From the NCBI RefSeq assembly GCF_037890675.1, contig NZ_CP149574.1, positions 4,750,874-4,814,873 of the forward strand: 64,000 bases of DNA. Reading direction: 5' to 3'. The position numbers and the translations under genes are program-made. Below the pieces are notes generated by a model. The model had not been told where the DNA came from and did not search any database. It saw only the letters and a list, made by a program, of their open reading frames with translations. Numbering within the stretch: position 1 is the first letter of the stretch; the number at the start of each line of letters is the position of its first letter. This DNA comes from Methylovirgula sp. 4M-Z18 (GTDB taxonomy: Bacteria > Pseudomonadota > Alphaproteobacteria > Rhizobiales > Beijerinckiaceae). Shown one piece after another: positions 1 through 64,000 of the stretch.

Positions 1-2
1 CC

Positions 3-941
3 GCCGAAATCTTCCCCGAACTGGTGCGCCGTGGCATCAAGCCCGACATGGTGACCGATCAGACCTCGGCCCACGATCCGATCAACGGTTATCTGCCGAA
101 GGGCTGGACGCTCGCCCAGTGGGATCACATGCGCGAGACCAATCCGAAGCAGGTGGAAAAGGAATCCCGCGCGTCGATGGCGCTGCAGGTCCAGGCCATG
201 CTCGACTTCCACGCCATGGGCATTCCGGTTGTCGATTACGGCAACAACATCCGTCAGATGGCGCTGGAAGAGGGCGTGAAGAACGCGTTCGATTTCCCGG
301 GCTTCGTGCCGGCCTATATCCGTCCGCTGTTCTGCCGCGGCATCGGCCCGTTCCGCTGGGCTGCGCTCTCGGGCGATCCGGAGGACATCTACAAGACCGA
401 CGCGAAGGTGAAGGAACTGCTGCCCGACAACAAGCACCTGCACAATTGGCTCGACATGGCCAAGAAGCGCATCCACTTCCAGGGCCTGCCGGCGCGCATC
501 TGCTGGGTTGGCCTCGGCGACCGCCACCGCCTCGGCCTCGCCTTCAACGAAATGGTCGCTAGGGGCGAATTGAAGGCGCCGATCGTGATCGGCCGCGACC
601 ATCTCGATTCCGGTTCGGTCGCCTCACCCAACCGCGAGACCGAAGCGATGAAGGACGGCTCGGACGCCGTGTCCGATTGGCCGCTGCTCAACGCGCTCAT
701 CAATTGCGCCTCGGGCGCGACCTGGGTGTCGCTGCATCACGGTGGCGGCGTCGGCATCGGCTTCTCGCAGCATTCGGGCATGGTGATCGTTTGCGACGGC
801 ACCGAGGATGCGGCCAAGCGTATCGAGCGCGTGCTGTGGAATGATCCGGCGACGGGTGTCATGCGTCACGCGGACGCGGGCTACCAGGAGGCGATCGATT
901 GCGCCAAGGAACATGGCCTCAACCTGCCGAGCCTGGTGTAA
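3..941 (+). CDS. hutU: Urocanate hydratase, C-terminal part
   Basis: Urocanase converts urocanate to imidazolonepropionate in histidine degradation, in the cytoplasm, using NAD+ as an electrophile. The frame is open from the window edge (first full codon at 3), so the N-terminal part of this roughly 550-residue family lies outside. About 312 residues are visible. They carry strongly conserved urocanase text, including [15 protein letters not shown] near the start, then [20 protein letters not shown] and [18 protein letters not shown] 14-bp stem-loop follows the stop and hutD lies just downstream on the same strand, which supports a hut locus. The start is not in view. Confidence 0.97.
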
Positions 942-956
942 GAAGGGCTGTTGATT

Positions 957-987
957 CCTCCTCCCGCAGCTTGGCTGCGGGAGGAGG
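957..987. repeat. Perfect 14-bp hairpin between hutU and hutD
   Basis: The arms at 957-970 and 974-987 are exact reverse complements around a TTG loop (arm begins CCTCCTCCCGCAGC). No T-tract follows, so it is either a terminator or attenuator lacking the U-run, an mRNA-stabilising stem, or an intergenic repeat. A very similar CTCCC-rich hairpin lies at 16169-16205, which favours a repeat family. Confidence 0.7.
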
Positions 988-1018
988 ATCTGTGCTCAAT
1001 GTTCCAGGAAAAACCGCC

Positions 1019-1573
1019 ATGCGCCTGATTCCCGCCAGCAGCTACACATCCATGCCCTGGAAGAACGGCGGCGGCGTCACGACGGAAATCGCCGTCTATC
1101 CGGAAGGCGCCGGGCTCGAGACGTTTGAATGGCGCGTGAGTACGGCCCATGTCGCTAGCGACGGGCCGTTCTCGTTGTTTCCCAACATCGACCGCACGCT
1201 TTCGGTGCTCAACGGCGGCGGCATCGTCCTGCATGGTGGCGAAACCGTCTCGCTCACCCCGCAAACCATGCCTTACGCTTTTGCCGCCGACACGCCCGTC
1301 AGCGCCGCGCTGATCGACGGCGCGATCGACGACCTCAATGTCATGACCCGGCGCGGGGAATGGACGCACAGTGTCAAATGCGTCGATTTCGACAGCCGCT
1401 GGGTCGACGAAGCGCTCGACGACCTGGTGCTGATCTATTGCGCAGCGGGGCATATTTCGCTCGCGCGCGACGAGGTGACCGGCGGGACCCTCGTGCTGGA
1501 AAAGGGCGAGCAGGCCGAACTCTCGGCCGACGGCGCGTCACGAATTTATGTCATCGGCTTGAATCGCGGATAA
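1019..1573 (+). CDS. hutD: HutD/Ves-like cupin protein
   Basis: This is a 184-residue protein of the HutD/Ves (DUF886-type) cupin family, found in histidine-utilisation operons. HutD is thought to sense or buffer a hut intermediate such as formylglutamate rather than catalyse a pathway step. The N-terminus (MRLIPASSYTSMPWKNGGG) contains the family's PWKNGGGxTxEI signature at about residues 13-23. ATG 1019 was chosen because that signature normally sits close to the N-terminus; the longer open frame runs back into the hutU region. It lies about 75 nt downstream of hutU on the same strand, across a strong hairpin. The family call is firm; the regulatory role is inferred from family knowledge. 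Confidence 0.85.
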   Translation: MRLIPASSYTSMPWKNGGGVTTEIAVYPEGAGLETFEWRVSTAHVASDGPFSLFPNIDRTLSVLNGGGIVLHGGETVSLTPQTMPYAFAADTPVSAALIDGAIDDLNVMTRRGEWTHSVKCVDFDSRWVDEALDDLVLIYCAAGHISLARDEVTGGTLVLEKGEQAELSADGASRIYVIGLNRG

Positions 1574-1604
1574 TTCACACATAAATACGTGCATTGTAGG
1601 GACT

Positions 1605-1623
1605 ATCTAGCTATTCTATAGAT
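1605..1623. promoter_or_regulatory. Candidate operator/promoter ahead of the Rrf2 gene
   Basis: The only AT-rich stretch between hutD and the Rrf2 gene contains an ATCTA...TAGAT imperfect palindrome with a 9-nt centre (1605-1623) and -10-like hexamers nearby. Rrf2 regulators often repress themselves, so this may be an autoregulatory site. Support is weak. Confidence 0.3.
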
Positions 1624-1654
1624 TGATTCCGCAAAGTTTTTCCGCAGGCCCAAA

Positions 1655-2101
1655 ATGCTCACCAACAAAGGCAAGTACGGATTGAAGGCGATGGTCCACC
1701 TCGCCGGCATGCAGCCCGGCCAGCCAGCCCTCGTGTCCGACATTGCCGCGGCCAACGACATTCCGAAAAAATTCCTCGATGCGATCCTGGGCGATCTGCG
1801 CAACGCCGGCCTTTTGCATTCGAAAAAGGGGCGGGGCGGCGGCTATGTGCTGGCCAAGCCGGCGCATGAGATCATGGTCGGCCAGATCATCCGCATCCTC
1901 GACGGGCCGCTCGCGCCGCTCGCCTGCGCCAGCCCAAACTATTATCGCCGCTGCGAGGATTGCGTCGACGAAAGCACCTGCGCCACGCGGCTCATGATGG
2001 TGGAAGTGCGCAACGCCATCGCCCGCATTCTCGACCACCGCAGCCTTGCTGAAATGCGCACTCTCGCGCATCTCGACGAGGTGCCGATGTATCATATTTG
2101 A
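1655..2101 (+). CDS. Rrf2-family transcriptional regulator, probable Fe-S sensor
   Basis: This 148-residue winged-helix regulator is of the Rrf2 family (IscR, NsrR, RirA, CymR relatives). The N-terminal helix-turn-helix covers about residues 1-60 and includes the wing motif KKGRGGGYVLAKP, typical of the family. The C-terminal half has cysteines at 91, 100, 103 and 109, in the loop where IscR/RirA/NsrR bind an iron-sulphur cluster. The spacing C-X8-C-X2-C-X5-C does not match the three-cysteine spacing of those proteins. It probably senses redox, NO or iron status. Nothing nearby identifies its target; hutD is upstream on the same strand and an unrelated MBL gene converges on it. Confidence 0.88.
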   Translation: MLTNKGKYGLKAMVHLAGMQPGQPALVSDIAAANDIPKKFLDAILGDLRNAGLLHSKKGRGGGYVLAKPAHEIMVGQIIRILDGPLAPLACASPNYYRRCEDCVDESTCATRLMMVEVRNAIARILDHRSLAEMRTLAHLDEVPMYHI

Positions 2102-2117
2102 GTAGAGCGCGGGCACA

Positions 2118-2807
2118 TCAGCGCATCTTGCGACGGAAGCGCTCGGACGCCTTGGACAGGATGGCGTTGCCGTGGCCGAAAACGGCCCTGTCAAACTGAA
2201 GCGCCGCCAGTTTGCGCTGGCTGCGCCGTCCTTCCGCCTCGTCCTCGAAGCCGATCGGATCGGCGAGGCCGAAAATGTTCGTGAAGACATCGCCCGCGAT
2301 GAGCAAGCGGCTCCCCTGCCACAAAAAGGCGAGCTGTCCGGCGTCATGTCCCGGCACGTGGATCGCGTGCAAACCACCTGCGAGTGGTAGCGTCTCCGCA
2401 TCGGCAATGTGCTGGTCGATTTTGAACGGCTCCATCTGCTCGTTGGGGTCCCAGACAGTGCGAAACGCGATTCTTTGGACGAGGCCGCGCGCGGCCGTCA
2501 TCGGCCGGAATGGGCCACCGCTCTCGGCAAGGGGCGCATCAACCGCGTGCATGTAAGTTCGCGCACCGGTTGCGCGGACGATGGCCGCCGCGCTGCCAAT
2601 GTGGTCGGGGTGGCTGTGGGTGAAGACCAGGTGCTTGAGGTCGGTGGGGCGCTTGCCGAGTTGGGCTATCGCATCCAGGACCACCCCCGCCTTGCCCGGA
2701 AAGCCTGCATCGATCAGCGTGAGTTCCCCGCCATGCTGAAGCAGGATGGCATTCGCGTTGCCGAGCGCCAGAAGCCACGCGTTTTCGGTGATCTTGTTCA
2801 TACCCAT
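2118..2807 (-). CDS. MBL-fold metallo-hydrolase
   Basis: This is a 229-residue metallo-beta-lactamase-fold hydrolase. The dinuclear metal site is visible: THSHPDH at 63-69, His154 (VPGHDAGQ), Asp173 (AGDVF) and His212. The class is broad (glyoxalase II-like, quorum-quenching lactonase-like, other hydrolases) and the substrate cannot be read from the sequence. No signal peptide is evident. The start MGMNKITENA is chosen because AAGGAG lies 8 nt upstream; longer frames run into the operator region. It is divergent from a TetR gene with two shared palindromes between them, so it is probably the TetR target. Confidence 0.88.
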   Translation of the reverse strand: MGMNKITENAWLLALGNANAILLQHGGELTLIDAGFPGKAGVVLDAIAQLGKRPTDLKHLVFTHSHPDHIGSAAAIVRATGARTYMHAVDAPLAESGGPFRPMTAARGLVQRIAFRTVWDPNEQMEPFKIDQHIADAETLPLAGGLHAIHVPGHDAGQLAFLWQGSRLLIAGDVFTNIFGLADPIGFEDEAEGRRSQRKLAALQFDRAVFGHGNAILSKASERFRRKMR

Positions 2808-2859
2808 GACTCGTTCTCCTTCGCCTAATCGGTCGGGTTGCGATGCGATTGGAAACGAT

Positions 2860-2874
2860 GTTGACAATGGCAAC
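2860..2874. promoter_or_regulatory. Putative TetR operator, copy 1
   Basis: GTTGAC-AAT-GGCAAC is an imperfect palindrome one base away from the perfect copy at 2887-2901. The two sites are 27 bp apart centre to centre in the intergenic region between the divergent MBL and TetR genes. The position fits control of both promoters. Confidence 0.6.
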
Positions 2875-2886
2875 ATAGGGGCGAAA

Positions 2887-2901
2887 GTTGACAATGTCAA
2901 C
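2887..2901. promoter_or_regulatory. Putative TetR operator, copy 2 (perfect palindrome)
   Basis: GTTGAC-AAT-GTCAAC is a perfect 6-3-6 palindrome 22 nt before the tetR start codon. Together with the copy at 2860-2874 it is the expected layout for an autoregulated TetR divergon. The TTGACA inside may also serve as a -35 box. Confidence 0.65.
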
Positions 2902-2923
2902 ACCGTCGTGCGATGTTTTTGCC

Positions 2924-3586
2924 ATGAACACTTTTGAGCAAACGACCAAACCCACGACGCCCTACCACCACGGCGATTTGCGCCGGGCCCTGCTGGACAG
3001 CGCGAGCGCGATCCTGTCCGAGACGGGGCGGTGGGACTTTTCGCTGCGCGAGGTCGCCAAGCGTGCAGGTGTCAGCCACAACGCTCCCTACCGACACTTC
3101 GCGGACAAGGAGGCCTTGCTCGCGGCCGTTGGTGTGGCGGGCTTCGAGGCGCTGCGCGCACGCACGACGGCGGCAGCGAAAGAAACGTCAGACGCCGTTG
3201 AAGCCTTGAAGGCCTTGGGACAAGCCTATGTGGACTTCGGGGCCTCCAATCCCGCGCTCTACCGATTGATGTTCGGCCAGGCCGTTCCCAACATCGATGG
3301 CCGCTCCCCAGACATTGTCGAGGCCGCCAACGCTAACCGCGCGGTTGTACGAAATGTGATCCTCGCAGGGGCTCGGACCGGTCAGTTTGCGGTTGATCCC
3401 GACGATGCGGACGACGTCACGACGACGGTTGTTGCGGCGGGATCCCTCGTTCACGGGTTCACGCTTCTGATCATTGATGGGCTCATCGAGAGAATGGTGA
3501 AGCGCGAAGCGGTTGAGGGTTTGGCGATGAAGGTATTCGTGCGGTTCATCGCCGGCCTGACGCCAAAACACGGAAAATCGACCTGA
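2924..3586 (+). CDS. TetR/AcrR-family transcriptional regulator
   Basis: A 220-residue TetR-type repressor. The N-terminal DNA-binding domain (about residues 15-62) has the helix-turn-helix text SLREVAKRAGVSHNAPYRHF. The C-terminal ligand domain begins near residue 75 and resembles the TetR_C-type fold (ASNPALYRLMFGQ). The start MNTFEQTTKP at ATG 2924 was chosen because the upstream frame would include the operator. It is divergent from the MBL hydrolase, and two palindromes lie in the 116-bp gap, so repression of the hydrolase and of itself is the likely role. The ligand is unknown. Confidence 0.88.
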   Translation: MNTFEQTTKPTTPYHHGDLRRALLDSASAILSETGRWDFSLREVAKRAGVSHNAPYRHFADKEALLAAVGVAGFEALRARTTAAAKETSDAVEALKALGQAYVDFGASNPALYRLMFGQAVPNIDGRSPDIVEAANANRAVVRNVILAGARTGQFAVDPDDADDVTTTVVAAGSLVHGFTLLIIDGLIERMVKREAVEGLAMKVFVRFIAGLTPKHGKST

Positions 3587-3625
3587 GACTCGCCACTTCC
3601 CGCTTGCAAAGATGTTACTTACGAT

Positions 3626-3643
3626 ATATCTTAAATCATATCT
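3626..3643. promoter_or_regulatory. ATATCT direct repeats, candidate PadR operator
   Basis: In the AT-rich 3610-3655 stretch upstream of padR, ATATCT occurs at 3626-3631 and again at 3638-3643, 12 bp apart, within ACGATATATCTTAAATC and ATATCTAACGATA. PadR-family regulators usually repress themselves from such sites. No footprint-like evidence is available from sequence alone. Confidence 0.4.
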
Positions 3644-3669
3644 AACGATACGCATGAAAGGATTATCGT

Positions 3670-4290
3670 ATGTTTGGACGACACTTTGGCGATTGCCGCT
3701 CTTCGTCTCACCGGGGCTGGCATCGGGGCGAGGAGCGCGATTGCGCGCCGCGGCGGCGCGGTGGGGATGAGGACTCCGAAAGCAGCGGGTTCGGCTTTGG
3801 CCGCGGGGGCTGGTCGGGCGGCCGGGGCAGCCGCATGTTCGGGCACGGCGATCTGCGGCTTGTGCTCCTGGTCATGATCCAGGAAAAGCCGCGGCACGGC
3901 TATGACCTCATCCGCGCGATCGAAGACAAGTTCGGCGGCGCCTATGCCCCGAGCCCTGGTGCGGTCTATCCGACTTTAACGTTGCTGGAGGAGCAAGACC
4001 ATGTCCGCAGCGAAGCCGTGGGCGGCGGCAAGAAGCTCTACACGATCACCCCCGAGGGCGAGGCTTTTCTTGCGGCCAATCGCGACACGGCCGATGCGCT
4101 GATGGCGCGCATGGACGTGGCGGCAAGCGCTTTCCGAGGCCGCTCGACCCCCGATGCGGTACGCGAAGCCTATCACACCATGCGCCACGCGCTACACCTG
4201 CGCGCCGGTCATTGGACGTCGGAGGAAATCGCTCGCGTCCGCGCGATCATCGAAAAAGCCGCGCGCGACATCGCCGGCGGGCAGGGCTGA
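3670..4290 (+). CDS. PadR-family regulator with N-terminal extension (YqjI-like)
   Basis: This 206-residue protein has a PadR winged helix at about residues 56-135 (MFGHGDLRLVLLVMIQEKPRHGYDLI, SPGAVYPTLTLLEEQ) and a C-terminal dimerisation helix. A 55-residue His/Cys/Gly/Arg-containing leader (HFGDC, SSSHRGWH, RDCAPRR) precedes the core. The order and core text match E. coli YqjI, a nickel-responsive repressor whose longer His/Cys-rich leader binds metal. Here the leader is poorer in His and Cys, so metal sensing is plausible but not shown. AAAGGA lies about 8 nt before ATG 3670. The next gene on the same strand is an MFS exporter, a likely target, although a terminator-like hairpin lies between them. 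Confidence 0.85.
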   Translation: MFGRHFGDCRSSSHRGWHRGEERDCAPRRRGGDEDSESSGFGFGRGGWSGGRGSRMFGHGDLRLVLLVMIQEKPRHGYDLIRAIEDKFGGAYAPSPGAVYPTLTLLEEQDHVRSEAVGGGKKLYTITPEGEAFLAANRDTADALMARMDVAASAFRGRSTPDAVREAYHTMRHALHLRAGHWTSEEIARVRAIIEKAARDIAGGQG

Positions 4291-4375
4291 ACCCGGTCGC
4301 CGGTTCTACGCCACCGGCAACCCTGCGTCCCTGCTTAAGCATTTCATCTCACGCCTTCCAGCGCCCATAAAGAAC

Positions 4376-4408
4376 CGCCCGGTGATCTCCCCGCCGGGCG
4401 TTTTGCCT
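4376..4408 (+). terminator. Terminator-like hairpin after padR
   Basis: CGCCCGG (4376-4382) pairs with CCGGGCG (4394-4400) across an 11-nt loop and is followed by TTTTGCCTT. It ends padR and lies just before the MFS gene, so the MFS gene may have its own promoter or depend on read-through. Confidence 0.6.
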
Positions 4409-4450
4409 TGCTCCCGTCCTGCTTTTCCCGACTCATCGACAGAGTTTCCC

Positions 4451-5797
4451 GTGACCGACGGCTTGCCCAATCCCCAGCGCCTGTTTGCCTTTCTGACGAT
4501 TGCCATCGCCTTGACAATGGCCGTGCTCGACGGCGCCATCGTCAATGTCGCTCTGCCCTCGATCGGCCAGGACCTCGCGATCACCCCGGCGCAAACGATT
4601 TGGGTGGTCAACGCGTATCAGCTCGCCGTCACCATTTCGCTACTGCCGCTCGCCTCGATCGGCGACAGTGTAGGCTACAAGAAATGCTACTGGACCGGCC
4701 TTGCGGTCTTCACCGTGGCGTCCTTTGCCTGCGCCAATGCGCATAGTCTTTTGTTTCTGTCCCTCGCCCGGGTCGTGCAGGGCTTTGGCGCAGCCGGCGT
4801 CATGAGCGTCAACATCGCTTTGGTCCGCTTTATCTTTCCGCGCGCCCAGCTCGGGATTGGCGTCGGCTATACGGCGCTGGTCGTTGCCGTCTCGTCCGCG
4901 GCGGGGCCGAGCGTCGCCTCGGCGATTCTCTCGGTCGGCCATTGGCAATGGCTGTTTCTCGTCAATGTGCCGCTCGGTCTGGCCGCACTCGTTATTGCCG
5001 CACGGGCGCTGCCAGTGACGCCGGCCTCGGGCAACCGCTTTGACGTGCTCAGCGCCTTGCTCAACGCCATCACCTTCGGCGCGCTCATCGCCGGCCTCAA
5101 CGCTTTGAGCGATGAAGGCCACGGCGAGCGCGGCGCTATCCTCATTGCCATCGCCGCGGTCTTCGGCGTGATTTTCGTGCAGCGCGAACGGCGCCTGACC
5201 ATCCCGATGTTGCCGGTGGACTTGCTGCGCCTGCCGGTCTTCGCCCTGTCGGTCGTGACCTCGATCGGCTCTTTCGCCGCGCAGAGCATGGCCTATGTGG
5301 CGCTGCCCTTCTTTTTCGAGCAGGACCTCGGCCGCTCCGAAACGGCGACCGGCCTCTTGATGACGCCCTGGCCGCTGATGACCGCGCTGACGGCACCGAT
5401 TGCCGGCAAATTGTCGGACCAGATTCCGCCCGAACGGCTCGGCAGCATCGGCCTCACCATCCTGGCTATCGGCCTTATTCTGATCGCCACCATGGGCGCG
5501 GAGCCGTCCAGCGTCGATATCGGCTGGCGGCTGGCCATTTGCGGCCTCGGCTTCGGCATTTTCCAGTCGCCGAACAACAAGATCCTCATCGGCAGCGCGC
5601 CGCGCGAACGCAGCGGCGGCGCCAGCGGCATTCAATCGACTGCGCGGCTGCTCGGGCAATCAATGGGCGCAGTGACGGTCGCCGTCGTGTTCGGCGTCGT
5701 GCGCGGGCACCAAACCGTGATCATCACGAGCATCGCCGCGCTGCTCGCGCTGATCGCCGCCGGCGCGAGCGGCCTGCGCAAAACCGCCGTGCGGTAA
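4451..5797 (+). CDS. MFS transporter, DHA2-type multidrug exporter
   Basis: A 448-residue inner-membrane major facilitator with about 12-14 hydrophobic segments. The first helix contains the DHA2 hallmark LDGAIVNVALPSIGQDL followed by WVVNAYQLAV, and motif A-like text GDSVGYKK follows helix 2. The family exports drugs and cationic compounds by proton antiport. GTG 4451 (VTDGLPNPQ) is preferred: the open frame upstream is out of character and overlaps padR and its terminator. Context suggests control by the adjacent PadR protein. The exported compound is unknown. Confidence 0.87.
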   Translation: MTDGLPNPQRLFAFLTIAIALTMAVLDGAIVNVALPSIGQDLAITPAQTIWVVNAYQLAVTISLLPLASIGDSVGYKKCYWTGLAVFTVASFACANAHSLLFLSLARVVQGFGAAGVMSVNIALVRFIFPRAQLGIGVGYTALVVAVSSAAGPSVASAILSVGHWQWLFLVNVPLGLAALVIAARALPVTPASGNRFDVLSALLNAITFGALIAGLNALSDEGHGERGAILIAIAAVFGVIFVQRERRLTIPMLPVDLLRLPVFALSVVTSIGSFAAQSMAYVALPFFFEQDLGRSETATGLLMTPWPLMTALTAPIAGKLSDQIPPERLGSIGLTILAIGLILIATMGAEPSSVDIGWRLAICGLGFGIFQSPNNKILIGSAPRERSGGASGIQSTARLLGQSMGAVTVAVVFGVVRGHQTVIITSIAALLALIAAGASGLRKTAVR

Positions 5798-5828
5798 TCT
5801 CTACAATCCTCGTGGCGCCAACATAGAC

Positions 5829-5873
5829 TTGACAGCCTCGCGCTTTCGTGCGGAAATCTGACCAAATGGTCAG
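5829..5873 (+). promoter_or_regulatory. preT promoter with RutR-type operator
   Basis: CTGACCA-AA-TGGTCAG (5858-5873) is a 16-bp palindrome whose core TGACCANNTGGTCA equals the known RutR consensus TTGACCANNTGGTCAA except for the outer pair. A TTGACA hexamer at 5829-5834 would place the -10 region against the operator, so binding would block RNA polymerase. The same element, a perfect consensus match, lies at 9392-9407. Confidence 0.8.
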
Positions 5874-5915
5874 GATTTACCGAAAATCCGCATTTGCTGT
5901 CAGGGAGAGGCAGGC

Positions 5916-7277
5916 ATGGACGAGGGGAAAGGGGACCTGGCCTACGCGCCGGGTATTGTGGCCGGTCGTTTATCGGCGGAGGATTATGCGGCGAATTTTA
6001 CCGATCTGCATCCGCCGCTGACCTTGCATGAGGCGCGGGTCGAGGCGGAGCGGTGCTATTTTTGCTACGACGCGCCGTGTCAGGCCGCCTGTCCGACCTC
6101 GATCGACATTCCGTTATTCATCCGCGAGATCGCCGCCGGCAACGAGATCGGCGCGGCGGAGACGATTTTGTCGTCCAACATCTTAGGGGGCATGTGCGCC
6201 CGCGTCTGCCCGACCGAAACCTTGTGCGAAGAGGCCTGCGTGCGCGAGGCGGCCGAAGGCAAGCCGGTGCAGATCGGCCTGCTGCAGCGGCGCGCCACCG
6301 ATGCGCTCCTAAGCGCCGGCCGCCAGCCGTTCAAGCAAGGACCCTCGACCGGCAAGCGCGTTGCGGTGGTCGGCGCCGGTCCGGCCGGCCTCGCCTGCGC
6401 CCACAAGCTCGCCGAACTTGGCCACGCCGTGACGCTCTTTGACGCGCGCGATAAGCTCGGCGGTCTCAACGAATTCGGTCTTGCCGCCTACAAGACGACG
6501 AATAATTTCGCCCAGCGCGAGATCGATTTCGTGCTCGGCATCGGCGGCATCGAGGTGAAGGCCGGGCACCGGCTCGGCCAGGACATGGATCTCGCCTCGC
6601 TGCGGCACGGGTTCGATGCGGTGTTTCTTGGCGTCGGCCTCGGCGGCACCAACAAGCTCGGCCTCGAGGACGAGGCCAATTTGAGCGGCACGGGCGACGC
6701 GGTCGATTACATCGCGCAATTGCGGCAGGCTGCCAGCCTTGGTGATCTGCCCGTCGGCCGCCGGGTCGTTGTGATCGGCGGCGGCATGACCGCGGTTGAC
6801 ATTGCCGTGCAATCGAAGCGCCTTGGCGCCGATGAGGTGACGATCGTCTACCGCCGCGGCCCGGAGCAGATGAAGGCGAGCGGCTACGAGCAGGAACTTG
6901 CGCTCGGCGACGGCGTCGTCATTCGCCATTGGCTGGCGCCGCAGGCACTCATCGGCGTGAACGGTAATGTGGAGGGCATGCGTTTCGAGCGCATGCAGGA
7001 CGAAGACGGCCAGCTCAAGGGCAGCGGCGAAACGATCTCGCTCGCGGCCGATGTCGTGTTCAGCGCCATCGGGCAGGTCCTGACCTTCGCGGAAGACGGG
7101 TTGACGACCAAGGCCGGCCGCATCGTGGTCGATGCCGAGCGGCGCACGTCGCTGCCAGATGTCTGGGCCGGTGGCGACTGCATCTTCGGCGGCCAGGACC
7201 TGACCGTTTCGGCGGTGGAGGACGGCAAACAGGCCGCCCTCTCGATCGATCGCGCGCTGCGCGGAACTCAAGCGTGA
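5916..7277 (+). CDS. preT: NAD-dependent dihydropyrimidine dehydrogenase subunit PreT
   Basis: This 453-residue electron-input subunit takes electrons from NADH via FAD and Fe-S clusters to PreA, for reduction of uracil and thymine to dihydro forms. The N-terminal ferredoxin-like domain has cysteines 47, 50, 55, 59 and 94, 98, 104, 108, enough for two 4Fe-4S clusters. An FAD Rossmann motif (VVGAGPAGLACA) lies near residue 150 and an NADH one (VVVIGGGMTAVDIA) near 286. The architecture corresponds to the N-terminal half of mammalian DPD. preA follows within a few bases. The operator upstream places it under RutR-type control. Confidence 0.95.
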   Translation: MDEGKGDLAYAPGIVAGRLSAEDYAANFTDLHPPLTLHEARVEAERCYFCYDAPCQAACPTSIDIPLFIREIAAGNEIGAAETILSSNILGGMCARVCPTETLCEEACVREAAEGKPVQIGLLQRRATDALLSAGRQPFKQGPSTGKRVAVVGAGPAGLACAHKLAELGHAVTLFDARDKLGGLNEFGLAAYKTTNNFAQREIDFVLGIGGIEVKAGHRLGQDMDLASLRHGFDAVFLGVGLGGTNKLGLEDEANLSGTGDAVDYIAQLRQAASLGDLPVGRRVVVIGGGMTAVDIAVQSKRLGADEVTIVYRRGPEQMKASGYEQELALGDGVVIRHWLAPQALIGVNGNVEGMRFERMQDEDGQLKGSGETISLAADVVFSAIGQVLTFAEDGLTTKAGRIVVDAERRTSLPDVWAGGDCIFGGQDLTVSAVEDGKQAALSIDRALRGTQA

Positions 7278-7288
7278 GGAAAGAGACC

Positions 7289-8596
7289 ATGGCCAATCTT
7301 GCGACCGATTTCCTCGGCATCAAATCACCCAATCCCTTCTGGCTCGCCTCCGCGCCGCCGACCGACAAGGCTTACAATGTCGTGCGGGCCTTCGAGGCCG
7401 GCTGGGGCGGCGTCGTGTGGAAGACGCTTGGCGAAGCAGGTCCGCCGGTCGTCAATGTCAGCGGTCCGCGCTACGGCGCCTGGCATGGGCCCGACCGCCG
7501 GCTGATGGGGCTCAACAATATCGAACTGATCACCGACCGGCCGCTCGAAGTGAACCTGGCCGAAATCGCGCAGGTGAAACGCGACTGGCCCGACCGGGCG
7601 ATGGTCGTCTCGCTGATGGTGCCCTGCGTCGAGCAGGCCTGGAAAGACATTCTCGCCCGCGTCGTCGACACGGGCTGCGATGGCGTGGAGCTCAATTTCG
7701 GCTGCCCCCACGGCATGTCGGAACGCGGCATGGGCTCGGCCGTCGGCCAGGTGCCGGAATATATCGAGATGGTGGCGCGCTGGTGCAAGGAGCATTCGAA
7801 CCTGCCGGTCATCGTAAAGCTGACCCCCAATATCACTGACATCCGCTTTCCCGCGCGCGCGGCCAAACGCGGCGGCGCCGATGCGGTGTCGCTCATCAAC
7901 ACGATCTCCTCGATCATGGGCGTCGACCTCGACATGATGGCGCCGTCGCCGCATGTGGACGGAAAGGGCTCGCACGGCGGCTATTGCGGCCCCGCAGTGA
8001 AGCCGATCGCGCTCAACATGGTGGCGGAAATCGCCCGCGACCCGGAAACGCAAGGCCTGCCGATCTCCGGCATCGGCGGCATCACCACCTGGCGCGACGC
8101 GGCCGAATTCATTGCGCTCGGCGCCGGCACTGTGCAGGTGTGTACCGCCGCGATGACCTATGGTTTCAAGGTCGTGCAGGAAATGATTTCCGGTTTGAAG
8201 AACTGGATGGACGAGAAGGGCTACGCGACCCTCGACGATTTCCGCGGCCGCGCCGCGCCGAAAGTCACGGATTGGCAATATCTCAATCTGAATTATGTGG
8301 TGAAGGCGGCGATCGATCAGGATCTGTGCATCAAATGCGGCCGCTGCCATATCGCCTGCGAAGACACGTCACATCAGGCGATCACCAATATGGTCGATGG
8401 GGTGCGCAAATTCGTGGTCAAGGATGACGAATGCGTCGGCTGCAACCTGTGCGCCACGGTGTGTCCGATCGAGAATTGCATCACTATGGTGCCGCAACAC
8501 CAAGGCATCGACCCGCGCACGGGGCTCGATTACGGCCGGCCGTATGGGAATTGGACGGAGCACCCGAACAACCCCATGGCGAAAGTAATCGCATAG
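7289..8596 (+). CDS. preA: NAD-dependent dihydropyrimidine dehydrogenase subunit PreA
   Basis: This catalytic subunit (435 residues) has an FMN TIM barrel of the dihydroorotate dehydrogenase type, followed by a C-terminal two-cluster ferredoxin domain (CIKCGRCHIAC and CVGCNLCATVCP). It reduces pyrimidine bases in the first step of the reductive pathway. The substrate-loop text NFGCPHGMSERGMGSAVGQ is present; the position equivalent to the mammalian DPD active-site Cys (ACGQ) is Val here. ATG 7289 is preferred over GTG 7274, which would overlap the preT stop, because GAGGAAAG lies 7 nt upstream of the ATG. It is transcribed with preT. Confidence 0.95.
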   Translation: MANLATDFLGIKSPNPFWLASAPPTDKAYNVVRAFEAGWGGVVWKTLGEAGPPVVNVSGPRYGAWHGPDRRLMGLNNIELITDRPLEVNLAEIAQVKRDWPDRAMVVSLMVPCVEQAWKDILARVVDTGCDGVELNFGCPHGMSERGMGSAVGQVPEYIEMVARWCKEHSNLPVIVKLTPNITDIRFPARAAKRGGADAVSLINTISSIMGVDLDMMAPSPHVDGKGSHGGYCGPAVKPIALNMVAEIARDPETQGLPISGIGGITTWRDAAEFIALGAGTVQVCTAAMTYGFKVVQEMISGLKNWMDEKGYATLDDFRGRAAPKVTDWQYLNLNYVVKAAIDQDLCIKCGRCHIACEDTSHQAITNMVDGVRKFVVKDDECVGCNLCATVCPIENCITMVPQHQGIDPRTGLDYGRPYGNWTEHPNNPMAKVIA

Positions 8597-8606
8597 GCTC
8601 CGCGAA

Positions 8607-8636
8607 ACCCTTCTCCCCGCGAGCGGGGAGAAGGGT
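8607..8636. repeat. RIME-like hairpin between convergent preA and rutR
   Basis: ACCCTTCTCCCCG pairs with CGGGGAGAAGGGT around a CGAG loop. It is one module of the CCCTTCTCC repeat family seen at 23.5, 38.4, 47.3 and 48.2 kb. Lying between convergent genes it could act as a bidirectional terminator, though no T-tract is present. Confidence 0.75.
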
Positions 8637-8661
8637 TATCTCACGCCTCTGTTCGCCGCTG

Positions 8662-9312
8662 TCACGCTTTCCCGTCCGGCAGCACACCATTCATGATCGT
8701 CGTGATCACCTGCGCCTTGGCCATCGCGAATTGCTTGTCCGACAACGCCCGGCCGTCATTCAACAATTCGATCTGCACAGAAAAATCGGCGTAATGCTGC
8801 GTTGCGGCCCAGATCATGAAGAACAGATATTTCGGCTCGATCGGGCGCAGCTTGCCCTCGGCGATCCAACCCCGAATGACTACGCTGTGGTGATCGAGCC
8901 AGGGGATCATCGTGTTTTCGATATAGCCTTGAATGAGCGGCGCGCCGCGCATGATTTCGCTGGCGAAGATCTTCGAGCCATAGGGATATTGCCGCGCCAG
9001 GTCCATCTTGGCGCCGATATAGCCGGACAAGGCGGCAACCGGATCGTCGGTTTCGTCGAGCGTCGAGGCGGCGTTCATCCAGATCGCAATCAGCCGCTCC
9101 ATCAGGATGCGATAAAGGTCTTCCTTGGTGGAAAAATAATAGTGCAGATTGGCCTTCGGCACTTTCGCGCGCCGGGCGATCTCGGCCGTCGTCGCGCCCT
9201 TGAACCCCATTTCGGCGAAGACTTGTTCGGCCGCGCTCAGGATCAGCCGCTCGTTCTCCGTGCGGATCGCACCTTTCACGGAGTCGGCCTCTTTTTCCAC
9301 CTTTATGCCCAT
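8662..9312 (-). CDS. rutR: RutR-like TetR regulator of pyrimidine catabolism
   Basis: A 216-residue TetR-family protein with an N-terminal helix-turn-helix (TTAEIARRAKVPKANLHYYFSTKEDLYR, about residues 38-65). The C-terminal half has FMIWAATQHYADF and IRGWIAEGKLRPIEP, matching the uracil/thymine-binding RutR_C domain of E. coli RutR. Uracil normally releases RutR from TTGACCANNTGGTCAA sites, two of which lie nearby. ATG 9312 is chosen; a TTG at 9333 would add seven residues and neither has a strong ribosome site. It sits between preTA (convergent) and the amidase operon (divergent), and should control both. Confidence 0.92.
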   Translation of the reverse strand: MGIKVEKEADSVKGAIRTENERLILSAAEQVFAEMGFKGATTAEIARRAKVPKANLHYYFSTKEDLYRILMERLIAIWMNAASTLDETDDPVAALSGYIGAKMDLARQYPYGSKIFASEIMRGAPLIQGYIENTMIPWLDHHSVVIRGWIAEGKLRPIEPKYLFFMIWAATQHYADFSVQIELLNDGRALSDKQFAMAKAQVITTIMNGVLPDGKA

Positions 9313-9391
9313 GAGCAACTCATCTTTGACCAACGCCTGTGCGCCGCTGCGATTTTATCCGGAAAGCGGCCTGCGACTACTATCTATCGAG

Positions 9392-9407
9392 TTGACCATT
9401 TGGTCAA
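9392..9407. promoter_or_regulatory. RutR operator (perfect consensus)
   Basis: TTGACCATTTGGTCAA is an exact match to the RutR consensus TTGACCANNTGGTCAA. It lies between rutR and the divergent amidase-dihydropyrimidinase-ABC operon, 80 nt from the rutR ATG and 46 nt before the amidase ATG, so it can autoregulate rutR and control the catabolic operon. Confidence 0.88.
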
Positions 9408-9452
9408 AGTCATACTAGCGTTGTGGTATCCGGACAATTCTGGGAGAGAGGG

Positions 9453-10700
9453 ATGGCGGATCTATCGAACGTGCGCATCAATTCGGCGCGGCTGTGGGAT
9501 TCGCTCATGGAAATGGCGAAGATCGGCGGCACGCCCAAGGGCGGGTGCAAGCGACTGACGCTGACCGACCTCGACAAGCAGGGGCGCGAATTGTTCATCT
9601 CCTGGTGCGAGGCGGCCGGCTGCACGGTGGCGGTGGACGAGATGGGCAATCTTTTCGCCCATCGCGCTGGCGGCGACCCGACTCTTGCGCCGGTCGTCAT
9701 GGGGTCGCATCTCGACACCCAGCCGACGGGCGGCAAATTCGACGGCGTGCTCGGTGTGCTCGGCGCCTTGGAGGTAGTGCGCTCGCTCAACGATCTGAAG
9801 ATCAAGACCAAACATCCGATCGAAATCGCCAATTGGACCAATGAAGAGGGCTCGCGTTTTGCGCCCGCAATGGTCTCCAGCGGCGTCTTCGCCGGCGTCT
9901 ACACCAAAGAATATGCCTATGCGCGCGAGGATCAGGACCACAAGACGCTTGGTGACGAATTGGTGCGGATCGGCTTCAAGGGCGACGAACCGGTCGGCCA
10001 GCGGAAGATTCACGCCTTTTTCGAACTGCATATCGAGCAGGGGCCGATCCTCGAAATCGAGAACAAAGACGTCGGCGTCGTCACTCATGGCCAGGGTCAG
10101 CGCTGGTACGAGATCAACCTGACCGGCTTCGAGAGCCATGCCGGCTCCACACCCATGCCGCGGCGCAAGGATGCGCTGCTCGGCGCGGCGCGCATCGTCG
10201 AGCTCGTCAACAAAATCGCCCTCGCCCGGGCGCCGAACGGCGTCGGCACGACCGGCATGCTCAATCCCTATCCCAATTCGCGCAATGTCATTCCGGGCGA
10301 AGTCTTCCTGACCTGCGAGTTCCGCCATCCCGATGACGACACGCTCACGGGCATGGATGCCGACTTGCACGCAGGCGTCGAGAAGATTTGCGCCGAGATC
10401 GGCCTGACCTACGACATCAAGCAGGTCTTCTACTACGCGCCGGTGACTTTCAACGCCGAATGCGTGGCCGCCGTGCGCCGCGCGGCGCAGCATTTCGGCT
10501 ATTCGCATCGCGACATCGTGTCGGGCGCGGGGCATGACGCTTGTTACATCGCGCGCGTCGCGCCGACATCGATGATCTTCACGCCCTGCGTCGACGGCAT
10601 CAGCCACAACGAGGCGGAAGATATCAGCCAGGAATGGGCCGAAATGGGCACCAATGTGCTCATGCATGCGGTGTTGGAGAAGGCGGAGATTGTTGGGTGA
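9453..10700 (+). CDS. N-carbamoyl-beta-alanine amidase (M20-type Zn hydrolase)
   Basis: A 415-residue member of the M20/M28 allantoate amidohydrolase-ureidopropionase family. It has GSHLDTQPTGGKFDG (metal His/Asp), NEEGSRFAPAMVSSGVFAG (Glu pair), HIEQGPILE and a dimerisation domain with HAGSTPMPRRKDAL. In this context it removes the carbamoyl group from N-carbamoyl-beta-alanine, giving beta-alanine, CO2 and ammonia, the third step of the reductive pathway. Homologues act on N-carbamoyl-L-amino acids or allantoate, so the substrate rests on gene context. ATG 9453 follows GGGAGAGAGGG. It leads an operon with dihydropyrimidinase and an ABC importer, directly downstream of a RutR operator. Confidence 0.9.
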   Translation: MADLSNVRINSARLWDSLMEMAKIGGTPKGGCKRLTLTDLDKQGRELFISWCEAAGCTVAVDEMGNLFAHRAGGDPTLAPVVMGSHLDTQPTGGKFDGVLGVLGALEVVRSLNDLKIKTKHPIEIANWTNEEGSRFAPAMVSSGVFAGVYTKEYAYAREDQDHKTLGDELVRIGFKGDEPVGQRKIHAFFELHIEQGPILEIENKDVGVVTHGQGQRWYEINLTGFESHAGSTPMPRRKDALLGAARIVELVNKIALARAPNGVGTTGMLNPYPNSRNVIPGEVFLTCEFRHPDDDTLTGMDADLHAGVEKICAEIGLTYDIKQVFYYAPVTFNAECVAAVRRAAQHFGYSHRDIVSGAGHDACYIARVAPTSMIFTPCVDGISHNEAEDISQEWAEMGTNVLMHAVLEKAEIVG

Positions 10701-10702
10701 TG

Positions 10703-10821
10703 CGCGTCATTGCGAGCGAAGCGAAGCAATCCATCTAGCGACCGGGTGAATGGCCAACCTTTTGCCATTCGGCCAACGTCATGGTGGATTGCTTCGTCGC
10801 TTCGCTCCTCGCAATGACGCG
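10703..10821. repeat. Paired palindromic repeat, CATTGCGAGCGAAGC family, copy 1
   Basis: The left arm (10703-10733) and right arm (10785-10821) are inverted copies of the same sequence, ending CGCGTCATTGCGAG and its complement. The right arm has two 3-nt insertions, and a smaller hairpin (GAATGGC/GCCATTC, 10748-10770) lies between the arms. A second element with the same arms is at 13115-13262. It looks like a non-coding miniature mobile repeat lodged between the amidase and dihydropyrimidinase genes without breaking either. Confidence 0.85.
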
Positions 10822-10845
10822 GTGGAGGAATTGGGAGAGGGGAAC

Positions 10846-12273
10846 ATGTCACGGGTCATCAAAGGCGGCACAATTGTCGCGGCAGACCGCACCTATGCGG
10901 CCGATATTCTCATCGAAGGCGAGAGCATCAAGGCGATCGGCAAGGATCTTGCCGGTGACGAGGTGATCGATGCGACCGGCTGCTACATCATGCCCGGCGG
11001 CATCGATCCGCACACCCATCTGGAGATGCCCTTCATGGGCACGACCTCGGCCGACAATTACGAAAGCGGCACCAAGGCGGCGCTTTCGGGCGGCACGACC
11101 ATGGTGGTCGATTTCTGTATTCCCGGCAACGGCCAGCCGCTGCTCGATGCCTGGGCCGATTGGGACCGCCGCTCGGCCGGCGCCTGCACCGATTATTCCT
11201 ACCACATGTGCATCACCTATTGGTCGGACAAGGTGCGCGCCGACATGGCGGAAGTGGTGAAACGCGGCGTGACCACCTTCAAGCATTTCATGGCCTACAA
11301 GGGCGCGCTGATGGTGAACGACGACGAAATGTTCGCGTCTTTCCTGCGCTGTGCTGAACTCGGCGCGCTGCCGCTCGTCCATGCGGAAAACGGCGACGTG
11401 GTCGCGGCCCTGCAAAAGAGCCTGTTGGGACGCGGCATCACCGGCCCCGAGGGCCATGCCTATTCGCGCCCGCCGGAAGTCGAGGGCGAGGCAGCCAACC
11501 GCGCCATCATGCTTGCCGACACGGCCGGCGTGCCGCTCTATATCGTGCACACGTCGTCGATTCCGGCGCATGAGGCGATCCGCCGCGCGCGGGCTTTAGG
11601 CAAGCGCGTCTATGGCGAACCGCTCATTCAGCATCTCGTGCTCGATGAAAGCGAATATCACCACAAGGATTGGGACCATGCGGCGCGGCGCGTGATGTCG
11701 CCGCCCTTCCGCGATAAGAAGAATCAGGAAGATTTGTGGAACGGCCTGCGCGCGGGCTCGCTGCAAGTGGTCGCGACCGACCATTGCGCCTTCACCACGG
11801 AGCAAAAGCGCTTCGGCCGCGACGATTTCACCAAGATCCCCAACGGCACCGGCGGCCTCGAAGACCGCATGCCGGTGCTGTGGACCCGCGGCGTTGCGAC
11901 TGGCCGGCTGACGATGAACGAATTCGTCGCCGTCACCTCGACCAACATCGCCCGCATCCTGAATCTCTATCCGAAGAAAGGCGCGATCCTCGCCGGGTCC
12001 GACGCCGATCTCGTGATTTGGGATCCCGAGGCCACGAAGACGATTTCAGCCGCGACACAAGTTTCCGTCATCGATTACAACGTCTTTGAAGGCGTGAAAC
12101 TGAAAGGCTTGCCGCGCACCACGATCTCGCGCGGCGAGGTGGTCTACGATGGCGGCAAGCTGCATGTGACTCCGGGCCGCGGCCGCTTCGTCGCGCGCCA
12201 GCCCTTCCCGGCCGATTCCAAGGCGCTGTCGCGCTGGAAAGAAGTGAACGCGGTGCAGAAGGTTGCGCGTTGA
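10846..12273 (+). CDS. hydA: Dihydropyrimidinase
   Basis: A 475-residue cyclic amidohydrolase (D-hydantoinase/dihydropyrimidinase family) that opens dihydrouracil to N-carbamoyl-beta-alanine. The composite amidohydrolase fold is clear: GGIDPHTHLEMPFMG metal ligands, the carboxylated Lys in TTFKHFMAYKGALM, His ligands in LVHAENG and YIVHTSS, and ATDHCAF. The length is typical. ATG 10846 follows GGGAGAGGGG; the frame continues upstream through the repeat and that part is not credible coding. Its stop overlaps the ATPase start by one base, so it is co-transcribed with the importer. Confidence 0.95.
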   Translation: MSRVIKGGTIVAADRTYAADILIEGESIKAIGKDLAGDEVIDATGCYIMPGGIDPHTHLEMPFMGTTSADNYESGTKAALSGGTTMVVDFCIPGNGQPLLDAWADWDRRSAGACTDYSYHMCITYWSDKVRADMAEVVKRGVTTFKHFMAYKGALMVNDDEMFASFLRCAELGALPLVHAENGDVVAALQKSLLGRGITGPEGHAYSRPPEVEGEAANRAIMLADTAGVPLYIVHTSSIPAHEAIRRARALGKRVYGEPLIQHLVLDESEYHHKDWDHAARRVMSPPFRDKKNQEDLWNGLRAGSLQVVATDHCAFTTEQKRFGRDDFTKIPNGTGGLEDRMPVLWTRGVATGRLTMNEFVAVTSTNIARILNLYPKKGAILAGSDADLVIWDPEATKTISAATQVSVIDYNVFEGVKLKGLPRTTISRGEVVYDGGKLHVTPGRGRFVARQPFPADSKALSRWKEVNAVQKVAR

Positions 12274-13058
12274 TGAAAGAGGCAAAGCGCGTCGTCGACA
12301 TTGCCAAACTGTCGCTGACCTATGAGACGTCCGACGGCCCGGTGCACGCGTTGAGCAATATCGATCTTGCCATCGAGGCGGGCGATTTCGTGTCCTTCAT
12401 CGGCCCCTCAGGCTGCGGCAAGACCACGCTGATGCGGGTGATCGCCGACCTCGAAACACCGACGGCGGGCACGATTCGCGTCAACGGCCTCTCGCCGCAC
12501 GAGGCGCGGCTCAAGCGCGCCTATGGCTATGTGTTCCAGGCGCCGGCGCTGTATCCGTGGCGGTCGATTGCGAAGAATCTTGCCCTGCCGCTCGAAATCA
12601 TGGGCTATCCCAAGGACGAGCAGAATGCGCGCATCGCCAAGGGCCTAGCGCTGGTCGATCTGACCGGGTTCGAAAAAAAGTTCCCATGGCAATTGTCGGG
12701 CGGCATGCAGCAGCGCGCATCGATCGCCCGCGCCTTGTCGTTCGATCCCGATCTCTTGCTCATGGACGAGCCGTTCGGGGCGCTCGACGAGATCGTGCGC
12801 GACAAATTGAACGAGCAATTGCTGCGCCTGTGGGACAAGACGCAAAAAACCGTTGTCTTCGTCACCCATTCGATTCCCGAAGCGGTGTTCTTGTCGACGA
12901 AAATCATCGTGATGTCGCCGCGCCCGGGCAAGATCCACGACATCATCACTTGCGATTTCCCGCGGAATCGCAACCTCGACATTCGTGAGACGCCGGAATT
13001 CATCGAGATCGCCAACCGGGTGCGGCAAGGTCTGAGGGAAGGGCATTCCTATGATTGA
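12273..13058 (+). CDS. ABC transporter ATP-binding protein (NitT/TauT type)
   Basis: A 261-residue cytoplasmic ATPase with Walker A GPSGCGKTT, Q-loop, signature LSGGMQQR, Walker B LLLMDEPFGALDE and a switch His in FVTHSIPEAVFLS. It belongs to the nitrate/taurine/thiamin-precursor group (NrtD/SsuB/ThiZ-like). The ATG shares one base with the dihydropyrimidinase stop. With the two permeases and binding protein downstream it forms an importer. Position in the pyrimidine operon suggests uracil/thymine or another pyrimidine as cargo; that is inference. Confidence 0.93.
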   Translation: MKEAKRVVDIAKLSLTYETSDGPVHALSNIDLAIEAGDFVSFIGPSGCGKTTLMRVIADLETPTAGTIRVNGLSPHEARLKRAYGYVFQAPALYPWRSIAKNLALPLEIMGYPKDEQNARIAKGLALVDLTGFEKKFPWQLSGGMQQRASIARALSFDPDLLLMDEPFGALDEIVRDKLNEQLLRLWDKTQKTVVFVTHSIPEAVFLSTKIIVMSPRPGKIHDIITCDFPRNRNLDIRETPEFIEIANRVRQGLREGHSYD

Positions 13059-13114
13059 GCGCGACACTCTGCGCATCCCTTCTCCCCGCGCGACGGAGAA
13101 TCCGCTCACCTCTC

Positions 13115-13262
13115 CCGTCATTGCGAGCGAAGCGAAGCAATCCATCTCCTCGCCTCCGGCCGGTGATCGCCTCTGTTACCGAACCGCGCGCGGCGACGGC
13201 GTCATCCGTAGTAAAATTTTCACAGGTGTGGATGGATTGCTTCGCTTCGCTCGCAATGACGG
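13115..13262. repeat. Paired palindromic repeat, CATTGCGAGCGAAGC family, copy 2
   Basis: Arms at 13115-13146 and 13231-13262 are perfect 32-bp inverted copies separated by 84 bp. They match the arms of the element at 10703-10821. This copy lies inside the importer operon between the ATPase and the first permease and accounts for most of the 245-nt gap there. Its RNA would fold into a long hairpin and could lower downstream expression. Confidence 0.9.
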
Positions 13263-13303
13263 CGACGCGCACGGCGATAGGCCAGGAGACAGAAGAGTCG
13301 CCC

Positions 13304-14209
13304 ATGACTAACCGGCCCGCACCATCGCTTGTTGGCCGTCTCTGGGCGGGGCAGACTCTGCCGGTCGTCGTCGTCGTCACGCTTGTTCTCGCGTTCTGGT
13401 ACGCGATGGTCATTCCGATGAATGCGCAACGCCTGCGCACCACTTTCGAGAACAACAATCAGGCCTATACATTCAGCGATCTTGCCGGCGCGGCTTTCGA
13501 TATGGAGAAGCCCAATCTGCCGGCGCCGCATCAGATCGTTGCCGAGATGCAGAAGACAATTGTCGATATGCCGATGACGTCGAAGCGCAGCCTCGTCTAC
13601 CACGGCATGATCACACTCGAATCGACGCTCACCGGCTTCATCGTCGGTTCGCTGTTCGGTATCCTGCTCGCCATTCTCATCGTGCATATGAAGAGTCTGG
13701 AGCGCTCGCTGATGCCCTGGATCGTCATGTCGCAGACGATTCCGATTCTCGCGCTCGCACCGATGATCGTGGTGATCTTCAACCAGTTCGACGTGCCGAG
13801 CATTGCGGCCAAGGCAGCGATTTCCGCCTATCTCTCCTTCTTTCCGGTCACGGTTGGCATGGTGAAGGGCTTGCGCTCGCCCGATCCGTTGCAGCTCGAT
13901 CTGATGCGCACCTATTCGGCGAGCCGCTGGCAGACATTTTTCAAATTGCGCCTGCCCGCCTCGGTGCCCTTCCTGTTCACCAGCCTGAAAGTTGCCGTGG
14001 CGGCGAGCCTTGTCGGCGCGATCGTCGCCGAGATGACGAAGAGCGAGGACGGCGGCTTTGGCGCGCGGCTGCTGGCGGGCTCCTATTACGGCCAGACGAT
14101 TCAGATCTGGGCGGCGCTGATGACGGCGGCGTTGTGTGCCTGCTTGCTCGTGGCCCTGGTGGGTTTGGCGGACAACCTTGTCGCGAGACGGATGGGGGCG
14201 GCACGATGA
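13304..14209 (+). CDS. ABC transporter permease 1 (NitT/TauT type)
   Basis: A 301-residue inner-membrane permease of the BPD_transp_1 fold with about six to seven membrane helices. The EAA loop is visible as MRTYSASRWQTFFKLRLPASVPFLFTSL. An unusual periplasm-facing insert (about residues 45-80, MNAQRLRTTFENNNQAYTFSDLAGAAFDMEKPNLPAP) follows the first helix. ATG 13304 was chosen as the first start after the repeat; the frame upstream runs through repeat DNA. Its stop overlaps the second permease in an ATGA. It is part of the putative pyrimidine importer. Confidence 0.88.
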   Translation: MTNRPAPSLVGRLWAGQTLPVVVVVTLVLAFWYAMVIPMNAQRLRTTFENNNQAYTFSDLAGAAFDMEKPNLPAPHQIVAEMQKTIVDMPMTSKRSLVYHGMITLESTLTGFIVGSLFGILLAILIVHMKSLERSLMPWIVMSQTIPILALAPMIVVIFNQFDVPSIAAKAAISAYLSFFPVTVGMVKGLRSPDPLQLDLMRTYSASRWQTFFKLRLPASVPFLFTSLKVAVAASLVGAIVAEMTKSEDGGFGARLLAGSYYGQTIQIWAALMTAALCACLLVALVGLADNLVARRMGAAR

Positions 14210-15132
14210 AAGCCCTGCTGCTGAACCCGAAACTCATCCTCGCCTGCCTTGCGGCGATTGCTGCTCTTATCGGCATCAGCTTCTGGGCCTGGGTTTTCGC
14301 CTTTTGGATGTTCGCTTGGTTCTGCGTCGATTCCATCGTCGCAGCGACGCCGACGCGCGGCCCGCTGAAAACCCTTTGCTCCCTCGCTGTGCCCGTGATC
14401 TTCGGCGCCACCGTTCTCGTCTTGTGGGAATGTATCGTGCGCGGCGCGCATGTGCCGCAGGTGATTCTGCCTGCGCCTTCTGCCATCGGCACGCGCTTCG
14501 CTGACTCGCTGCCGATCCTCGGTGACGATTTCCTGCAGACCGCGCGCGGCGTTCTTGCTGGCTATATCATGGGCTCCGCGGCCGGTTTCCTGTGCGCCAT
14601 TCTCGTCGACCGCATTCCCTTCCTGCAGCGCGGATTGCTGCCGCTTGGCAATCTCGTCTCGGCGCTGCCCATCGTCGGCATAGCGCCGATCATGGTCATG
14701 TGGTTCGGTTTCGATTGGCAGTCGAAAGCCGCCGTCGTCGTGGTCATGACCTTCTTCCCGATGTTGGTGAATGCGGTCGCGGGCCTCAAGGCCGCCGGCA
14801 AGATGGAACAGGATCTGATGAAAACCTATGGCGCAAGCTATATGCAGACGCTGCTCAAGCTCCGCCTGCCCGCCGCCTTGCCTTTCATCTTCAACGGTCT
14901 CAAGATCAACGCGACGCTGGCGCTGATCGGCGCGATCGTGGCCGAATTTTTCGGCTCGCCGACAGCGGGCATGGGTTTTCGCATCAATATCGAGGTCGGC
15001 CGCTCCAATATCGACATGGTCTGGGCGACCATTCTGGTGGCGGCTGTTTTCGGGTCGGTCTTTTACCTCGCCTTGTCGCTCATTGAGCGGCGGGCGACGT
15101 TCTGGCATGCGTCATATCGGGAAAGGGCCTGA
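14206..15132 (+). CDS. ABC transporter permease 2 (NitT/TauT type)
   Basis: A 308-residue permease paired with the preceding one through a 4-base ATGA overlap. It has two extra N-terminal helices and then the core (PAPSAIGTRFADSLPILGDDFLQTARGVLAGYIMGSAAG), with the EAA loop MKTYGASYMQTLLKLRLPAALPFIFNGLKI. Two different permease genes indicate a heterodimeric channel. Transport is powered by the ATPase at 12273-13058. Confidence 0.9.
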   Translation: MKALLLNPKLILACLAAIAALIGISFWAWVFAFWMFAWFCVDSIVAATPTRGPLKTLCSLAVPVIFGATVLVLWECIVRGAHVPQVILPAPSAIGTRFADSLPILGDDFLQTARGVLAGYIMGSAAGFLCAILVDRIPFLQRGLLPLGNLVSALPIVGIAPIMVMWFGFDWQSKAAVVVVMTFFPMLVNAVAGLKAAGKMEQDLMKTYGASYMQTLLKLRLPAALPFIFNGLKINATLALIGAIVAEFFGSPTAGMGFRINIEVGRSNIDMVWATILVAAVFGSVFYLALSLIERRATFWHASYRERA

Positions 15133-15168
15133 AGCGTTTCAGGCCTGGCGCAAAAGGGGAGAGTGAAA

Positions 15169-16152
15169 ATGAAGAAACTGGTTCCTTCGATGCTTGTGCT
15201 CATGGGGCTGGCGGCGGGCGCCGCCCATGCGGCGGACAAAGTCACCCTGCAGCTCAAATGGGTCACGCAGGCGCAATTCGCCGGTTATTATGTCGCCAAG
15301 GACAAGGGCTTCTACAAAGACGCCGGCCTCGACGTGACCATCAAGCCCGGCGGGCCGGATGTCGCGCCGCCGCAGGTGATCGCCGGAGGCGGCGCCGACG
15401 TGGTAGTGGATTGGATGCCGTCCGCGCTCGCCTCGCGCGAGAAGGGCGTGCCGCTCGTCAATATCGCACAGCCGTTCAAGCGCTCCGGCATGGAGCTGAC
15501 CTGCCGCGCCGAGACCGGCATCAAGGCGCCCGCCGATCTGAAAGGCCGCACCCTCGGCGTGTGGTTCGGCGGCAACGAATATCCGTTCCTGTCCTGGATG
15601 TCGAAGCTCGGCCTCAAGACCGATGGTTCCGCCGCCGGCGTGAAAGTGCTGAAACAGGGCTTCAACGTCGATCCGATCTTGCAGAAGCAGGCGGATTGCA
15701 TTTCGACCATGACCTACAACGAATATTGGCAGATCATCGACGGCGGCATCCCGGCCGACAAGCTCGTCGTCTTCAAATACGAAGACCAGGGCGTCGCCAC
15801 CTTGGAAGACGGCCTCTATGTGATGGAGGACAAGCTCAAGGATCCGGCCTTCGTCGACAAAATGGCCCGCTTCGTCAAAGCCTCGATGAAGGGCTGGACC
15901 TGGGCGCGCGAGCACGAGAAGGAAGCCGCGCAAATCGTGTTGGACAACGATTCCACCGGCGCCCAGACCGAGAAGCACCAGGTGCGCATGATGAGCGAAA
16001 TCAACAAGCTCACCGCCGGCAGCACCGGCGCGTTGGACAAGGCCGATTACGAGCGCACCGTGAAGATCCTGCTCGCCGGCTCGTCCGACCCGGTGATCTC
16101 GAAAGAGCCGACGGGTGCCTGGACAAGCGCCGTAACGGATAAGATGAAGTAG
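15169..16152 (+). CDS. ABC substrate-binding protein, NMT1/THI5-like
   Basis: A 327-residue periplasmic binding protein with a Sec signal peptide (cleavage near AAHA-ADKV, about residue 22) and the NMT1/THI5 fold text KWVTQAQFAGYYVAKDKGFYKDAGLDVTIKPGG. The family binds hydroxymethylpyrimidine (ThiY), riboflavin precursors and other heterocycles, which fits a pyrimidine ligand. ATG 15169 lies 7 nt after GGGGAGA. It is the last gene of the pyrimidine operon; a strong hairpin follows. Confidence 0.92.
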   Translation: MKKLVPSMLVLMGLAAGAAHAADKVTLQLKWVTQAQFAGYYVAKDKGFYKDAGLDVTIKPGGPDVAPPQVIAGGGADVVVDWMPSALASREKGVPLVNIAQPFKRSGMELTCRAETGIKAPADLKGRTLGVWFGGNEYPFLSWMSKLGLKTDGSAAGVKVLKQGFNVDPILQKQADCISTMTYNEYWQIIDGGIPADKLVVFKYEDQGVATLEDGLYVMEDKLKDPAFVDKMARFVKASMKGWTWAREHEKEAAQIVLDNDSTGAQTEKHQVRMMSEINKLTAGSTGALDKADYERTVKILLAGSSDPVISKEPTGAWTSAVTDKMK

Positions 16153-16168
16153 CGAGTGATGAGAGCCG

Positions 16169-16205
16169 CTCCCCTCTCCCACAGTTTCACTGTGGGAGAG
16201 GGGAG
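16169..16205. terminator. 16-bp hairpin between convergent genes
   Basis: Arms 16169-16184 and 16190-16205 are perfect complements around a TTTCA loop (arm CTCCCCTCTCCCACAG). It lies between the convergent binding-protein gene and dadA and could end transcription from both sides, although no T-run follows. It resembles the 957-987 hairpin and may equally be a repeat. Confidence 0.65.
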
Positions 16206-16230
16206 ATCTCGTCAATGCGCGGTCTTCATT

Positions 16231-17484
16231 TTACGCGTAGCGGTCGATGCTCAAACCTTCCGTATCGATCGCGGTCTTGTTGCCCACCATCCAGTCGCTG
16301 AGCAACCGGCCGGTGCCGGTCGCCATGGTCCAGCCGAGCGTGCCGTGGCCGGTGGCGAGCCAGAGATTGTTGTAGCGGGTCGGGCCGATGATCGGCGTGC
16401 CGTCCGGTGTCATCGGCCGCAAGCCGGTCCAGAACGAGGCTGCCGTCACGTCGCCGCCCTTGGGGAAGAGATCGGTGACGACGAATTCCAGCGTCTTGCG
16501 CCGCTCGTCGTTCAATTGCAGATCGAAGCCGGACAATTGCGCCGTGCCGCCGACCCGGATGCGGTCGCCGAGCCGCGTCACCGCCACTTTGTGCGTCTCG
16601 TCCATGATGGTCGATTCCGGCGACTTGCTGGCGTCCGTGATCGGCACTGTGATGGAGAAGCCCTTCACCGGATAGACCGGAATGCGCAGGCCCAGCGGCT
16701 TCAACATGGCGGTGGAATAGGAGCCGAGCGCTAGCAAGTATTTGTCGGCCTGGATCGCACCTTGATCGGTCGCGATGGAGGTCACGCCGCTCGCGTCCGT
16801 GACGATGCCGCGGATCGCGGTGCCGAAGCGGAACTGCACGCCAAGCCCCTTGGCAAGCTCGGCGAGCGTGTTGGTGAACTTGAAGCAATCGCCGGTCTCG
16901 TCGCCAGGCAGGCGCAAGGCGCCAACGAACTTTTCCTTCACCTCGGCAAGCGCCGGCTCATATTGCAGATAGCCGGCCCGGTCGAGCACCTGATAGGGCA
17001 CGTTGTACTGTTTGAGGATCTCGACATCCTTGCCGATGCCGTCGAGCTGCTTTTGCGTGCGGAACAATTGCAAGGTGCCCTGCGCGCGGTCGTCATATTG
17101 GATCCCGGTCTCGGCGCGTAGCTCTTTGAGACAATCGCGGCTGTATTCAGCGACGCGCACCATGCGCGCCTTGTTGATCTTGTAGGCGCCCTCGGTGCAA
17201 TTGCGCAGCATGGCGAGGCCCCACAGCCACATGGCCGGGTCGAGCATTGGCTTGATCACCAGCGGGCTGTGGTTCATCAGAAGCCACTTGATCGCCTTGA
17301 TCGGCACGCCCGGCCCGGCCCAGGGCGCGGAATAGCCGGGCGAGACCTGCGCGGCATTGGCAAAGCTCGTCTCGAGCGCGGGGCCCGGCCGCCGGTCGAG
17401 TACCGTCACCTCGTGGCCGGCCCTGGCCAGGTAATAAGCCGCCGTCGTACCGATCACACCGCTGCCGAGAATCGCGATTTTCAT
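16231..17484 (-). CDS. dadA: D-amino acid dehydrogenase small subunit
   Basis: A 417-residue FAD-dependent DAO-fold oxidoreductase. The N-terminal dinucleotide motif is [28 protein letters not shown]; the C-terminus has [19 protein letters not shown] and [19 protein letters not shown], which are DadA signatures. It deaminates D-amino acids (classically D-alanine) to 2-oxo acids and passes electrons to the respiratory chain at the inner membrane. Length and start (ATG 17484) match the family. No racemase (dadX) gene is next to it. Confidence 0.95.
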
Positions 17485-17610
17485 GAAGGGCCCCCTGACC
17501 TCAAGCGCTTATTAAGCCTCTTGCGCAGGCTGGCGCAAGTCCGGGCGTGTGCGGCACCTTGCCCACGGGACCGAAGCTTGTAGTGTGTTGTTGCACCAGT
17601 GGAGGCCGCC

Positions 17611-18693
17611 ATGTTCAAACGTTTGTTCACGCCTGAGCGGGCCTTCAGAATTGCGATGTGGGCCGTTTCGCTGGCTTTCGCAGCATTTTTATTGGGCTTC
17701 GGCCAATTGGTGCTGGGCGATTTGCCCCTGACCGAGCAGGAGATCTCGGTCGAGCAATTTATCGATCCGGGTGCGCAGGCGCAGATCGATGCGGAGCGCG
17801 CCAAAGTCGCGGCACGGTCGACGGAAAATCAGGGAAAGAGCGATGCAGCCGGCGTGGCGCTCCAGACGATCGGCAAAGATTATACTTCCAAGCGCGAAGC
17901 TTTTGACAATTGGCTGGCAACGCGCGGCGTGACGGCAAACGCGAGCCAAGATCCGGAAGTGATCGCGCGCACGCAAGAACTTGACGGCCTGAACGATAAA
18001 GTTCGCAGCGCCGAGCGCGTGATGGACGGGCTCAATGTCGAGCGTGTCGCGATTGGAAAAGATCTCAGCGCGCTCGAACAGCGCCAGGAAATAATACGCG
18101 CGGCTGCCGAAGCCCTGGCGCAACACGCGCAATCCGTGCGGGACCTGAAAGTCTTTGGCCTGCGCTTGGCTTTCACCTTGCCGTTGCTGCTCCTCGCCTG
18201 CTGGTTCATCCTGAAAAAGCGGCAAAGCGCCTATTGGCCGTTGATGCGGGGCTTCGCGCTCTTCGCCTTTTATGCATTCTTCTTTGAGCTTGTCCCTTAT
18301 TTGCCGAGCTATGGCGGCTACGTCCGCTATGTGGTCGGCATTGTCTTCACCATCATCGCCAGCCATTATCTCATCAAATGGATGCAAGTTTATCTGGCCA
18401 AACGGGCCAGCGACGAACAGAAGGCCGAGGTCGAGCGCAAACAATCGATCAAATACGAGGACGCCTTGCGGAAAATGTCCGCCAATATCTGCCCCGGCTG
18501 CGAACGGCCGGTGGCGACGACGGGCGATGTACTGGCCAATTATTGCGTCCATTGCGGGATGCAATTGTTTGACACCTGCAAATCTTGCGATACCCGAAAA
18601 CTGGCCTTCTTCCGCTATTGTATGAAATGCGGCACACCGGCCGAAACGGCACCGGGAGCGCCCGCCTCCAGCGCGCAGCAGGCGCCAACCTAA
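17611..18693 (+). CDS. Membrane protein with coiled coil and double zinc ribbon
   Basis: A 360-residue protein of unrecognised family. In order: one membrane helix (about 14-36); a long charged helical segment (about 45-180, predicted coiled coil); three membrane helices (about 183-205, 215-240, 247-265); then a cytosolic tail with four CxxC pairs (CPGC, CVHC, CKSC, CMKC) that would fold as two zinc ribbons. The C-terminus is Ala/Pro-rich. ATG 17611 is chosen because GTGGAGG sits just before it. It stands alone upstream of obgE. The ribbons suggest binding of zinc and a protein or nucleic-acid partner; no function can be assigned. Confidence 0.75.
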   Translation: MFKRLFTPERAFRIAMWAVSLAFAAFLLGFGQLVLGDLPLTEQEISVEQFIDPGAQAQIDAERAKVAARSTENQGKSDAAGVALQTIGKDYTSKREAFDNWLATRGVTANASQDPEVIARTQELDGLNDKVRSAERVMDGLNVERVAIGKDLSALEQRQEIIRAAAEALAQHAQSVRDLKVFGLRLAFTLPLLLLACWFILKKRQSAYWPLMRGFALFAFYAFFFELVPYLPSYGGYVRYVVGIVFTIIASHYLIKWMQVYLAKRASDEQKAEVERKQSIKYEDALRKMSANICPGCERPVATTGDVLANYCVHCGMQLFDTCKSCDTRKLAFFRYCMKCGTPAETAPGAPASSAQQAPT

Positions 18694-18786
18694 CCGTCGT
18701 AACTTCACTGGGACCGCGGCCTTGCGAGGGCGCAGTCCCGGTCGGCCCGTAACGGATTTCTTGCGCTTTCCCCGAGACTTCTCTAG

Positions 18787-19866
<1,080 letters not shown>

Positions 19867-19884
19867 GGCGAATCGAGGCTGGAT

Positions 19885-20301
19885 ATGACCCGATTAAAAG
19901 ATCTTCTGCCGAAGGGTCCCCCGTGGCTAGACCAAATAAATTGCCGCACTTCTTCCTATAAACGCGATGAAATTCCTCAAATAACTAAGTATTGGTGCTA
20001 CATTTGTAGCACGATAAACGCGATCTTATTTTTACTGAGCGTAGCGCTTGCAAGACACATTGAAACGCCAAAAGTGATATTTGGCGCGTTTCTCATTATG
20101 ATGCCACTAAGCCCATTTCTTTGGAGTTCTTCTCTATACGAGCGGCCTTTTTGGGCGCGACGTCTACAAGAATTAAGAGACAAAACGCCTGATGGTATGC
20201 TGGGTCCTACATTTGATTGGATCTTGCTGTGCGTTTTCTTCAGCCTCGTCATTTTTGCCGTCCTTGTTGATTTCGTGCTCCCGTTCGACGCTCCCCCATG
20301 A
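19885..20301 (+). CDS. Small AT-rich membrane protein between obgE and proB
   Basis: A 138-residue hypothetical with three likely membrane helices (about 40-57, 64-80 and 111-132) and a soluble N-terminus containing two cysteines near the first helix. I do not recognise a family. Base composition is far from its neighbours: the line 19981-20040 has 21 G/C of 60 (35%), whereas obgE and proB are well above 60%. Its stop overlaps the proB start in an ATGA, so it is translated within the same operon. It looks like a late insertion into a conserved block. Confidence 0.6.
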
Positions 20302-21425
20302 CCAAACTCCCCCGCCTCTCCTCCTTCCGCCGCATCGTCGTCAAAGTCGGCTCGTCACTCCTTGTCGATCGCGCCAAAGGCGCGTTGCGCGCCGCTTGGC
20401 TCGATGCCTTGGCCGACGATCTTGCCGGCCTGCATCGGGCCGGCGCCGACGTGCTTGTCGTGTCCTCCGGCGCCATCGCGCTCGGCCGCACTGTGCTCAA
20501 ATTTCCGCCCGGCGATCTCAAGCTCGAGGACAGCCAGGCCGCCGCCGCCGTCGGGCAGATTGCGCTCGCCAAGACCTGGGCCGAGGCGCTCGGCAGCCGC
20601 GGCATCACGGCCGGGCAGATTCTGCTGACCCTCGGCGACACCGAAGAGCGCCGGCGTTACCTGAACGCCCGTGCGACGCTCGCCCGCCTCATGGAGGCGC
20701 GTGCAGTTCCAGTAATCAACGAGAACGACACGGTCGCGACGAGCGAAATCCGCTATGGCGACAATGACCGGCTGGCCGCCCGCGTCGCCACCATGGCCTC
20801 GGCGGACCTGCTCATTCTGCTCTCCGACATCACCGGCCTGTACACGGCGCCGCCGCAGAGCGATCCCAATGCCAAGCTCATCCCGCTCGTGCCGCGCATC
20901 AGCGCCGAGATCGAGGCGATGGCGGGGGGCGCGGCCTCCGAATTGTCGCGCGGCGGCATGCGCACCAAGATTGAGGCAGGCAAGATCGCCGTCACCGGCG
21001 GCGCCCATATGGTCATCGCCGATGGCCGCGAGTTGCATTGCGTGCGGCGCATCGCCGACGGCGAGCCCTGTACCTGGTTCCTCACCCCGTCGAACCCCGT
21101 CACCGCCCGCAAGAAATGGATCGCCGGCTCGTTGGAGCCGCGCGGCACGTTGCATATCGACGCCGGCGCGGCGCGGGCGCTGCGCCAGGGCAAGAGCCTG
21201 CTGCCGGCCGGCGTCACCCGCATCGACGGCAGTTTCGCGCGCGGCGATTGCGTGACGATCCGCGACGCGTTGGGGCGCGAAATCGGCCGCGGCCTTGTCG
21301 CCTACGACGCGCTGCACGCCGAGCAGATCAAGGGGCGGCAAAGCCAGGAGATCGAAACGGTGCTGGGCTTTACCGGCCGCGCCGAGATGATTCACCGTGA
21401 CGACATGGTCCTCGCGGGTGAGTGA
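20298..21425 (+). CDS. proB: Glutamate 5-kinase
   Basis: A 375-residue enzyme that phosphorylates glutamate in the first step of proline synthesis. It has the amino acid kinase domain ([45 protein letters not shown]) and a C-terminal PUA domain ([13 protein letters not shown]... LVAYDA), the full-length architecture. ATG 20298 overlaps the upstream gene by four bases. It acts with ProA downstream. Feedback inhibition by proline is usual for the family. Confidence 0.96.
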
Positions 21426-21427
21426 AT

Positions 21428-21549
21428 GGAGCGCGGCCTTCCAGGCCGCAGAAAAAGGCAGCCGGTAAGTTCAGATGCGTTTCCTCAGTCTCCATCCAAT
21501 CCCCGAACATCCCGGCGCCTCGTCATGCGGGCTGGAAGCCCGCGGTCCA
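21428..21549. repeat. Paired hairpin repeat of the CGCGGGCTTCCAGCCCGC type
   Basis: Two hairpins sit in opposite orientation: GCGGCCT/AGGCCGC (21433-21449, loop TCC) and GCGGGCT/AGCCCGC (21527-21543, loop GGA), with outer ends GGA and TCC. It is a REP-like pair filling the proB to next-gene gap. A single module of the same type (GGACCGCGAGCTTGCAGC...) lies at 25323-25344. Confidence 0.7.
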
Positions 21550-21569
21550 TTTACCTCTGGTCCGTTCGC

Positions 21570-22145
21570 ATGAGCCATTTCATCGTTCTCCTGGGGTCTT
21601 GCCTGAACCTGATCGGCACGTGGCGCTATTGTCGCGCCATCCTCGCCGGCCGGGTCCAGCCCAATCTCGTCACCTGGATCATGTGGGCGCTCGCGCCGCT
21701 GATCGGCGTTGCGGCGGAACTCTATTCCGGCGTCACCTGGGCGGTCCTGCCGGTCTTCATGGCCGGATTCGGGCCGCTCTGCGTCACGTGCGTCGCGCTA
21801 TTGACGCACCATTCCACCTGGGTGCCGCGGCCGCGCGACTATGCCTGCGGCGTTTTTTCCTTTCTGGCACTGATCCTGTGGCAGATCACCAAGGATCCCG
21901 ATATCGCCATCCTGTTCGCGGTGCTGAGCGACGGCGCAGCCCTGCTGCCGACCCTGTTCAAGACCTGGACCCATCCGGACAGTGAAACCCCCGTGCCCTT
22001 CGCCCTGGCGGTCTGCAGTTCGCTCAGCGCCTTGCCGGTGATCGAGCATTGGACTTTTGCGTCCCTTGCCTTTCCGCTCTATCTTATGACGGCCAACAGC
22101 ATCATGGTGCTCACCATCGAGCGGCGGCGTTTTTTGACGGTTTGA
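21570..22145 (+). CDS. PQ-loop-like membrane protein between proB and proA
   Basis: A 191-residue integral membrane protein with about six to seven helices. Two repeated segments resemble PQ-loop/SWEET-type repeats: [26 protein letters not shown] and [22 protein letters not shown], each a helix, a QP or LP turn, then W/T. The frame is open from 21426 directly behind the proB stop, but that stretch is repeat DNA; ATG 21570 is taken because the membrane segments begin there, although no good ribosome site is visible. Function is unknown; a small-solute carrier role is only suggested by the fold resemblance. Confidence 0.6.
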
Positions 22146-22156
22146 ACGGACATTTG

Positions 22157-23449
22157 ATGAGTGCGATCCTGAAGGCGGTTGAGCCGGATCACGACATCCA
22201 CGCCCTGATGCTCGGCCTCGGGCAGGCGGCGCGGAAAGCCGCGCGCGCCCTGAGCCTGGCGAGCGCCGACCAGAAGAACGCCGCGCTCATGGCCGCCGCC
22301 GCCGCCTTGCGCGCACGCGCACCCGAGATTCTCGCCGCCAATGCCCTTGATGTCGTCGACGCCAAGGCGCGCGGCACGGTCGGGTCCTTCATCGACCGGC
22401 TGACGCTCGATGCCGCGCGCATCGAGGCGATGGCGAATGGTGTCGAGGACATTGCCGCCTTGCCCGATCCCGTCGGCCGGGTGCTCGAAACCTTCACCCG
22501 CCCGAACGGGCTCGAGATCTCGCGCGTCGCGACGCCGCTCGGCGTGATCGGCGTGATCTACGAGAGCCGCCCGAATGTCACCGCCGATGCCGGCGCCCTG
22601 TGCCTGAAGGCCGGCAATGCCGCCATTCTGCGCGGCGGCTCGGAAAGCTTCCGCAGTTCCGGCGTCATTCACGCGTGCCTAGTCGATGGTCTGCGCCACG
22701 CGGGCCTGCCCGATGCCGCGATCAGCCGCGTGCCGGTGAGCGACCGCGCCGCCGTCGGCGAAATGCTCAAAGGCCTCGGCGGCACCCTTGACGTGATCGT
22801 GCCGCGCGGCGGCAAAAGCCTTGTCGCGCGCGTGCAGGACGAAGCGCGCGTGCCGGTTTTCGCGCATCTCGAAGGCATCGTGCATATTTTCGTCCATGCA
22901 GCGGCTGACCTCGAAAGAGCAAAAACCATCGTGCTCAATTCGAAACTGCGCCGCACCGGCATTTGCGGCGCGGCGGAAACCTTGCTTGTCGATCAGGCCT
23001 GTGCCGCAACGTGTCTCGCGCCTTTGGTCGGCATGCTGCTCGACGCCGGCTGCGGCGTACGTGGCGATGACGCGACGCGCCAGATCGATACGCGCGTCAC
23101 GCCGGCGGTGGAAGACGATTGGCGCACCGAATATCTCGACTCCATCATTTCCGTGAAAGTGGTGAATGGTTTGGACGGCGCGGTCGATCACATCGAGACC
23201 TATGGCTCGCATCACACCGATTGCATCGTGACCGAGGATCGCGCTGCGGCAGAAGCCTTTCTGCGCGAAGTGGATTCGGCCATCGTGCTGCACAACGCCT
23301 CGACGCAATTTGCTGATGGCGGTGAATTCGGCTTCGGCGCCGAAATCGGCATCGCCACTGGCCGCATGCACGCGCGCGGGCCGGTGGGCGTCGATCAATT
23401 GACCTCGTTCAAATACATGGTGCGCGGCACCGGACAGGTGCGCGGGTGA
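22157..23449 (+). CDS. proA: Gamma-glutamyl phosphate reductase
   Basis: A 430-residue NADPH-dependent aldehyde-dehydrogenase-fold enzyme that makes glutamate-5-semialdehyde from the ProB product. The nucleotide-binding and substrate text ([35 protein letters not shown]) and the catalytic Cys in [15 protein letters not shown] are present. The C-terminal motif [21 protein letters not shown] is intact. ATG 22157 sits 11 nt after the upstream stop. It shares the proB transcription unit. Confidence 0.96.
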
Positions 23450-23478
23450 GTGATTTTGCTGCGATGATGAAGCGCAAA

Positions 23479-23646
23479 CCCTTCTCCCCGCAAGCGGGGA
23501 GAAGGTGGCGCACGAAGTGCGACGGATGAGGGGCGCACGGATGAATTATCGCTGTCCGACAGCCACCGGCGCAAATCTCGCAACGTCGTGGCTGCCCCTC
23601 ATCCGTCCCTTCGGGACACCTTCCCCCCGCTTGCGGGGAGAAGGGT
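23479..23646. repeat. RIME-like paired repeat between proA and nadD
   Basis: The left module (23479-23533) begins CCCTTCTCCCCGCAAGCGGG and ends GGATGAGGGG. The right module (23595-23646) is an inverted version that begins CCCCTCATCCGT and ends GGGGAGAAGGGT. Each module has two small hairpins. The layout matches the rhizobial intergenic mosaic (RIME) style. It fills most of the proA-nadD gap. Confidence 0.8.
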
Positions 23647-23677
23647 CCGCGCGGCATCTTTTTTCACAATCCTTTTC

Positions 23678-24286
23678 ATGACCCTCCCCCGTCTTCCCGC
23701 CCACGCGCCCGGCATGCGCATCGGTCTTTTCGGCGGCTCGTTCAATCCGCCGCACGAGGGCCATCGGCTCGCTTCGCTCATCGCGCTGAAACGCCTCGGC
23801 CTCGACCGCGTGTGGTGGATGGTCACGCCCGGCAATCCGCTCAAGTCGAATGGCCACTTGCCTGCGCTTGCGGCGCGCGTGCAGGCCGCGAAGCTCGTGG
23901 CGAACCATCCGCGCATCGATGTCACCGGTTTTGAGGCGCAGATCGGCACGCGTTTCACCTACGACACGTTGTGTTGGCTGAAGCGTCATTGTCCGCAGGT
24001 CGATTTCGTCTGGCTCATGGGCGCCGACAATCTGCGGCAGTTTCATCGATGGCAGCATTGGCGCGAAATCGCCGCCCTCATCCCGATCGCCGTGATCGAC
24101 CGGCCCGATTCGACCCTGCGCGCAGGGGGCGGGCAGGCGGGCCATGTTTTGGCCCGCCACCGGCTCGACGAAAGCGACGCGATGTTGCTGCCCGGCCACG
24201 CCACCCCGGCTTTTGTCTTTTTGCACGGGCCGCGCTCGCCTTTGTCGTCGACAGCGCTGCGCGAAGCTGGCAAGGGACTCGCATAA
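23678..24286 (+). CDS. nadD: Nicotinate-nucleotide adenylyltransferase
   Basis: A 202-residue enzyme of NAD synthesis that adenylates nicotinate mononucleotide. The nucleotidyltransferase signature FGGSFNPPHEGH is at about residues 18-29, VDFVWLMGADNLRQFHRW lies centrally and the C-terminal SSTALRE motif stands for the usual ISST-R motif. ATG 23678 is the first start after the repeat. It is followed by rsfS and rlmH, the common order in this group. Confidence 0.95.
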   Translation: MTLPRLPAHAPGMRIGLFGGSFNPPHEGHRLASLIALKRLGLDRVWWMVTPGNPLKSNGHLPALAARVQAAKLVANHPRIDVTGFEAQIGTRFTYDTLCWLKRHCPQVDFVWLMGADNLRQFHRWQHWREIAALIPIAVIDRPDSTLRAGGGQAGHVLARHRLDESDAMLLPGHATPAFVFLHGPRSPLSSTALREAGKGLA

Positions 24287-24329
24287 CCTTTCGTGTCATT
24301 GAAACTTTAAGGTTTCGAGCCTACATTCT

Positions 24330-24349
24330 GAGTCGCGGGTTTGCGACTC
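24330..24349 (+). other. Small hairpin in the rsfS leader
   Basis: GAGTCGC (24330-24336) pairs with GCGACTC (24343-24349) around a 6-nt loop between nadD and rsfS. There is no T-tract; an mRNA-processing or minor repeat role is possible. Confidence 0.35.
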
Positions 24350-24400
24350 GCTAATTTGAGGATTGAAGCACTGTCCATCACGGTTCTTGACCGAGCGGGC

Positions 24401-24781
24401 ATGACGCCCTCTCAACCGGCCCCCAGCCATAGCCCTGCGGCCGGACTCATTGTGCGGAACATTCTGACGAGCCTCGACGACGCCAAGGCAGAAGACATCG
24501 TCACGATTGACCTCACCGGAAAAACCAGCCTCGCCGATACGATGCTCGTCGCCTCTGGCCGCTCCAACACCCATGTGGGCGCCATTGCCGACCGCGTCAT
24601 CAAGGCAGTCAAAGAGCAGGGCCTGCCCGCGCCACGCGTGGAAGGCGAACAGGCTTGCGACTGGGTGCTGGTGGATGCGGGCGACGTCATCGTCCATGTC
24701 TTCCGGCCCGAAGTGCGCCAGTTCTACAATCTGGAAAAGATGTGGGGCGGCGACCGGCCTGAAGAGACGCGCGCGCGGTAA
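24401..24781 (+). CDS. rsfS: Ribosomal silencing factor RsfS
   Basis: A 126-residue RsfS/Iojap protein that binds L14 on the 50S subunit and blocks subunit joining when nutrients fall. Family text is clear: IVTIDLTGKTSLADTMLVASGRSNTHVGAIAD, GEQACDWVLVDAGDVIVHVFRPEVRQFYNLEKMW. A short low-complexity N-terminus (MTPSQPAPSHSPA) is rhizobial-like. ATG 24401 was chosen over an in-frame start 60 nt upstream since the extra residues resemble no family member; the ribosome site is weak. Confidence 0.94.
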   Translation: MTPSQPAPSHSPAAGLIVRNILTSLDDAKAEDIVTIDLTGKTSLADTMLVASGRSNTHVGAIADRVIKAVKEQGLPAPRVEGEQACDWVLVDAGDVIVHVFRPEVRQFYNLEKMWGGDRPEETRAR

Positions 24782-24833
24782 TGCGGTAATGACGTGTGAA
24801 GTTCCCTTCATGCGTCGCAACTAAAGAGCTGGC

Positions 24834-25316
24834 GTGAAGCTATTGCTGATTGCAGTCGGGCGGCTGAAGGCCGGGCCCGAGCGGGAGTTGGTTTCGCGCT
24901 ATGCGGACCGGCTGCAGGGCATCGCCCGGAGCATCGGCCTTACCGGATTCGACATGCGCGAGATCGACGAATCCCGCGCGCGCCGGCCGGAGGACCGGAA
25001 AAGCGAGGAGGCGAAAGCGATCCGCGCGCTGGTGCCGCCCGGTGCCGTTCTGATGCTGCTCGACGAGCGCGGCAAAAATATTTCCAGCGAAGATTTCGCC
25101 GCGCGCATCGGCCAGGAGCGCGACCGGGGCGCCCCGGCACTGGCGCTGGTGATCGGCGGGCCCGACGGGCTCGATCCGGATTTGCGCCAATCCGCCCAAG
25201 CCGTCCTCGCCTTCGGCGCCATGACCTGGCCGCATCAGATCGTGCGGGTGCTGGCGGCGGAACAACTCTATCGCACTGCAACGATTCTGGCAGGGCATCC
25301 GTATCATCGGGTGTGA
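24834..25316 (+). CDS. rlmH: 23S rRNA (pseudouridine1915-N3)-methyltransferase
   Basis: A 160-residue SPOUT methyltransferase that modifies helix 69 of 23S rRNA. The knotted C-terminal fold shows in LALVIGGPDGLDPDLR and MTWPHQIVRVLAAEQLYRTATILAGHPYHRV, which carry the SAM-binding and catalytic His/Arg regions. It starts at GTG 24834 (MKLLLIAVGRLKAGPE). It forms a nadD-rsfS-rlmH unit. Confidence 0.96.
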   Translation: MKLLLIAVGRLKAGPERELVSRYADRLQGIARSIGLTGFDMREIDESRARRPEDRKSEEAKAIRALVPPGAVLMLLDERGKNISSEDFAARIGQERDRGAPALALVIGGPDGLDPDLRQSAQAVLAFGAMTWPHQIVRVLAAEQLYRTATILAGHPYHRV

Positions 25317-25322
25317 TGATCT

Positions 25323-25344
25323 GGACCGCGAGCTTGCAGCTCGC
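25323..25344. repeat. Single REP-like hairpin after rlmH
   Basis: GCGAGCT (25328-25334) pairs with AGCTCGC (25338-25344) around TGC, preceded by GGACC. It is one module of the same family as the pair at 21428-21549 and may end the rlmH transcript. Confidence 0.55.
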
Positions 25345-25401
25345 CTAAAAGGGCGAGACAACATTATAAATGTTAACTAGCTTCGTCGGCGAACCTGCCC
25401 C

Positions 25402-25971
25402 TTGAGTAAGGCCGCCCCACGCACGTCAGCTAAAGTCATCGCACTTTGTACCGCTATCGTGTTGTCCAGCCTTAGCAGGGGCCTTGCTCAGGAGGAAAGC
25501 TCACAATGCGAGGCCGCCTTTTCCAAACGCGACTTTGAGGTCGCGCTAAAATATTGCGCGATCGCCGCCGCTCAAGGAAATGCAAAGGCTCAAGACGACA
25601 TGGGTCTGATGTATGACTACGGGCACGGAACCGCTCAGGACTACAATGCCGCGTTTTCTTGGTATGTGAAGGCGGCAAAGCAGGGCGACTCGGAGGGAGA
25701 ATATCTTCTCGGAGGTATGTATCGATTTGGTCACGGCGTGGACAGAAGCGATCTGCTGGCGGCCGTTTGGTACAAGAAAGCTGCCAAACATGGATTTGCC
25801 ATTGCGCAAAGTGCGCTGGGTTCAGTGTATGAAAGCGGGGGCGTTGGGTTTGCGCCGGATTATTCTCAAGCAGAATTTTGGTATCGCAAGGCTGCAGATC
25901 AAGGCTTTAAGCCTGCTCAAGATAAGCTCGAACGTCTTATAAAAGAGATCGGCTCGCGGACTCAACAATAG
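25402..25971 (+). CDS. Secreted Sel1-repeat protein
   Basis: A 189-residue protein starting at TTG 25402, with an N-terminal signal peptide (hydrophobic VIALCTAIVLSSLSRGLAQ, cleavage near 30) and about three to four Sel1 (TPR-like) repeats, for example AKAQDDMGLMYDYGHGTAQDYNAAFSWYVKAA cut in the usual 36-residue period. Such repeats are protein-protein scaffolds, often periplasmic. Base composition is AT-richer than the neighbours. It is isolated, with the antiporter gene converging. Function is unknown beyond the fold. Confidence 0.75.
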   Translation: MSKAAPRTSAKVIALCTAIVLSSLSRGLAQEESSQCEAAFSKRDFEVALKYCAIAAAQGNAKAQDDMGLMYDYGHGTAQDYNAAFSWYVKAAKQGDSEGEYLLGGMYRFGHGVDRSDLLAAVWYKKAAKHGFAIAQSALGSVYESGGVGFAPDYSQAEFWYRKAADQGFKPAQDKLERLIKEIGSRTQQ

Positions 25972-26052
25972 GTGGCACGGTGAAAGGGCGATTTCCCGCC
26001 CTCGGAAGGGGCCATCGCCTTTCATCCGCGCCCAGACGCATGCGCCAGCGCC

Positions 26053-27897
26053 TTACCCCGTCTCCTCTTCCTCTTTCGCCGCCTCCGCGGCTTCGATCTC
26101 GTCGCGGTTGACGGTGACGCCGATTTTCTCCGGTCGCTCCAACGGCTCCGGCCTCACCAGGCGCTTGGAATTGATCAGGTCCATGCCGGCGTAAATGCCG
26201 CCCTGCTGCTGCGCCGAGATGCGCCGCGCGTCGCGGTCGCGCACGTCCTCGATAATGTCTTCCGCCTCGGCCATGTCTACCCCGAGCCCTTCGAGCGTCT
26301 GATGGCCGAAAGCCAGCGCGCTCTCGTAGGTCTCGCGCATGTGATAATCGACCCCGGCATCGAGCAGCGCCAGGACATGCTGGCGGTCGTAGGCGCGGGC
26401 ATAGACTTGCGCCAGCGGAAATTCCGCCTTGGCCATTTCGACGATCTTGACCGTGTCGGCGCGATTGTCGATCGCGATGCAAATCACGCGCACCTCGGCG
26501 GCGCCGGCGGCCCGCAGCACGTCGAGCCGCGCCCCGTCGCCGAAATAGACCTTGGTGCCGAAGCGCGCGGCGACATCGATCATTTCGACATCCTTGTCGA
26601 TGATCGTGGTCTCGACATTGGCGGTGCGCAGCACCTGCGCGACGACCTGGCCGAACCGGCCGAAACCAATGACGAGCGCCTTGCCTTGCGCATCGGAAAA
26701 GTCCTGCTCCGCGACCGCAGCCGCCGGCGCAAAATATTTGAGCAGGCGGTCGATCCCCGCCGCGACCAGCGGGCCGAACAGCATGGTCAGGGCCGCGAGC
26801 GCCTTGGCCATCGCCGCCTGGTCGGGCTCCAGGAAGTTGTAACTCGCGCCGAGCGGAATGAGCACGAAGGCAAACTCGCCGGCTGGCGAGAGGAGCGCGC
26901 CGGCGCGGAACGCATCGATCTTGCTCGAGCCGGTGAGGCGGAACACGGCGGCGATCGAAACGGATTTGACCAAGGTCATCCCCAGCGCCAGCACGACAAG
27001 CACAAGCCAATGGGCAAGAACGAGCTTGCGGTCGATGTCCATGCCGACGCTCATGAAGAACAGGCCGAGCAGCAGGCCGCGGAACGGCTCGATATCGGCT
27101 TCGAGCTCGTGGCGGAAATTGGATTCGGCGAGGAGCACGCCGGCGAGGAACGCGCCGAGCGCCATCGACATGCCAGCCCATTGCATCAGCAGCGCCGTGC
27201 CAAGAACGAGGAGCAGGGCAGCGGCGGTCATGACCTCGCGCGCTTCGGTCGAAGCGAGCAGGCGAAAGAGTGGATTGAGAAGATAGAGCCCCGCCAGGAC
27301 GACGATGGCGATCGACCCGACCATGATGCCCGCATGGATCAGGCTATTGGATTCCCGCGCCACTTCCGCCGTCTCGACGGCAAACAGTGGAACCAAGGCG
27401 AGAATCGGCACGACCGCCATATCCTGGAACAACAGCACCGCGAAGCTGCGCTGGCCGTAGGATGCCTGCAAGTCGCCGCGATCGTTCAAAACGCGCAGCG
27501 CAATGGCGGTGGCCGAAAGCGCCAGCGAGATGCCGACGATGGCGGCGCCAAGGGCCGAGAGCCCCAGCGCCGAGGCGATGCCGCCGATCACCAGCGCGCA
27601 GACCCCCAATTGCAAGGCGCCGAGGCCAAAAATATCGCGGCGCATGGCGATCAGGCGCGAGGGCTGCAATTCGAGACCGATGACGAACAGCAGCAGCACG
27701 ATGCCGAGTTCGGCAATATGTTGAATCGACGTCGTGTTGGTGAACAGGCCGAAGCCGGACGGCCCGATGGCGAGGCCGGCGATCAGATAGCCGAGAATGG
27801 CGCCAAGGCCGAGGCGCTTGAAAATCGGCACGGCAACGACGGCCGCGCCGAGAAACAAAAGCAAGCTTGAAAGAAATTCGCCGTTCGCATGTTCCAT
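26053..27897 (-). CDS. Monovalent cation:proton antiporter, KefB/KefC-like (CPA2)
   Basis: A 614-residue inner-membrane antiporter. Residues 1-385 form the Na+/H+ exchanger fold with about 12 helices (GAILGYLIAGLAIGPSG, LLLFVIGLELQPSRL, LFQDMAVVPILALVPLF). The cytosolic part has a TrkA-N Rossmann domain (LVIGFGRFGQVVAQVL near residue 410) that binds nucleotides. The pattern fits glutathione-gated potassium efflux proteins. No KefF/KefG ancillary gene is adjacent. The C-terminus is acidic (AAEAAKEEEETG). It is divergent from the envC-like gene. Confidence 0.9.
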   Translation of the reverse strand: MEHANGEFLSSLLLFLGAAVVAVPIFKRLGLGAILGYLIAGLAIGPSGFGLFTNTTSIQHIAELGIVLLLFVIGLELQPSRLIAMRRDIFGLGALQLGVCALVIGGIASALGLSALGAAIVGISLALSATAIALRVLNDRGDLQASYGQRSFAVLLFQDMAVVPILALVPLFAVETAEVARESNSLIHAGIMVGSIAIVVLAGLYLLNPLFRLLASTEAREVMTAAALLLVLGTALLMQWAGMSMALGAFLAGVLLAESNFRHELEADIEPFRGLLLGLFFMSVGMDIDRKLVLAHWLVLVVLALGMTLVKSVSIAAVFRLTGSSKIDAFRAGALLSPAGEFAFVLIPLGASYNFLEPDQAAMAKALAALTMLFGPLVAAGIDRLLKYFAPAAAVAEQDFSDAQGKALVIGFGRFGQVVAQVLRTANVETTIIDKDVEMIDVAARFGTKVYFGDGARLDVLRAAGAAEVRVICIAIDNRADTVKIVEMAKAEFPLAQVYARAYDRQHVLALLDAGVDYHMRETYESALAFGHQTLEGLGVDMAEAEDIIEDVRDRDARRISAQQQGGIYAGMDLINSKRLVRPEPLERPEKIGVTVNRDEIEAAEAAKEEEETG

Positions 27898-28131
27898 GCC
27901 TTTTCATGCCGTGCTTTCGACAGTGCGGTCAATGCCGGCCGCGGACGGGACCGTCGCACGATCGGGATGTGCTGCCACAGTTTTGATCGTCTTCGCTGAT
28001 ATCCGATCGATTCGCATGATGCGCGGGCGACGGCTTTGCGCGGCAGGAGACGATTCACACAGCGCTTTTGCGGTCGAATCACGACTTGCGCTATCGTGCG
28101 CCAGGCGATTCGGCTGAGAAAACGGATTTTG

Positions 28132-29520
28132 GTGCGGCGGCAAATCAAGAGATCGGCACGGGCTTGGCGCGGACCTTTGGCGGGTCTGCTCGCCGGGCTT
28201 TTGGCCGCCTCAATCACTGCCGCCCGGGCACAGGATCAGCCCGCGCCGGCCAATCCCCCCGCGCCGTCCGCCAGCCCGACGGACACGCTGACGAAGGAAA
28301 AATCCGGCCACGAGCAGGAGCTGAAAGGCGTGCAGGACACGCTGCAGGCTTCCGAGGAGCAGCGCAAGAAGATCGAGGCGGAGGTCGAATCGATCAAGGC
28401 CGACCGCGCCCGGCTCAATGCGGCGCTGATTGACACGGCGGCGAAAGTGCATGCGGCCGAGGCCAAGGTGAACGACGCCGACCAGCGCCTCGCCACGCTT
28501 ACGGGCAGCGAAGAGGCGATTCGCCATTCGCTGGAGGGCCGCCGGGACGTGATCGCCCAAATCCTGGCCGCGCTGCAGCGCATGGGCCGCAAGCCGCCAC
28601 CGGCCGTGCTCGCCCGGCCGGAGGATATGCTGTCCGCCATCCATACCAGCATGCTGCTCGGTGCCGTCCTGCCCGAAATGCGCAAGGAAATCGAGGACTT
28701 GACCTCCGATCTCAGCGAATTGGTGCGCCTGCGCGCCAATATCGCCAATGAGCGCGACGGCCGAACCAAGGATCTTGCCAGTCTCAATGAAGAACAGGCG
28801 AAGCTGAATGCGCTGGTCGCCGCGCGCCAGCAATCGCTCAACGAGGCGGAGCAGGCCTTGAGCGCCGAACAGGCCCGCGCGGCCGATCTCGCCAAGCAGG
28901 CAACCAGCCTCAAGGACCTGATTTCCAAGATGGAAACCCAGATCGCGTCGGCTTCGCAGGCGGCCGAGGCGGCCCGCCAGTCAGATGCGGACCAGCGCCG
29001 CGCCGAGGCGGCCGGCCTGCGCTCGCGCCTGGCCGCCGCGCCGTTCAAGGATCCGGCCCGTCTCGCGCCCGCCCTGCCTTTTGCCGAGACCAAGGGGCTG
29101 CTGCCGATGCCGGTGTCGGGCACTTTGCTCAAGGCCTATGGCGCGCCGGACGGTTTTGGCGGCCAGGAGAGCGGAATTTCGGTCGGCGTGCGGCCGGGCG
29201 CGAGTGTTTCGGCGCCGTCCGACGGCTGGGTGGCCTTTTCCGGCCCCTACCGGACCTATGGGCAATTGCTCATCATTAATGCCGGTGGCGGATACTATAT
29301 CGTCTTGGCGGGAATGGAAAAAATTAACGTCAATGTCGGACAGTTCGTGTTGGCCGGGGAACCGGTCGCCACCATGGGAGACGGTTCGGCCCGAACCGCG
29401 GCCGCAATCGCCATTGGCGCGGCGCAGCCCATTCTATATATAGAGTTCAGAAAAGACGGGGCAGCAATTGATCCTGGCCCTTGGTGGGCCAAGGCAGACT
29501 TGGAAAAGGTTCGCGGATGA
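28132..29520 (+). CDS. EnvC-like factor with degenerate LytM domain
   Basis: About 462 residues: signal peptide (AGLLAGLLAASITAARA), two long coiled-coil stretches (about 45-130 and 190-300), then a LytM/M23 domain near the C-terminus (GISVGVRPGASVSAPSDGWV, ILYIEFRKDG). The zinc ligands of active M23 peptidases (HxxxD and HxH) are missing, as in EnvC-type activators that recruit amidases to the division site. The start is uncertain; GTG 28132 is taken because an ACGGA-like site precedes it and the signal peptide follows. Its stop overlaps the ctpA start in an ATGA, the usual rhizobial pairing. Confidence 0.82.
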   Translation: MRRQIKRSARAWRGPLAGLLAGLLAASITAARAQDQPAPANPPAPSASPTDTLTKEKSGHEQELKGVQDTLQASEEQRKKIEAEVESIKADRARLNAALIDTAAKVHAAEAKVNDADQRLATLTGSEEAIRHSLEGRRDVIAQILAALQRMGRKPPPAVLARPEDMLSAIHTSMLLGAVLPEMRKEIEDLTSDLSELVRLRANIANERDGRTKDLASLNEEQAKLNALVAARQQSLNEAEQALSAEQARAADLAKQATSLKDLISKMETQIASASQAAEAARQSDADQRRAEAAGLRSRLAAAPFKDPARLAPALPFAETKGLLPMPVSGTLLKAYGAPDGFGGQESGISVGVRPGASVSAPSDGWVAFSGPYRTYGQLLIINAGGGYYIVLAGMEKINVNVGQFVLAGEPVATMGDGSARTAAAIAIGAAQPILYIEFRKDGAAIDPGPWWAKADLEKVRG

Positions 29521-30920
29521 TGCGCAAGGTTTCATTGTTGGTTCTTGGTATGGCGCTCGGCGCGGGCTCCGTGTCATTTGCGACCCACACCCAGATTTTT
29601 ACCGGGGCTTCCGCCCAGGCGGCCGCTTCCGATACGTATCGGCAACTCAACCTCTTCGGCGACGTGTTCGACAAGATCCGGAACGAATATGTCGAAAAGC
29701 CCGACGAGCAGAAATTGGTCGAAGCCGCGATCAACGGCATGCTGACCTCGCTCGACCCGCATTCGTCCTACATGGACGCCAAGGCCTATAAGGAATTCAG
29801 CCAGCAGACCAGCGGCGAGTTCGGCGGCCTCGGCATCGAGGTGCAGCAGGAAGACAAGCTGATCAAGGTCGTCTCCCCGATCGAGGATACGCCTGCGGCC
29901 AAGGCCGGCATTCTCTCGGGTGACCTGATCATCGCCATCGACGGCCAATCGGTCGAGGACCTGACGCTCAATCAGGCGGTCGACAAGATGCGCGGCGCGC
30001 CGCAAACCCAGATCACCTTGAAGATCCTGCGCGGCCCCAACAAGGAAGTGAAGGAATTCAAGCTCACCCGCGACATCATCAGGGTCAAGTCGGTGAAGTT
30101 CGAGGAGAAGGGCGACATCGGCTATATCCGCATCACCCAATTCACCGAACAGACCTTCGACGGTCTGAAGGATGCGATGACGAAATTCGCCGCCGACATT
30201 CCGGATGACAAGTTCAAGGGCTATATCGTGGACTTGCGCAACGATCCGGGCGGCCTGCTGAACCAGGCCATCGCCGTGTCGAACGCCTTCCTGGACAAGG
30301 GCGAAATCGTCTCGACCCGCAGCCGCAACCCCGAAGACACCCAGCGCTGGAACGCCGGCGCGCACGATCTGTCGAAGGGCAAGCCGCTGATCATCCTGGT
30401 CAACGGCGGCTCGGCCTCGGCCTCTGAAATCGTCGCGGGCGCGCTGCAGGATCACCAGCGTGCGATCATCCTCGGCACCCGCTCCTTCGGTAAGGGCTCG
30501 GTGCAGACGATCATCCCGCTACCGCAATCGGGCGGCGCTGTGCGCCTCACCACAGCGCGCTACTACACGCCGTCGGGCCGCTCGATCCAGGCCAAGGGCA
30601 TCGAGCCCGACGTGCAGGTGCTCGAGGATGTGCCGGACGATCTGAAGGGCAAGGACCAGATCGAGGGCGAGGCTTCGCTGAAGGGCCACCTGCTCAACAG
30701 CGGTCCGGAAGAGCATGGCTCGCAGGCCTATGTGCCGCCGGACCCGAAGGACGACAAGCAATTGATCGCTGCGATGGAAATTCTGCACGGCAAGAAGCCG
30801 GCCGAGGTCGCGGCGGAATTCGCGCCCAAGCCCGATCCGGCGAAGGCTCCGGCCGCCGATGCGGCGAAGCCGGCCGATCCGGCCAAGCCCGATGCGCCGA
30901 AAACGGATTCGCCGAACTGA
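29517..30920 (+). CDS. ctpA: Carboxy-terminal processing protease (S41A)
   Basis: A 467-residue periplasmic serine protease with a signal sequence (MMRKVSLLVLGMALGAGSV), a PDZ domain at about 90-175 (GLGIEVQQED...GDLIIAIDGQSVEDL) and the tail-specific protease domain. The catalytic Ser is in NGGSASASEIVAGAL and the catalytic Lys in RSFGKGSVQT. The C-terminus is Ala/Pro/Lys-rich. It trims or degrades periplasmic and lipoprotein substrates, often cell-wall hydrolases. It overlaps the envC-like gene by four bases, which fits a joint envelope role. Confidence 0.95.
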   Translation: MMRKVSLLVLGMALGAGSVSFATHTQIFTGASAQAAASDTYRQLNLFGDVFDKIRNEYVEKPDEQKLVEAAINGMLTSLDPHSSYMDAKAYKEFSQQTSGEFGGLGIEVQQEDKLIKVVSPIEDTPAAKAGILSGDLIIAIDGQSVEDLTLNQAVDKMRGAPQTQITLKILRGPNKEVKEFKLTRDIIRVKSVKFEEKGDIGYIRITQFTEQTFDGLKDAMTKFAADIPDDKFKGYIVDLRNDPGGLLNQAIAVSNAFLDKGEIVSTRSRNPEDTQRWNAGAHDLSKGKPLIILVNGGSASASEIVAGALQDHQRAIILGTRSFGKGSVQTIIPLPQSGGAVRLTTARYYTPSGRSIQAKGIEPDVQVLEDVPDDLKGKDQIEGEASLKGHLLNSGPEEHGSQAYVPPDPKDDKQLIAAMEILHGKKPAEVAAEFAPKPDPAKAPAADAAKPADPAKPDAPKTDSPN

Positions 30921-30944
30921 CGCACCTCCGGCCAAGGATTTAAG

Positions 30945-30974
30945 AAAGCGGCGAAGCGATTCGCCGCTTTTCTT
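30945..30974 (+). terminator. Intrinsic terminator of ctpA
   Basis: AAGCGGCGAA (30946-30955) pairs perfectly with TTCGCCGCTT (30960-30969) around GCGA and runs into TTCTT. It ends the envC-like/ctpA transcript ahead of rppH. Confidence 0.8.
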
Positions 30975-31098
30975 ATGCGCGCCACGATTTGCGGCGATGT
31001 CTGGGCCGCCGAAATTTGACCCGGCGAGGGTTGTCTATCTGCGTGGGCGATGGACATTATAGCTAAGGGTGATACGCGCGCGAAAAGGAGCAAACTTC

Positions 31099-31605
31099 AT
31101 GATGCCGACCGAGACCAATTCGCTCTACCGTCCCTGCGTCGGCGTCATGGTGCTCAATGCCAAAGGGCTGGTGTTCATGGGCCGGCGCAAGAACAGGCGC
31201 CAGGTCGAACACACGGCGCCGAATTACGAATGGCAGATGCCGCAAGGTGGCATCGATCCCGGCGAGGATCCGTATGAGGCGGCGTTGCGCGAATTGCGCG
31301 AGGAAACCAATATCTCCTCCGTCAGCCTGCTCGCCGAGGCGAAGGATTGGTATTCCTACGATCTGCCCGACGAGATCATCCGGAGCGCCTGGAAAGGACG
31401 CTTTCGCGGCCAGACGCAGAAGTGGTTCGCCTTGCGTTTCGAGGGCGATGAAAGCGAGATCGACATTGATGCACCCGGCGGCCATAAGCCGGAATTCGAC
31501 GCCTGGCGCTGGGAGAAGATGGCGCGCCTGCCCGAACTGATCATCCCGTTCAAGCGGGCGGTTTATGAGCGGGTGCTTGCCGACTTCCGGCACCTCGCGC
31601 CTTGA
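31099..31605 (+). CDS. rppH: RNA pyrophosphohydrolase (Nudix)
   Basis: A 168-residue Nudix hydrolase that removes pyrophosphate from 5'-triphosphate mRNA and starts decay. The Nudix box [20 protein letters not shown] lies at about residues 50-69, after [28 protein letters not shown] at the N-terminus is the RppH pattern. AAAGGAG sits 8 nt before ATG 31099. The 3' end overlaps the convergent DMT gene by 56 nt. Confidence 0.94.
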
Positions 31606-32530
31606 GCAAGTCGACAAGACGTCCGTCAATCGCCGCAAGCCCCAAGCCGATCAGAGCGACGCCGGCGACATGCACCCATTGCAGCCGCTCGCCGAGGAAG
31701 ATGGCGCTGAGCAGAATCGCGCTCACCGGAATGAGAAACGTCACCAGCGACAGGTTGGTCGCGCCGGCATTGGCGAGCACACGAAAGTAAAGAATATAGG
31801 CGAGGGCGGTGGAGGCGACGGCCATGGCGACGAGCGACGAGACCGCGCCGACGCTTGGCGCTGCATACTGCCAAGGCTGGTCGACCAGCACGACGACCGG
31901 CAAGAGGATGACGCTTGATGCCGCGACCTGGCCGAAGGCCGTCTGCAACGGCCGCACGCCCATGGCCTTGAAACGGCGGCCGAACATGGCGGCAAACCCA
32001 TAGATCAGCGCCGCCGTGAGGCAGCTCAAAATCGCCAGCACCGGCGTGTCGTTACCGCCATCCGCGAGCGCGCCGAAGAGTTTGGGCGCGATCATCACCG
32101 CAACACCGCCAAAGCCGAGCAGAACGCCGACACCCTTGCGCACGGTCAGCTTCTCGTTGCTGGTGAGCACATGCGCGACCAGCACGGTGAACAACGGCGT
32201 CGTCGCGTTGAGGATGGCCGAGAGCGACGCCGCGATGGCATTGGGCATCGAACTCTCGCCGTAGAAGATCAGGCTGAACGGCAGCACATTGTTGAGCAGG
32301 CCCATGCCGAAGAAGGCGAGCCAAACGCGCGGCGCGGTCGGGATGCGCTCGCCCAAAAACGGCAGCGCGAGCGCCAGCACCAGTGCCGCGAGCGCCACGC
32401 GGCCGAAGACCAGCGTGAAGGTCGGAATTTCGGCGCCGGCAATCTTCACGAAGAAGAACGTGCCGCCCCACAGAACGGAAAGCACCAAGAGCTCGGCCCA
32501 ATCTTTGGACCCCATGGATGGCTGCGACAT
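31550..32530 (-). CDS. EamA/DMT-family transporter
   Basis: A 326-residue inner-membrane protein with ten predicted helices in two EamA repeats ([28 protein letters not shown]...; [42 protein letters not shown]). The family exports metabolites. The hydrophilic tail [15 protein letters not shown] extends into the rppH coding region on the other strand, a 56-nt tail-to-tail overlap. The substrate is not predictable from the sequence. Confidence 0.88.
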
Positions 32531-32961
32531 GGTTCCTCCTTGCCTTTCCGTTATGCTTGGCCGACCGAACCGTTCCAGCGAATCTTTGTCATCGGTTCCA
32601 CTCGAAACCCCGATCGGTCGCGGGACGGCGGCTTTCCGGCAATGAGCATGGCGTATAGGACACCTGCCAAGGCCGCACTCCGCTTCTTGCGCTCAAAATG
32701 AACACGGCGCTGAGCGAATCCGTTTTAGCGCTGCGATACAGGCGCATTTTCAAAACGATGCGGCTCGCTCGCAGCGCGCGGGCCGCCTTCGCAAGATGTC
32801 ACCTGCCGTGTGTGCGGTGCGGTTGTCCAAGCGTACAACACTGTGGGAATTGACAAGCGCGAGACAATAGGCTTTGCAAAAAGCCACAAATTGTGGCCCG
32901 TATTTCCGGGCGTTCCACCGATTTTCCCACAACAAGTCTCTATTTCTCGTATGGTGTCAGC

Positions 32962-33342
32962 ATGACCGATTCGATCAACCGCCTCTATGCTACGGTCCTT
33001 ACCGCCCGCGACCGCGACCCCAATTTGTCGCGCACGTCGAAATTGTTTCGCGACGGCGTGCAGAAGATGGCGAAGAAGCTTGCCGAGGAAGCGATTGAAG
33101 TCGGTCTCGATGCGGTGCAGATGCATCGCGAGGCGGTGATCATGGAAAGCGCCGACCTGCTCTATCATCTCGCGGTCATCTGGGCGGAATGCGGCATTCT
33201 GCCCTCCGACGTGGACGCGGAAATCGACCGGCGCGAGCGCACCTACGGCATTGCCGAAAAACTGCCCAAAAGCGCCGCCGGCGGCCACCTGCGCCGCGTA
33301 AGCTCGCTCAGCGCCCGCGGCGGCGTGGCACGCAAGCGCTGA
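32962..33342 (+). CDS. hisE: Phosphoribosyl-ATP diphosphatase
   Basis: A 126-residue alpha-helical MazG-like enzyme for the second step of histidine synthesis (PR-ATP to PR-AMP). The metal-binding pattern KLAEEAIEVGLDA and ESADLLYHLAVIW is present. The Arg/Ala-rich tail is longer than usual. ATG 32962 (MTDSINRLYAT) is chosen. No other his genes are near; in many rhizobia hisE follows hisF, so its isolation here reflects rearrangement or an uncommon order. Confidence 0.93.
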   Translation: MTDSINRLYATVLTARDRDPNLSRTSKLFRDGVQKMAKKLAEEAIEVGLDAVQMHREAVIMESADLLYHLAVIWAECGILPSDVDAEIDRRERTYGIAEKLPKSAAGGHLRRVSSLSARGGVARKR

Positions 33343-33952
33343 GCTTGCGGCGCAGCCGTTGGCGTTCGGCCGTCGAAGGGTGGTTGAAACACGGCGAGCC
33401 TTGAGAGCTCTTGTTGGCGAAGCCCGATTGCCGACTGCCCCAAGCCATTATGAATCGCTCTTTTTTAACCCCGATCACCGTGAACATATTGAATAATAAT
33501 ATATATTTCCTCTATTAGTTTGTTCTCAAATTTTTTTATGTGCTTCCCATTTGCTCTCGCGCATCCGTCCCGGTGATTCACGCATTTGTCATTCCTCGGC
33601 AAAAAGCATGTTCACTATATGTTCTTATGTTGGATTTGTCAAATTTTTCGCCGCTTCGCCGTGAGCAACCGCATTTGAAAATCGAGCACGGGCGCGGGTG
33701 GCGAAGCCGGGACAATAGTGATTTCTCATGTGGAACGAGATCTGGAACGGGGCAGAATCGAACATGAGCCTCGAATCTCCCGATTTCGTCCATTCTGTTT
33801 GTTTTCGAGATTTTTTCTGGTTGGACGTTCTTCAGCCTTCCCGAAGTGGCGGTCATGCGGCTAGGCTTCTCGCAGCGAAGCGAACGGCAGCCGGGCAGGG
33901 GACGGCTATAGCGCGCCAAAGGCGAAAAGCCCCGCGCAACGCAGGAGATCGC
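33343..33952. other. 610-nt gap with AT-rich core
   Basis: No credible gene was found between hisE and the serine hydrolase. The segment around 33470-33640 is strongly AT-rich (runs such as AATAATAATATATATTTCC) and holds several -10-like hexamers and a GTTC-N7-GTTC motif. Open frames here are short or antisense to the hydrolase and lack family features. It could host a promoter for the hydrolase or a small RNA, but nothing specific is visible. Confidence 0.5.
33610..33624. promoter_or_regulatory. Orphan GTTC-N7-GTTC (LexA-box-like) motif
   Basis: GTTC-ACTATAT-GTTC matches the alphaproteobacterial LexA consensus exactly and lies in AT-rich DNA, as real boxes do. The nearest gene start downstream is 329 nt away (33953), so the target is unclear. 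About two chance matches are expected in a window this size on both orientations. Confidence 0.3.
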
Positions 33953-35152
33953 ATGCAGCGGCGTCAGGTGATGATGGCCTTCGCCGGGATCGCGCTCGGC
34001 GCGGCCGCCGCGAGGGAAGCGATTGGGCAAGAGGCCACCGAAGCTCGCGAGGATATCGCTGGGACGCTTCGGCCCTATCTTGCCAGCCACAACCTGCCGG
34101 CGCTCGCCGCCGCCGTCGTCAGGGGCGGCGTCACAGTTGCGACTGGAGCGGTTGGAACGCGCCGCGTCGCAACGGATGCGCCGGTCGCTATCAATGACCG
34201 TTTCCACATCGGCTCCGATACCAAAGCCATGACGGCGCTCGCGGCGGCGATCCTTGTCGAGGCGGGCAAGCTGCGCTGGGAGGCGACATTGGGCGAGACG
34301 TTCCCCGATCTTGCCGCGCGCTTGCATCCAACGCTCGGCGGGGTCACGCTCGAGCAGCTTCTGTCCCATACGAGCGGCATTCCGACCGACGACGAGGCGA
34401 TCGCAAAGCTCCTCGAGCAGTCCTATGCGCAGCAGGATCTCAATCTCGACGAACTGAGACTCTGGCTTCTCGCGCAATGGGCCGGTCAGGAGCCGCAGAC
34501 GAAGCCCGGAACGCAATTCGCCTATTCCAATCTCGGCTACACGTTCGCCGGCGCCATGATCGAGCGCGCCGGCCGCGCCACCTGGGAGGAGATCGTCGCG
34601 GCCTCGGTCTTTGGCCCTCTCGGCCTGCGCAGCGCCGGCTTCGGCCCGCAAGCGAGCCTCGGGCGCATCGACGCGCCGCTCGGACACCTCCCCCGCGACG
34701 ACGGCACGCTGAAAGCCATGCTCGCGGGCCCCGATGGCGACGTCCCACCGATCTACGGGCCGGCCGGCACCGTGCATCTCTCCGTGCTCGACTTCGCCGC
34801 CTGGGCGAGCTGGAATGCGGGCGAAGGCAAACGCGGGCCGGCGCTGGTGCGCCCGGAAACCTTGCGCAGGCTGCACACGCCGGTCATCTCGATGGACCGC
34901 CCCCATGCCCCGCCCGGCACGCCCCCGAGCGGGAGCTACGGCCTCGGTTGGGGCACGACAAGCCTCCCGTTCTCATCTGAGGACTTCATATTTCATGGCG
35001 GTTCGAACGGCATGAACCTCGCCTACATCATGATGCAGCCGGAGCGAGATTTCGCCATGGTGCTCATGACCAATGTCGGAGGAACGAAGGCCGACGAGGC
35101 GCTCAAGGCTTTGGCCGGAGAGCTTTACGGACGCTTCAAGCCCGCGAGGTGA
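33953..35152 (+). CDS. Serine hydrolase, class C beta-lactamase family
   Basis: A 399-residue exported protein of the serine beta-lactamase-like family (esterases, D-aminopeptidases, PBPs, AmpC relatives). The active-site motifs are SDTK (88-91, SxxK), YSN (in FAYSNLGYTF) and HGG (in FHGGSNG, in place of KTG). The N-terminus MQRRQVMMAFAGIALGAAAA has an RR followed by a hydrophobic stretch, a possible Tat signal. GCAGGAG precedes ATG 33953. Most likely an esterase or peptidase; resistance cannot be inferred. It has no operon partner. Confidence 0.87.
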   Translation: MQRRQVMMAFAGIALGAAAAREAIGQEATEAREDIAGTLRPYLASHNLPALAAAVVRGGVTVATGAVGTRRVATDAPVAINDRFHIGSDTKAMTALAAAILVEAGKLRWEATLGETFPDLAARLHPTLGGVTLEQLLSHTSGIPTDDEAIAKLLEQSYAQQDLNLDELRLWLLAQWAGQEPQTKPGTQFAYSNLGYTFAGAMIERAGRATWEEIVAASVFGPLGLRSAGFGPQASLGRIDAPLGHLPRDDGTLKAMLAGPDGDVPPIYGPAGTVHLSVLDFAAWASWNAGEGKRGPALVRPETLRRLHTPVISMDRPHAPPGTPPSGSYGLGWGTTSLPFSSEDFIFHGGSNGMNLAYIMMQPERDFAMVLMTNVGGTKADEALKALAGELYGRFKPAR

Positions 35153-35203
35153 AGCATCCCGTCCGGAGAGCAGCGGATCTGCGGCTCTCCTGCGAATACC
35201 CCC

Positions 35204-36139
35204 TCAATGCCTCATGTTGAAACTGTCGACGAGCTGGTTGTAGTCGTGGTTCACGCGCGGCGGCGAGCCTTCGACCATCCAGCCGGCGCCTTGCTGCGAA
35301 AGCATCATCTTGTCGCCGGTGCTGTAGGGCGTCTTGTCGCGGATGCGGCGCATCAAGTTCTTGGCCGAGACGAGATAGCTCTTGGCGCTGTTCACCAGCA
35401 CCGAATCGAACGGGCCTGGATGGGCGGAGGCATATTGGTCGAGCGCCTGCACCGCGCCATCATAGGCGTCGAGCGCCGGGTTGATCTTGGCGAGATCCGG
35501 CTTGTCCGGCTCATTGACGAGCTCGGCGCGCAGCAGCGCCTTGGCTTTGATCATCAGATCGAGCGCGTAATAATGCGCGTTTTTGCCCTCCTCCTTCTCG
35601 ATGGCGGCGAGCAGCTCAGCCTGGACCTGATCGTTGAGCGCCTGCACCCGGCCGCGCAGGTCCGCATCCGCCTTGTCGAAGGCGGCCCAGGCGGCCATGA
35701 GCTGCGGATGCAGCGCCTTGCCCTTGGCCATCTTGTCGTCTTTGTAGTTGCTCTGGTCGTAATAATCGTCGGCCTGCTTCAACAGCGGCTCCAGCGTTGT
35801 CACCGCCTGCACATAGGCCGTGCCAGCCGCTTCGAGTGCCGCATCGTGCGGCTCGGTCGCATTGGCGGCCTCGACCTTCTTGGCGCAATCGCTCGTGTCG
35901 TAAATCGTGTAGGTGCCGTAGATGATCCGCTCCTTGCCGGTGGGGCCGGAGGCGGCCGCCCAGCTCCGGTAGCGCTCTTCCGATTGGTGCGCCCGCTCGG
36001 AGAGCCGGTTGATGCAGCCGATATAGGCCTGCAATTTACTGCCGATGGACGGCTTGCCGGAATCGCTTTGCGCACAGGCAACGCCCGCGGTGCTCAACGT
36101 TGCAGCCAGGACGAAAACAGACAGAAGTGATTTGCGCAC
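35204..36139 (-). CDS. YiiG-like exported protein (DUF3829)
   Basis: A 311-residue secreted protein with a clear signal peptide (SLLSVFVLAATLSTAGVACAQ). The mature part is nearly all helical and carries DUF3829/YiiG text: KLQAYIGCINRLSERAHQSEERYRSW and YYDQSNYKDDKMAKGKALHPQLMAAW. YiiG of E. coli is an uncharacterised lipoprotein. GTG 36139 is chosen because it gives the signal peptide and a GGGGG site precedes it. It is divergent from the thiC riboswitch. Function is unknown. Confidence 0.78.
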   Translation of the reverse strand: MRKSLLSVFVLAATLSTAGVACAQSDSGKPSIGSKLQAYIGCINRLSERAHQSEERYRSWAAASGPTGKERIIYGTYTIYDTSDCAKKVEAANATEPHDAALEAAGTAYVQAVTTLEPLLKQADDYYDQSNYKDDKMAKGKALHPQLMAAWAAFDKADADLRGRVQALNDQVQAELLAAIEKEEGKNAHYYALDLMIKAKALLRAELVNEPDKPDLAKINPALDAYDGAVQALDQYASAHPGPFDSVLVNSAKSYLVSAKNLMRRIRDKTPYSTGDKMMLSQQGAGWMVEGSPPRVNHDYNQLVDSFNMRH

Positions 36140-36317
36140 GGAATGCCCCCAAAGAATGACGAAACGCTCGCGAAACGGCCGCAAAACCGGCCGCGCGGCC
36201 ACATTCATACCACATTTTGCCCCGGGCGAGGTGCGCCGGCGCACCTGCCTCCCGCCGGCACGCGGCCAAATATGCCTTGCAATTTCCCGACAATCGCGAA
36301 AGACTAGTGTCATTCCG

Positions 36318-36417
<100 letters not shown>

Positions 36418-36491
36418 TGAAATCGATGCCCATAATCCCCGCTACGTTTGGCTCTCTTTTTGGACCGGGCGCGTCCCGTTCAAACACATAA

Positions 36492-38378
<1,887 letters not shown>

Positions 38379-38403
38379 GTCAGCATAAATGATGAAATGC
38401 AAA

Positions 38404-38458
38404 CCCTTCTCCCGCGTAGCGGGAGAAGGTGAGCCGCGTTAGCGGGTTGGATGAGGGA
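38404..38458. repeat. Single RIME-like module after thiC
   Basis: CCCTTCTCCCGC-GTA-GCGGGAGAAGG followed by GCCGCGTTAGCGGGTTGGATGAGGG: two small hairpins in the order seen in the paired elements at 23.5 and 47.3 kb. Here only one orientation is present. It may also end the thiC transcript. Confidence 0.75.
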
Positions 38459-38656
38459 GAAGCGGCGTGAGCGCTCCCTTGCAACATGTTGTCCAGCCGC
38501 ATGTATTTCTAGACCATACCGATGGTGGTGACGTATCACTAAACCGTGAAAATTGCAGAGGACCAATCAGTTTAGTCCCTTCGCGCGAAGGGCTCATCTT
38601 CCCGAGGAGACTGATATTTCGCGTATTTAATAGAGTGCCACCATAATCCAAACCCT

Positions 38657-38962
38657 TTAATATAGTCCCGTCCATACACGATCCCGCATCATCCTGCAGA
38701 TCTGATATTTATATTCACTGAAAAAATTCTGCATGCCACGCGATTTGGCTTTTGCATGCTCTGGATGAATACGCCATTGTTGCATGGCCTCTTCGTTTTC
38801 AAATTCAACAATCGTCACACGTTCACCATCTTCGGCGACAAATCCTTTATGAGAAATGTAACCGGGTATCGTGCGGGCAAGCGTACTCATCCGCTGCGCC
38901 ATCGGCAAATATTCGTCGAGAACATCAGGGTTCAATCTGGAACGGAAGATTGCAACAATCAT
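38657..38962 (-). CDS. ABM-domain protein (antibiotic biosynthesis monooxygenase fold)
   Basis: A 101-residue dimeric ferredoxin-like alpha-beta protein (MIVAIFRSRLNPDVLDEYLPMAQRMSTLARTIPGYISHKGF), the ABM fold of small monooxygenases such as YgiN and heme-degrading proteins. Heme-binding residues cannot be judged from this view. It is AT-rich like the LysR gene upstream in the same direction, 93 nt away, and may be regulated by it. The substrate is unknown. Confidence 0.78.
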   Translation of the reverse strand: MIVAIFRSRLNPDVLDEYLPMAQRMSTLARTIPGYISHKGFVAEDGERVTIVEFENEEAMQQWRIHPEHAKAKSRGMQNFFSEYKYQICRMMRDRVWTGLY

Positions 38963-39055
38963 TGGTCAGCTCCTGCAAATTGTCAGGAAGAATTGCAGTC
39001 AGGCGCAAAATAAATCAAATGCATAATGTCTATAATGATTATGCAACAATTCTCA

Positions 39056-39955
39056 TTAGCTCAATTTCGCTCTCAATTCAGTCGTCAGAAGATCGGTGAC
39101 AGCATCGAAGCGCCCGGGCGCAGCCTGACGAATGAGAGTCACATGCATTGGTAAAGCGAAATCGCAAACCTCCAATATTTGCAAGTGATGCCGATGAGAA
39201 CTTTCATAAAACTGGCGCCGCGGAATAAGGCTGAGCCCGCCACTATGCGCGAGCAATGACAACTGCAAATCTTCACCAAAGACTTCTGCTATGATGTGAA
39301 GAGGCAATTGCTGCCGTTCATAACTTTTCATGAGAAAGGCTCGGCATCCACACCCATGTGGATTCAAAAACCAACCTTCGTCAGCAAGATCACGCAGATG
39401 CCAGGGCGCGCCATTGGCTTTTGTGGCGGCTTTATTCGCAGAGACGACAACGACTTGTTCCGCACCAAGCCTATGACGGACAAGCGTGTTTGGAATGATA
39501 TGATCATCGGTCAGAAGACCGACGGAACAATCGAGAGATCCTGAGCGCATATCTTCGATCAGATCGCGGGTCCAATTGGAACCGATCTGCAATTTGATCT
39601 GTGGGAAGCCTCGGCGCAACGCATCAAGAGGGGACGTTAACACAATACCGCCGAGACCATGGGCGACGCCGATCTTTAACTCACCCACAGGAGTGGCATG
39701 TTTCGTTGTGCTGGCCTGCAATTTTGCGACGGCAGTCAAAACATCTCGGCATTGCGCGAGTACATGAACCCCAAGGGCTGTCAACACGGCTGGCTTAACT
39801 TCGCGGTTGAAAATAGGTGCATCCTTCATCGCGGCTTCAAAGTTTTGCACCCGTCGCGTAACCGCCGGCTGCGTTAGATTGAGCCGGACGGCCGCGCGAT
39901 TAACGGAGCCGGTTTCCGCCACAGCCACAAATGCTTCGATGTCTTGGAGGTTCAT
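39056..39955 (-). CDS. LysR-family transcriptional regulator
   Basis: A 299-residue LysR protein with an N-terminal winged helix (DIEAFVAVAETGSVNRAAVRLNLTQPAVTRRVQNFE, residues 5-40) and a periplasmic-binding-like effector domain (GELKIGVAHGLGGIVL... LSLLAHSGGLSLIPRR). Two adjacent cysteines in PHGCGCRAF may be redox-active. Composition is about 50% G/C (30 of 60 in 39301-39360), below the flanks. The ABM gene lies downstream on the same strand; the effector is unknown. Confidence 0.85.
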   Translation of the reverse strand: MNLQDIEAFVAVAETGSVNRAAVRLNLTQPAVTRRVQNFEAAMKDAPIFNREVKPAVLTALGVHVLAQCRDVLTAVAKLQASTTKHATPVGELKIGVAHGLGGIVLTSPLDALRRGFPQIKLQIGSNWTRDLIEDMRSGSLDCSVGLLTDDHIIPNTLVRHRLGAEQVVVVSANKAATKANGAPWHLRDLADEGWFLNPHGCGCRAFLMKSYERQQLPLHIIAEVFGEDLQLSLLAHSGGLSLIPRRQFYESSHRHHLQILEVCDFALPMHVTLIRQAAPGRFDAVTDLLTTELRAKLS

Positions 39956-40310
39956 CAGCAGAAACTAACCCAGATGCAATTACAATGATAGCATATTTGA
40001 TCTCTTTTTGCGTCTCCACTTTATGAAGCATGCGTCTTGTGTTGTCAGACTTGTCATCTGGTCCGAGAATTCGAAAAAAGATGAGCACGTTTGTTTCGAT
40101 CTCATAATTTGTATATTTACAAAGTGTCAACGTAATTGTGGCATCCAGAATAATCGCTGCGGCCTTGAGATATAAGCCTGTGCTGCAGGGAAAAAGGTGG
40201 CTCATTGTTGCGGCTTGTTATGCCGAATCTCGCGAGCAGCAATCGCCTCGACAGATTGACCAGCCGAGATGTGCGCAGTGTGTGAGAGCGTCGCAAAAAT
40301 TGGAAAAGTC
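39956..40310. other. 355-nt AT-rich intergenic region
   Basis: No gene is supported between the LysR start and the second ABM gene. The region is AT-rich and would contain the lysR promoter; no clear palindromic T-N11-A site was settled on. Confidence 0.4.
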
Positions 40311-40616
40311 GTGAATTTGCTCCTGATCATCGGCACCGTCCGCCTTCCACCCGAAAATCTCGCACGCGCCAAGCCAATCATGCGCCGCATGGTCGAGATG
40401 AGCCGCGCCGAGAATGGCTGCGTGGAATACTCCTATGCCGAGGACGTGCTCGATCCCGGCCTGATCCATGTGAGCGAAATCTGGCGCGATCAGGCGGCGC
40501 TCGACCGGCATTTCGCGTCGGAACATCTCACGCAATGGCGCGCCGCCTGGCCGGATTTGGGCATTCGCGACCGCAACCTGCGCAGCTACGAAATCGGCGC
40601 GCCGCGCGTCACGTAA
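40311..40616 (+). CDS. Putative quinol monooxygenase (ABM domain)
   Basis: A 101-residue protein beginning at GTG 40311 with the ABM fold of the YgiN type: LLLIIGTVRLPPENLARAKPIMRRMVEMSRAENGCVEYSYAEDVLDPGLIHVSEIWRDQAAL is the usual order cut by helices, with the SEIWRD strand conserved. YgiN oxidises menadiol in E. coli; the family also contains heme and antibiotic monooxygenases. Its composition is high-GC, unlike the other ABM gene at 38657. It is tail to tail with the DMT exporter gene. Confidence 0.8.
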   Translation: MNLLLIIGTVRLPPENLARAKPIMRRMVEMSRAENGCVEYSYAEDVLDPGLIHVSEIWRDQAALDRHFASEHLTQWRAAWPDLGIRDRNLRSYEIGAPRVT

Positions 40617-41480
40617 TCACACCGCAAACTTCTTCGCGCCCGCGACGCAGCACACGACGCCGGCCATGGCGGCGAACATCAGCACGCTCAAATGCTCGTG
40701 CAGCAGCGTCGCCGCGAGCACGAGGCCGAGAAACGGTTGCAGCAATTGCAATTGCCCGACGGCCGCGATGCCGCCGAGCGCCAGGCCGCGATACCAGAAG
40801 ACGAAGCCGAGCAGCATGCTGAAGATCGAGACATAAGCGAGGCCGATCCAGGCCGGCGCACGAATCGTGTCCCACGCGGCCGGCAGGCTCATCGCGGCGA
40901 TCAGCAGCATCGGCGGTAAGGCGAGCACCAGCGCCCACGAAATCACCTGCCAGCCGCCCAGGCGGCGCGAGATCTTGCCACCCTCGGCATAGCCAAGACC
41001 GCACAGCAGAATGGCCGCGACCATGAGCGCATCGCCCGTGAACGTGCCATTGCCGCTGCTGACGAATGCGAAACCGACGACCGCCAGGCTGCCGAGCACG
41101 GAGAAGAGCCAGAACAGCGGCTTGGGCCGTTCGCCGCCGCGCCAGGCGCCGAACAGTGCCGTCGCCAAAGGCAAAAGCCCGACATAGACGATCGAATGGG
41201 CAGAGGTGATGTGCTGCAGCGCCAGCGCGGTAAGCAAAGGAAACCCGACGACCACGCCGAGCGCGACGATGGCGAGTGGGACAAAGTCCTCGCGCCGCGG
41301 CCGCGCCTGCCGCAGCAGGCCGAGCAGCGCCGCGCCGAGCAAGGCGGCGATCACCGCCCGAGCGGAAGTGAGGAACAAAGGCGAGAAGCCGGCCACGGCC
41401 ACGCGCGTCGCCGGCAACGAGCCGCTGAAGATGACGACGCCGACGAGGCCGCTGCCCCAACCCTGTATCGATGTTTTCAT
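40617..41480 (-). CDS. EamA/DMT exporter paired with MocR
   Basis: A 287-residue inner-membrane protein with ten predicted helices and two EamA domains (VVIFSGSLPATRVAVAGFSPLFLTSARA; IAAVGQLQLLQPFLGLVLAATLLHEHL). ATG 41480 (MKTSIQGWG) is chosen. It is divergent from a MocR regulator and shares a short promoter region with a GTACA/TGTAC dyad, a common arrangement in which MocR controls export of an amino acid or pyridoxal-related compound. Confidence 0.88.
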   Translation of the reverse strand: MKTSIQGWGSGLVGVVIFSGSLPATRVAVAGFSPLFLTSARAVIAALLGAALLGLLRQARPRREDFVPLAIVALGVVVGFPLLTALALQHITSAHSIVYVGLLPLATALFGAWRGGERPKPLFWLFSVLGSLAVVGFAFVSSGNGTFTGDALMVAAILLCGLGYAEGGKISRRLGGWQVISWALVLALPPMLLIAAMSLPAAWDTIRAPAWIGLAYVSIFSMLLGFVFWYRGLALGGIAAVGQLQLLQPFLGLVLAATLLHEHLSVLMFAAMAGVVCCVAGAKKFAV

Positions 41481-41528
41481 GCGGTCAAGCCTTACCGCCT
41501 TCCCTCTGGCAAAGGCAGACACAGTTCA

Positions 41529-41550
41529 GTACAATTTGACGAAACTGTAC
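41529..41550. promoter_or_regulatory. Candidate MocR operator
   Basis: GTACA (41529-41533) and TGTAC (41546-41550) form a dyad within the 90-bp gap between the divergent DMT and mocR genes, with ACAGTTCAGTACA and GAAACTGTACC as half-sites. The placement suits control of both genes. Confidence 0.4.
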
Positions 41551-41570
41551 CGGCATGAGGAGCCATACAC

Positions 41571-42977
41571 TTGTCTCTGCACGCGCCCGACACATCAGGA
41601 ACGCGCACCGCCGAAGTGATGAACGCGGTGCGCGCCAGGATCGCGAGCCGGGCGCTGAGCCCGGGCGACCGGCTGCCCTCCATCCGCGGCTTTGCCGCGA
41701 CGATGGGCGTGTCGCCCTCGACAATCGTCGAAGCCTATGACCGGCTGGCGGCGGAGGGCCTCATTCTGGCGCGGCGCGGCTCCGGCTTTTATGTGGCGCC
41801 GAAAGCGCTGCAGCCCCTTACCCTGACCGTGGATGCGCCGCAGCGCGACCGCTCGGTCGACCCGTTCTGGGTCTCGCGCCAGGCGCTCGACGCCGACCCG
41901 GACATGCCGAAGCCGGGTTGCGGCTGGCTGCCGCCGGATTGGATGCCGGGCGACGCGCTGCGCCGCGCCTTTCGCAGCGTCGCGCGCGCGAGCGACGAGA
42001 CCTTCACGGATTATGGCAGCACGCGCGGCTCGCTGGCCCTGCGGCGGCTGCTCATCGCGCGCTTCGCGGAGGAGGGGCTCGAGGCCTCGCCCGACCATCT
42101 CCTGCTCACCGCGTCGGGCACGCAAAGTCTCGACCTCATCTGCCGCTTCCTGCTGCGCCCTGGCGACACGGTGCTGGTGGACGATCCGTGCTATTTCAAT
42201 TTCCGCGCGCTCTTGCGGGCGCACCAGGCAAGAATCGTGAGCGTGCCCTACACGCCGGCGGGGCCGGACCTCGCGCGTTTCGAAGCCGTTCTCGCCGCGT
42301 CGCGCCCGCGCCTCTACATCACCAATTCCGCCTTGCACAACCCGACCGGCGCGACCCTGTCGCCGCAAGTCGCGCACCGCCTGCTCACCCTCGCCGCGGC
42401 GCATGATCTCATCGTCGTCGAGGACGATATTTTTGCCGATTTCGAGCCCGAGCCCTCGCCCCGCCTCGCCGTGCTCGACGGGCTTGAGCACGTGATCCGC
42501 ATCGGCAGCTTTTCCAAGACGCTCTCGGCTTCCGTGCGGTGCGGCTATATCGCGGCCAAACCCGAGTGGATCGACGATCTCGTCAACCTGCAGATCGCCA
42601 TCAACTTCGGCGGCCCGAGCCCGGTCGCGACCGGCATGATCGCCCACGTGCTCAAAAGCGGCGTCTACCGCAAGCACATGGACGAGCTGCGCCGCCGCCT
42701 GGCGCGCGCGAGGGCGGACACGGCCAAACGCCTGCAGCGCCTCGGCCTCGAGCCCTGGGTAACTCCGCGCGGCGGCTTCTATCTCTGGTGCCGCCTGCCG
42801 GACGGGAAGGATTCCGCTCACGTAGCCCGCGCCGCAATCGCGCAAGGCATCGTGCTCGCGCCGGGCAACATCTTCAGCGCGGCGCAGACGGCGGCGGGTT
42901 ACATGCGGTTCAATGTGGCGCAGTCGGGGGATGTGCGGGTGTATCGGGTTTTGGGGGAAGCGTTGCGGGGGGTATAA
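41571..42977 (+). CDS. MocR/PdxR-type GntR regulator with aminotransferase domain
   Basis: A 468-residue fusion of a GntR winged helix (residues 12-75: NAVRARIASRALSPGDRLPSIRGFAATMGVSPSTIVEAYDRL) and a fold-type I aminotransferase domain. The PLP Lys lies in RIGSFSKTLSASVRCGY, and the NPTG motif (HNPTGATLSP) and VEDDIFADF are present. Start TTG 41571 is supported by GAGGAG 8 nt upstream. MocR proteins use PLP or a PLP-amino acid adduct as effector. It is divergent from the DMT exporter. Confidence 0.92.
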   Translation: MSLHAPDTSGTRTAEVMNAVRARIASRALSPGDRLPSIRGFAATMGVSPSTIVEAYDRLAAEGLILARRGSGFYVAPKALQPLTLTVDAPQRDRSVDPFWVSRQALDADPDMPKPGCGWLPPDWMPGDALRRAFRSVARASDETFTDYGSTRGSLALRRLLIARFAEEGLEASPDHLLLTASGTQSLDLICRFLLRPGDTVLVDDPCYFNFRALLRAHQARIVSVPYTPAGPDLARFEAVLAASRPRLYITNSALHNPTGATLSPQVAHRLLTLAAAHDLIVVEDDIFADFEPEPSPRLAVLDGLEHVIRIGSFSKTLSASVRCGYIAAKPEWIDDLVNLQIAINFGGPSPVATGMIAHVLKSGVYRKHMDELRRRLARARADTAKRLQRLGLEPWVTPRGGFYLWCRLPDGKDSAHVARAAIAQGIVLAPGNIFSAAQTAAGYMRFNVAQSGDVRVYRVLGEALRGV

Positions 42978-42978
42978 G

Positions 42979-44124
42979 TTAAGAGGCAGGTGCCACAAAC
43001 GCCTTAAGGAGCGTTTGCCTACTATCGTGTAGGGACAATTCGGAGGTCTGGCGAAGCTTGAAATCCTGCTCCTTAGCCACCTCTTTAGCCAGATCGTCCA
43101 TCTCGATAGATAGAGCTTTTAGTCCCTCGTACTTTTCAGCTGTATCGAAAATTTGTCTCGACCCGTCGGGCGTGCGTAACGCCATTGCCTTTGAGCTATT
43201 GTGATAAAGTTCATCGAGAAACCTCTGGGTCTCGGCGAGAACCGCCAATTCGTAAAAGCTTCCGGTGGATAAAGCCGGGATGTCCGCATGGTACATAGTC
43301 GCCGCAATATCAAAGCTCGGAAACACGATTTTCCGGCCTTCTTCAATAGCATCGTTTTTCACGTTTTTGCACAGCCGAATTGCTTTCTTCAGTCCGCCCG
43401 AAGCTAGCTGATCCCGGGTGTGGACCCGGTGGATATGGAGAAACGGAAGGTTGTCGATTGTTTCCGGCACCTTGTTATTTAGGATAGTCACACCACGGTC
43501 TCTCTCCAGCAGCGAAGTTTGGTAGTCGATCGTGTCATGCCAATGCGACGGCACCACATCGACTGGACGTGCAAGGGAGCCGCCAGATATACCAATCGCT
43601 TTCCCGCCACTGGTGTCGACGTCCGCTGCCGGAAAACGTGCCCTCAGAATCTTCTCTGCCTCGCTTCTCAACTTTGACAAAACCTGAACCGATGTTCTGC
43701 TGGTCGGCGAGGTGTAGAAACCGCTGCGGCTGAGAGCGCCTTCTGTGCGGTAGGTCAAAAAGCTGGCATCAAGGCTCAGTAGATCAACATCGCTAACCCC
43801 GCGGATATGAACGTCGAGTGGCACAGATCCTTGTAATCTGAAGAGAACGGAAAGGCCCGCGCTTATCAGTCCATCGTTGAGTTGATTTCCCACTCGCTCG
43901 GCCGTCTCAACGCTGATACGAGTGTATTGCTCATCAACTGCCTGCATGGCGCCAAGGGCATATCGCGTGTAGGGCTGGCCTGTGGCGCGTTTTTGCCAAA
44001 CTTCATCGCCAATGCTTTTGGCGATGATCACGCGCTGCGCGTCTTCGGCCAGCCTACCTAGTCGATCTGTGCCACGCCGACGAACGCTGAGCTGATTCAG
44101 ACGCTTGTTGATATCGCGCGCCAT
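42979..44124 (-). CDS. CD-NTase-like nucleotidyltransferase (CBASS signal synthase)
   Basis: A 381-residue protein with the template-independent polymerase-beta/OAS-type active site: Gly99-Ser100 (LQGS), then SDVDLL with Asp112 and Asp114, and the third acidic residue Asp189 in LARPVDVVPSHW. These are the defining positions of cGAS/DncV-like (SMODS) enzymes, which make cyclic oligonucleotides when phage infects. A helical C-terminal domain follows (HTRDQLASGGLKKAIRLCKNVKNDA). The gene lies 3 nt after the Cap15-like membrane gene in the same direction, so the two are one unit. G/C is 29 of 60 in 43201-43260 against 45 of 60 in mocR, which suggests transfer. Clade and product are not predictable here. 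Confidence 0.85.
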   Translation of the reverse strand: MARDINKRLNQLSVRRRGTDRLGRLAEDAQRVIIAKSIGDEVWQKRATGQPYTRYALGAMQAVDEQYTRISVETAERVGNQLNDGLISAGLSVLFRLQGSVPLDVHIRGVSDVDLLSLDASFLTYRTEGALSRSGFYTSPTSRTSVQVLSKLRSEAEKILRARFPAADVDTSGGKAIGISGGSLARPVDVVPSHWHDTIDYQTSLLERDRGVTILNNKVPETIDNLPFLHIHRVHTRDQLASGGLKKAIRLCKNVKNDAIEEGRKIVFPSFDIAATMYHADIPALSTGSFYELAVLAETQRFLDELYHNSSKAMALRTPDGSRQIFDTAEKYEGLKALSIEMDDLAKEVAKEQDFKLRQTSELSLHDSRQTLLKAFVAPAS

Positions 44125-44127
44125 ACT

Positions 44128-44751
44128 TCACGCCCTTTGCAACTTCATGGTGCCGAAAGTGTATCGCCCGTGCCCATTGAAATATTCCCCGTCGGCACTG
44201 CGAAGATTCTTGTCGAAGATTATTTCAGCAAAACCTCGATGGCTCGCGAGATCTGCTTCTCCAATTTTAGGATAGTTCCGATAGCTGTAGAATAGTCTGT
44301 AACCGTCTGCTTCATCGCAGACTAGCGCTGCGCTTTCGCTATTCGAACCTGACTGATGGGTCTTAAGCCGTACCCGTATTTTGTCCCAACTTTGTACGAT
44401 AGTGATCTTGGCTTGCCATTGGCCGCCAGGGTTTCCAGCTGAGGCAATCGTTTCGCCTTGGCACATCCATTCGCCACTTAAGTCCGGCACTTTCAGAAGC
44501 TGCCCAAGCGGCGTCCATTTCCAAGCATAGCGATTGAGAAACCAAGAAAGGAGTGTAAACACCGCCCCGGCGCCCACTAGAGACAGTATTGACGGAGGCA
44601 AGTTGGCGGGTAGCCCAAGCCGCTTAGCCAAATCAACCGCCCATAATAGAACGAAAACGGTCGATGCGGATATTCCCGCTGCTATAAGGCTTAGATATCG
44701 GCCAACTTTGACGCGGCTCACTCCGCCCAGAACAGTGTATTCATGCTCCAT
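44128..44751 (-). CDS. cap15: Cap15-like CBASS effector (2TM plus beta-barrel)
   Basis: A 207-residue protein with two membrane helices (about 17-38 and 54-72) followed by a cytosolic domain rich in beta-strand pattern (VPDLSGEWMCQGE, WQAKITIVQSW, KIRVRLKTHQSGS, YRLFYSYRNYP, FNGHGRYTFGTMKL). This is the layout of the SMODS-associated 2TM beta-strand-rich family, whose characterised member Cap15 binds a cyclic nucleotide in a beta-barrel and disrupts the inner membrane to kill the infected cell. The adjacent CD-NTase strongly supports it. It is the first gene of the pair. No protease or ubiquitin-like CBASS ancillary genes accompany it, so type I. Assignment rests on architecture and context. 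Confidence 0.82.
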   Translation of the reverse strand: MEHEYTVLGGVSRVKVGRYLSLIAAGISASTVFVLLWAVDLAKRLGLPANLPPSILSLVGAGAVFTLLSWFLNRYAWKWTPLGQLLKVPDLSGEWMCQGETIASAGNPGGQWQAKITIVQSWDKIRVRLKTHQSGSNSESAALVCDEADGYRLFYSYRNYPKIGEADLASHRGFAEIIFDKNLRSADGEYFNGHGRYTFGTMKLQRA

Positions 44752-45130
44752 GCGCCCCCCAATGCCATCCCCACGGCTGAAAAGCTTATTTTCGCTTCGT
44801 CTGCAGCGGGCAAGGCGTCACGCGTCCGCTTTGGATCAAAAGAGGAAGTGAATTGATTTCTTAGATCCCCCCGTTTTGCGGTTTCCTTCCTCATCTCACT
44901 GTATTTTATACGTTGTAAAGCATCTCGGTGTGTGAGCGTTTGCACAGATCAATGGTTGGAGGATGATTGCTGGGGATTTGCTAAAACACTTATAGAACAC
45001 CATCGCGCTCTTGCGAGAAAGAGCCTGTGCCGCAGCACTTATCACGATTCACATGCGCTGCGGCTCTCACATAGTGCGTCAAGCGCGGGATGACATGGAG
45101 GCTTTGATGAAGTGAGAGGCCACCGCCCCC
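44752..45130. other. 379-nt leader of the CBASS unit
   Basis: The region between cap15 and the M20 gene is AT-rich and would hold the CBASS promoter; on the minus strand TTTACA and TATAAAAT appear near 44905-44920 but are too close together to be one promoter. A short open frame (GTG 44945 down to 44718) overlaps the cap15 start by 34 nt and is of doubtful coding value. No tRNA, integrase or direct repeats that would mark an insertion site were seen. Confidence 0.45.
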
Positions 45131-46297
45131 TCACACCGGCATGGCGGTTTCCACCAGCTTCGCCCAATAGCTCATCCCATACGGAATCAGCTCATCATTG
45201 AAATCATATTGCGGATGATGCAGCCCCGCGCTGTCGCCGTTGCCGGCGAAGATGAAGGCGCCGGGGCGGGCGAGGAGCATGTAGGAGAAATCTTCCGCGC
45301 CCATCATCGGCGGCATGGCAATATCCACCTTGTCGGCGCCGACGATCGTGCCGGCGATCTCGGCGGCGAAGTCCGTTTGGCTGGGGTGATTTTCGGTGAC
45401 AGGATAGCCGCGGTAATAGTGCACCTCGGCTTTGGCGCGGTGGGCGCGCGCGGTGAATTCCACGATCTCGCGTAAGCGCGCTTCGGCGCCCGCGCGCACC
45501 TCTTCGCGCAACGCGCGGATCGTGCCGGAGAGGCGCACCTTTTGCGGAATGACGTTGTAAGCATCGCCGCCGTGAAAGCAGGTGACCGAGACGACCACCG
45601 AGTCGAGCGGATCGATGGTGCGCGCGGCAATGGTCTGCAGCGCCACGACGATCTGCGAGCCGGCCACCACCGGGTCGATACATTGGTGCGGCTTGGCGGC
45701 ATGGCCGCCGCGCCCTTCGATATCGATGTCGAAACGGTCCGCCGCCGCCATCAGCGGGCCGGGCCTGAGCCCGAACGAGCCGACCGGCATGCCGGGCGCG
45801 TTGTGCATGCCATAGACTTCCTGCACGTTGAACCGCTCCATCAAGCCGTCTTCCACCATGGCGAGGCCACCGCCGCCGCCCTCTTCCGCCGGCTGGAAAA
45901 TCACCACGGCGGTGCCGTCGAAATTGCGGGTTTCGGTGAGATAGCGCGCGGCGCCGAGCAGCATGGCGGTGTGGCCGTCGTGGCCGCAGGCGTGCATCTT
46001 GCCCGCATTGCGCGATTTATAGGGCAGGTCGGTCGCTTCCAGAATCGGCAGCGCGTCCATGTCGGCGCGCAGGCCGATGGCGCGGCCGGTCCTGTCGCTG
46101 CGGCCCTTGATGACACCGACGACACCGGTGCGGCCAAGGCCGGTCACCACGTCGTCGCAGCCGAATGCGCGCAATTTTTCCGCGACGAGCCCGGCGGTGC
46201 GGTGCACGTCGTACAGCAATTCGGGATTTTGATGAATGTCGTGGCGCCAGCCTTTGACGTCGTCCGCCAATTCGGCAATTCGGTTGATGATGGGCAT
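45131..46297 (-). CDS. M20 amidohydrolase (hippurate hydrolase/IAA-amino acid hydrolase type)
   Basis: A 388-residue zinc amidohydrolase of the M20D group. Metal ligands appear in MHACGHDGHTAML, FQPAEEGGGG and MMGAEDFSYML; HHPQYDFND is the typical C-terminus. The dimerisation domain has GRGGHAAKPHQCIDPV. The family splits N-acyl amino acids. ATG 46297 is chosen (MPIINRIAELADDVKGWRHDIHQNPEL). A divergent LysR regulator is next to it and probably controls it. Confidence 0.93.
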   Translation of the reverse strand: MPIINRIAELADDVKGWRHDIHQNPELLYDVHRTAGLVAEKLRAFGCDDVVTGLGRTGVVGVIKGRSDRTGRAIGLRADMDALPILEATDLPYKSRNAGKMHACGHDGHTAMLLGAARYLTETRNFDGTAVVIFQPAEEGGGGGLAMVEDGLMERFNVQEVYGMHNAPGMPVGSFGLRPGPLMAAADRFDIDIEGRGGHAAKPHQCIDPVVAGSQIVVALQTIAARTIDPLDSVVVSVTCFHGGDAYNVIPQKVRLSGTIRALREEVRAGAEARLREIVEFTARAHRAKAEVHYYRGYPVTENHPSQTDFAAEIAGTIVGADKVDIAMPPMMGAEDFSYMLLARPGAFIFAGNGDSAGLHHPQYDFNDELIPYGMSYWAKLVETAMPV

Positions 46298-46385
46298 AGG
46301 GTTGAGCCTGTTGTCTCGCGTTAATATGGCTATATGATTGGCCGGTGGGCGCGAATTGTCCAGCAGCAACGAGGTTTTAGGGAAA

Positions 46386-47276
46386 ATGGCGCGTCGCTTG
46401 CCGCCCATGAAAAGTCTGCTTGCGTTCGAGGCCGCGGTGCGCACCGGCTCGATCCGCAAGGCGGCGCAAGAGCTCAATCTCGACCATTCGGTGGTGAGCC
46501 GGCATTTGCGCACGCTGCAGGAGCGCTTCGCGACGCCGATCTACACGAGCACCGCGCAGGGGATCCGGCCGACCGAGGCGGGGCTGGAATTTGCCGCGCA
46601 GGTCACGCGCTCGCTCGATCTCATCGGCAATGCGGCGGCGAAACTCACGAGCCCCGAGGAGGGCCTGGTGCTGCATGTGTGGTGCATGCCGGGCTTTGCC
46701 CTGCGCTGGCTCACGCCGCGCCTGCCGGCGCTGGCGAAATCGCTGCCCGGCGTCGAAATCCTGATCAAGCCGACGGACGAACTCGACGGCCTCGACAACG
46801 GCGCGGCCGATATCGATATCCGCTATGGCGCGCCGCGCTCGGCGTCGATTCAGATGGCGATTTTCGCCGAGCCTCTGGTCTATGCGGTCGCCTCGCCGGA
46901 TTGGGTGAGCCGCCACCCGATGCCCGAGGCGCCCGCCGATCTGTTGAAGGCGCAGCTCATCCACGAGGACACGACCGACCAGTGGCGCGACTGGTTCCGT
47001 TTGCACGACGTGACCCTGGCGAGCGCCCTGCACGGGACGCGGCTGTGGCAGGCGCATCTGTCGATCGAGGCGGCGAAGCTCGGCCAGGGCGTGGCGCTGG
47101 CCAATGATTTTCTCGTGCGCGAGGATCTGGCGCACGGCAGCCTGATCAAACTCGCCAGCCCCGGCGTGATGCTGAACCCCTACATGCTGCGCGCCCGCAA
47201 GGAACGCTGGGATGAACCGTCGATCCGGCGGTTCCGGACGTGGTTCATGCGCGAGGTGCAGAGTTTTGGGGTATAA
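46386..47276 (+). CDS. LysR-family regulator, GcvA-like
   Basis: A 296-residue regulator with the GcvA-type opening RRLPPMKSLLAFEAAVRTGSIRKAAQELNLDHSVVSRHLRTLQERF. The usual Thr or Gln at the recognition helix reads DHSVVSRH here. The effector domain follows (GLVLHVWCMPGFALRWLTPRLPAL, ADIDIRYG). ATG 46386 is taken with a GGGAAA site just upstream. It is divergent from the M20 gene across 88 bp, the standard layout for an activator and its target. Confidence 0.88.
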   Translation: MARRLPPMKSLLAFEAAVRTGSIRKAAQELNLDHSVVSRHLRTLQERFATPIYTSTAQGIRPTEAGLEFAAQVTRSLDLIGNAAAKLTSPEEGLVLHVWCMPGFALRWLTPRLPALAKSLPGVEILIKPTDELDGLDNGAADIDIRYGAPRSASIQMAIFAEPLVYAVASPDWVSRHPMPEAPADLLKAQLIHEDTTDQWRDWFRLHDVTLASALHGTRLWQAHLSIEAAKLGQGVALANDFLVREDLAHGSLIKLASPGVMLNPYMLRARKERWDEPSIRRFRTWFMREVQSFGV

Positions 47277-47318
47277 CGGCGTCGGAATACCGGATTAGGA
47301 CGAATGATGCCGCGCGAA

Positions 47319-47472
47319 TCCTTCTCCCATCGGGAGAAGGTGGCATGCGAAGCATGACGGATGAGGGGACATACGATCGATATTCGCCTCAATTTCGGCC
47401 GCAGCCTCTCTCGCCGGAGAGTCCCCTCATCCGACCGACTTCGTCGGCCACCTTCTCCCGATGGGAGAAGGG
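47319..47472. repeat. RIME-like paired repeat after the LysR gene
   Basis: The left module starts CCTTCTCCCATCGGGAGAAGG and ends GGATGAGGGG (to about 47368). The right module starts CCCCTCATCCGACCG (47423) and ends GATGGGAGAAGGG. The modules are inverted copies with a 50-nt centre, between convergent genes. Confidence 0.8.
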
Positions 47473-47491
47473 CGCGCGGCAATATTTGTGC

Positions 47492-48205
47492 TTATATCTT
47501 CGACACCGGCAGATCGCGTAAGAAAGCTCCCAGGTCGTCGGTGACGAAATCGATATAGGGCTCGCGGCCCGAACCGATCTCCCACGGCTCGCGATGGTCC
47601 TTCGCGCCCTTTTTTGGCGCGACCAAGGTCGTCGTCATGCCGCGCGCATGCGGGACGACGAGGTTCTTGGCAATGTCCTCGAACATCGCCGCCCTGGCCG
47701 GATCGACGCCGTGCGCCTCGAAGAAACGCAAATACGTCCGCTCGGCGGGTTTGGGCACGAAATCCGCGGCGACGATGTCGAAAATATCCTCGAACATCCG
47801 GGTAAGGCCGAGCTGCTCGGCGGTCTTCAGCGCATGCTCGCGCGACCCGTTGGTGAAAATCAGCTTGCGTCCCGGCAGGCGCAGGATCGCGCTGGCCAGA
47901 CTGTGATTGGGGTTGAGCGAGGAGCGGTCGATGTCATGCACGAACGCCAAGAACTCGTCGGCCGAAATCTCGTGCTCGGCCATCAGCCCGTTCAGCGTCG
48001 TGCCATAGGTCTGGTAATAATATTTTTGCAGCGCACGCGAGGTCAGGCCGTCGAGGCCGAACAGATGCATCAGAAACATGGTGATGCGCGCATCGATCTT
48101 CGGCCACAGATCCGAATCGGCCGGATAGAGCGTGTTGTCGAGATCGAAAACCCACGTGTCGACGTGACGGAAGGCGGTGTGAAGGGAACGCGGATGGTGG
48201 GTCAT
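47492..48205 (-). CDS. HAD-family pyrimidine 5'-nucleotidase
   Basis: A 237-residue haloacid dehalogenase-like phosphatase. The nucleophile motif VFDLDNTLYPADSDLWPKID is at about residues 18-37, motif II is FTNGSREHAL, and motif III/IV are PKPAERTYLRF and AMFEDIAKNL. The SDT1-like pyrimidine nucleotidase group has this pattern. It dephosphorylates UMP or CMP-type nucleotides. It precedes argB in the order common to rhizobia. Confidence 0.9.
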   Translation of the reverse strand: MTHHPRSLHTAFRHVDTWVFDLDNTLYPADSDLWPKIDARITMFLMHLFGLDGLTSRALQKYYYQTYGTTLNGLMAEHEISADEFLAFVHDIDRSSLNPNHSLASAILRLPGRKLIFTNGSREHALKTAEQLGLTRMFEDIFDIVAADFVPKPAERTYLRFFEAHGVDPARAAMFEDIAKNLVVPHARGMTTTLVAPKKGAKDHREPWEIGSGREPYIDFVTDDLGAFLRDLPVSKI

Positions 48206-48229
48206 GGGCTATAAACTTTAGTCAATTTC

Positions 48230-48420
48230 GCCCTTCTCCTCGTAAGGGAGAAGATGGCACGCGATAGCGCGACGAATAAGGGCGCTTGCACGTGAAAGGA
48301 TCAAAGATACTCTCGATGGGCGAAACGTTAAGAGAAATTGCTCACCTAGTCGCAAGTCCCTCATCTGCTTCACTTCGTTCGGTCCCCTCGCCCACGGCTT
48401 TGTCGCGGGCGAGGGGGACG
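48230..48420. repeat. Diverged RIME-like repeat pair upstream of the HAD gene
   Basis: GCCCTTCTCCTCGTAAGGGAGAAG begins the left part, followed by GCACGCGATAGCGCGACG. The right part has CCCTCATCTGC...CTTCGTTCGGTCC and CCCTCGCCCACGG...CGCGGGCGAGGGGG. It is more diverged than the other copies and fills the argB-HAD gap. Confidence 0.6.
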
Positions 48421-48427
48421 ATCAGCC

Positions 48428-49312
48428 TTACTTCGTGATCAGCGTGCCGGCGCCGTGGTCGGTGAAGAGCTCCACCAGCACCGCGTGCGGGACCTTGCCG
48501 TCGAGAATGACCACGCCTTCGACGCCCTGTTCCAGTGCGTAGATGCAGGTCTCGACTTTCGGGATCATGCCGCCGGTGATCGTGCCGTCGGCGATGAGGC
48601 CGCGAATGTCGTCGACTTTTAGCTCCTTGATCAGCTGCTTGTTCTTGTCGAGCACGCCGGGCACATCGGTCAGGAACAGCAGGCGCTTGGCGCCGAGCGC
48701 GCCGGCGATCGCCCCGGCGAACGTATCGGCGTTCACGTTATAGGTCTCGCCATCCTTGCCCTGCGCGACCGGCGCCAGGACCGGAATGAGCTCGCGGCCG
48801 AGAACCTGGTCGAGCACGGTGGAATCGACATAGGCCGGCTCGCCGACGAAGCCGAGATCGACGATCTGCTCGATGTTGGAATCGGTGTCATAGACGGTGC
48901 GCGTCACCTTGGTGGCGGTGACCATATTGCCGTCCTTGCCGCACAGGCCGATGGCGCGGCCGCCTTCGGCATTGATGAAGCCGACGATCTGTTTGTTGAT
49001 CGCGCCGGCCAACACCATTTCGACGATCTCGATGGTCGCCTTGTCGGTGATGCGCAGGCCGGCGGAAAACTCGCTCTTGATGCCGAGCTTCGTCAGCATG
49101 GCGCCGATCTGCGGGCCGCCGCCATGCACCACAACCGGATTGATGCCGGACTGTTCCAGCATCACCATGTCCCGGGCAAAGTCGCGCGCGACCTTTTCGT
49201 CGCCCATGGCATGGCCGCCGTATTTCACCACGACGATCGCGTCGTCGTAGCGCAGCATGTGCGGCAATGCCTGGGTGAGAATTTCCGCCTGTTTCTGAGG
49301 ACTATCGTTCAT
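48428..49312 (-). CDS. argB: Acetylglutamate kinase
   Basis: A 294-residue amino acid kinase for the second step of arginine synthesis. It has [12 protein letters not shown] (phosphate-binding), [25 protein letters not shown] and [18 protein letters not shown]. Family members are allosterically inhibited by arginine. Start ATG 49312 ([19 protein letters not shown]) is preferred; a longer frame adds residues unlike the family. The order with ysxC and yidC is the rhizobial norm. Confidence 0.96.
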
Positions 49313-49366
49313 GAAGCATGTCCGAGGTGGGAAAAATCGCTTAGGGACAGGACCCCAGCACAAACA

Positions 49367-50017
49367 TCATAAGCCGCGTTCGTGCAACATTTTCATGATG
49401 GCGGCGCGCAATTCGGCAATGCCGTCGCCTTTTTCGGAGGAGGTGAAGATCACCTCCGGATAGGCGGCGGGGTGCTTCTTCAGCGCCTCCAGCGTCGCCT
49501 CGATGCGTGGGCCCACGTCGGCCTTTTTCACCTCGTCGAGCTTGGTCAGCACGACCTGGTAGGACATGGCGGCGGCGTCCAGCGTTTCCAGCATCTGGTG
49601 ATCGGCCTCTTTCAGGCCATGGCGGCCGTCGATCAGCACGAAGACCCGGGCGAGCGTGATGCGGCCGCGCAGATAACCGCGCATCAGCCGCGTCCATTGG
49701 GAGATCTTGTCCTTCGACACTTTGGCATAGCCATAGCCTGGCATGTCGACGAGGCGCAGGCGGTCGTTCAGGTTGAAGAAATTCAATTGCTGAGTGCGGC
49801 CCGGCGTGTGCGACGTGCGCGCCAGCGTCTTGCGATTGGTCAGCGCATTGAGCAGCGAGGACTTGCCGACATTCGAGCGCCCGGCAAAGGCGATCTCGGG
49901 GGGGCCGAGCGGCGGCAAGCCGTCAATCTTGCTCGCCGCCCAGATAAAATCGCAGGGGCCTGCGAACAACATGCGCCCCTGCTCGGCAAAATCGGGAAGA
50001 ACCTGCGCTTCGCTCAC
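49367..50017 (-). CDS. ysxC: Ribosome biogenesis GTPase YsxC/EngB
   Basis: A 216-residue GTPase for late 50S assembly. G1 is GRSNVGKSS, G2 text RTSHTPGRTQQLNFF, G3 DMPGYGYAKV and G4 TKLD. The length is usual. Its start overlaps the yidC stop by four bases, showing translational coupling in the rpmH-rnpA-yidC-ysxC-argB run. Confidence 0.96.
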   Translation of the reverse strand: MSEAQVLPDFAEQGRMLFAGPCDFIWAASKIDGLPPLGPPEIAFAGRSNVGKSSLLNALTNRKTLARTSHTPGRTQQLNFFNLNDRLRLVDMPGYGYAKVSKDKISQWTRLMRGYLRGRITLARVFVLIDGRHGLKEADHQMLETLDAAAMSYQVVLTKLDEVKKADVGPRIEATLEALKKHPAAYPEVIFTSSEKGDGIAELRAAIMKMLHERGL

Positions 50018-51882
50018 GTATCCGCCTGCTTCGGCTTGTTCAAGCCGATCATCCCGCGCAAGTTGTCGAACAGTTCGACCTTTCCGCCTGCCTGCCTGAT
50101 GATGTAGCTCTGCTGAATGATGCTGAGCAGGTTGTTCCAGACGTAATAGATCGTCAGACCGGCCGGCAGGTTGCTCATGAAGAAGGTGAACACGATCGGC
50201 ATATAGGTGAACATCTGCTTCTGCACCGGGTCGGTCGGTTCCGGATTCATCTTCATCTGCAGGAACATCGTGAAGCCCATCAGCACCGGCCAGGGGCCGA
50301 GCGACAGAGCGTGTCCGATAACGGGGAGTTGCTCGAAGTAGGGGATGTGCACCGGATCGAAGGGCAGGAGGCCGAACAGGTTGAAGATGTTGAGTGGGTC
50401 GGGGACTGAGAGGTCTTTGACCCAGCCGAAGAACGGCGCATGGCGCAATTCGATCGTGATGTAGATAACTTTGACGAGCGCCAGGAACACCGGGATCGTG
50501 ACAAGCATCGGCAAGCAGCCGGCGAGCGGGTTCACCTTCTCGCGCTTGTACAATTCCATGGTTTCCTGCTGCTGCTTCACCTTGTCGTCGGGATAGCGCT
50601 CCTTGATCGCCTGCATCTGCGGCTGCAGCGCCTTCATGCGCGCCATCGACTGATAGGAACGGTTGGCAAGCGGGAACAGCACCGCCTTGATGATGACGGT
50701 CAGCGCCATGATCGCGAGGCCGAAATTGCCGACGATGCCGTAGATGCGGATAAGGAGATACATCAGCGGCTTGACCACGATGCCGAACCAGCCCCAGTCG
50801 ATCATCAGATCGAAATTGCGGATCTTGTCGGCGGTCTCGTAATGGTCGAGCGCATCGATTTCCTTGGCGCCGACGAAGGCCTTGGTCGTGACGTCGACAC
50901 TGGTGTTGGGCGCCAGAACCTGCGCGTCGTTGATCGTGTCGGCCTGGTAATTGCGCAGCTTGTTCTTTTCTTCCGCTCTCACGGTCGGGTCGGCCATGCG
51001 GGTGATGTCGCTCGCCCAGGTCTGGAACCGACCCTTCACATGGGTCTGATTGTCGGGAATGACTGCCGTGGTCCAGAACCGGTCGGTAAAGCCGATCCAG
51101 CCGCCATTGCCGTCGGCAGCATCCTGGGTGGCCTTGGCCTCGGGGCCCTCGGCATTCTTGTCCAATTGCGCGTAAGTCGCCTGCTGCAATTTGGACTCGC
51201 CGAGGACGCCGATCAGGCCTTCAAACACACTCGCATAGGGGCTCACCGGCATGCTATGCCGGGTGACGAGCGCGTAATGGTTGAGCGCGACATCGGCGCT
51301 CCCCTTGTTTTCGACGCTGTCCTTGACCGTGAACATATATTGGTCGTCGACGCTGATCAGGCGCTTGAAGACGAGGCCCTGGCCGTTGTCATAAGTCAAC
51401 GTGACGGGTTTTTCCGGGGTCAGCGTGTCGCTGTCGGCGGTCCACAGCGTATTCTTGTCTGGCATCTGCTTGGCGGCGGCGCCGGCGGCGACAAAGCCCA
51501 TTTCAACATAATAGGCGTTCGGCGCGCCGGCCGGCGACAGCAGGCTCACGAGCGGGCTGTCGGGCTGGATGGTCTCGTGATAGGTCTTGAGCGACATATC
51601 GTCGATGCGGCCACCCTTGAGCGCGATCGTGCCCTTGAGATTGCGCGTGTTGACGGTGACTCGGGGGCTGAGCGCCAAAGCGTCGTCGCGGCTGAGCTGC
51701 GGCTCGCTTGAAGCCTGCGGCACCTGGCCATTGGCGATCGCAATCGCCTTGGCCTGCTGCTGGACCTCTTCCTGCTTGACGACTTGCGCCTGATGGGTCT
51801 TGTCGGCGTAATAGGTCCAGCCAAACAGAACGAGACCCGACAGGATCATCGCGAGATAGAGATTCTTTTTGTCCTCGTTCAT
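50014..51882 (-). CDS. yidC: Membrane protein insertase YidC
   Basis: A 622-residue inner-membrane insertase (Oxa1 family). The N-terminal membrane anchor is LAMILSGLVLFGWTYYADKT; a large periplasmic beta-sandwich domain spans about 60-360; the conserved five-helix core has MKALQPQMQAIKERYPDDKVKQQQETMELYKREKVNPLAGCLPML cut across helix 2 and its loop. It inserts respiratory and other proteins with or without Sec. The family's small yidD gene, often beside rnpA, is absent between rnpA and yidC here. Confidence 0.97.
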   Translation of the reverse strand: MNEDKKNLYLAMILSGLVLFGWTYYADKTHQAQVVKQEEVQQQAKAIAIANGQVPQASSEPQLSRDDALALSPRVTVNTRNLKGTIALKGGRIDDMSLKTYHETIQPDSPLVSLLSPAGAPNAYYVEMGFVAAGAAAKQMPDKNTLWTADSDTLTPEKPVTLTYDNGQGLVFKRLISVDDQYMFTVKDSVENKGSADVALNHYALVTRHSMPVSPYASVFEGLIGVLGESKLQQATYAQLDKNAEGPEAKATQDAADGNGGWIGFTDRFWTTAVIPDNQTHVKGRFQTWASDITRMADPTVRAEEKNKLRNYQADTINDAQVLAPNTSVDVTTKAFVGAKEIDALDHYETADKIRNFDLMIDWGWFGIVVKPLMYLLIRIYGIVGNFGLAIMALTVIIKAVLFPLANRSYQSMARMKALQPQMQAIKERYPDDKVKQQQETMELYKREKVNPLAGCLPMLVTIPVFLALVKVIYITIELRHAPFFGWVKDLSVPDPLNIFNLFGLLPFDPVHIPYFEQLPVIGHALSLGPWPVLMGFTMFLQMKMNPEPTDPVQKQMFTYMPIVFTFFMSNLPAGLTIYYVWNNLLSIIQQSYIIRQAGGKVELFDNLRGMIGLNKPKQADT

Positions 51883-51941
51883 GCTCTTCGACCTGATCTG
51901 AAAGTTGCCGCGACCAATCCGCCCCAGGCCGTCGGCGCTTT

Positions 51942-52385
51942 TTATTTAATTGACTTAACTGAGTTTTTTGCCTTTTTACGGGCGTTGCCCGGCCCCGATT
52001 TGGCATGCGGCAGCCGGACCAGCGCCTGCCTCAACGCCTCTTGCAGCGCCGCGAATGGCGCGTGCAGCGCGGCCTCGCGCGCAACGACCACATAATCGTG
52101 GCCTTTTTGCGCGGGCAGATCGGTGAGACGCAAGACTTCGCGCAGGCGCCTGCGGATCCGGTTGCGCACGACGGCATTGCCGACCTTCTTGGTCACGGTG
52201 AGACCAAAGCGCGGCAGGCTGTCCGGTGCATGCGCCGCCATTTGCACCGTGAAGGGCGGCAGATGGCAGCGACGCCCAGTGGCGGCATGCACGAAATCCC
52301 GACGCACCTTTAGCCGCTCCGGCGGGGCCGGGCGGCTGGTAACATGCGAGGAACTCGCTTCGTCTGTCGTGTTGGCCGGAGCCAT
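51942..52385 (-). CDS. rnpA: Ribonuclease P protein component
   Basis: A 147-residue basic protein that pairs with the M1 RNA to process tRNA 5' ends. The RNR motif is present in GNAVVRNRIRRRLREVLRL, with RFGLTVTKKVG before it. It has longer N- and C-terminal tails than E. coli RnpA. The rpmH gene lies 48 nt upstream on the same strand. Confidence 0.94.
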   Translation of the reverse strand: MAPANTTDEASSSHVTSRPAPPERLKVRRDFVHAATGRRCHLPPFTVQMAAHAPDSLPRFGLTVTKKVGNAVVRNRIRRRLREVLRLTDLPAQKGHDYVVVAREAALHAPFAALQEALRQALVRLPHAKSGPGNARKKAKNSVKSIK

Positions 52386-52433
52386 GCTGGGCGCGTGTCC
52401 TTTATTTAAAAAAACAACGCGCTTGCGAGCCGT

Positions 52434-52568
52434 TTAGGCCGACAGGCGCTTGCGGCCGCGCGCACGGCGGGCAGCGATCACGGCGCGGCCGCCGACGGTG
52501 GCCATGCGTGCGCGGAAGCCGTGGCGGCGCTTGCGCACGAGTTTGCTGGGTTGATATGTCCGTTTCAC
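52434..52568 (-). CDS. rpmH: 50S ribosomal protein L34
   Basis: The 44-residue L34 protein [20 protein letters not shown]... ends GRKRLSA. It starts at GTG 52568, with GGAG 8 nt upstream; the longer open frame is spurious. It leads the transcription unit that continues with rnpA, yidC, ysxC and argB. Confidence 0.98.
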
Positions 52569-52697
52569 GGGATCCACTCCGGTCTTAAATACACAACGCG
52601 CGCCTTTAGAAACCCCACCGGGCTCTGCTGTCCTCACGCTGCTCAAAGGTAAAGGATTCAGGTCGAACGACCCTCGCGAGCCGAAATCTGAGCGGCG

Positions 52698-52727
52698 CAT
52701 ATAGGGGCAAGCACGGCCGGAAGTCAA
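52698..52727 (-). promoter_or_regulatory. rpmH promoter
   Basis: On the minus strand TTGACT (52727-52722) and TATATG (52703-52698) are separated by 18 bp, about 130 nt before the rpmH start. It fits a housekeeping sigma promoter for a ribosomal protein operon. Confidence 0.65.
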
Positions 52728-52821
52728 CGAAAAGCCGCGCCTTTCTTGCACGCGGCTCCCGCGGTCGCGCGGGAAACACCGTTAACCGCCTGCCTTTGCT
52801 TTGGAAATGGCGATTTTAAGC

Positions 52822-53130
52822 CTATTCGACCACCGTGCCCATGATCCAATAGCAGTCGAAATCGCCGCTCAGACGGACACAGGAGAAGGGCGGCTGCTTT
52901 TGCTCGATCGTCACTTTCAGCCCGCGCACCAGGCGCTGGCAGGCGCCCGAACTCTCCTTGCCCTTAACGAAGGTATCGGCGGCGGCGGCGCTCTTGGCCT
53001 GTAGGTCGTAGGCTTTTTTGATATCGGCGACGCTGCGACAGGCGACCGCACTATCGGTGACGGCGGCGTTTTGCGCCGCCGCCGCGCCGGCGAGCATCAC
53101 GAAAGGAAGGCAAGCAAACAGCAGCTTCAT
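52822..53130 (-). CDS. Small secreted cysteine-containing protein
   Basis: A 102-residue hypothetical protein with a signal peptide (MKLLFACLPFVMLAGAAAAQ, cleavage near 20). The mature part has four cysteines (VACRS, GACQRL, FSCVRL, FDCYWI) that could make two disulphides. ATG 53130 is chosen with GAGG 8 nt upstream. I do not recognise a family. It is isolated between rpmH and other small genes. Confidence 0.65.
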   Translation of the reverse strand: MKLLFACLPFVMLAGAAAAQNAAVTDSAVACRSVADIKKAYDLQAKSAAAADTFVKGKESSGACQRLVRGLKVTIEQKQPPFSCVRLSGDFDCYWIMGTVVE

Positions 53131-53323
53131 GGTCAAAGCCTCATCAAAGTCCCGTTAAAGCAGATGCACCATCATGCCCTAAGACGGAGGCCGGTTTCAA
53201 TCCTGCCCGCCTGAAGCGGTAAGCAGCGGTCTAAGCGCCGGATTTTCGGCGCTCATCCCGCATCGAACCACCGCGGCCTGCTGCGATTTGCCGCGGAATG
53301 GACATGGTGTGCTCTTTTTGCGG

Positions 53324-53584
53324 TTACCGCCGGCCGGGTACGGAATTGACCCCGGCGCGGATCAGGATGTCCTCGGCCTCGGACGGCAAGATGGCTTCCG
53401 GATCCGGCCGGCGATCCGGATGGGCGCCGTCGCCTGCATGGATGTGCGGCTGCGCATCGGCGATCGCCGTTTCCAATTTGCCGATACGGGCGGCAAGCTC
53501 CTCGAGCTTGCGTTCGATCTGATCCTGTCCGGCTTTAAAGCTCTTGAGCTGCTCCAGCAGCAGGGTTTCAATCTCACTGGCCAT
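53324..53584 (-). CDS. Small coiled-coil hypothetical protein
   Basis: An 86-residue protein starting at ATG 53584 (MASEIETLLLEQLKSFKAGQDQIERKLEELAARIGKLETAI reads as one coiled coil). The tail HIHAGDGAHPDRRPDPEAILPSEAEDILIRAGV is less ordered. AAAGGG precedes the start. Its function is unknown. Confidence 0.55.
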   Translation of the reverse strand: MASEIETLLLEQLKSFKAGQDQIERKLEELAARIGKLETAIADAQPHIHAGDGAHPDRRPDPEAILPSEAEDILIRAGVNSVPGRR

Positions 53585-53747
53585 GAACGGCCCTTTCTGT
53601 CGCGCACGTGCTTCGAACGCCCCGCAAGCCAAGCCGCGGGGAAGAAGCCGCACTTAATAAAGATAGCGCGGCTTTCGGAATTTTCGCAATGTGTCTCATG
53701 GCGAATCGGGCTGTTTCCGGCGCTTTTCCGGTTAGGCTGGGGAGCGG

Positions 53748-53861
53748 TTAGGCGGCGGCCAAGGGATTCAGCAACGGAACGCCAGCACCTTTAAAATCGG
53801 CGAGGTTACGGGTCACGACCCTCATGTCCGGTTGTTCGAGCGAAAACTGCCTGATGTGGCC
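53748..53861 (-). pseudogene. C-terminal remnant of a VapC-type PIN toxin
   Basis: Translating the minus strand from 53861 gives GHIRQFSLEQPDMRVVTRN followed by LADFKGAGVPLLNPLAAA and a stop at 53748. The VTRN-x2-DF-x4-G-x-P-x2-NP pattern is the standard C-terminus of VapC PIN-domain ribonucleases. The rest of the toxin and its antitoxin are missing; the RelE gene occupies the expected place immediately upstream, in the same frame, with its stop just before the fragment. Confidence 0.75.
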
Positions 53862-53864
53862 AAC

Positions 53865-54152
53865 TTATGAACCTTCTGGAGGCCATTGCTGCGCTCCGTG
53901 CAGCACGCGTAAAATCGTTACGACACGCTCATTTTCAGTGTAGATGACCACATAGTTTTTCCTAACAACCATTTCCCGAGTCCCTGGAACCCGTCCGGAA
54001 CGGTAGAGTTTGGGATGCTCTGGCAAGAGCGCTGCTTTGTCCTCAAGATCGTCTTTCAATCGCTGAGCAGCGGCTGGGTTGTCATCCGAAATATAATCGA
54101 TGATCGCCAGGAGATCGGCGCGGGCCGCTTCTTTCCATTCAAGAACGGGCAC
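53865..54152 (-). CDS. RelE/ParE-family toxin
   Basis: A 95-residue toxin: MPVLEWKEAARADLLAIIDYISDDNPAAAQRL is the family N-terminus and VVRKNYVVIYTENERVVTILRVLHGAQQWP the C-terminal core. Toxins of this group are ribosome-dependent mRNA interferases (RelE) or gyrase poisons (ParE), and sequence alone does not decide. It follows the antitoxin gene with a 14-nt overlap. Confidence 0.9.
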   Translation of the reverse strand: MPVLEWKEAARADLLAIIDYISDDNPAAAQRLKDDLEDKAALLPEHPKLYRSGRVPGTREMVVRKNYVVIYTENERVVTILRVLHGAQQWPPEGS

Positions 54153-54435
54153 GATGCTTCCGATTGATCAAAGCCTGCGCTTCATCCATCACCCGATCGT
54201 GCGGCACGGTTGGCCTTGTATCGTCCATTGCTTCTCTCACCTTGGCGCGGAACCACGCGTCGTAAGCATCCGGGTCGGCAGTCAAAGCTGCGGGCAAGCC
54301 GCCTTCTTTGACGACTCGCGCCAAGAGAATACGCACCGCATCGGAGATCGTCAGACCGAAATTGGCGAGCTTTTCGGTTGCATCCGCCTTCAAATCATCA
54401 TCCACTCGAACATGGAGCATGGAGGTCTGAGCCAT
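54139..54435 (-). CDS. RelB/DinJ-family antitoxin
   Basis: A 98-residue antitoxin with an N-terminal ribbon-helix-helix (MAQTSMLHVRVDDDLKADATEKLANFGLTISDAVRILLARVV) and a C-terminal toxin-binding tail. DinJ-type proteins neutralise RelE/YafQ-type toxins and repress their own operon. It is the first gene of the pair and overlaps the toxin by 14 nt. Confidence 0.9.
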   Translation of the reverse strand: MAQTSMLHVRVDDDLKADATEKLANFGLTISDAVRILLARVVKEGGLPAALTADPDAYDAWFRAKVREAMDDTRPTVPHDRVMDEAQALINRKHRARS

Positions 54436-54587
54436 GAGGAATCTCCTACTATCCGCCGGATAATATGTATCTCAATTGAGATACTTGCAACTTCAGAATC
54501 CATGCGGCGGAAATCTTCGCAGTGCGGCGCGATCATCCTGCCGCAAACCATTGATCCTTGACTCCTATTCGCAGATCGCCAATACTA

Positions 54588-54602
54588 GAACAAATAATGA
54601 AC
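54588..54602. promoter_or_regulatory. LexA box of the imuA-imuB-dnaE2 operon
   Basis: GAAC-AAATAAT-GAAC is an exact alphaproteobacterial LexA site (reverse complement GTTC-N7-GTTC), 17 nt before the imuA ATG. These operons are SOS-induced in this class, so the site is very probably functional. Confidence 0.9.
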
Positions 54603-54619
54603 AATCGACGAGGTCACCC

Positions 54620-55468
54620 ATGTCCGCTACGCCGACACGGGAACGGATTTTTGCGCTTCGGCAGGAGATCGAAGCCCTTGAAACCGGGTCCATTCACGGC
54701 TTCTCGGCCGCGCGCCGCCATCTGCAAGGCCAGGTCGGGTTTGCGGCGGCGGAACGGCTGACCCTGGGCCATGCCCAGGCGGACGATCTGCTCGGCGGCC
54801 TCACCGTCGCGGCCATTCACGACGTGCTGCCGGCGGGCGCACCCGATATGGCGGCGGCCTCCGGCTTTGCGCTCGGGCTGATCGCCCGTTTGCGCAGCCA
54901 GGCCCATGCCGCGCGCAAGCCCTGGGCCTGGCTGCGGCAGGACCTTGCCGGGCTGGAGGTGGGTGAGCCTTACGGACCTGGCCTTGCCGCGCTTGGCTTG
55001 TCGCCCAATTGGCTCGTCGCCATCAGCGCGGCGGATGGCCCGATGCTGCTGCGAGTGGCGGAGGAGACTTTGCGCGCCCATGCCTTTTGCGGCGTGTTGA
55101 TGGAGCCCTGGGGCAACCCGAAAGCACTGGATCTGACCGCCAGCCGCCGCCTGGCTCTCGCCGCGCTGGAGAGCGGCTGCATGGGCGTGCTGTTGCGCTC
55201 AGGCGGCCAGGAAATCCCCGGCTCGGTCGCGACCCGTTGGCTGATCCGCGCCCATCCGAGCCACGGGCATTTCGGCCCCGAACGGCCGACCTTCGATGTG
55301 GAATTAACGCGTAACCGCCGCGGCCGCACCGGCCGATGGGCGATGGAGTGGAGTATCGATGAGCAATCCTTCGCACCAAGGCAAACAGCCCCACCGCTTT
55401 CTGGTGGCGTATTTGCCCACCCTGCCGAGCGACCGCCTGGTGCGGCAGGGATCTTGCGCACCGGATGA
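54620..55468 (+). CDS. imuA: ImuA, SOS mutasome accessory protein
   Basis: A 282-residue ImuA-type protein (SulA/RecA-related, without an intact Walker site). Text such as TVAAIHDVLPAGAPDMAAASGFALGLIARLRS and FCGVLMEPWGNPKALDLTASRRLALAALESGCMGVLLR matches the family. It works with ImuB and DnaE2 in DNA-damage mutagenesis. ATG 54620 follows the LexA box. Its 3' end overlaps imuB by 110 nt in another frame, a long but clear overlap. Confidence 0.9.
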   Translation: MSATPTRERIFALRQEIEALETGSIHGFSAARRHLQGQVGFAAAERLTLGHAQADDLLGGLTVAAIHDVLPAGAPDMAAASGFALGLIARLRSQAHAARKPWAWLRQDLAGLEVGEPYGPGLAALGLSPNWLVAISAADGPMLLRVAEETLRAHAFCGVLMEPWGNPKALDLTASRRLALAALESGCMGVLLRSGGQEIPGSVATRWLIRAHPSHGHFGPERPTFDVELTRNRRGRTGRWAMEWSIDEQSFAPRQTAPPLSGGVFAHPAERPPGAAGILRTG

Positions 55469-56933
55469 AGCGCTGGCGCTGATCGCCAAGGACGGCAATG
55501 CCTGGCGCGTCACCCATCTCAATGCGAGAGCCCGTACGCTCGGCCTTAGGGAAGGCTTGAGCCTCACGGATACGCGCGCGCTTTATCCGCAAACCGCAAC
55601 GCCCAAGCTCACCATCCTGGAAGGCAATCGCGAGGCGGATGCCCATGTGCTCGAGCAACTGGCCGATTGGGCCTTGCGTTACACGCCTTTGGTGGCGACC
55701 CATGGTCCCGACACGCTGATCCTCGATATCAGCGGTTGCGCGCATCTGTTCGCCGGCGAGGATGCCTTAGCTGCCGACATGATCGCACGGCTGCAACATC
55801 TGGGCTTTACCGCGCGCGTCAGTATCGCCTCGACGATCGGCGCGGCCTGGGCGCTGAGCCATGACGGGCCAGGCACGATTCTGCCTGCGGGACAGGAACG
55901 CACGGCGCTCGCCCCTCTGCCGCTGGCCGCGTTGCGCCTGCCGGCGGATCTTCTCGCCGCGCTGGAACGGCTCGGCCTGAAACGTATCGGCGAAGTAATG
56001 AGCGGCCCACGCGCGCCTTTGACCGCGCGGTTCGGCACGATCCTGCTGCAGCAATTGGCTCGCGCGCTCGGCAACGAGGACGAGCCGTTCTCGCCGCGCT
56101 TGTCCGTCGCGCCCTATTGGACGAGCCGCAACTTTCCCGACCCGATCGCCCGCGAGGAAGATGTGCGGCTGTGCACGCTGCAGTTGCTGCAATGCTTGCG
56201 CGACCGGCTGGAGCGCCACGGCGAAGGCGCGTTGCGCCTGCGGCTCAGTCTGTTCCGCGCCGATGGCGTGGTGAAACATGTAGAAGCGGGCATGAGCCGC
56301 GCCATGCGTGACGCGCGCGTCATGCAGGACATTCTGTGCCAGCGCCTGGACGCGCTCGCCGACGAAATCGATCCGGGCTTCGGCTTCGATTGCATCGCCG
56401 TCGCCGTTCTCGAAGCGGCACCGGTGACGGAGGAGGCGCTCGCCTTGAGCGCCGCTTACGATCCGCAAAATGTCATCCGCTTCATCGACCGCTTGGGCGC
56501 GCGGATCGGGCGCGCGCGGATCACGCGGCTCATGCCGGTCGAAAGCCATGTGCCGGAATATGCAATGCGCGTTCTTCCGGCCTATGATTCCATCGGCAAA
56601 ATCGATTGGCCGAAGATGCAGGCGGAACCGGGCAGCCCGCCGCAACGGCCGATCCGGCTCTTTGCCCAACCTGAACCCATTGAAACAATGGCCAGCGTGC
56701 CCGATGGCCCGCCCGTGCGCTTCCGCTGGCGACGCATGATGCACGACATCGCGCTGACGGAAGGGCCGGAACGGCTTGCGAGCGAATGGTGGCGCGATTT
56801 GAACGGAAAGCCTCTCACCCGCGATTATTTCCGCGTCGAGGATCGCGAAGGCCGCCGCTTCTGGCTCTACCGCGACGGGCTCTATGACGAAACGCAGCGG
56901 CCGCGCTGGTTCATTCACGGGCTTTTCGCATGA
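55359..56933 (+). CDS. imuB: ImuB, Y-family polymerase-like protein
   Basis: A 524-residue catalytically inactive Y-family polymerase homologue that bridges DnaE2 and the beta clamp. The palm-like N-terminal region (FLVAYLPTLPSDRLVRQ, LILDISGCAHLFAGEDAL) lacks the full acidic catalytic set of Pol IV. The C-terminal region is family-specific (WWRDLNGKPLTRDYFRVEDREGRRFWLYRDGLYDE is the conserved tail, split around residue 490). ATG 55359 overlaps imuA; dnaE2 starts 4 nt before its end. Confidence 0.93.
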   Translation: MSNPSHQGKQPHRFLVAYLPTLPSDRLVRQGSCAPDEALALIAKDGNAWRVTHLNARARTLGLREGLSLTDTRALYPQTATPKLTILEGNREADAHVLEQLADWALRYTPLVATHGPDTLILDISGCAHLFAGEDALAADMIARLQHLGFTARVSIASTIGAAWALSHDGPGTILPAGQERTALAPLPLAALRLPADLLAALERLGLKRIGEVMSGPRAPLTARFGTILLQQLARALGNEDEPFSPRLSVAPYWTSRNFPDPIAREEDVRLCTLQLLQCLRDRLERHGEGALRLRLSLFRADGVVKHVEAGMSRAMRDARVMQDILCQRLDALADEIDPGFGFDCIAVAVLEAAPVTEEALALSAAYDPQNVIRFIDRLGARIGRARITRLMPVESHVPEYAMRVLPAYDSIGKIDWPKMQAEPGSPPQRPIRLFAQPEPIETMASVPDGPPVRFRWRRMMHDIALTEGPERLASEWWRDLNGKPLTRDYFRVEDREGRRFWLYRDGLYDETQRPRWFIHGLFA

Positions 56934-59900
56934 GCTACGCTGAACTTGCAGTGATGACGAATTACTCATTCCTGCGCGGCGCGTCGAAGCCAGGCGAGCT
57001 TGTCGCGCGCGCGAAGGAATTAGGCTATGCCGGCATTGGCATCGCCGACCGCAATTCGCTCGCCGGCATGGTGCGTGCCCATGTGGCGGCCAAAAACTTA
57101 GGGATCAAGCTCGCGGTTGGCGCGCATCTCGTCTTTGCCGACGACACGCCGGAGATGCTTGCCTATCCCACCGACCGCGCCGCCTATGGCCGCTTGACGC
57201 GCCTTTTGACTACCGGAAACCTGCGCACGGGGAAAAAAGGCATCTGCGAACTTACAAAGGCCGATCTTTTCGACTATAGCGAAGGCCTTCTATTCATCGT
57301 TCTGCCACCAGCACGGCTCGATGCGGCCTTTACCGCGCGGATGCAAGCCTTGATTGAAGCATTGCCGCAGCAGATCTGGCTCGGCGCCACCATGCCGCGC
57401 CTCGGCAGCGACCGCCGGCGGCTGCACAATTTGCGAATGTTTGCGAAACGCTTGCACATCAAGCTCATCGCCATCGGCGACGTGCTCTATCACGCGCCGG
57501 AACGTCGTGTCCTGCAGGATGTTCTCACCTGTATTCGCGAACATGTGACAATCGAGGCGGCAGGCTATCGGCTGGAGACCAATGCCGAGCGGCATCTGAA
57601 ACCGCACGCAGAAATCGCACGCCTCTTTCGTGATGATCCGGCAGCAGTTGAAGAGACGACGCGCTTTTTAGCCAAGCTTGATTTCAACCTTGATGAATTG
57701 GGCTACGAATATCCGCATGAGCCTTATGAAGGCTATTCTAGCCCTGGTGAGGCTCTGGCCGACCTTGCTGATAAAGGCGCGCGGAATCGATACGGCGGAA
57801 TTATTCCTGAACACATCAAAAAAGCGCTCGCATATGAATTGGAGATCATCTCACGGCTAAAGTACGAACCTTATTTTCTCACCGTTTACGACATCGTGAA
57901 ATTCGCGCGCAGCGAAGATATTCTCTGCCAAGGACGAGGATCGGCCGCCAATTCCGCCGTCTGCTATTGCTTGGGCATCACCGAAATTTCGCCCGAACGT
58001 GTGAATGGCCTATTGTTCGAACGTTTCGTTTCAGAAAATCGCAATGAGCCACCAGATATTGACGTCGATTTCGAACACGAAAAGCGAGAAAAGGTCATTC
58101 AATACATTTATAAGCGCTATGGTCGCAAGCGTGCCGGCATAGCCGCGACGGTCATTACCTATCGCTCGCGCAGTGCCATTCGCGATGTTGGAAAAGTGTT
58201 CGGCCTTTCGGAAGATGCAATTGGCGCACTGTCGCATTCGACGTGGGGATCGACCTCGCGCGGCATTTCCGATGACGAAGCGCGACGCGTCGGCCTCGAT
58301 CCAGACGATCCGCGCCTTGCCAAAGCTTTGACGCTTGCAAAAGATCTCACTGGCTTTCCACGCCATCTCTCGCAGCACGTCGGCGGTTTCGTGTTGACAC
58401 GTTACCGTCTTGATGAATCTGTGCCGATCGGCAATGCCGCGATGGACGATCGTACGTTCATCGAATGGGACAAAGACGATCTCGATGCGGTTGGCATGAT
58501 GAAGGTCGATGTACTGGCGCTCGGTATGTTGACCGCCATAAAGAAAATGCTCGATTTGCTGAAGCGGCATTATGGCGTGCATAAAACCTTGGCATCCATC
58601 CCCGAAGGGCACGAACGTGTTTACAACATGATCCAAAGGGCCGATACGCTTGGCGTGTTCCAGATCGAAAGCCGTGCGCAAATGTCGATGTTGCCGCGCC
58701 TGAAGCCGGTGAATTTTTACGATCTCGTCATTGAAGTCGCCATCGTTCGACCCGGCCCGATTCAAGGCAATATGGTGCATCCCTATTTGCAGCGGCGACA
58801 AAATCCAAGTTCTGTCGTCTTTCCTAGCCCTTCTCCCGAAGAAGGACCTGCTAATGAACTGGAAGACGTCTTAGGAAAAACCCTTGGCGTACCGCTGTTT
58901 CAGGAACAGGCAATGCGCATCGCCATCGTCGCGGCAAAATTCACGCCCGCCGAAGCCGATCAATTGCGCCGCGCCATGGCCACGTTCCGGCATGCAGGCA
59001 CGATCCACCAATTCGAAAGCAAGTTGATCGAGGGCATGGTGAAGCGCGGCTATGCGCGCGAGTTTGCCGAACGCTGCTTCCGTCAGATCAAGGGCTTCGG
59101 TGAATACGGCTTTCCCGAAAGCCATGCGGCAAGTTTCGCTTTGCTCGTCTATGCCTCCGCCTATCTCAAATGCTATTATCCCGATGTCTTCGCCGCCGGC
59201 CTGCTCAACGCGCAGCCGCTGGGGTTTTATTCGCCGGGGCAGATCGTGCGCGATGCGCGCGAACATGGCATCGAGGTGCGCGCACCCGACATCAATGCGT
59301 CCCATTGGGATGCGACGCTGGAACTCGGTCCGCCGCATCCGCCGCATGAAAAACACGCGAGCATGGTGGGCGATATCAAGACCACCCACGCGCTGCGCCT
59401 CGGCTTCCGCCAGATCAAGGGCTTTTCGCAAGACGATGCGAATTGCATCGCCGACCATCGCGGCGAGGGCTATGATTCCATCCGCGACCTGTGGCTGCGC
59501 ACGCGCTTGCACCCGAGCGTGCTGGAGCGCCTCGCCGACGCGGATGCCTTCACCTCGCTCGGCCTGTCGCGGCGCGATGCGCTCTGGATTGTCCGGGGCC
59601 TCGGCCGCGCCGGCGACAAGGAAGATTTGCCGCTTTTATCCTTCGCGCAACAACAGCCGCTCGAACCCGACATGGCCTTGCCGCCCATGCTGGCCGGCGA
59701 GCACGTGGTGATGGATTATCGGTATTTGCATCTCAGCCTCAAAGCGCATCCGCTCAGCTTCCTGCGCCGCGAGTTGCAGCTTTTACGCATTTCGCCCTGC
59801 GATGATTTGCGTCGCACGGAAGACGACCGACGCGTGAGCGTCGCCGGGCTGGTGACGGTGCGCCAGCGCCCCGGCACGGCGAAAGGCACGATCTTCTTGA

Positions 59901-60253
59901 CCCTCGAGGACGAAACCGGCATCGCCAACATCATCGTCTGGCCGAAAACCTTCGAGATCTTCCGCGCCATCGTGCTCGGCGCGCGCTTCATCCGCGCGAC
60001 CGGCCGCCTACAAAGCGAAAGCGGCGTCACGCACATCGTCGCCGACACGCTAGAGGACATGACCGCGCGCCTGAGCGCCCTGCAGGCCGGCAAAAACGAT
60101 CTGCAGGACCTCGCCCATGCCGACGAGATCAAGCGCGGCACGGGCGACGACCCACGCCAGAAGAACCGCCCGCCGATCGAGCCCGACATCGCCATCGACC
60201 TCGACGTCCCCGCCCGCGCAACCCGCCACGTGCCGGCGCGGATGGCGGGGTGA
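56930..60253 (+). CDS. dnaE2: Error-prone DNA polymerase DnaE2
   Basis: A 1107-residue alpha subunit-like polymerase of the SOS mutasome. The PHP domain opens the protein (SYAELAVMTNYSFLRGASKP); the catalytic Asp set is in NEPPDIDVDFEHEKRE; the HhH and OB domains lie at the C-terminus (VSVAGLVTVRQRPGTAKGTIFLTLEDETG). It performs translesion synthesis with ImuA and ImuB. The middle (about 57.2-58.9 kb) is AT-richer than the ends: 26 of 60 G/C in 57661-57720 but 41 of 60 in 59461-59520. No frame breaks. Confidence 0.97.
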   Translation: MSYAELAVMTNYSFLRGASKPGELVARAKELGYAGIGIADRNSLAGMVRAHVAAKNLGIKLAVGAHLVFADDTPEMLAYPTDRAAYGRLTRLLTTGNLRTGKKGICELTKADLFDYSEGLLFIVLPPARLDAAFTARMQALIEALPQQIWLGATMPRLGSDRRRLHNLRMFAKRLHIKLIAIGDVLYHAPERRVLQDVLTCIREHVTIEAAGYRLETNAERHLKPHAEIARLFRDDPAAVEETTRFLAKLDFNLDELGYEYPHEPYEGYSSPGEALADLADKGARNRYGGIIPEHIKKALAYELEIISRLKYEPYFLTVYDIVKFARSEDILCQGRGSAANSAVCYCLGITEISPERVNGLLFERFVSENRNEPPDIDVDFEHEKREKVIQYIYKRYGRKRAGIAATVITYRSRSAIRDVGKVFGLSEDAIGALSHSTWGSTSRGISDDEARRVGLDPDDPRLAKALTLAKDLTGFPRHLSQHVGGFVLTRYRLDESVPIGNAAMDDRTFIEWDKDDLDAVGMMKVDVLALGMLTAIKKMLDLLKRHYGVHKTLASIPEGHERVYNMIQRADTLGVFQIESRAQMSMLPRLKPVNFYDLVIEVAIVRPGPIQGNMVHPYLQRRQNPSSVVFPSPSPEEGPANELEDVLGKTLGVPLFQEQAMRIAIVAAKFTPAEADQLRRAMATFRHAGTIHQFESKLIEGMVKRGYAREFAERCFRQIKGFGEYGFPESHAASFALLVYASAYLKCYYPDVFAAGLLNAQPLGFYSPGQIVRDAREHGIEVRAPDINASHWDATLELGPPHPPHEKHASMVGDIKTTHALRLGFRQIKGFSQDDANCIADHRGEGYDSIRDLWLRTRLHPSVLERLADADAFTSLGLSRRDALWIVRGLGRAGDKEDLPLLSFAQQQPLEPDMALPPMLAGEHVVMDYRYLHLSLKAHPLSFLRRELQLLRISPCDDLRRTEDDRRVSVAGLVTVRQRPGTAKGTIFLTLEDETGIANIIVWPKTFEIFRAIVLGARFIRATGRLQSESGVTHIVADTLEDMTARLSALQAGKNDLQDLAHADEIKRGTGDDPRQKNRPPIEPDIAIDLDVPARATRHVPARMAG

Positions 60254-60367
60254 CAATAACCTCATGATTCTTCCCCGCCGGCGGCCAGCGGCAACAGATC
60301 GACAAGGCGCTGGTCTCGCCGTCACAGTCCGCTCCAGGTCAAGACTCCGGGCCATCACGGATGCGCC

Positions 60368-60382
60368 TGTCAAAAATTGACA
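60368..60382. promoter_or_regulatory. Palindrome upstream of the ADP-ribosylglycohydrolase operon
   Basis: TGTCAA-AAA-TTGACA is a perfect 6-3-6 palindrome in the 290-nt gap after dnaE2. A TTGACA hexamer also occurs at 60470-60475, nearer the gene. It may be an operator for the operon; no regulator gene is in view. Little else is visible in this gap. Confidence 0.4.
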
Positions 60383-60543
60383 CTTCCAGCTTGGTGCGCC
60401 TCGTTCGATGTGCTCAATATGCGCCAATGCCGGCCGCCACAAAAATCAATAGGGCCGAGGGAACTCCCCTTGACAGGCGGTGAATTGCGCAAGAAGATCG
60501 TATGTACGCAAACAATAATTCAGGCGCTTCTCGAAAGGCGAAG

Positions 60544-61593
60544 ATGGCCATATCCGCTCGAAGCCGAGCGCGCGGAACGCTTCAGGGATTAGCTATCGGC
60601 GATGCCCTGGGGATGCCGACGCAATATATGCCGCGAACCCTGGTGGCGGAGCGCTACGGCATTCTCGAGACCTTCGAACCCGCGCCCGACGACAACCCAA
60701 TCAGTCGCGGCATGCCGGCCGGCCGGGTCACCGACGATACGGATCAAGCGGTGATCCTAGGCGAGCTTCTGGTCGAAGGAAAAGGATACGTCGATCCGCG
60801 CCGTTTCGCCGACGAACTCCTGGCGTGGGAGACCCGCATGATCGCTGCGGGTTCGGCCGATCTGCTCGGACCGTCCACCCGCAAAGCGCTGACCATGATC
60901 GGACAGGGGATGCCGACCGACGAGACCGGCCGGACCGGCGCCACCAATGGCGCGGCGATGCGGGTCGCACCGGTGGGCATTGTCTTTCCGCCGCACCCGA
61001 TCGAGTCGCTGGTCGACGCCGTATTCCAGTCTGGCCATGTCACACACAACACGACGATCGGCATGGCGGGCGCATCGGCAGTCGCCGCCGCGGTCAGCGC
61101 CGCCATCGATGGAGCGACCGTCGGGGAGGCGCTGGAGGCGGCGATCGAGGGGGCAAGGCACGGCGCCAAGCGTGGTTTCTATTTCGCCGGCGGCGACGTT
61201 GCCGCCCGGATTCGCTGGGCGATTGATCTGGTGCGCGGCAAGGCCGAGGCCGAGGCGCTCGATCTCATCTACGACATCGTTGGAACCGGTGTGGCAACCC
61301 AAGAAGCGGTGCCGGCGGCGATGGCGATCATCTCGCTCGCGCCAAAGGAGCCCTGGCGCATTTGCCGCCTGGCGGCGAGTCTGGGGGGCGACTGCGATAC
61401 GGTCGGCGCCATCGCCGGGGCGATCGCTGGCGCCTGTCATGGTGTCGAAGGCTTTCCTGCGCACGTGATCTCGGCTTTGACTGCCGCCAATCCGGGGCTT
61501 GATCTCGTCGGGCTGGCCGACCGCTTGCTTGATCTGCGCGGTGGGGCCACGAGCCTTGCTCCCGCCGCCCATGCGGGAGCATCCCGGGAATGA
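60544..61593 (+). CDS. ADP-ribosylglycohydrolase family protein
   Basis: A 349-residue DraG/ARH-fold hydrolase that splits an N- or O-glycosidic bond to a ribosyl group. The two-metal site is visible: GLAIGDALGMPTQ, GRVTDDTDQAVIL (Asp-Asp-x-Asp) and LGGDCDTVGAIAGAI. DraG reverses ADP-ribosylation of nitrogenase reductase, but the co-transcribed PfkB kinase and ABC importer point to a catabolic small-molecule substrate. ATG 60544 follows AAAGG; an in-frame ATG at 60502 is an alternative. Its stop overlaps the kinase start in an ATGA. Confidence 0.9.
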   Translation: MAISARSRARGTLQGLAIGDALGMPTQYMPRTLVAERYGILETFEPAPDDNPISRGMPAGRVTDDTDQAVILGELLVEGKGYVDPRRFADELLAWETRMIAAGSADLLGPSTRKALTMIGQGMPTDETGRTGATNGAAMRVAPVGIVFPPHPIESLVDAVFQSGHVTHNTTIGMAGASAVAAAVSAAIDGATVGEALEAAIEGARHGAKRGFYFAGGDVAARIRWAIDLVRGKAEAEALDLIYDIVGTGVATQEAVPAAMAIISLAPKEPWRICRLAASLGGDCDTVGAIAGAIAGACHGVEGFPAHVISALTAANPGLDLVGLADRLLDLRGGATSLAPAAHAGASRE

Positions 61594-62534
61594 ACGCGAA
61601 ACCTCTCCCGACCCGGCTGCTATCGGTGGGAAGCATCCTCGCCGATATTCGCATCGACGTGCCGGGCTTGCCGCCGCGCGGCGGTGATGTGTTGGGCTCG
61701 CAATCGACAATGAGCGCCGGAGGCGGCTTCAACATCCTTGCCGCGGCGGCACGTAACGGGCTCAGGACGGCTTTCGCCGGTCAGCACGGCAACGGCCCTT
61801 ATGGCGCGCGTATCCGCTCCGAATTGCAGTCGGAAGGCATAGACATCCTGATGCCGCCCAGCGAAGCCGGAGACAGCGGCTTTTGCGTCGTGCTGGTCGA
61901 GCCGGACGGCGAACGCACTTTCGTCACCAGCCCTGGTGTCGAAGCCCGCCCGGGCACGATTCCGCTCGCCGACTTGAAGCTTGGTTCGGCGGATGCGCTG
62001 TTCGCGTCGGGTTATGATCTTTGTTATCCCGAACTTGGCCCTGCCATCGCCGGCTGGCTTCCCACTCTGCCGGCGAGTGTGACGGTTATGATTGATCCTG
62101 GCCCGCTGGTCGCCGATATTCCGTCGCATGTGATGGCTGCGGCACTGGCGCGGGCCGATATCGTCAGCTTGAACCGGCGCGAGGCAGCGCTGTTCTCCGG
62201 CGCCGACGATATTGCGGCGGCGGCCAAGCGAATCCGGGATCGTTTGTCGGACGGCGCGCTCGTGATCTTGCGGGATGGGGCGGCGGGATGTCTGTTGCTC
62301 GGCGCGGATATTGCAGAGCCTGGCCTCCAGGTGTCGGCGCCTGCCGTGCATATGGTTGACGCGACTGGGGCGGGGGATGCGCACACCGGCGTGTTCCTGG
62401 CTTCGCTCGCGGCGGGGTTCCCGGTTGCGGAGGCGGCACGGCGTGCCAACGCCGCTGCAGCCATCGCCGTCACACGAAAGGGGCCGGCAACCGCGCCCTG
62501 CGCTGAGGAGCTGAGCGCCTTTCTCGTCACGTGA
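61590..62534 (+). CDS. PfkB-family sugar/nucleoside kinase
   Basis: A 314-residue ribokinase-fold enzyme. The N-terminal Gly-Gly motif is SAGGGFNILAAAARNG and the C-terminal signature VDATGAGDAHTGVFLASLAAG carries the catalytic Asp. The sugar phosphorylated is unknown. It overlaps the glycohydrolase by four bases, so a released pentose or similar sugar is the likely substrate. Confidence 0.92.
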   Translation: MNAKPLPTRLLSVGSILADIRIDVPGLPPRGGDVLGSQSTMSAGGGFNILAAAARNGLRTAFAGQHGNGPYGARIRSELQSEGIDILMPPSEAGDSGFCVVLVEPDGERTFVTSPGVEARPGTIPLADLKLGSADALFASGYDLCYPELGPAIAGWLPTLPASVTVMIDPGPLVADIPSHVMAAALARADIVSLNRREAALFSGADDIAAAAKRIRDRLSDGALVILRDGAAGCLLLGADIAEPGLQVSAPAVHMVDATGAGDAHTGVFLASLAAGFPVAEAARRANAAAAIAVTRKGPATAPCAEELSAFLVT

Positions 62535-62642
62535 AAGCATCACAAGAAGATAGGGTGGGCGCCTTCCGAAAAGCGCAAGCACCCTGCCAATAACAAGAAA
62601 ATCGAGATAACAATGTCACGATCAACGAAGGGAACTGGAAAC

Positions 62643-63710
62643 ATGGTACATACGATCACGCGTCGCCATTTCACAGCCGCTCTGGGAACCGCCGCCGTCG
62701 CGGGCTCGTGGGCGCGTCCCGGCCTTGCTCAGGCCAAGGAAATCACCGTGCTCAATTGGAAAGGGTACGGCACGGACGAACCCTTCACGCTCAAGGGGTT
62801 CGCTGATCTGACCGGCATCACGATCAAGCACGATTACTTCAACTCCGAGCCGGAGATGCTGACGAAGCTGCGCACCAATCCCGGTGCCTACGACGTGGTG
62901 CTGATCAACAGCGCGCGCACGCAGCAAGCCGAGGCGGAAGGCCTGATCGATCCGATCGATTTTGCGACCGTCCCCAATTCCAAGGACCTTGCCCCCGCGC
63001 TCAAGGAGCACGCCAATCTCAAGGCAGATGGCAAGATCTATGGCCTCTCATGGCTGTGGGGTATGAATTCGCTTGCCGTGCGCAAGGGCATCAGCGCCGA
63101 TAGCTGGTCGATTTTCACCGATCCGAAATATGCCGGCAAGCTGGCTTTGTTCGACGATGCCGTGACCTCCGTCGGCATCGGCGCCTTGCTGACCGGGCAG
63201 GATGCCAATAACCCCAAGGATCTTGCCAAAGTCACTGCAGCCCTGAAGGCGATGAAGCCGAACCTCAAATTGATGTGGTCGAGCGAGGACGAGTGGAACA
63301 AGGCCTTTGCGGCCAATTCCTTCGATATTTCCGTCTACTGGTCGGGTGCCGCCGTGCGCTCCATTCGCCAGCACAACTTGCCGGTGGAGTTCATCGTGCC
63401 GAAAGAAGGCGCGATCGGATGGCTCGACAGCCTAGCCGTTCCGACCACCAGCAAGAACAAGGCCGAGGCGCTCAAGTTCCTCAATTACATGATCGACCCG
63501 ACCTTCTACTTCACCTGGGCCAAGGAAGCCGGTGCTCCGGCATCGGCGAACGAGGCCGCAATGGCGAAGCTGCCCGCCGACGATCTCAACCGGCAAATCC
63601 ACAAGGCGGATTACCTGTCGAAGCTCACCTTCATGGCGGCCCTGCCCGATGATCGGCGTCAGGCCTTCAACGATTTGTGGGAAGAGGTGAAGGCCTTCTA
63701 CGCAAAATAA
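62643..63710 (+). CDS. ABC substrate-binding protein, PotD/spermidine-like
   Basis: A 355-residue periplasmic binding protein with a twin-arginine-like signal (TITRRHFTAALGTAAVAGSWARPGLAQA). The mature part is of the extracellular solute-binding family 8/PotD class (ITVLNWKGYGTDEPFTLKGFADLTGI; WSIFTDPKYAGKLALFDDAVTSVGIGALLTGQD). Members bind polyamines, opines and other cations. ATG 62643 is preferred; ATG 62613 would extend it by ten residues. A 17-bp hairpin follows, then the permease gene. Confidence 0.9.
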   Translation: MVHTITRRHFTAALGTAAVAGSWARPGLAQAKEITVLNWKGYGTDEPFTLKGFADLTGITIKHDYFNSEPEMLTKLRTNPGAYDVVLINSARTQQAEAEGLIDPIDFATVPNSKDLAPALKEHANLKADGKIYGLSWLWGMNSLAVRKGISADSWSIFTDPKYAGKLALFDDAVTSVGIGALLTGQDANNPKDLAKVTAALKAMKPNLKLMWSSEDEWNKAFAANSFDISVYWSGAAVRSIRQHNLPVEFIVPKEGAIGWLDSLAVPTTSKNKAEALKFLNYMIDPTFYFTWAKEAGAPASANEAAMAKLPADDLNRQIHKADYLSKLTFMAALPDDRRQAFNDLWEEVKAFYAK

Positions 63711-63736
63711 TCGGCGGGCAAAAAGCAAGCATGGCT

Positions 63737-63775
63737 CCGGCATCATGTCACGCATCTTGCGTGACATGATGCCGG
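63737..63775 (+). other. 17-bp hairpin between binding-protein and permease genes
   Basis: Arms 63737-63753 and 63759-63775 are perfect complements around ATCTT (arm CCGGCATCATGTCACGC). With no T-run it more likely protects the upstream mRNA or weakens read-through, which yields more binding protein than permease, a common design in ABC operons. Confidence 0.7.
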
Positions 63776-63791
63776 CTATGAGGAGGAGCGG

Positions 63792-64000
63792 GTGGCGATC
63801 GTATCGAAGGCCGACGATGGCGCCGCGGCGCCGCGCAAGCGCTGGGGGCAAGGCTGGGCGACGGCCGCCCTGCTGACGCCGGCCTATGCGTGGCTGTTGC
63901 TGGCAGTTTTCCTGCCGCTCTGTGCCATGCTGTTTTTCAGCTTCCTCAAGAGCTCGCCCGTGCCGGGGCGACCGCTGATCTATACGGTCGACAATTATCT
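63792..64000 (+). CDS. ABC permease (PotB-like), 5' part
   Basis: The frame opens at GTG 63792, 2 nt after AGGAGGAGCG, and runs off the window. The visible 69 residues are an Arg-rich cytoplasmic start and a first membrane helix (LLTPAYAWLLLAVFLPLCAMLFFSFLKSS), then TVDNYL, as in PotB-type permeases. It completes the transport part of the glycohydrolase-kinase operon; a second permease and ATPase should lie beyond the edge. Confidence 0.85.
   Translation, partial: MAIVSKADDGAAAPRKRWGQGWATAALLTPAYAWLLLAVFLPLCAMLFFSFLKSSPVPGRPLIYTVDNY

Follow-up and report, generated by a model that had tools for sequence, protein, structure and literature searches.

The operon at the end of the analysed stretch (the window, 64,000 nucleotides of Methylovirgula sp. 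4M-Z18) raises the question of what a hydrolase of the ARH/DraG fold, known to our knowledge for little else than removing ADP-ribosylation, does beside a PfkB-family kinase and a Pot-type importer. The first gene, on the forward strand like all features and codons given below, encodes a DraG/ARH-fold hydrolase of 363 aa (60502..61593; PF03747, ADP_ribosyl_GH, 221.2 bits against a cut-off of 26.2). It is followed by a PfkB-family kinase of a YegV-like clade (61590..62534, 314 aa; PF00294, 151.1 bits against 25.8), a periplasmic binding protein of the PotD/PotF class (62613..63710, 365 aa; SBP_bac_8, 100.7 bits against 27), and a PotB-type permease (63792..64694), of which the window holds only 63792..64000, the rest being read from L002. 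The same source places PotC (64704-65483), PotA (65470-66525), and an MGH1-like/GH63-type glycosidase (66527-68788, with the start taken as 66527) beyond the window on the same strand, with overlaps or gaps of less than 100 bases among the genes from PotB to the glycosidase. The ATGA overlap of hydrolase stop and kinase start, and the shared strand of the binding protein and permease, were described in the initial annotation and are confirmed (overlap at 61590-61593); the hydrolase start it gave, 60544, is an in-frame ATG but lies 14 codons inside the 60502-61593 reading frame, and both starts are possible. Because the six-gene order recurs in 16 other survey loci, with DraG identity down to about 42%, the arrangement is more than chance. 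Predicted promoters showed no excess (1 found, 1.3 expected from shuffles), and 10 terminators were predicted against 6.8 expected (sd 2.5).

An AF2 model of the hydrolase (pLDDT 94.3) has MJ1187 (Z 39.3) and RruDraG (Z 36.6) as its top VIA-align matches, and membership of PF03747 is borne out by the profile score together with both halves of the dimetal site, namely Thr77-Asp78-Asp79 (60730..60738; 99/99 rows) and Asp297-x-Asp299-Thr300 (61390..61401; 97/99, with a gap in two). These and the following counts refer to a MAFFT alignment whose 99 clade rows include four duplicates and are drawn from a clade set with the best 80 of 543 scan places. While fold and dimetal residues are thus shared with DraG, ARH1, and ARH3, the window clade departs from them in its near-constant PfkB partner and at two positions. 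The Glu-flap position (ARH3 Glu41, RruDraG Glu28) is Gln41 in the window (60622..60624) and Gln in all 99 rows, whereas Glu is found in the four PDB references, in YegU, and in L049-L054, and Ser in L048. Arg144 (60931..60933) aligns with RruDraG Glu121 of the adenine-binding ExxA motif, described as a DraG feature in PMC7050489; this column holds Arg in 78, Lys in 11, Ser in 5, and Val in 5 of the 99 rows, and Glu in both DraG references and a Thermus protein. The protein also scores far below the DraG equivalog TIGR02662 (99 bits against 337.05). Where DraG has GNG, the window has Thr148-Asn149-Gly150 (60943..60951), as do all 99 rows, a count that is partly circular because TNG belonged to the scan pattern that fetched L056-L135. 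His182 (61045..61047; 99/99) is taken as the pyrophosphate-contact His by analogy to ARH1 and ARH3, as presented in PMC6309922. Opposite the catalytic Asp97 of DraG, Asp120 appears in the profile alignment and is shifted by MAFFT, the alignment being ambiguous there. Retention of the dimetal site and of the putative phosphate-contact Gly and His, combined with replacement of the adenine-contact Glu, suggests a riboside substrate. ARH1 and ARH3 themselves hydrolyse the N-glycosidic bond of alpha-NAD+, according to two reports (PMC9738213, PMC8319183).

The initial annotation had called for a survey of gene neighbourhoods and named a lack of conservation as a refutation, but the neighbourhood proved to be widely conserved. 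Of 95 distinct loci of the clade, 91 have a PfkB gene next to DraG, and in three of the four exceptions the sequence simply ends there; 80 of the surveyed loci (L056-L135) came from one pattern scan and are the best 80 of 543 confirmed places. By comparison, none of 27 surveyed family members outside the clade has a PfkB gene within about 1.5 kb. The accompanying transporter is variable, being nucleobase-type, nucleoside-type, or Pot-type; in the same 95 loci (best 80 of 543 included), an NCS1 nucleobase-type permease occurs in 63, a Pot ABC importer in 22, neither in 10, and both in none. The NCS1 permease had no match among PDB sequences at E <= 0.01. On a DraG tree of 68 selected rows (YegU, 53 out of 102 distinct loci of clade or sister type, and 14 out of 29 from a further survey), transporter labels change at least four times, counting the NHS type of E. 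coli; this is a quick tree with SH-aLRT support only, in which L143, L146, and L149 form long branches of unsure placement, and L106 is unlabelled since its NCS1 permease lies beyond the tree's distance, which is narrower than that used for the 95-locus count. Among sporadic neighbours, those of nucleoside type include a purine nucleoside phosphorylase (L060), an adenine deaminase (L049), and, in line with a sister-type PfkB-DraG pair, a nucleoside hydrolase (L048).

The strongest clue to function is a replacement of the pair itself. The module of Pot importer, isochorismatase-family protein, and GH63-like glycosidase is also present in genomes without the window-type DraG, and of 11 glycosidase-bearing loci without a DraG match, five hold a nucleoside hydrolase (IU_nuc_hydro) and an RbsK-group PfkB kinase, the stretch read in the other six having no nucleoside hydrolase. 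From the 21 nucleoside-hydrolase rows listed for these 11 genomes, 0.067 would be expected in the 188 kb read, against 5 observed (Poisson P of about 1e-8; 8e-7 when two matches from one genus are counted as one), and IunH had no match in the 95 DraG clade loci (again including the best 80 of 543). IunH and ribokinase occupy the DraG-PfkB slot of the same module, although the hydrolase is of another family and the linked kinases carry canonical ribokinase motifs, that of L189 passing the TIGR02152 cut-off. This swap suggests that the DraG clade may be read as a riboside (or phospho-riboside) hydrolase serving catabolism of the nucleoside type.

Judged by its sequence, the window kinase is not a canonical ribokinase. 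It is 35% identical to E. coli YegV, with which it groups in a kinase tree (support 91), scores 102.2 bits against the TIGR02152 cut-off of 299.65, and in alignment lacks Lys43 and Glu143 of ribokinase, which we take to be ribose-contact residues; a Ser140-Gly141-Tyr142 motif (62007..62015) stands in the region of Glu143, with TGY in place of SGY in the L114 kinase. The sugar or substrate therefore need not be ribose, and since the enzyme is non-canonical as a ribokinase, phosphorylation may come first. The order originally proposed, hydrolysis followed by phosphorylation of the free sugar, becomes uncertain because these two contacts are missing. We lean slightly towards a kinase-first route, in which the 5'-OH of the riboside would be phosphorylated and the dimetal DraG-type site would then cleave a 5-phosphoribosyl N-glycoside. 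Such an order has a counterpart in pseudouridine catabolism, where PsuK phosphorylates and PsuG then cleaves the 5'-phosphoriboside; there too a PfkB-family kinase adjoins the glycosidase, whereas the glycosidase family differs and pseudouridine is a C-glycoside. The reverse order, with DraG cleaving an unphosphorylated riboside or other pentofuranoside, is a variant within the same explanation, to which we give somewhat less than an even chance, our estimates for the two overlapping. The five swapped loci, with their nucleoside hydrolase and ribokinase, imply this order, but the window kinase is not of the replacing type, and the DraG clade keeps the Gly and His that contact pyrophosphate in ARHs.

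Overall, the operon probably serves the scavenging of a nucleoside-like riboside, as its gene content and the exchanges around it indicate. The initial annotation is borne out in part: its proposal that a DraG-fold enzyme acts catabolically on an N-glycoside, of a kind still conjectural, is the best reading of the neighbourhood, the transporter swaps, and the nucleoside hydrolase replacement. The riboside taken in by the Pot importer would probably be cationic or aromatic, and it may bear a further glycosyl group that the glycosidase would remove, after which kinase and hydrolase would free the base and yield ribose 5-phosphate; in relatives, the isochorismatase-family amidohydrolase probably processes the freed base. 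The glycosidase is GH63/MGH1-like by profile (PF22422, 179.4 bits against 27) and conserved residues, with a Glu aligned to YgjK Glu727 and an ESxMDN motif invariant in six of six aligned relatives, which presumably mark the acid/base residues of such enzymes. For the L056 glycosidase AF2 gave a poor model (pLDDT 64.3), whose PDB matches are accordingly taken no further than GH63-like. Among specific substrates, nicotinamide riboside, an attractive candidate as a cationic and amide-bearing compound, was considered and rejected: an NAPRTase-like gene occurs in one locus only (L183), below all cut-offs, and those isochorismatase-family sequences that were inspected lack the His-rich metal motif that we regard as the mark of nicotinamidase, with no equivalog over its cut-off. 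A biuret/allophanate route was likewise set aside, as its allophanate hydrolase, though genuine at 771 bits, lies beside L183 and no other locus.

Other explanations start from the importer. The binding protein is the sole PotD-class protein in the genome at E <= 1e-8 and keeps the aromatic box (Trp34, Tyr37, Trp229, Trp255) with Asp168 and Asp257 of what we take to be the PotD polyamine contacts, which counts against the riboside reading and may be compatible with plain polyamine uptake. An ordinary polyamine importer beside an unrelated enzyme of protein de-ADP-ribosylation is nevertheless very unlikely: while the protein shares its binding-protein and ABC family with PotABCD and PotFGHI, other contacts are changed (T35K, S83N, Y85A, E171T, Q327M), its 117.2 bits fall far under the PotD equivalog cut-off of 582, the hydrolase has lost both the flap and the adenine-contact Glu, and elsewhere the DraG-PfkB pair co-occurs conservedly with nucleoside-type functions, travelling with NCS1 permeases in the majority of the loci counted above (63/95, best 80 of 543 included). 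A Pot-class importer with a GH63-like glycosidase would also suit the uptake of a glycosylated polyamine or of an amine glycoside of the opine-like or Amadori type, and Pot accompanies the glycosidase in all 10 DraG clade loci that have one. We consider such a substrate unlikely, because the pair is served elsewhere by transporters of the NCS1 and NHS types and because, in Pot/GH modules, DraG gives way to a nucleoside hydrolase. The glycosylated polyamine, one of the substrates initially suggested, is disfavoured by the changed polyamine contacts, despite the retained aromatic box and two Asp.

A different proposal follows from E. coli, where the DraG-PfkB pairing is already published as yegUV, with no function assigned; the initial annotation does not mention this parallel. 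The window carries such a module, a DraG-fold gene adjoining PfkB and grouped with YegU (37% identical) and YegV. Both systems include a transporter, and most relatives a GntR-type regulator, whereas E. coli has the nucleoside-symporter (NHS)-type YegT where the window has Pot ABC, YegU keeps the flap Glu, and the window operon has the additional GH63-like gene. A search without a positive control found no GntR homolog of the YegW type near the window or elsewhere in the genome (E <= 1e-15), which, with the Pot importer, sets the locus apart from the yegTUV type, defined by an NHS transporter and a GntR repressor. Handling of ADP-glucose or free ADP-ribose-type nucleotides, on the model of glycogen control by yegTUV, is quite unlikely here, given an importer in nearly every version of the module, the replaced adenine-contact Glu, and the fact that extracellular ADP-glucose is not expected. 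In its favour, a study of YegW (GgaR), the repressor of yegTUV, ties the operon to ADP-glucose and glycogen, reporting that ADP-glucose releases YegW from DNA in vitro and that yegV loss lowered glycogen (PMC10819704).

Beyond this locus, a broader proposal is tentative and on balance doubtful: DraG-PfkB could be an unrecognised kinase-first nucleoside-degrading system that many bacteria share, possibly for alpha-anomeric or amide-bearing ribosides refractory to ordinary nucleoside hydrolases, with yegTUV as its E. coli form. If the riboside reading is true, the ARH/DraG fold would also be metabolic, through a large clade that is tied to nucleoside-type transporters and a PfkB kinase and can trade places with nucleoside hydrolase plus ribokinase, and caution would be due in naming bacterial members 'ADP-ribosylglycohydrolase'; the same reading makes the function of E. 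coli yegTUV directly testable.

The operon comprises seven genes, all on the forward strand. A DraG-like glycohydrolase (60502-61593) is followed by a PfkB kinase (61590-62534), whose start ATG shares an ATGA with the glycohydrolase stop, a PotD-class binding protein (62613-63710) and the permease PotB (63792-64694), which is cut by the window end and was completed from the extended locus, L002; beyond the window, L002 also carries PotC (64704-65483), PotA (65470-66525) and an MGH1-like/GH63-type glycosidase of 753 residues (66527-68788). The initial annotation described three complete genes and a truncated fourth as one operon, and these genes, their order and the ATGA overlap are all present in the sequence, although the glycohydrolase start it gave, 60544, is an in-frame ATG internal to a longer reading frame beginning at 60502. 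Since a separate cassette lies upstream (54476-60253), which we take from its translations to be imuA/imuB/dnaE2-like and concerned with mutagenesis, the glycohydrolase is most likely the first gene of the operon. It sits directly upstream, and nothing points to a functional tie between the two.

Profile searches place the glycohydrolase in PF03747 (221.2 bits), with a score against the DraG equivalog (99 bits) far under the cut-off of 337. The kinase matches PfkB (151.1 bits) and falls under the ribokinase equivalog cut-off (102.2 versus 299.65 bits), while the binding protein, of the PotD/PotF class, is below the PotD equivalog cut-off (117 versus 582 bits). The glycohydrolase has a predicted ARH fold in an AlphaFold2 model (30 aligned rows, mean pLDDT 94.3), which was structurally compared with MJ1187 (Z 39.3, rmsd 2.4, 301 aligned), RruDraG (Z 36.6, rmsd 2.3, 288 aligned) and ARH3 entries (Z about 34-36).

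Matches were found in 4 of 149 genomes of the family (E <= 1e-20) and 22 of 397 of the order (E <= 1e-30), the window genome counted in both, and a class-wide draw of 385 genomes yielded only the window's own. The order DraG-PfkB-binding protein-PotB-PotC-PotA recurs, by tblastn with the seven operon proteins, at L002 and 16 further loci (L008, L009, L033-L045 and L047), where DraG identity falls as low as about 42%. Scanning 84,980 species genomes with one alignment (A1) confirmed 543 places, and the 80 best were retained; once four of them that duplicated loci already in the set (L056, L057, L066 and L072) had been removed, the final sample, these best 80 of 543 included, comprised 95 distinct DraG-clade loci and 7 sister-type loci. 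Within this sample, PfkB lies on the same strand within 4.5 kb of DraG at 91 of the 95 clade loci; three of the remaining four end soon after DraG (L010, 0; L087, 75; L115, 1,548 bases), and L074 is the sole locus truly devoid of PfkB. Also near DraG are a GntR-type regulator (68/95; a UTRA domain in both examples scanned), an isochorismatase-family hydrolase (27/95) and a GH63-like gene (10/95, all ten with Pot). Among 29 PF03747 comparison loci from a phylum-wide survey (249 genomes, 70 with a match), PfkB is next door at both loci with clade-like scores and within about 1.5 kb at none of the other 27 (scores 86-171). At L042 (genome G197, 5415-11476), the Pot importer and kinase are 71-90% identical to the window's and the DraG is of the L036 type (48%), one DraG subtype having been replaced in place by another. 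In L038-L041, genes past PotA resemble aconitase X subunits; they follow the operon and may form a separate unit.

The transporter is more variable. In the same sample (best 80 of 543 included), an NCS1 permease (PF02133) lies near DraG at 63 of 95 clade loci, a Pot-type importer at 22, neither at 10 and both at none. On a 68-row tree, into which L106 was entered without a transporter label though an NCS1 permease is present there, two changes (one group and one loss) account for the PfkB neighbour, whereas the transporter label requires four or more; NCS1 and Pot have substituted for each other several times. A third family, the NHS-type YegT, occurs in E. coli. Further nucleoside-type neighbours are sporadic: a purine nucleoside phosphorylase at L060 and, in the sister type, an adenine deaminase ahead of PfkB-DraG (L049), a nucleoside hydrolase in line with the pair (L048) and creatininase-family hydrolases after DraG (L050, L052). 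Sister-type loci L049-L054 carry a different PfkB, placed upstream of DraG, and L050 and L052-L054 another Pot-type ABC.

The active site was aligned over 99 clade rows, 95 of them distinct, with L056-L135 representing the best 80 of 543 scan places. Metal residues T77, D78 and D79 are present in all 99, and D297, D299 and T300 in 97, the other two having gaps. The Glu-flap position is Gln in 99/99 rows, whereas YegU, L049-L054 and four PDB references have Glu, and L048 has Ser. A TNG triplet was part of the pattern that fetched L056-L135, so its invariance there is partly due to selection. According to excerpts of PMC7050489, the flap Glu is crucial in ARH3, its change has a minor effect in RruDraG, and Glu121 of DraG holds the adenine of ADP-ribose; the latter position is Arg in 78, Lys in 11 and Ser or Val in 10 of the 99 rows. 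G150 and H182, invariant in all 99, match by motif the pyrophosphate-contacting Gly and His of ARH1 and ARH3 (PMC6309922, in part). Because the phosphate site is kept, the adenine contact lost and a basic residue gained, the pocket would suit a 5-phosphoriboside. Nucleoside-type cleavage has a precedent in this fold, in that ARH1 and ARH3 split the N-glycosidic bond of alpha-NAD+ (PMC9738213 and PMC8319183, excerpts); the latter excerpt adds that the O-glycoside activation step is superfluous for an N-glycoside and that the flap Glu could contact the ring amide.

The DraG-linked kinases form one clade with YegV (support 91), separate from a group (support 96) of RbsK and the kinases linked to nucleoside hydrolases; deeper joins are uncertain owing to long branches. 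Ribokinase Asp16, Asn46 and Asp255 are retained, and Lys43 and Glu143 are missing, with an SGY motif there instead. This pattern speaks against free ribose as a plain substrate, and it is mainly the loss of Lys43 and Glu143 that favours a pathway in which the kinase may act before the hydrolase. In the binding protein, among positions presumed to contact the PotD ligand, Trp34, Tyr37, Trp229, Trp255, Asp168 and Asp257 are retained in alignment with PotD/PotF, and Thr35->Lys, Ser83->Asn, Tyr85->Ala, Glu171->Thr and Gln327->Met are altered; Glu171 persists in some other clade binding proteins, and the window genome has no second PotD-class protein at E <= 1e-8. A cationic or aromatic ligand is possible, and a plain polyamine seems less likely.

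E. coli yegTUV encodes YegT, YegU (37% identical to the window glycohydrolase) and YegV (35% to the kinase); as this operon is published, the DraG-PfkB pairing itself is already in print. An excerpt of PMC10819704 describes its repressor, YegW (GgaR), as ADP-glucose-responsive in vitro, with more glycogen upon its loss. No catabolic role for the pair was found among open-access titles and abstract beginnings, subscription papers and preprints being outside this coverage.

The GH63-like enzyme occurs in 15 of 297 genomes of the order. Four of them, the window's and three Labrys-type, all have DraG; the stretches read around the other 11 loci (L183-L193) contain no DraG match. Nine of these 11 have a full Pot importer, eight of the nine with an isochorismatase-family gene, and L184 and L186 have only the binding protein and the glycosidase. 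A PF01156-type nucleoside hydrolase with a PfkB kinase is found in five of the 11 modules (L183, L189, L190, L191 and L193): four hydrolases scored 200-301 bits (cut-off 34.2), and that of L191 is among the listed PF01156 matches over cut-off. The kinases of L189 (324.6 bits) and L188 (314.2 bits) exceed the ribokinase cut-off of 299.65, with no nucleoside hydrolase in view at L188. Against a background of 21 PF01156 rows among the matches listed (11 genomes, about 58.9 Mb), the stretches read, roughly 188 kb in all, would be expected to hold 0.067 hydrolases, and five were observed (Poisson P about 1e-8, or about 8e-7 with two same-genus genomes counted once). None lies near DraG at the 95 clade loci (best 80 of 543 included). 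Six of the 11 modules, with both DraG and nucleoside hydrolase out of view, are unexplained by replacement of one by the other. Next to the Pot, isochorismatase, GH and nucleoside-hydrolase module of L183 (1185-4603) stand a NAPRTase-like gene and an allophanate hydrolase (771 bits), both absent from the other loci searched; at L190 (14049-16323) the nucleoside hydrolase and kinase are closely followed by a cysteine-desulfurase-like protein and an arginase, the latter over its cut-off at 287 bits.

The initial annotation proposed import of an N-glycoside, its hydrolysis and phosphorylation of the released sugar. A catabolic role is the best-supported reading and somewhat probable, with the kinase evidence tilting away from free ribose. 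Beyond that proposal, the analysis adds the full operon, the swapping of transporters, the replacement by nucleoside hydrolase and ribokinase, the connection with yegTUV and evidence for a possible kinase-first order.
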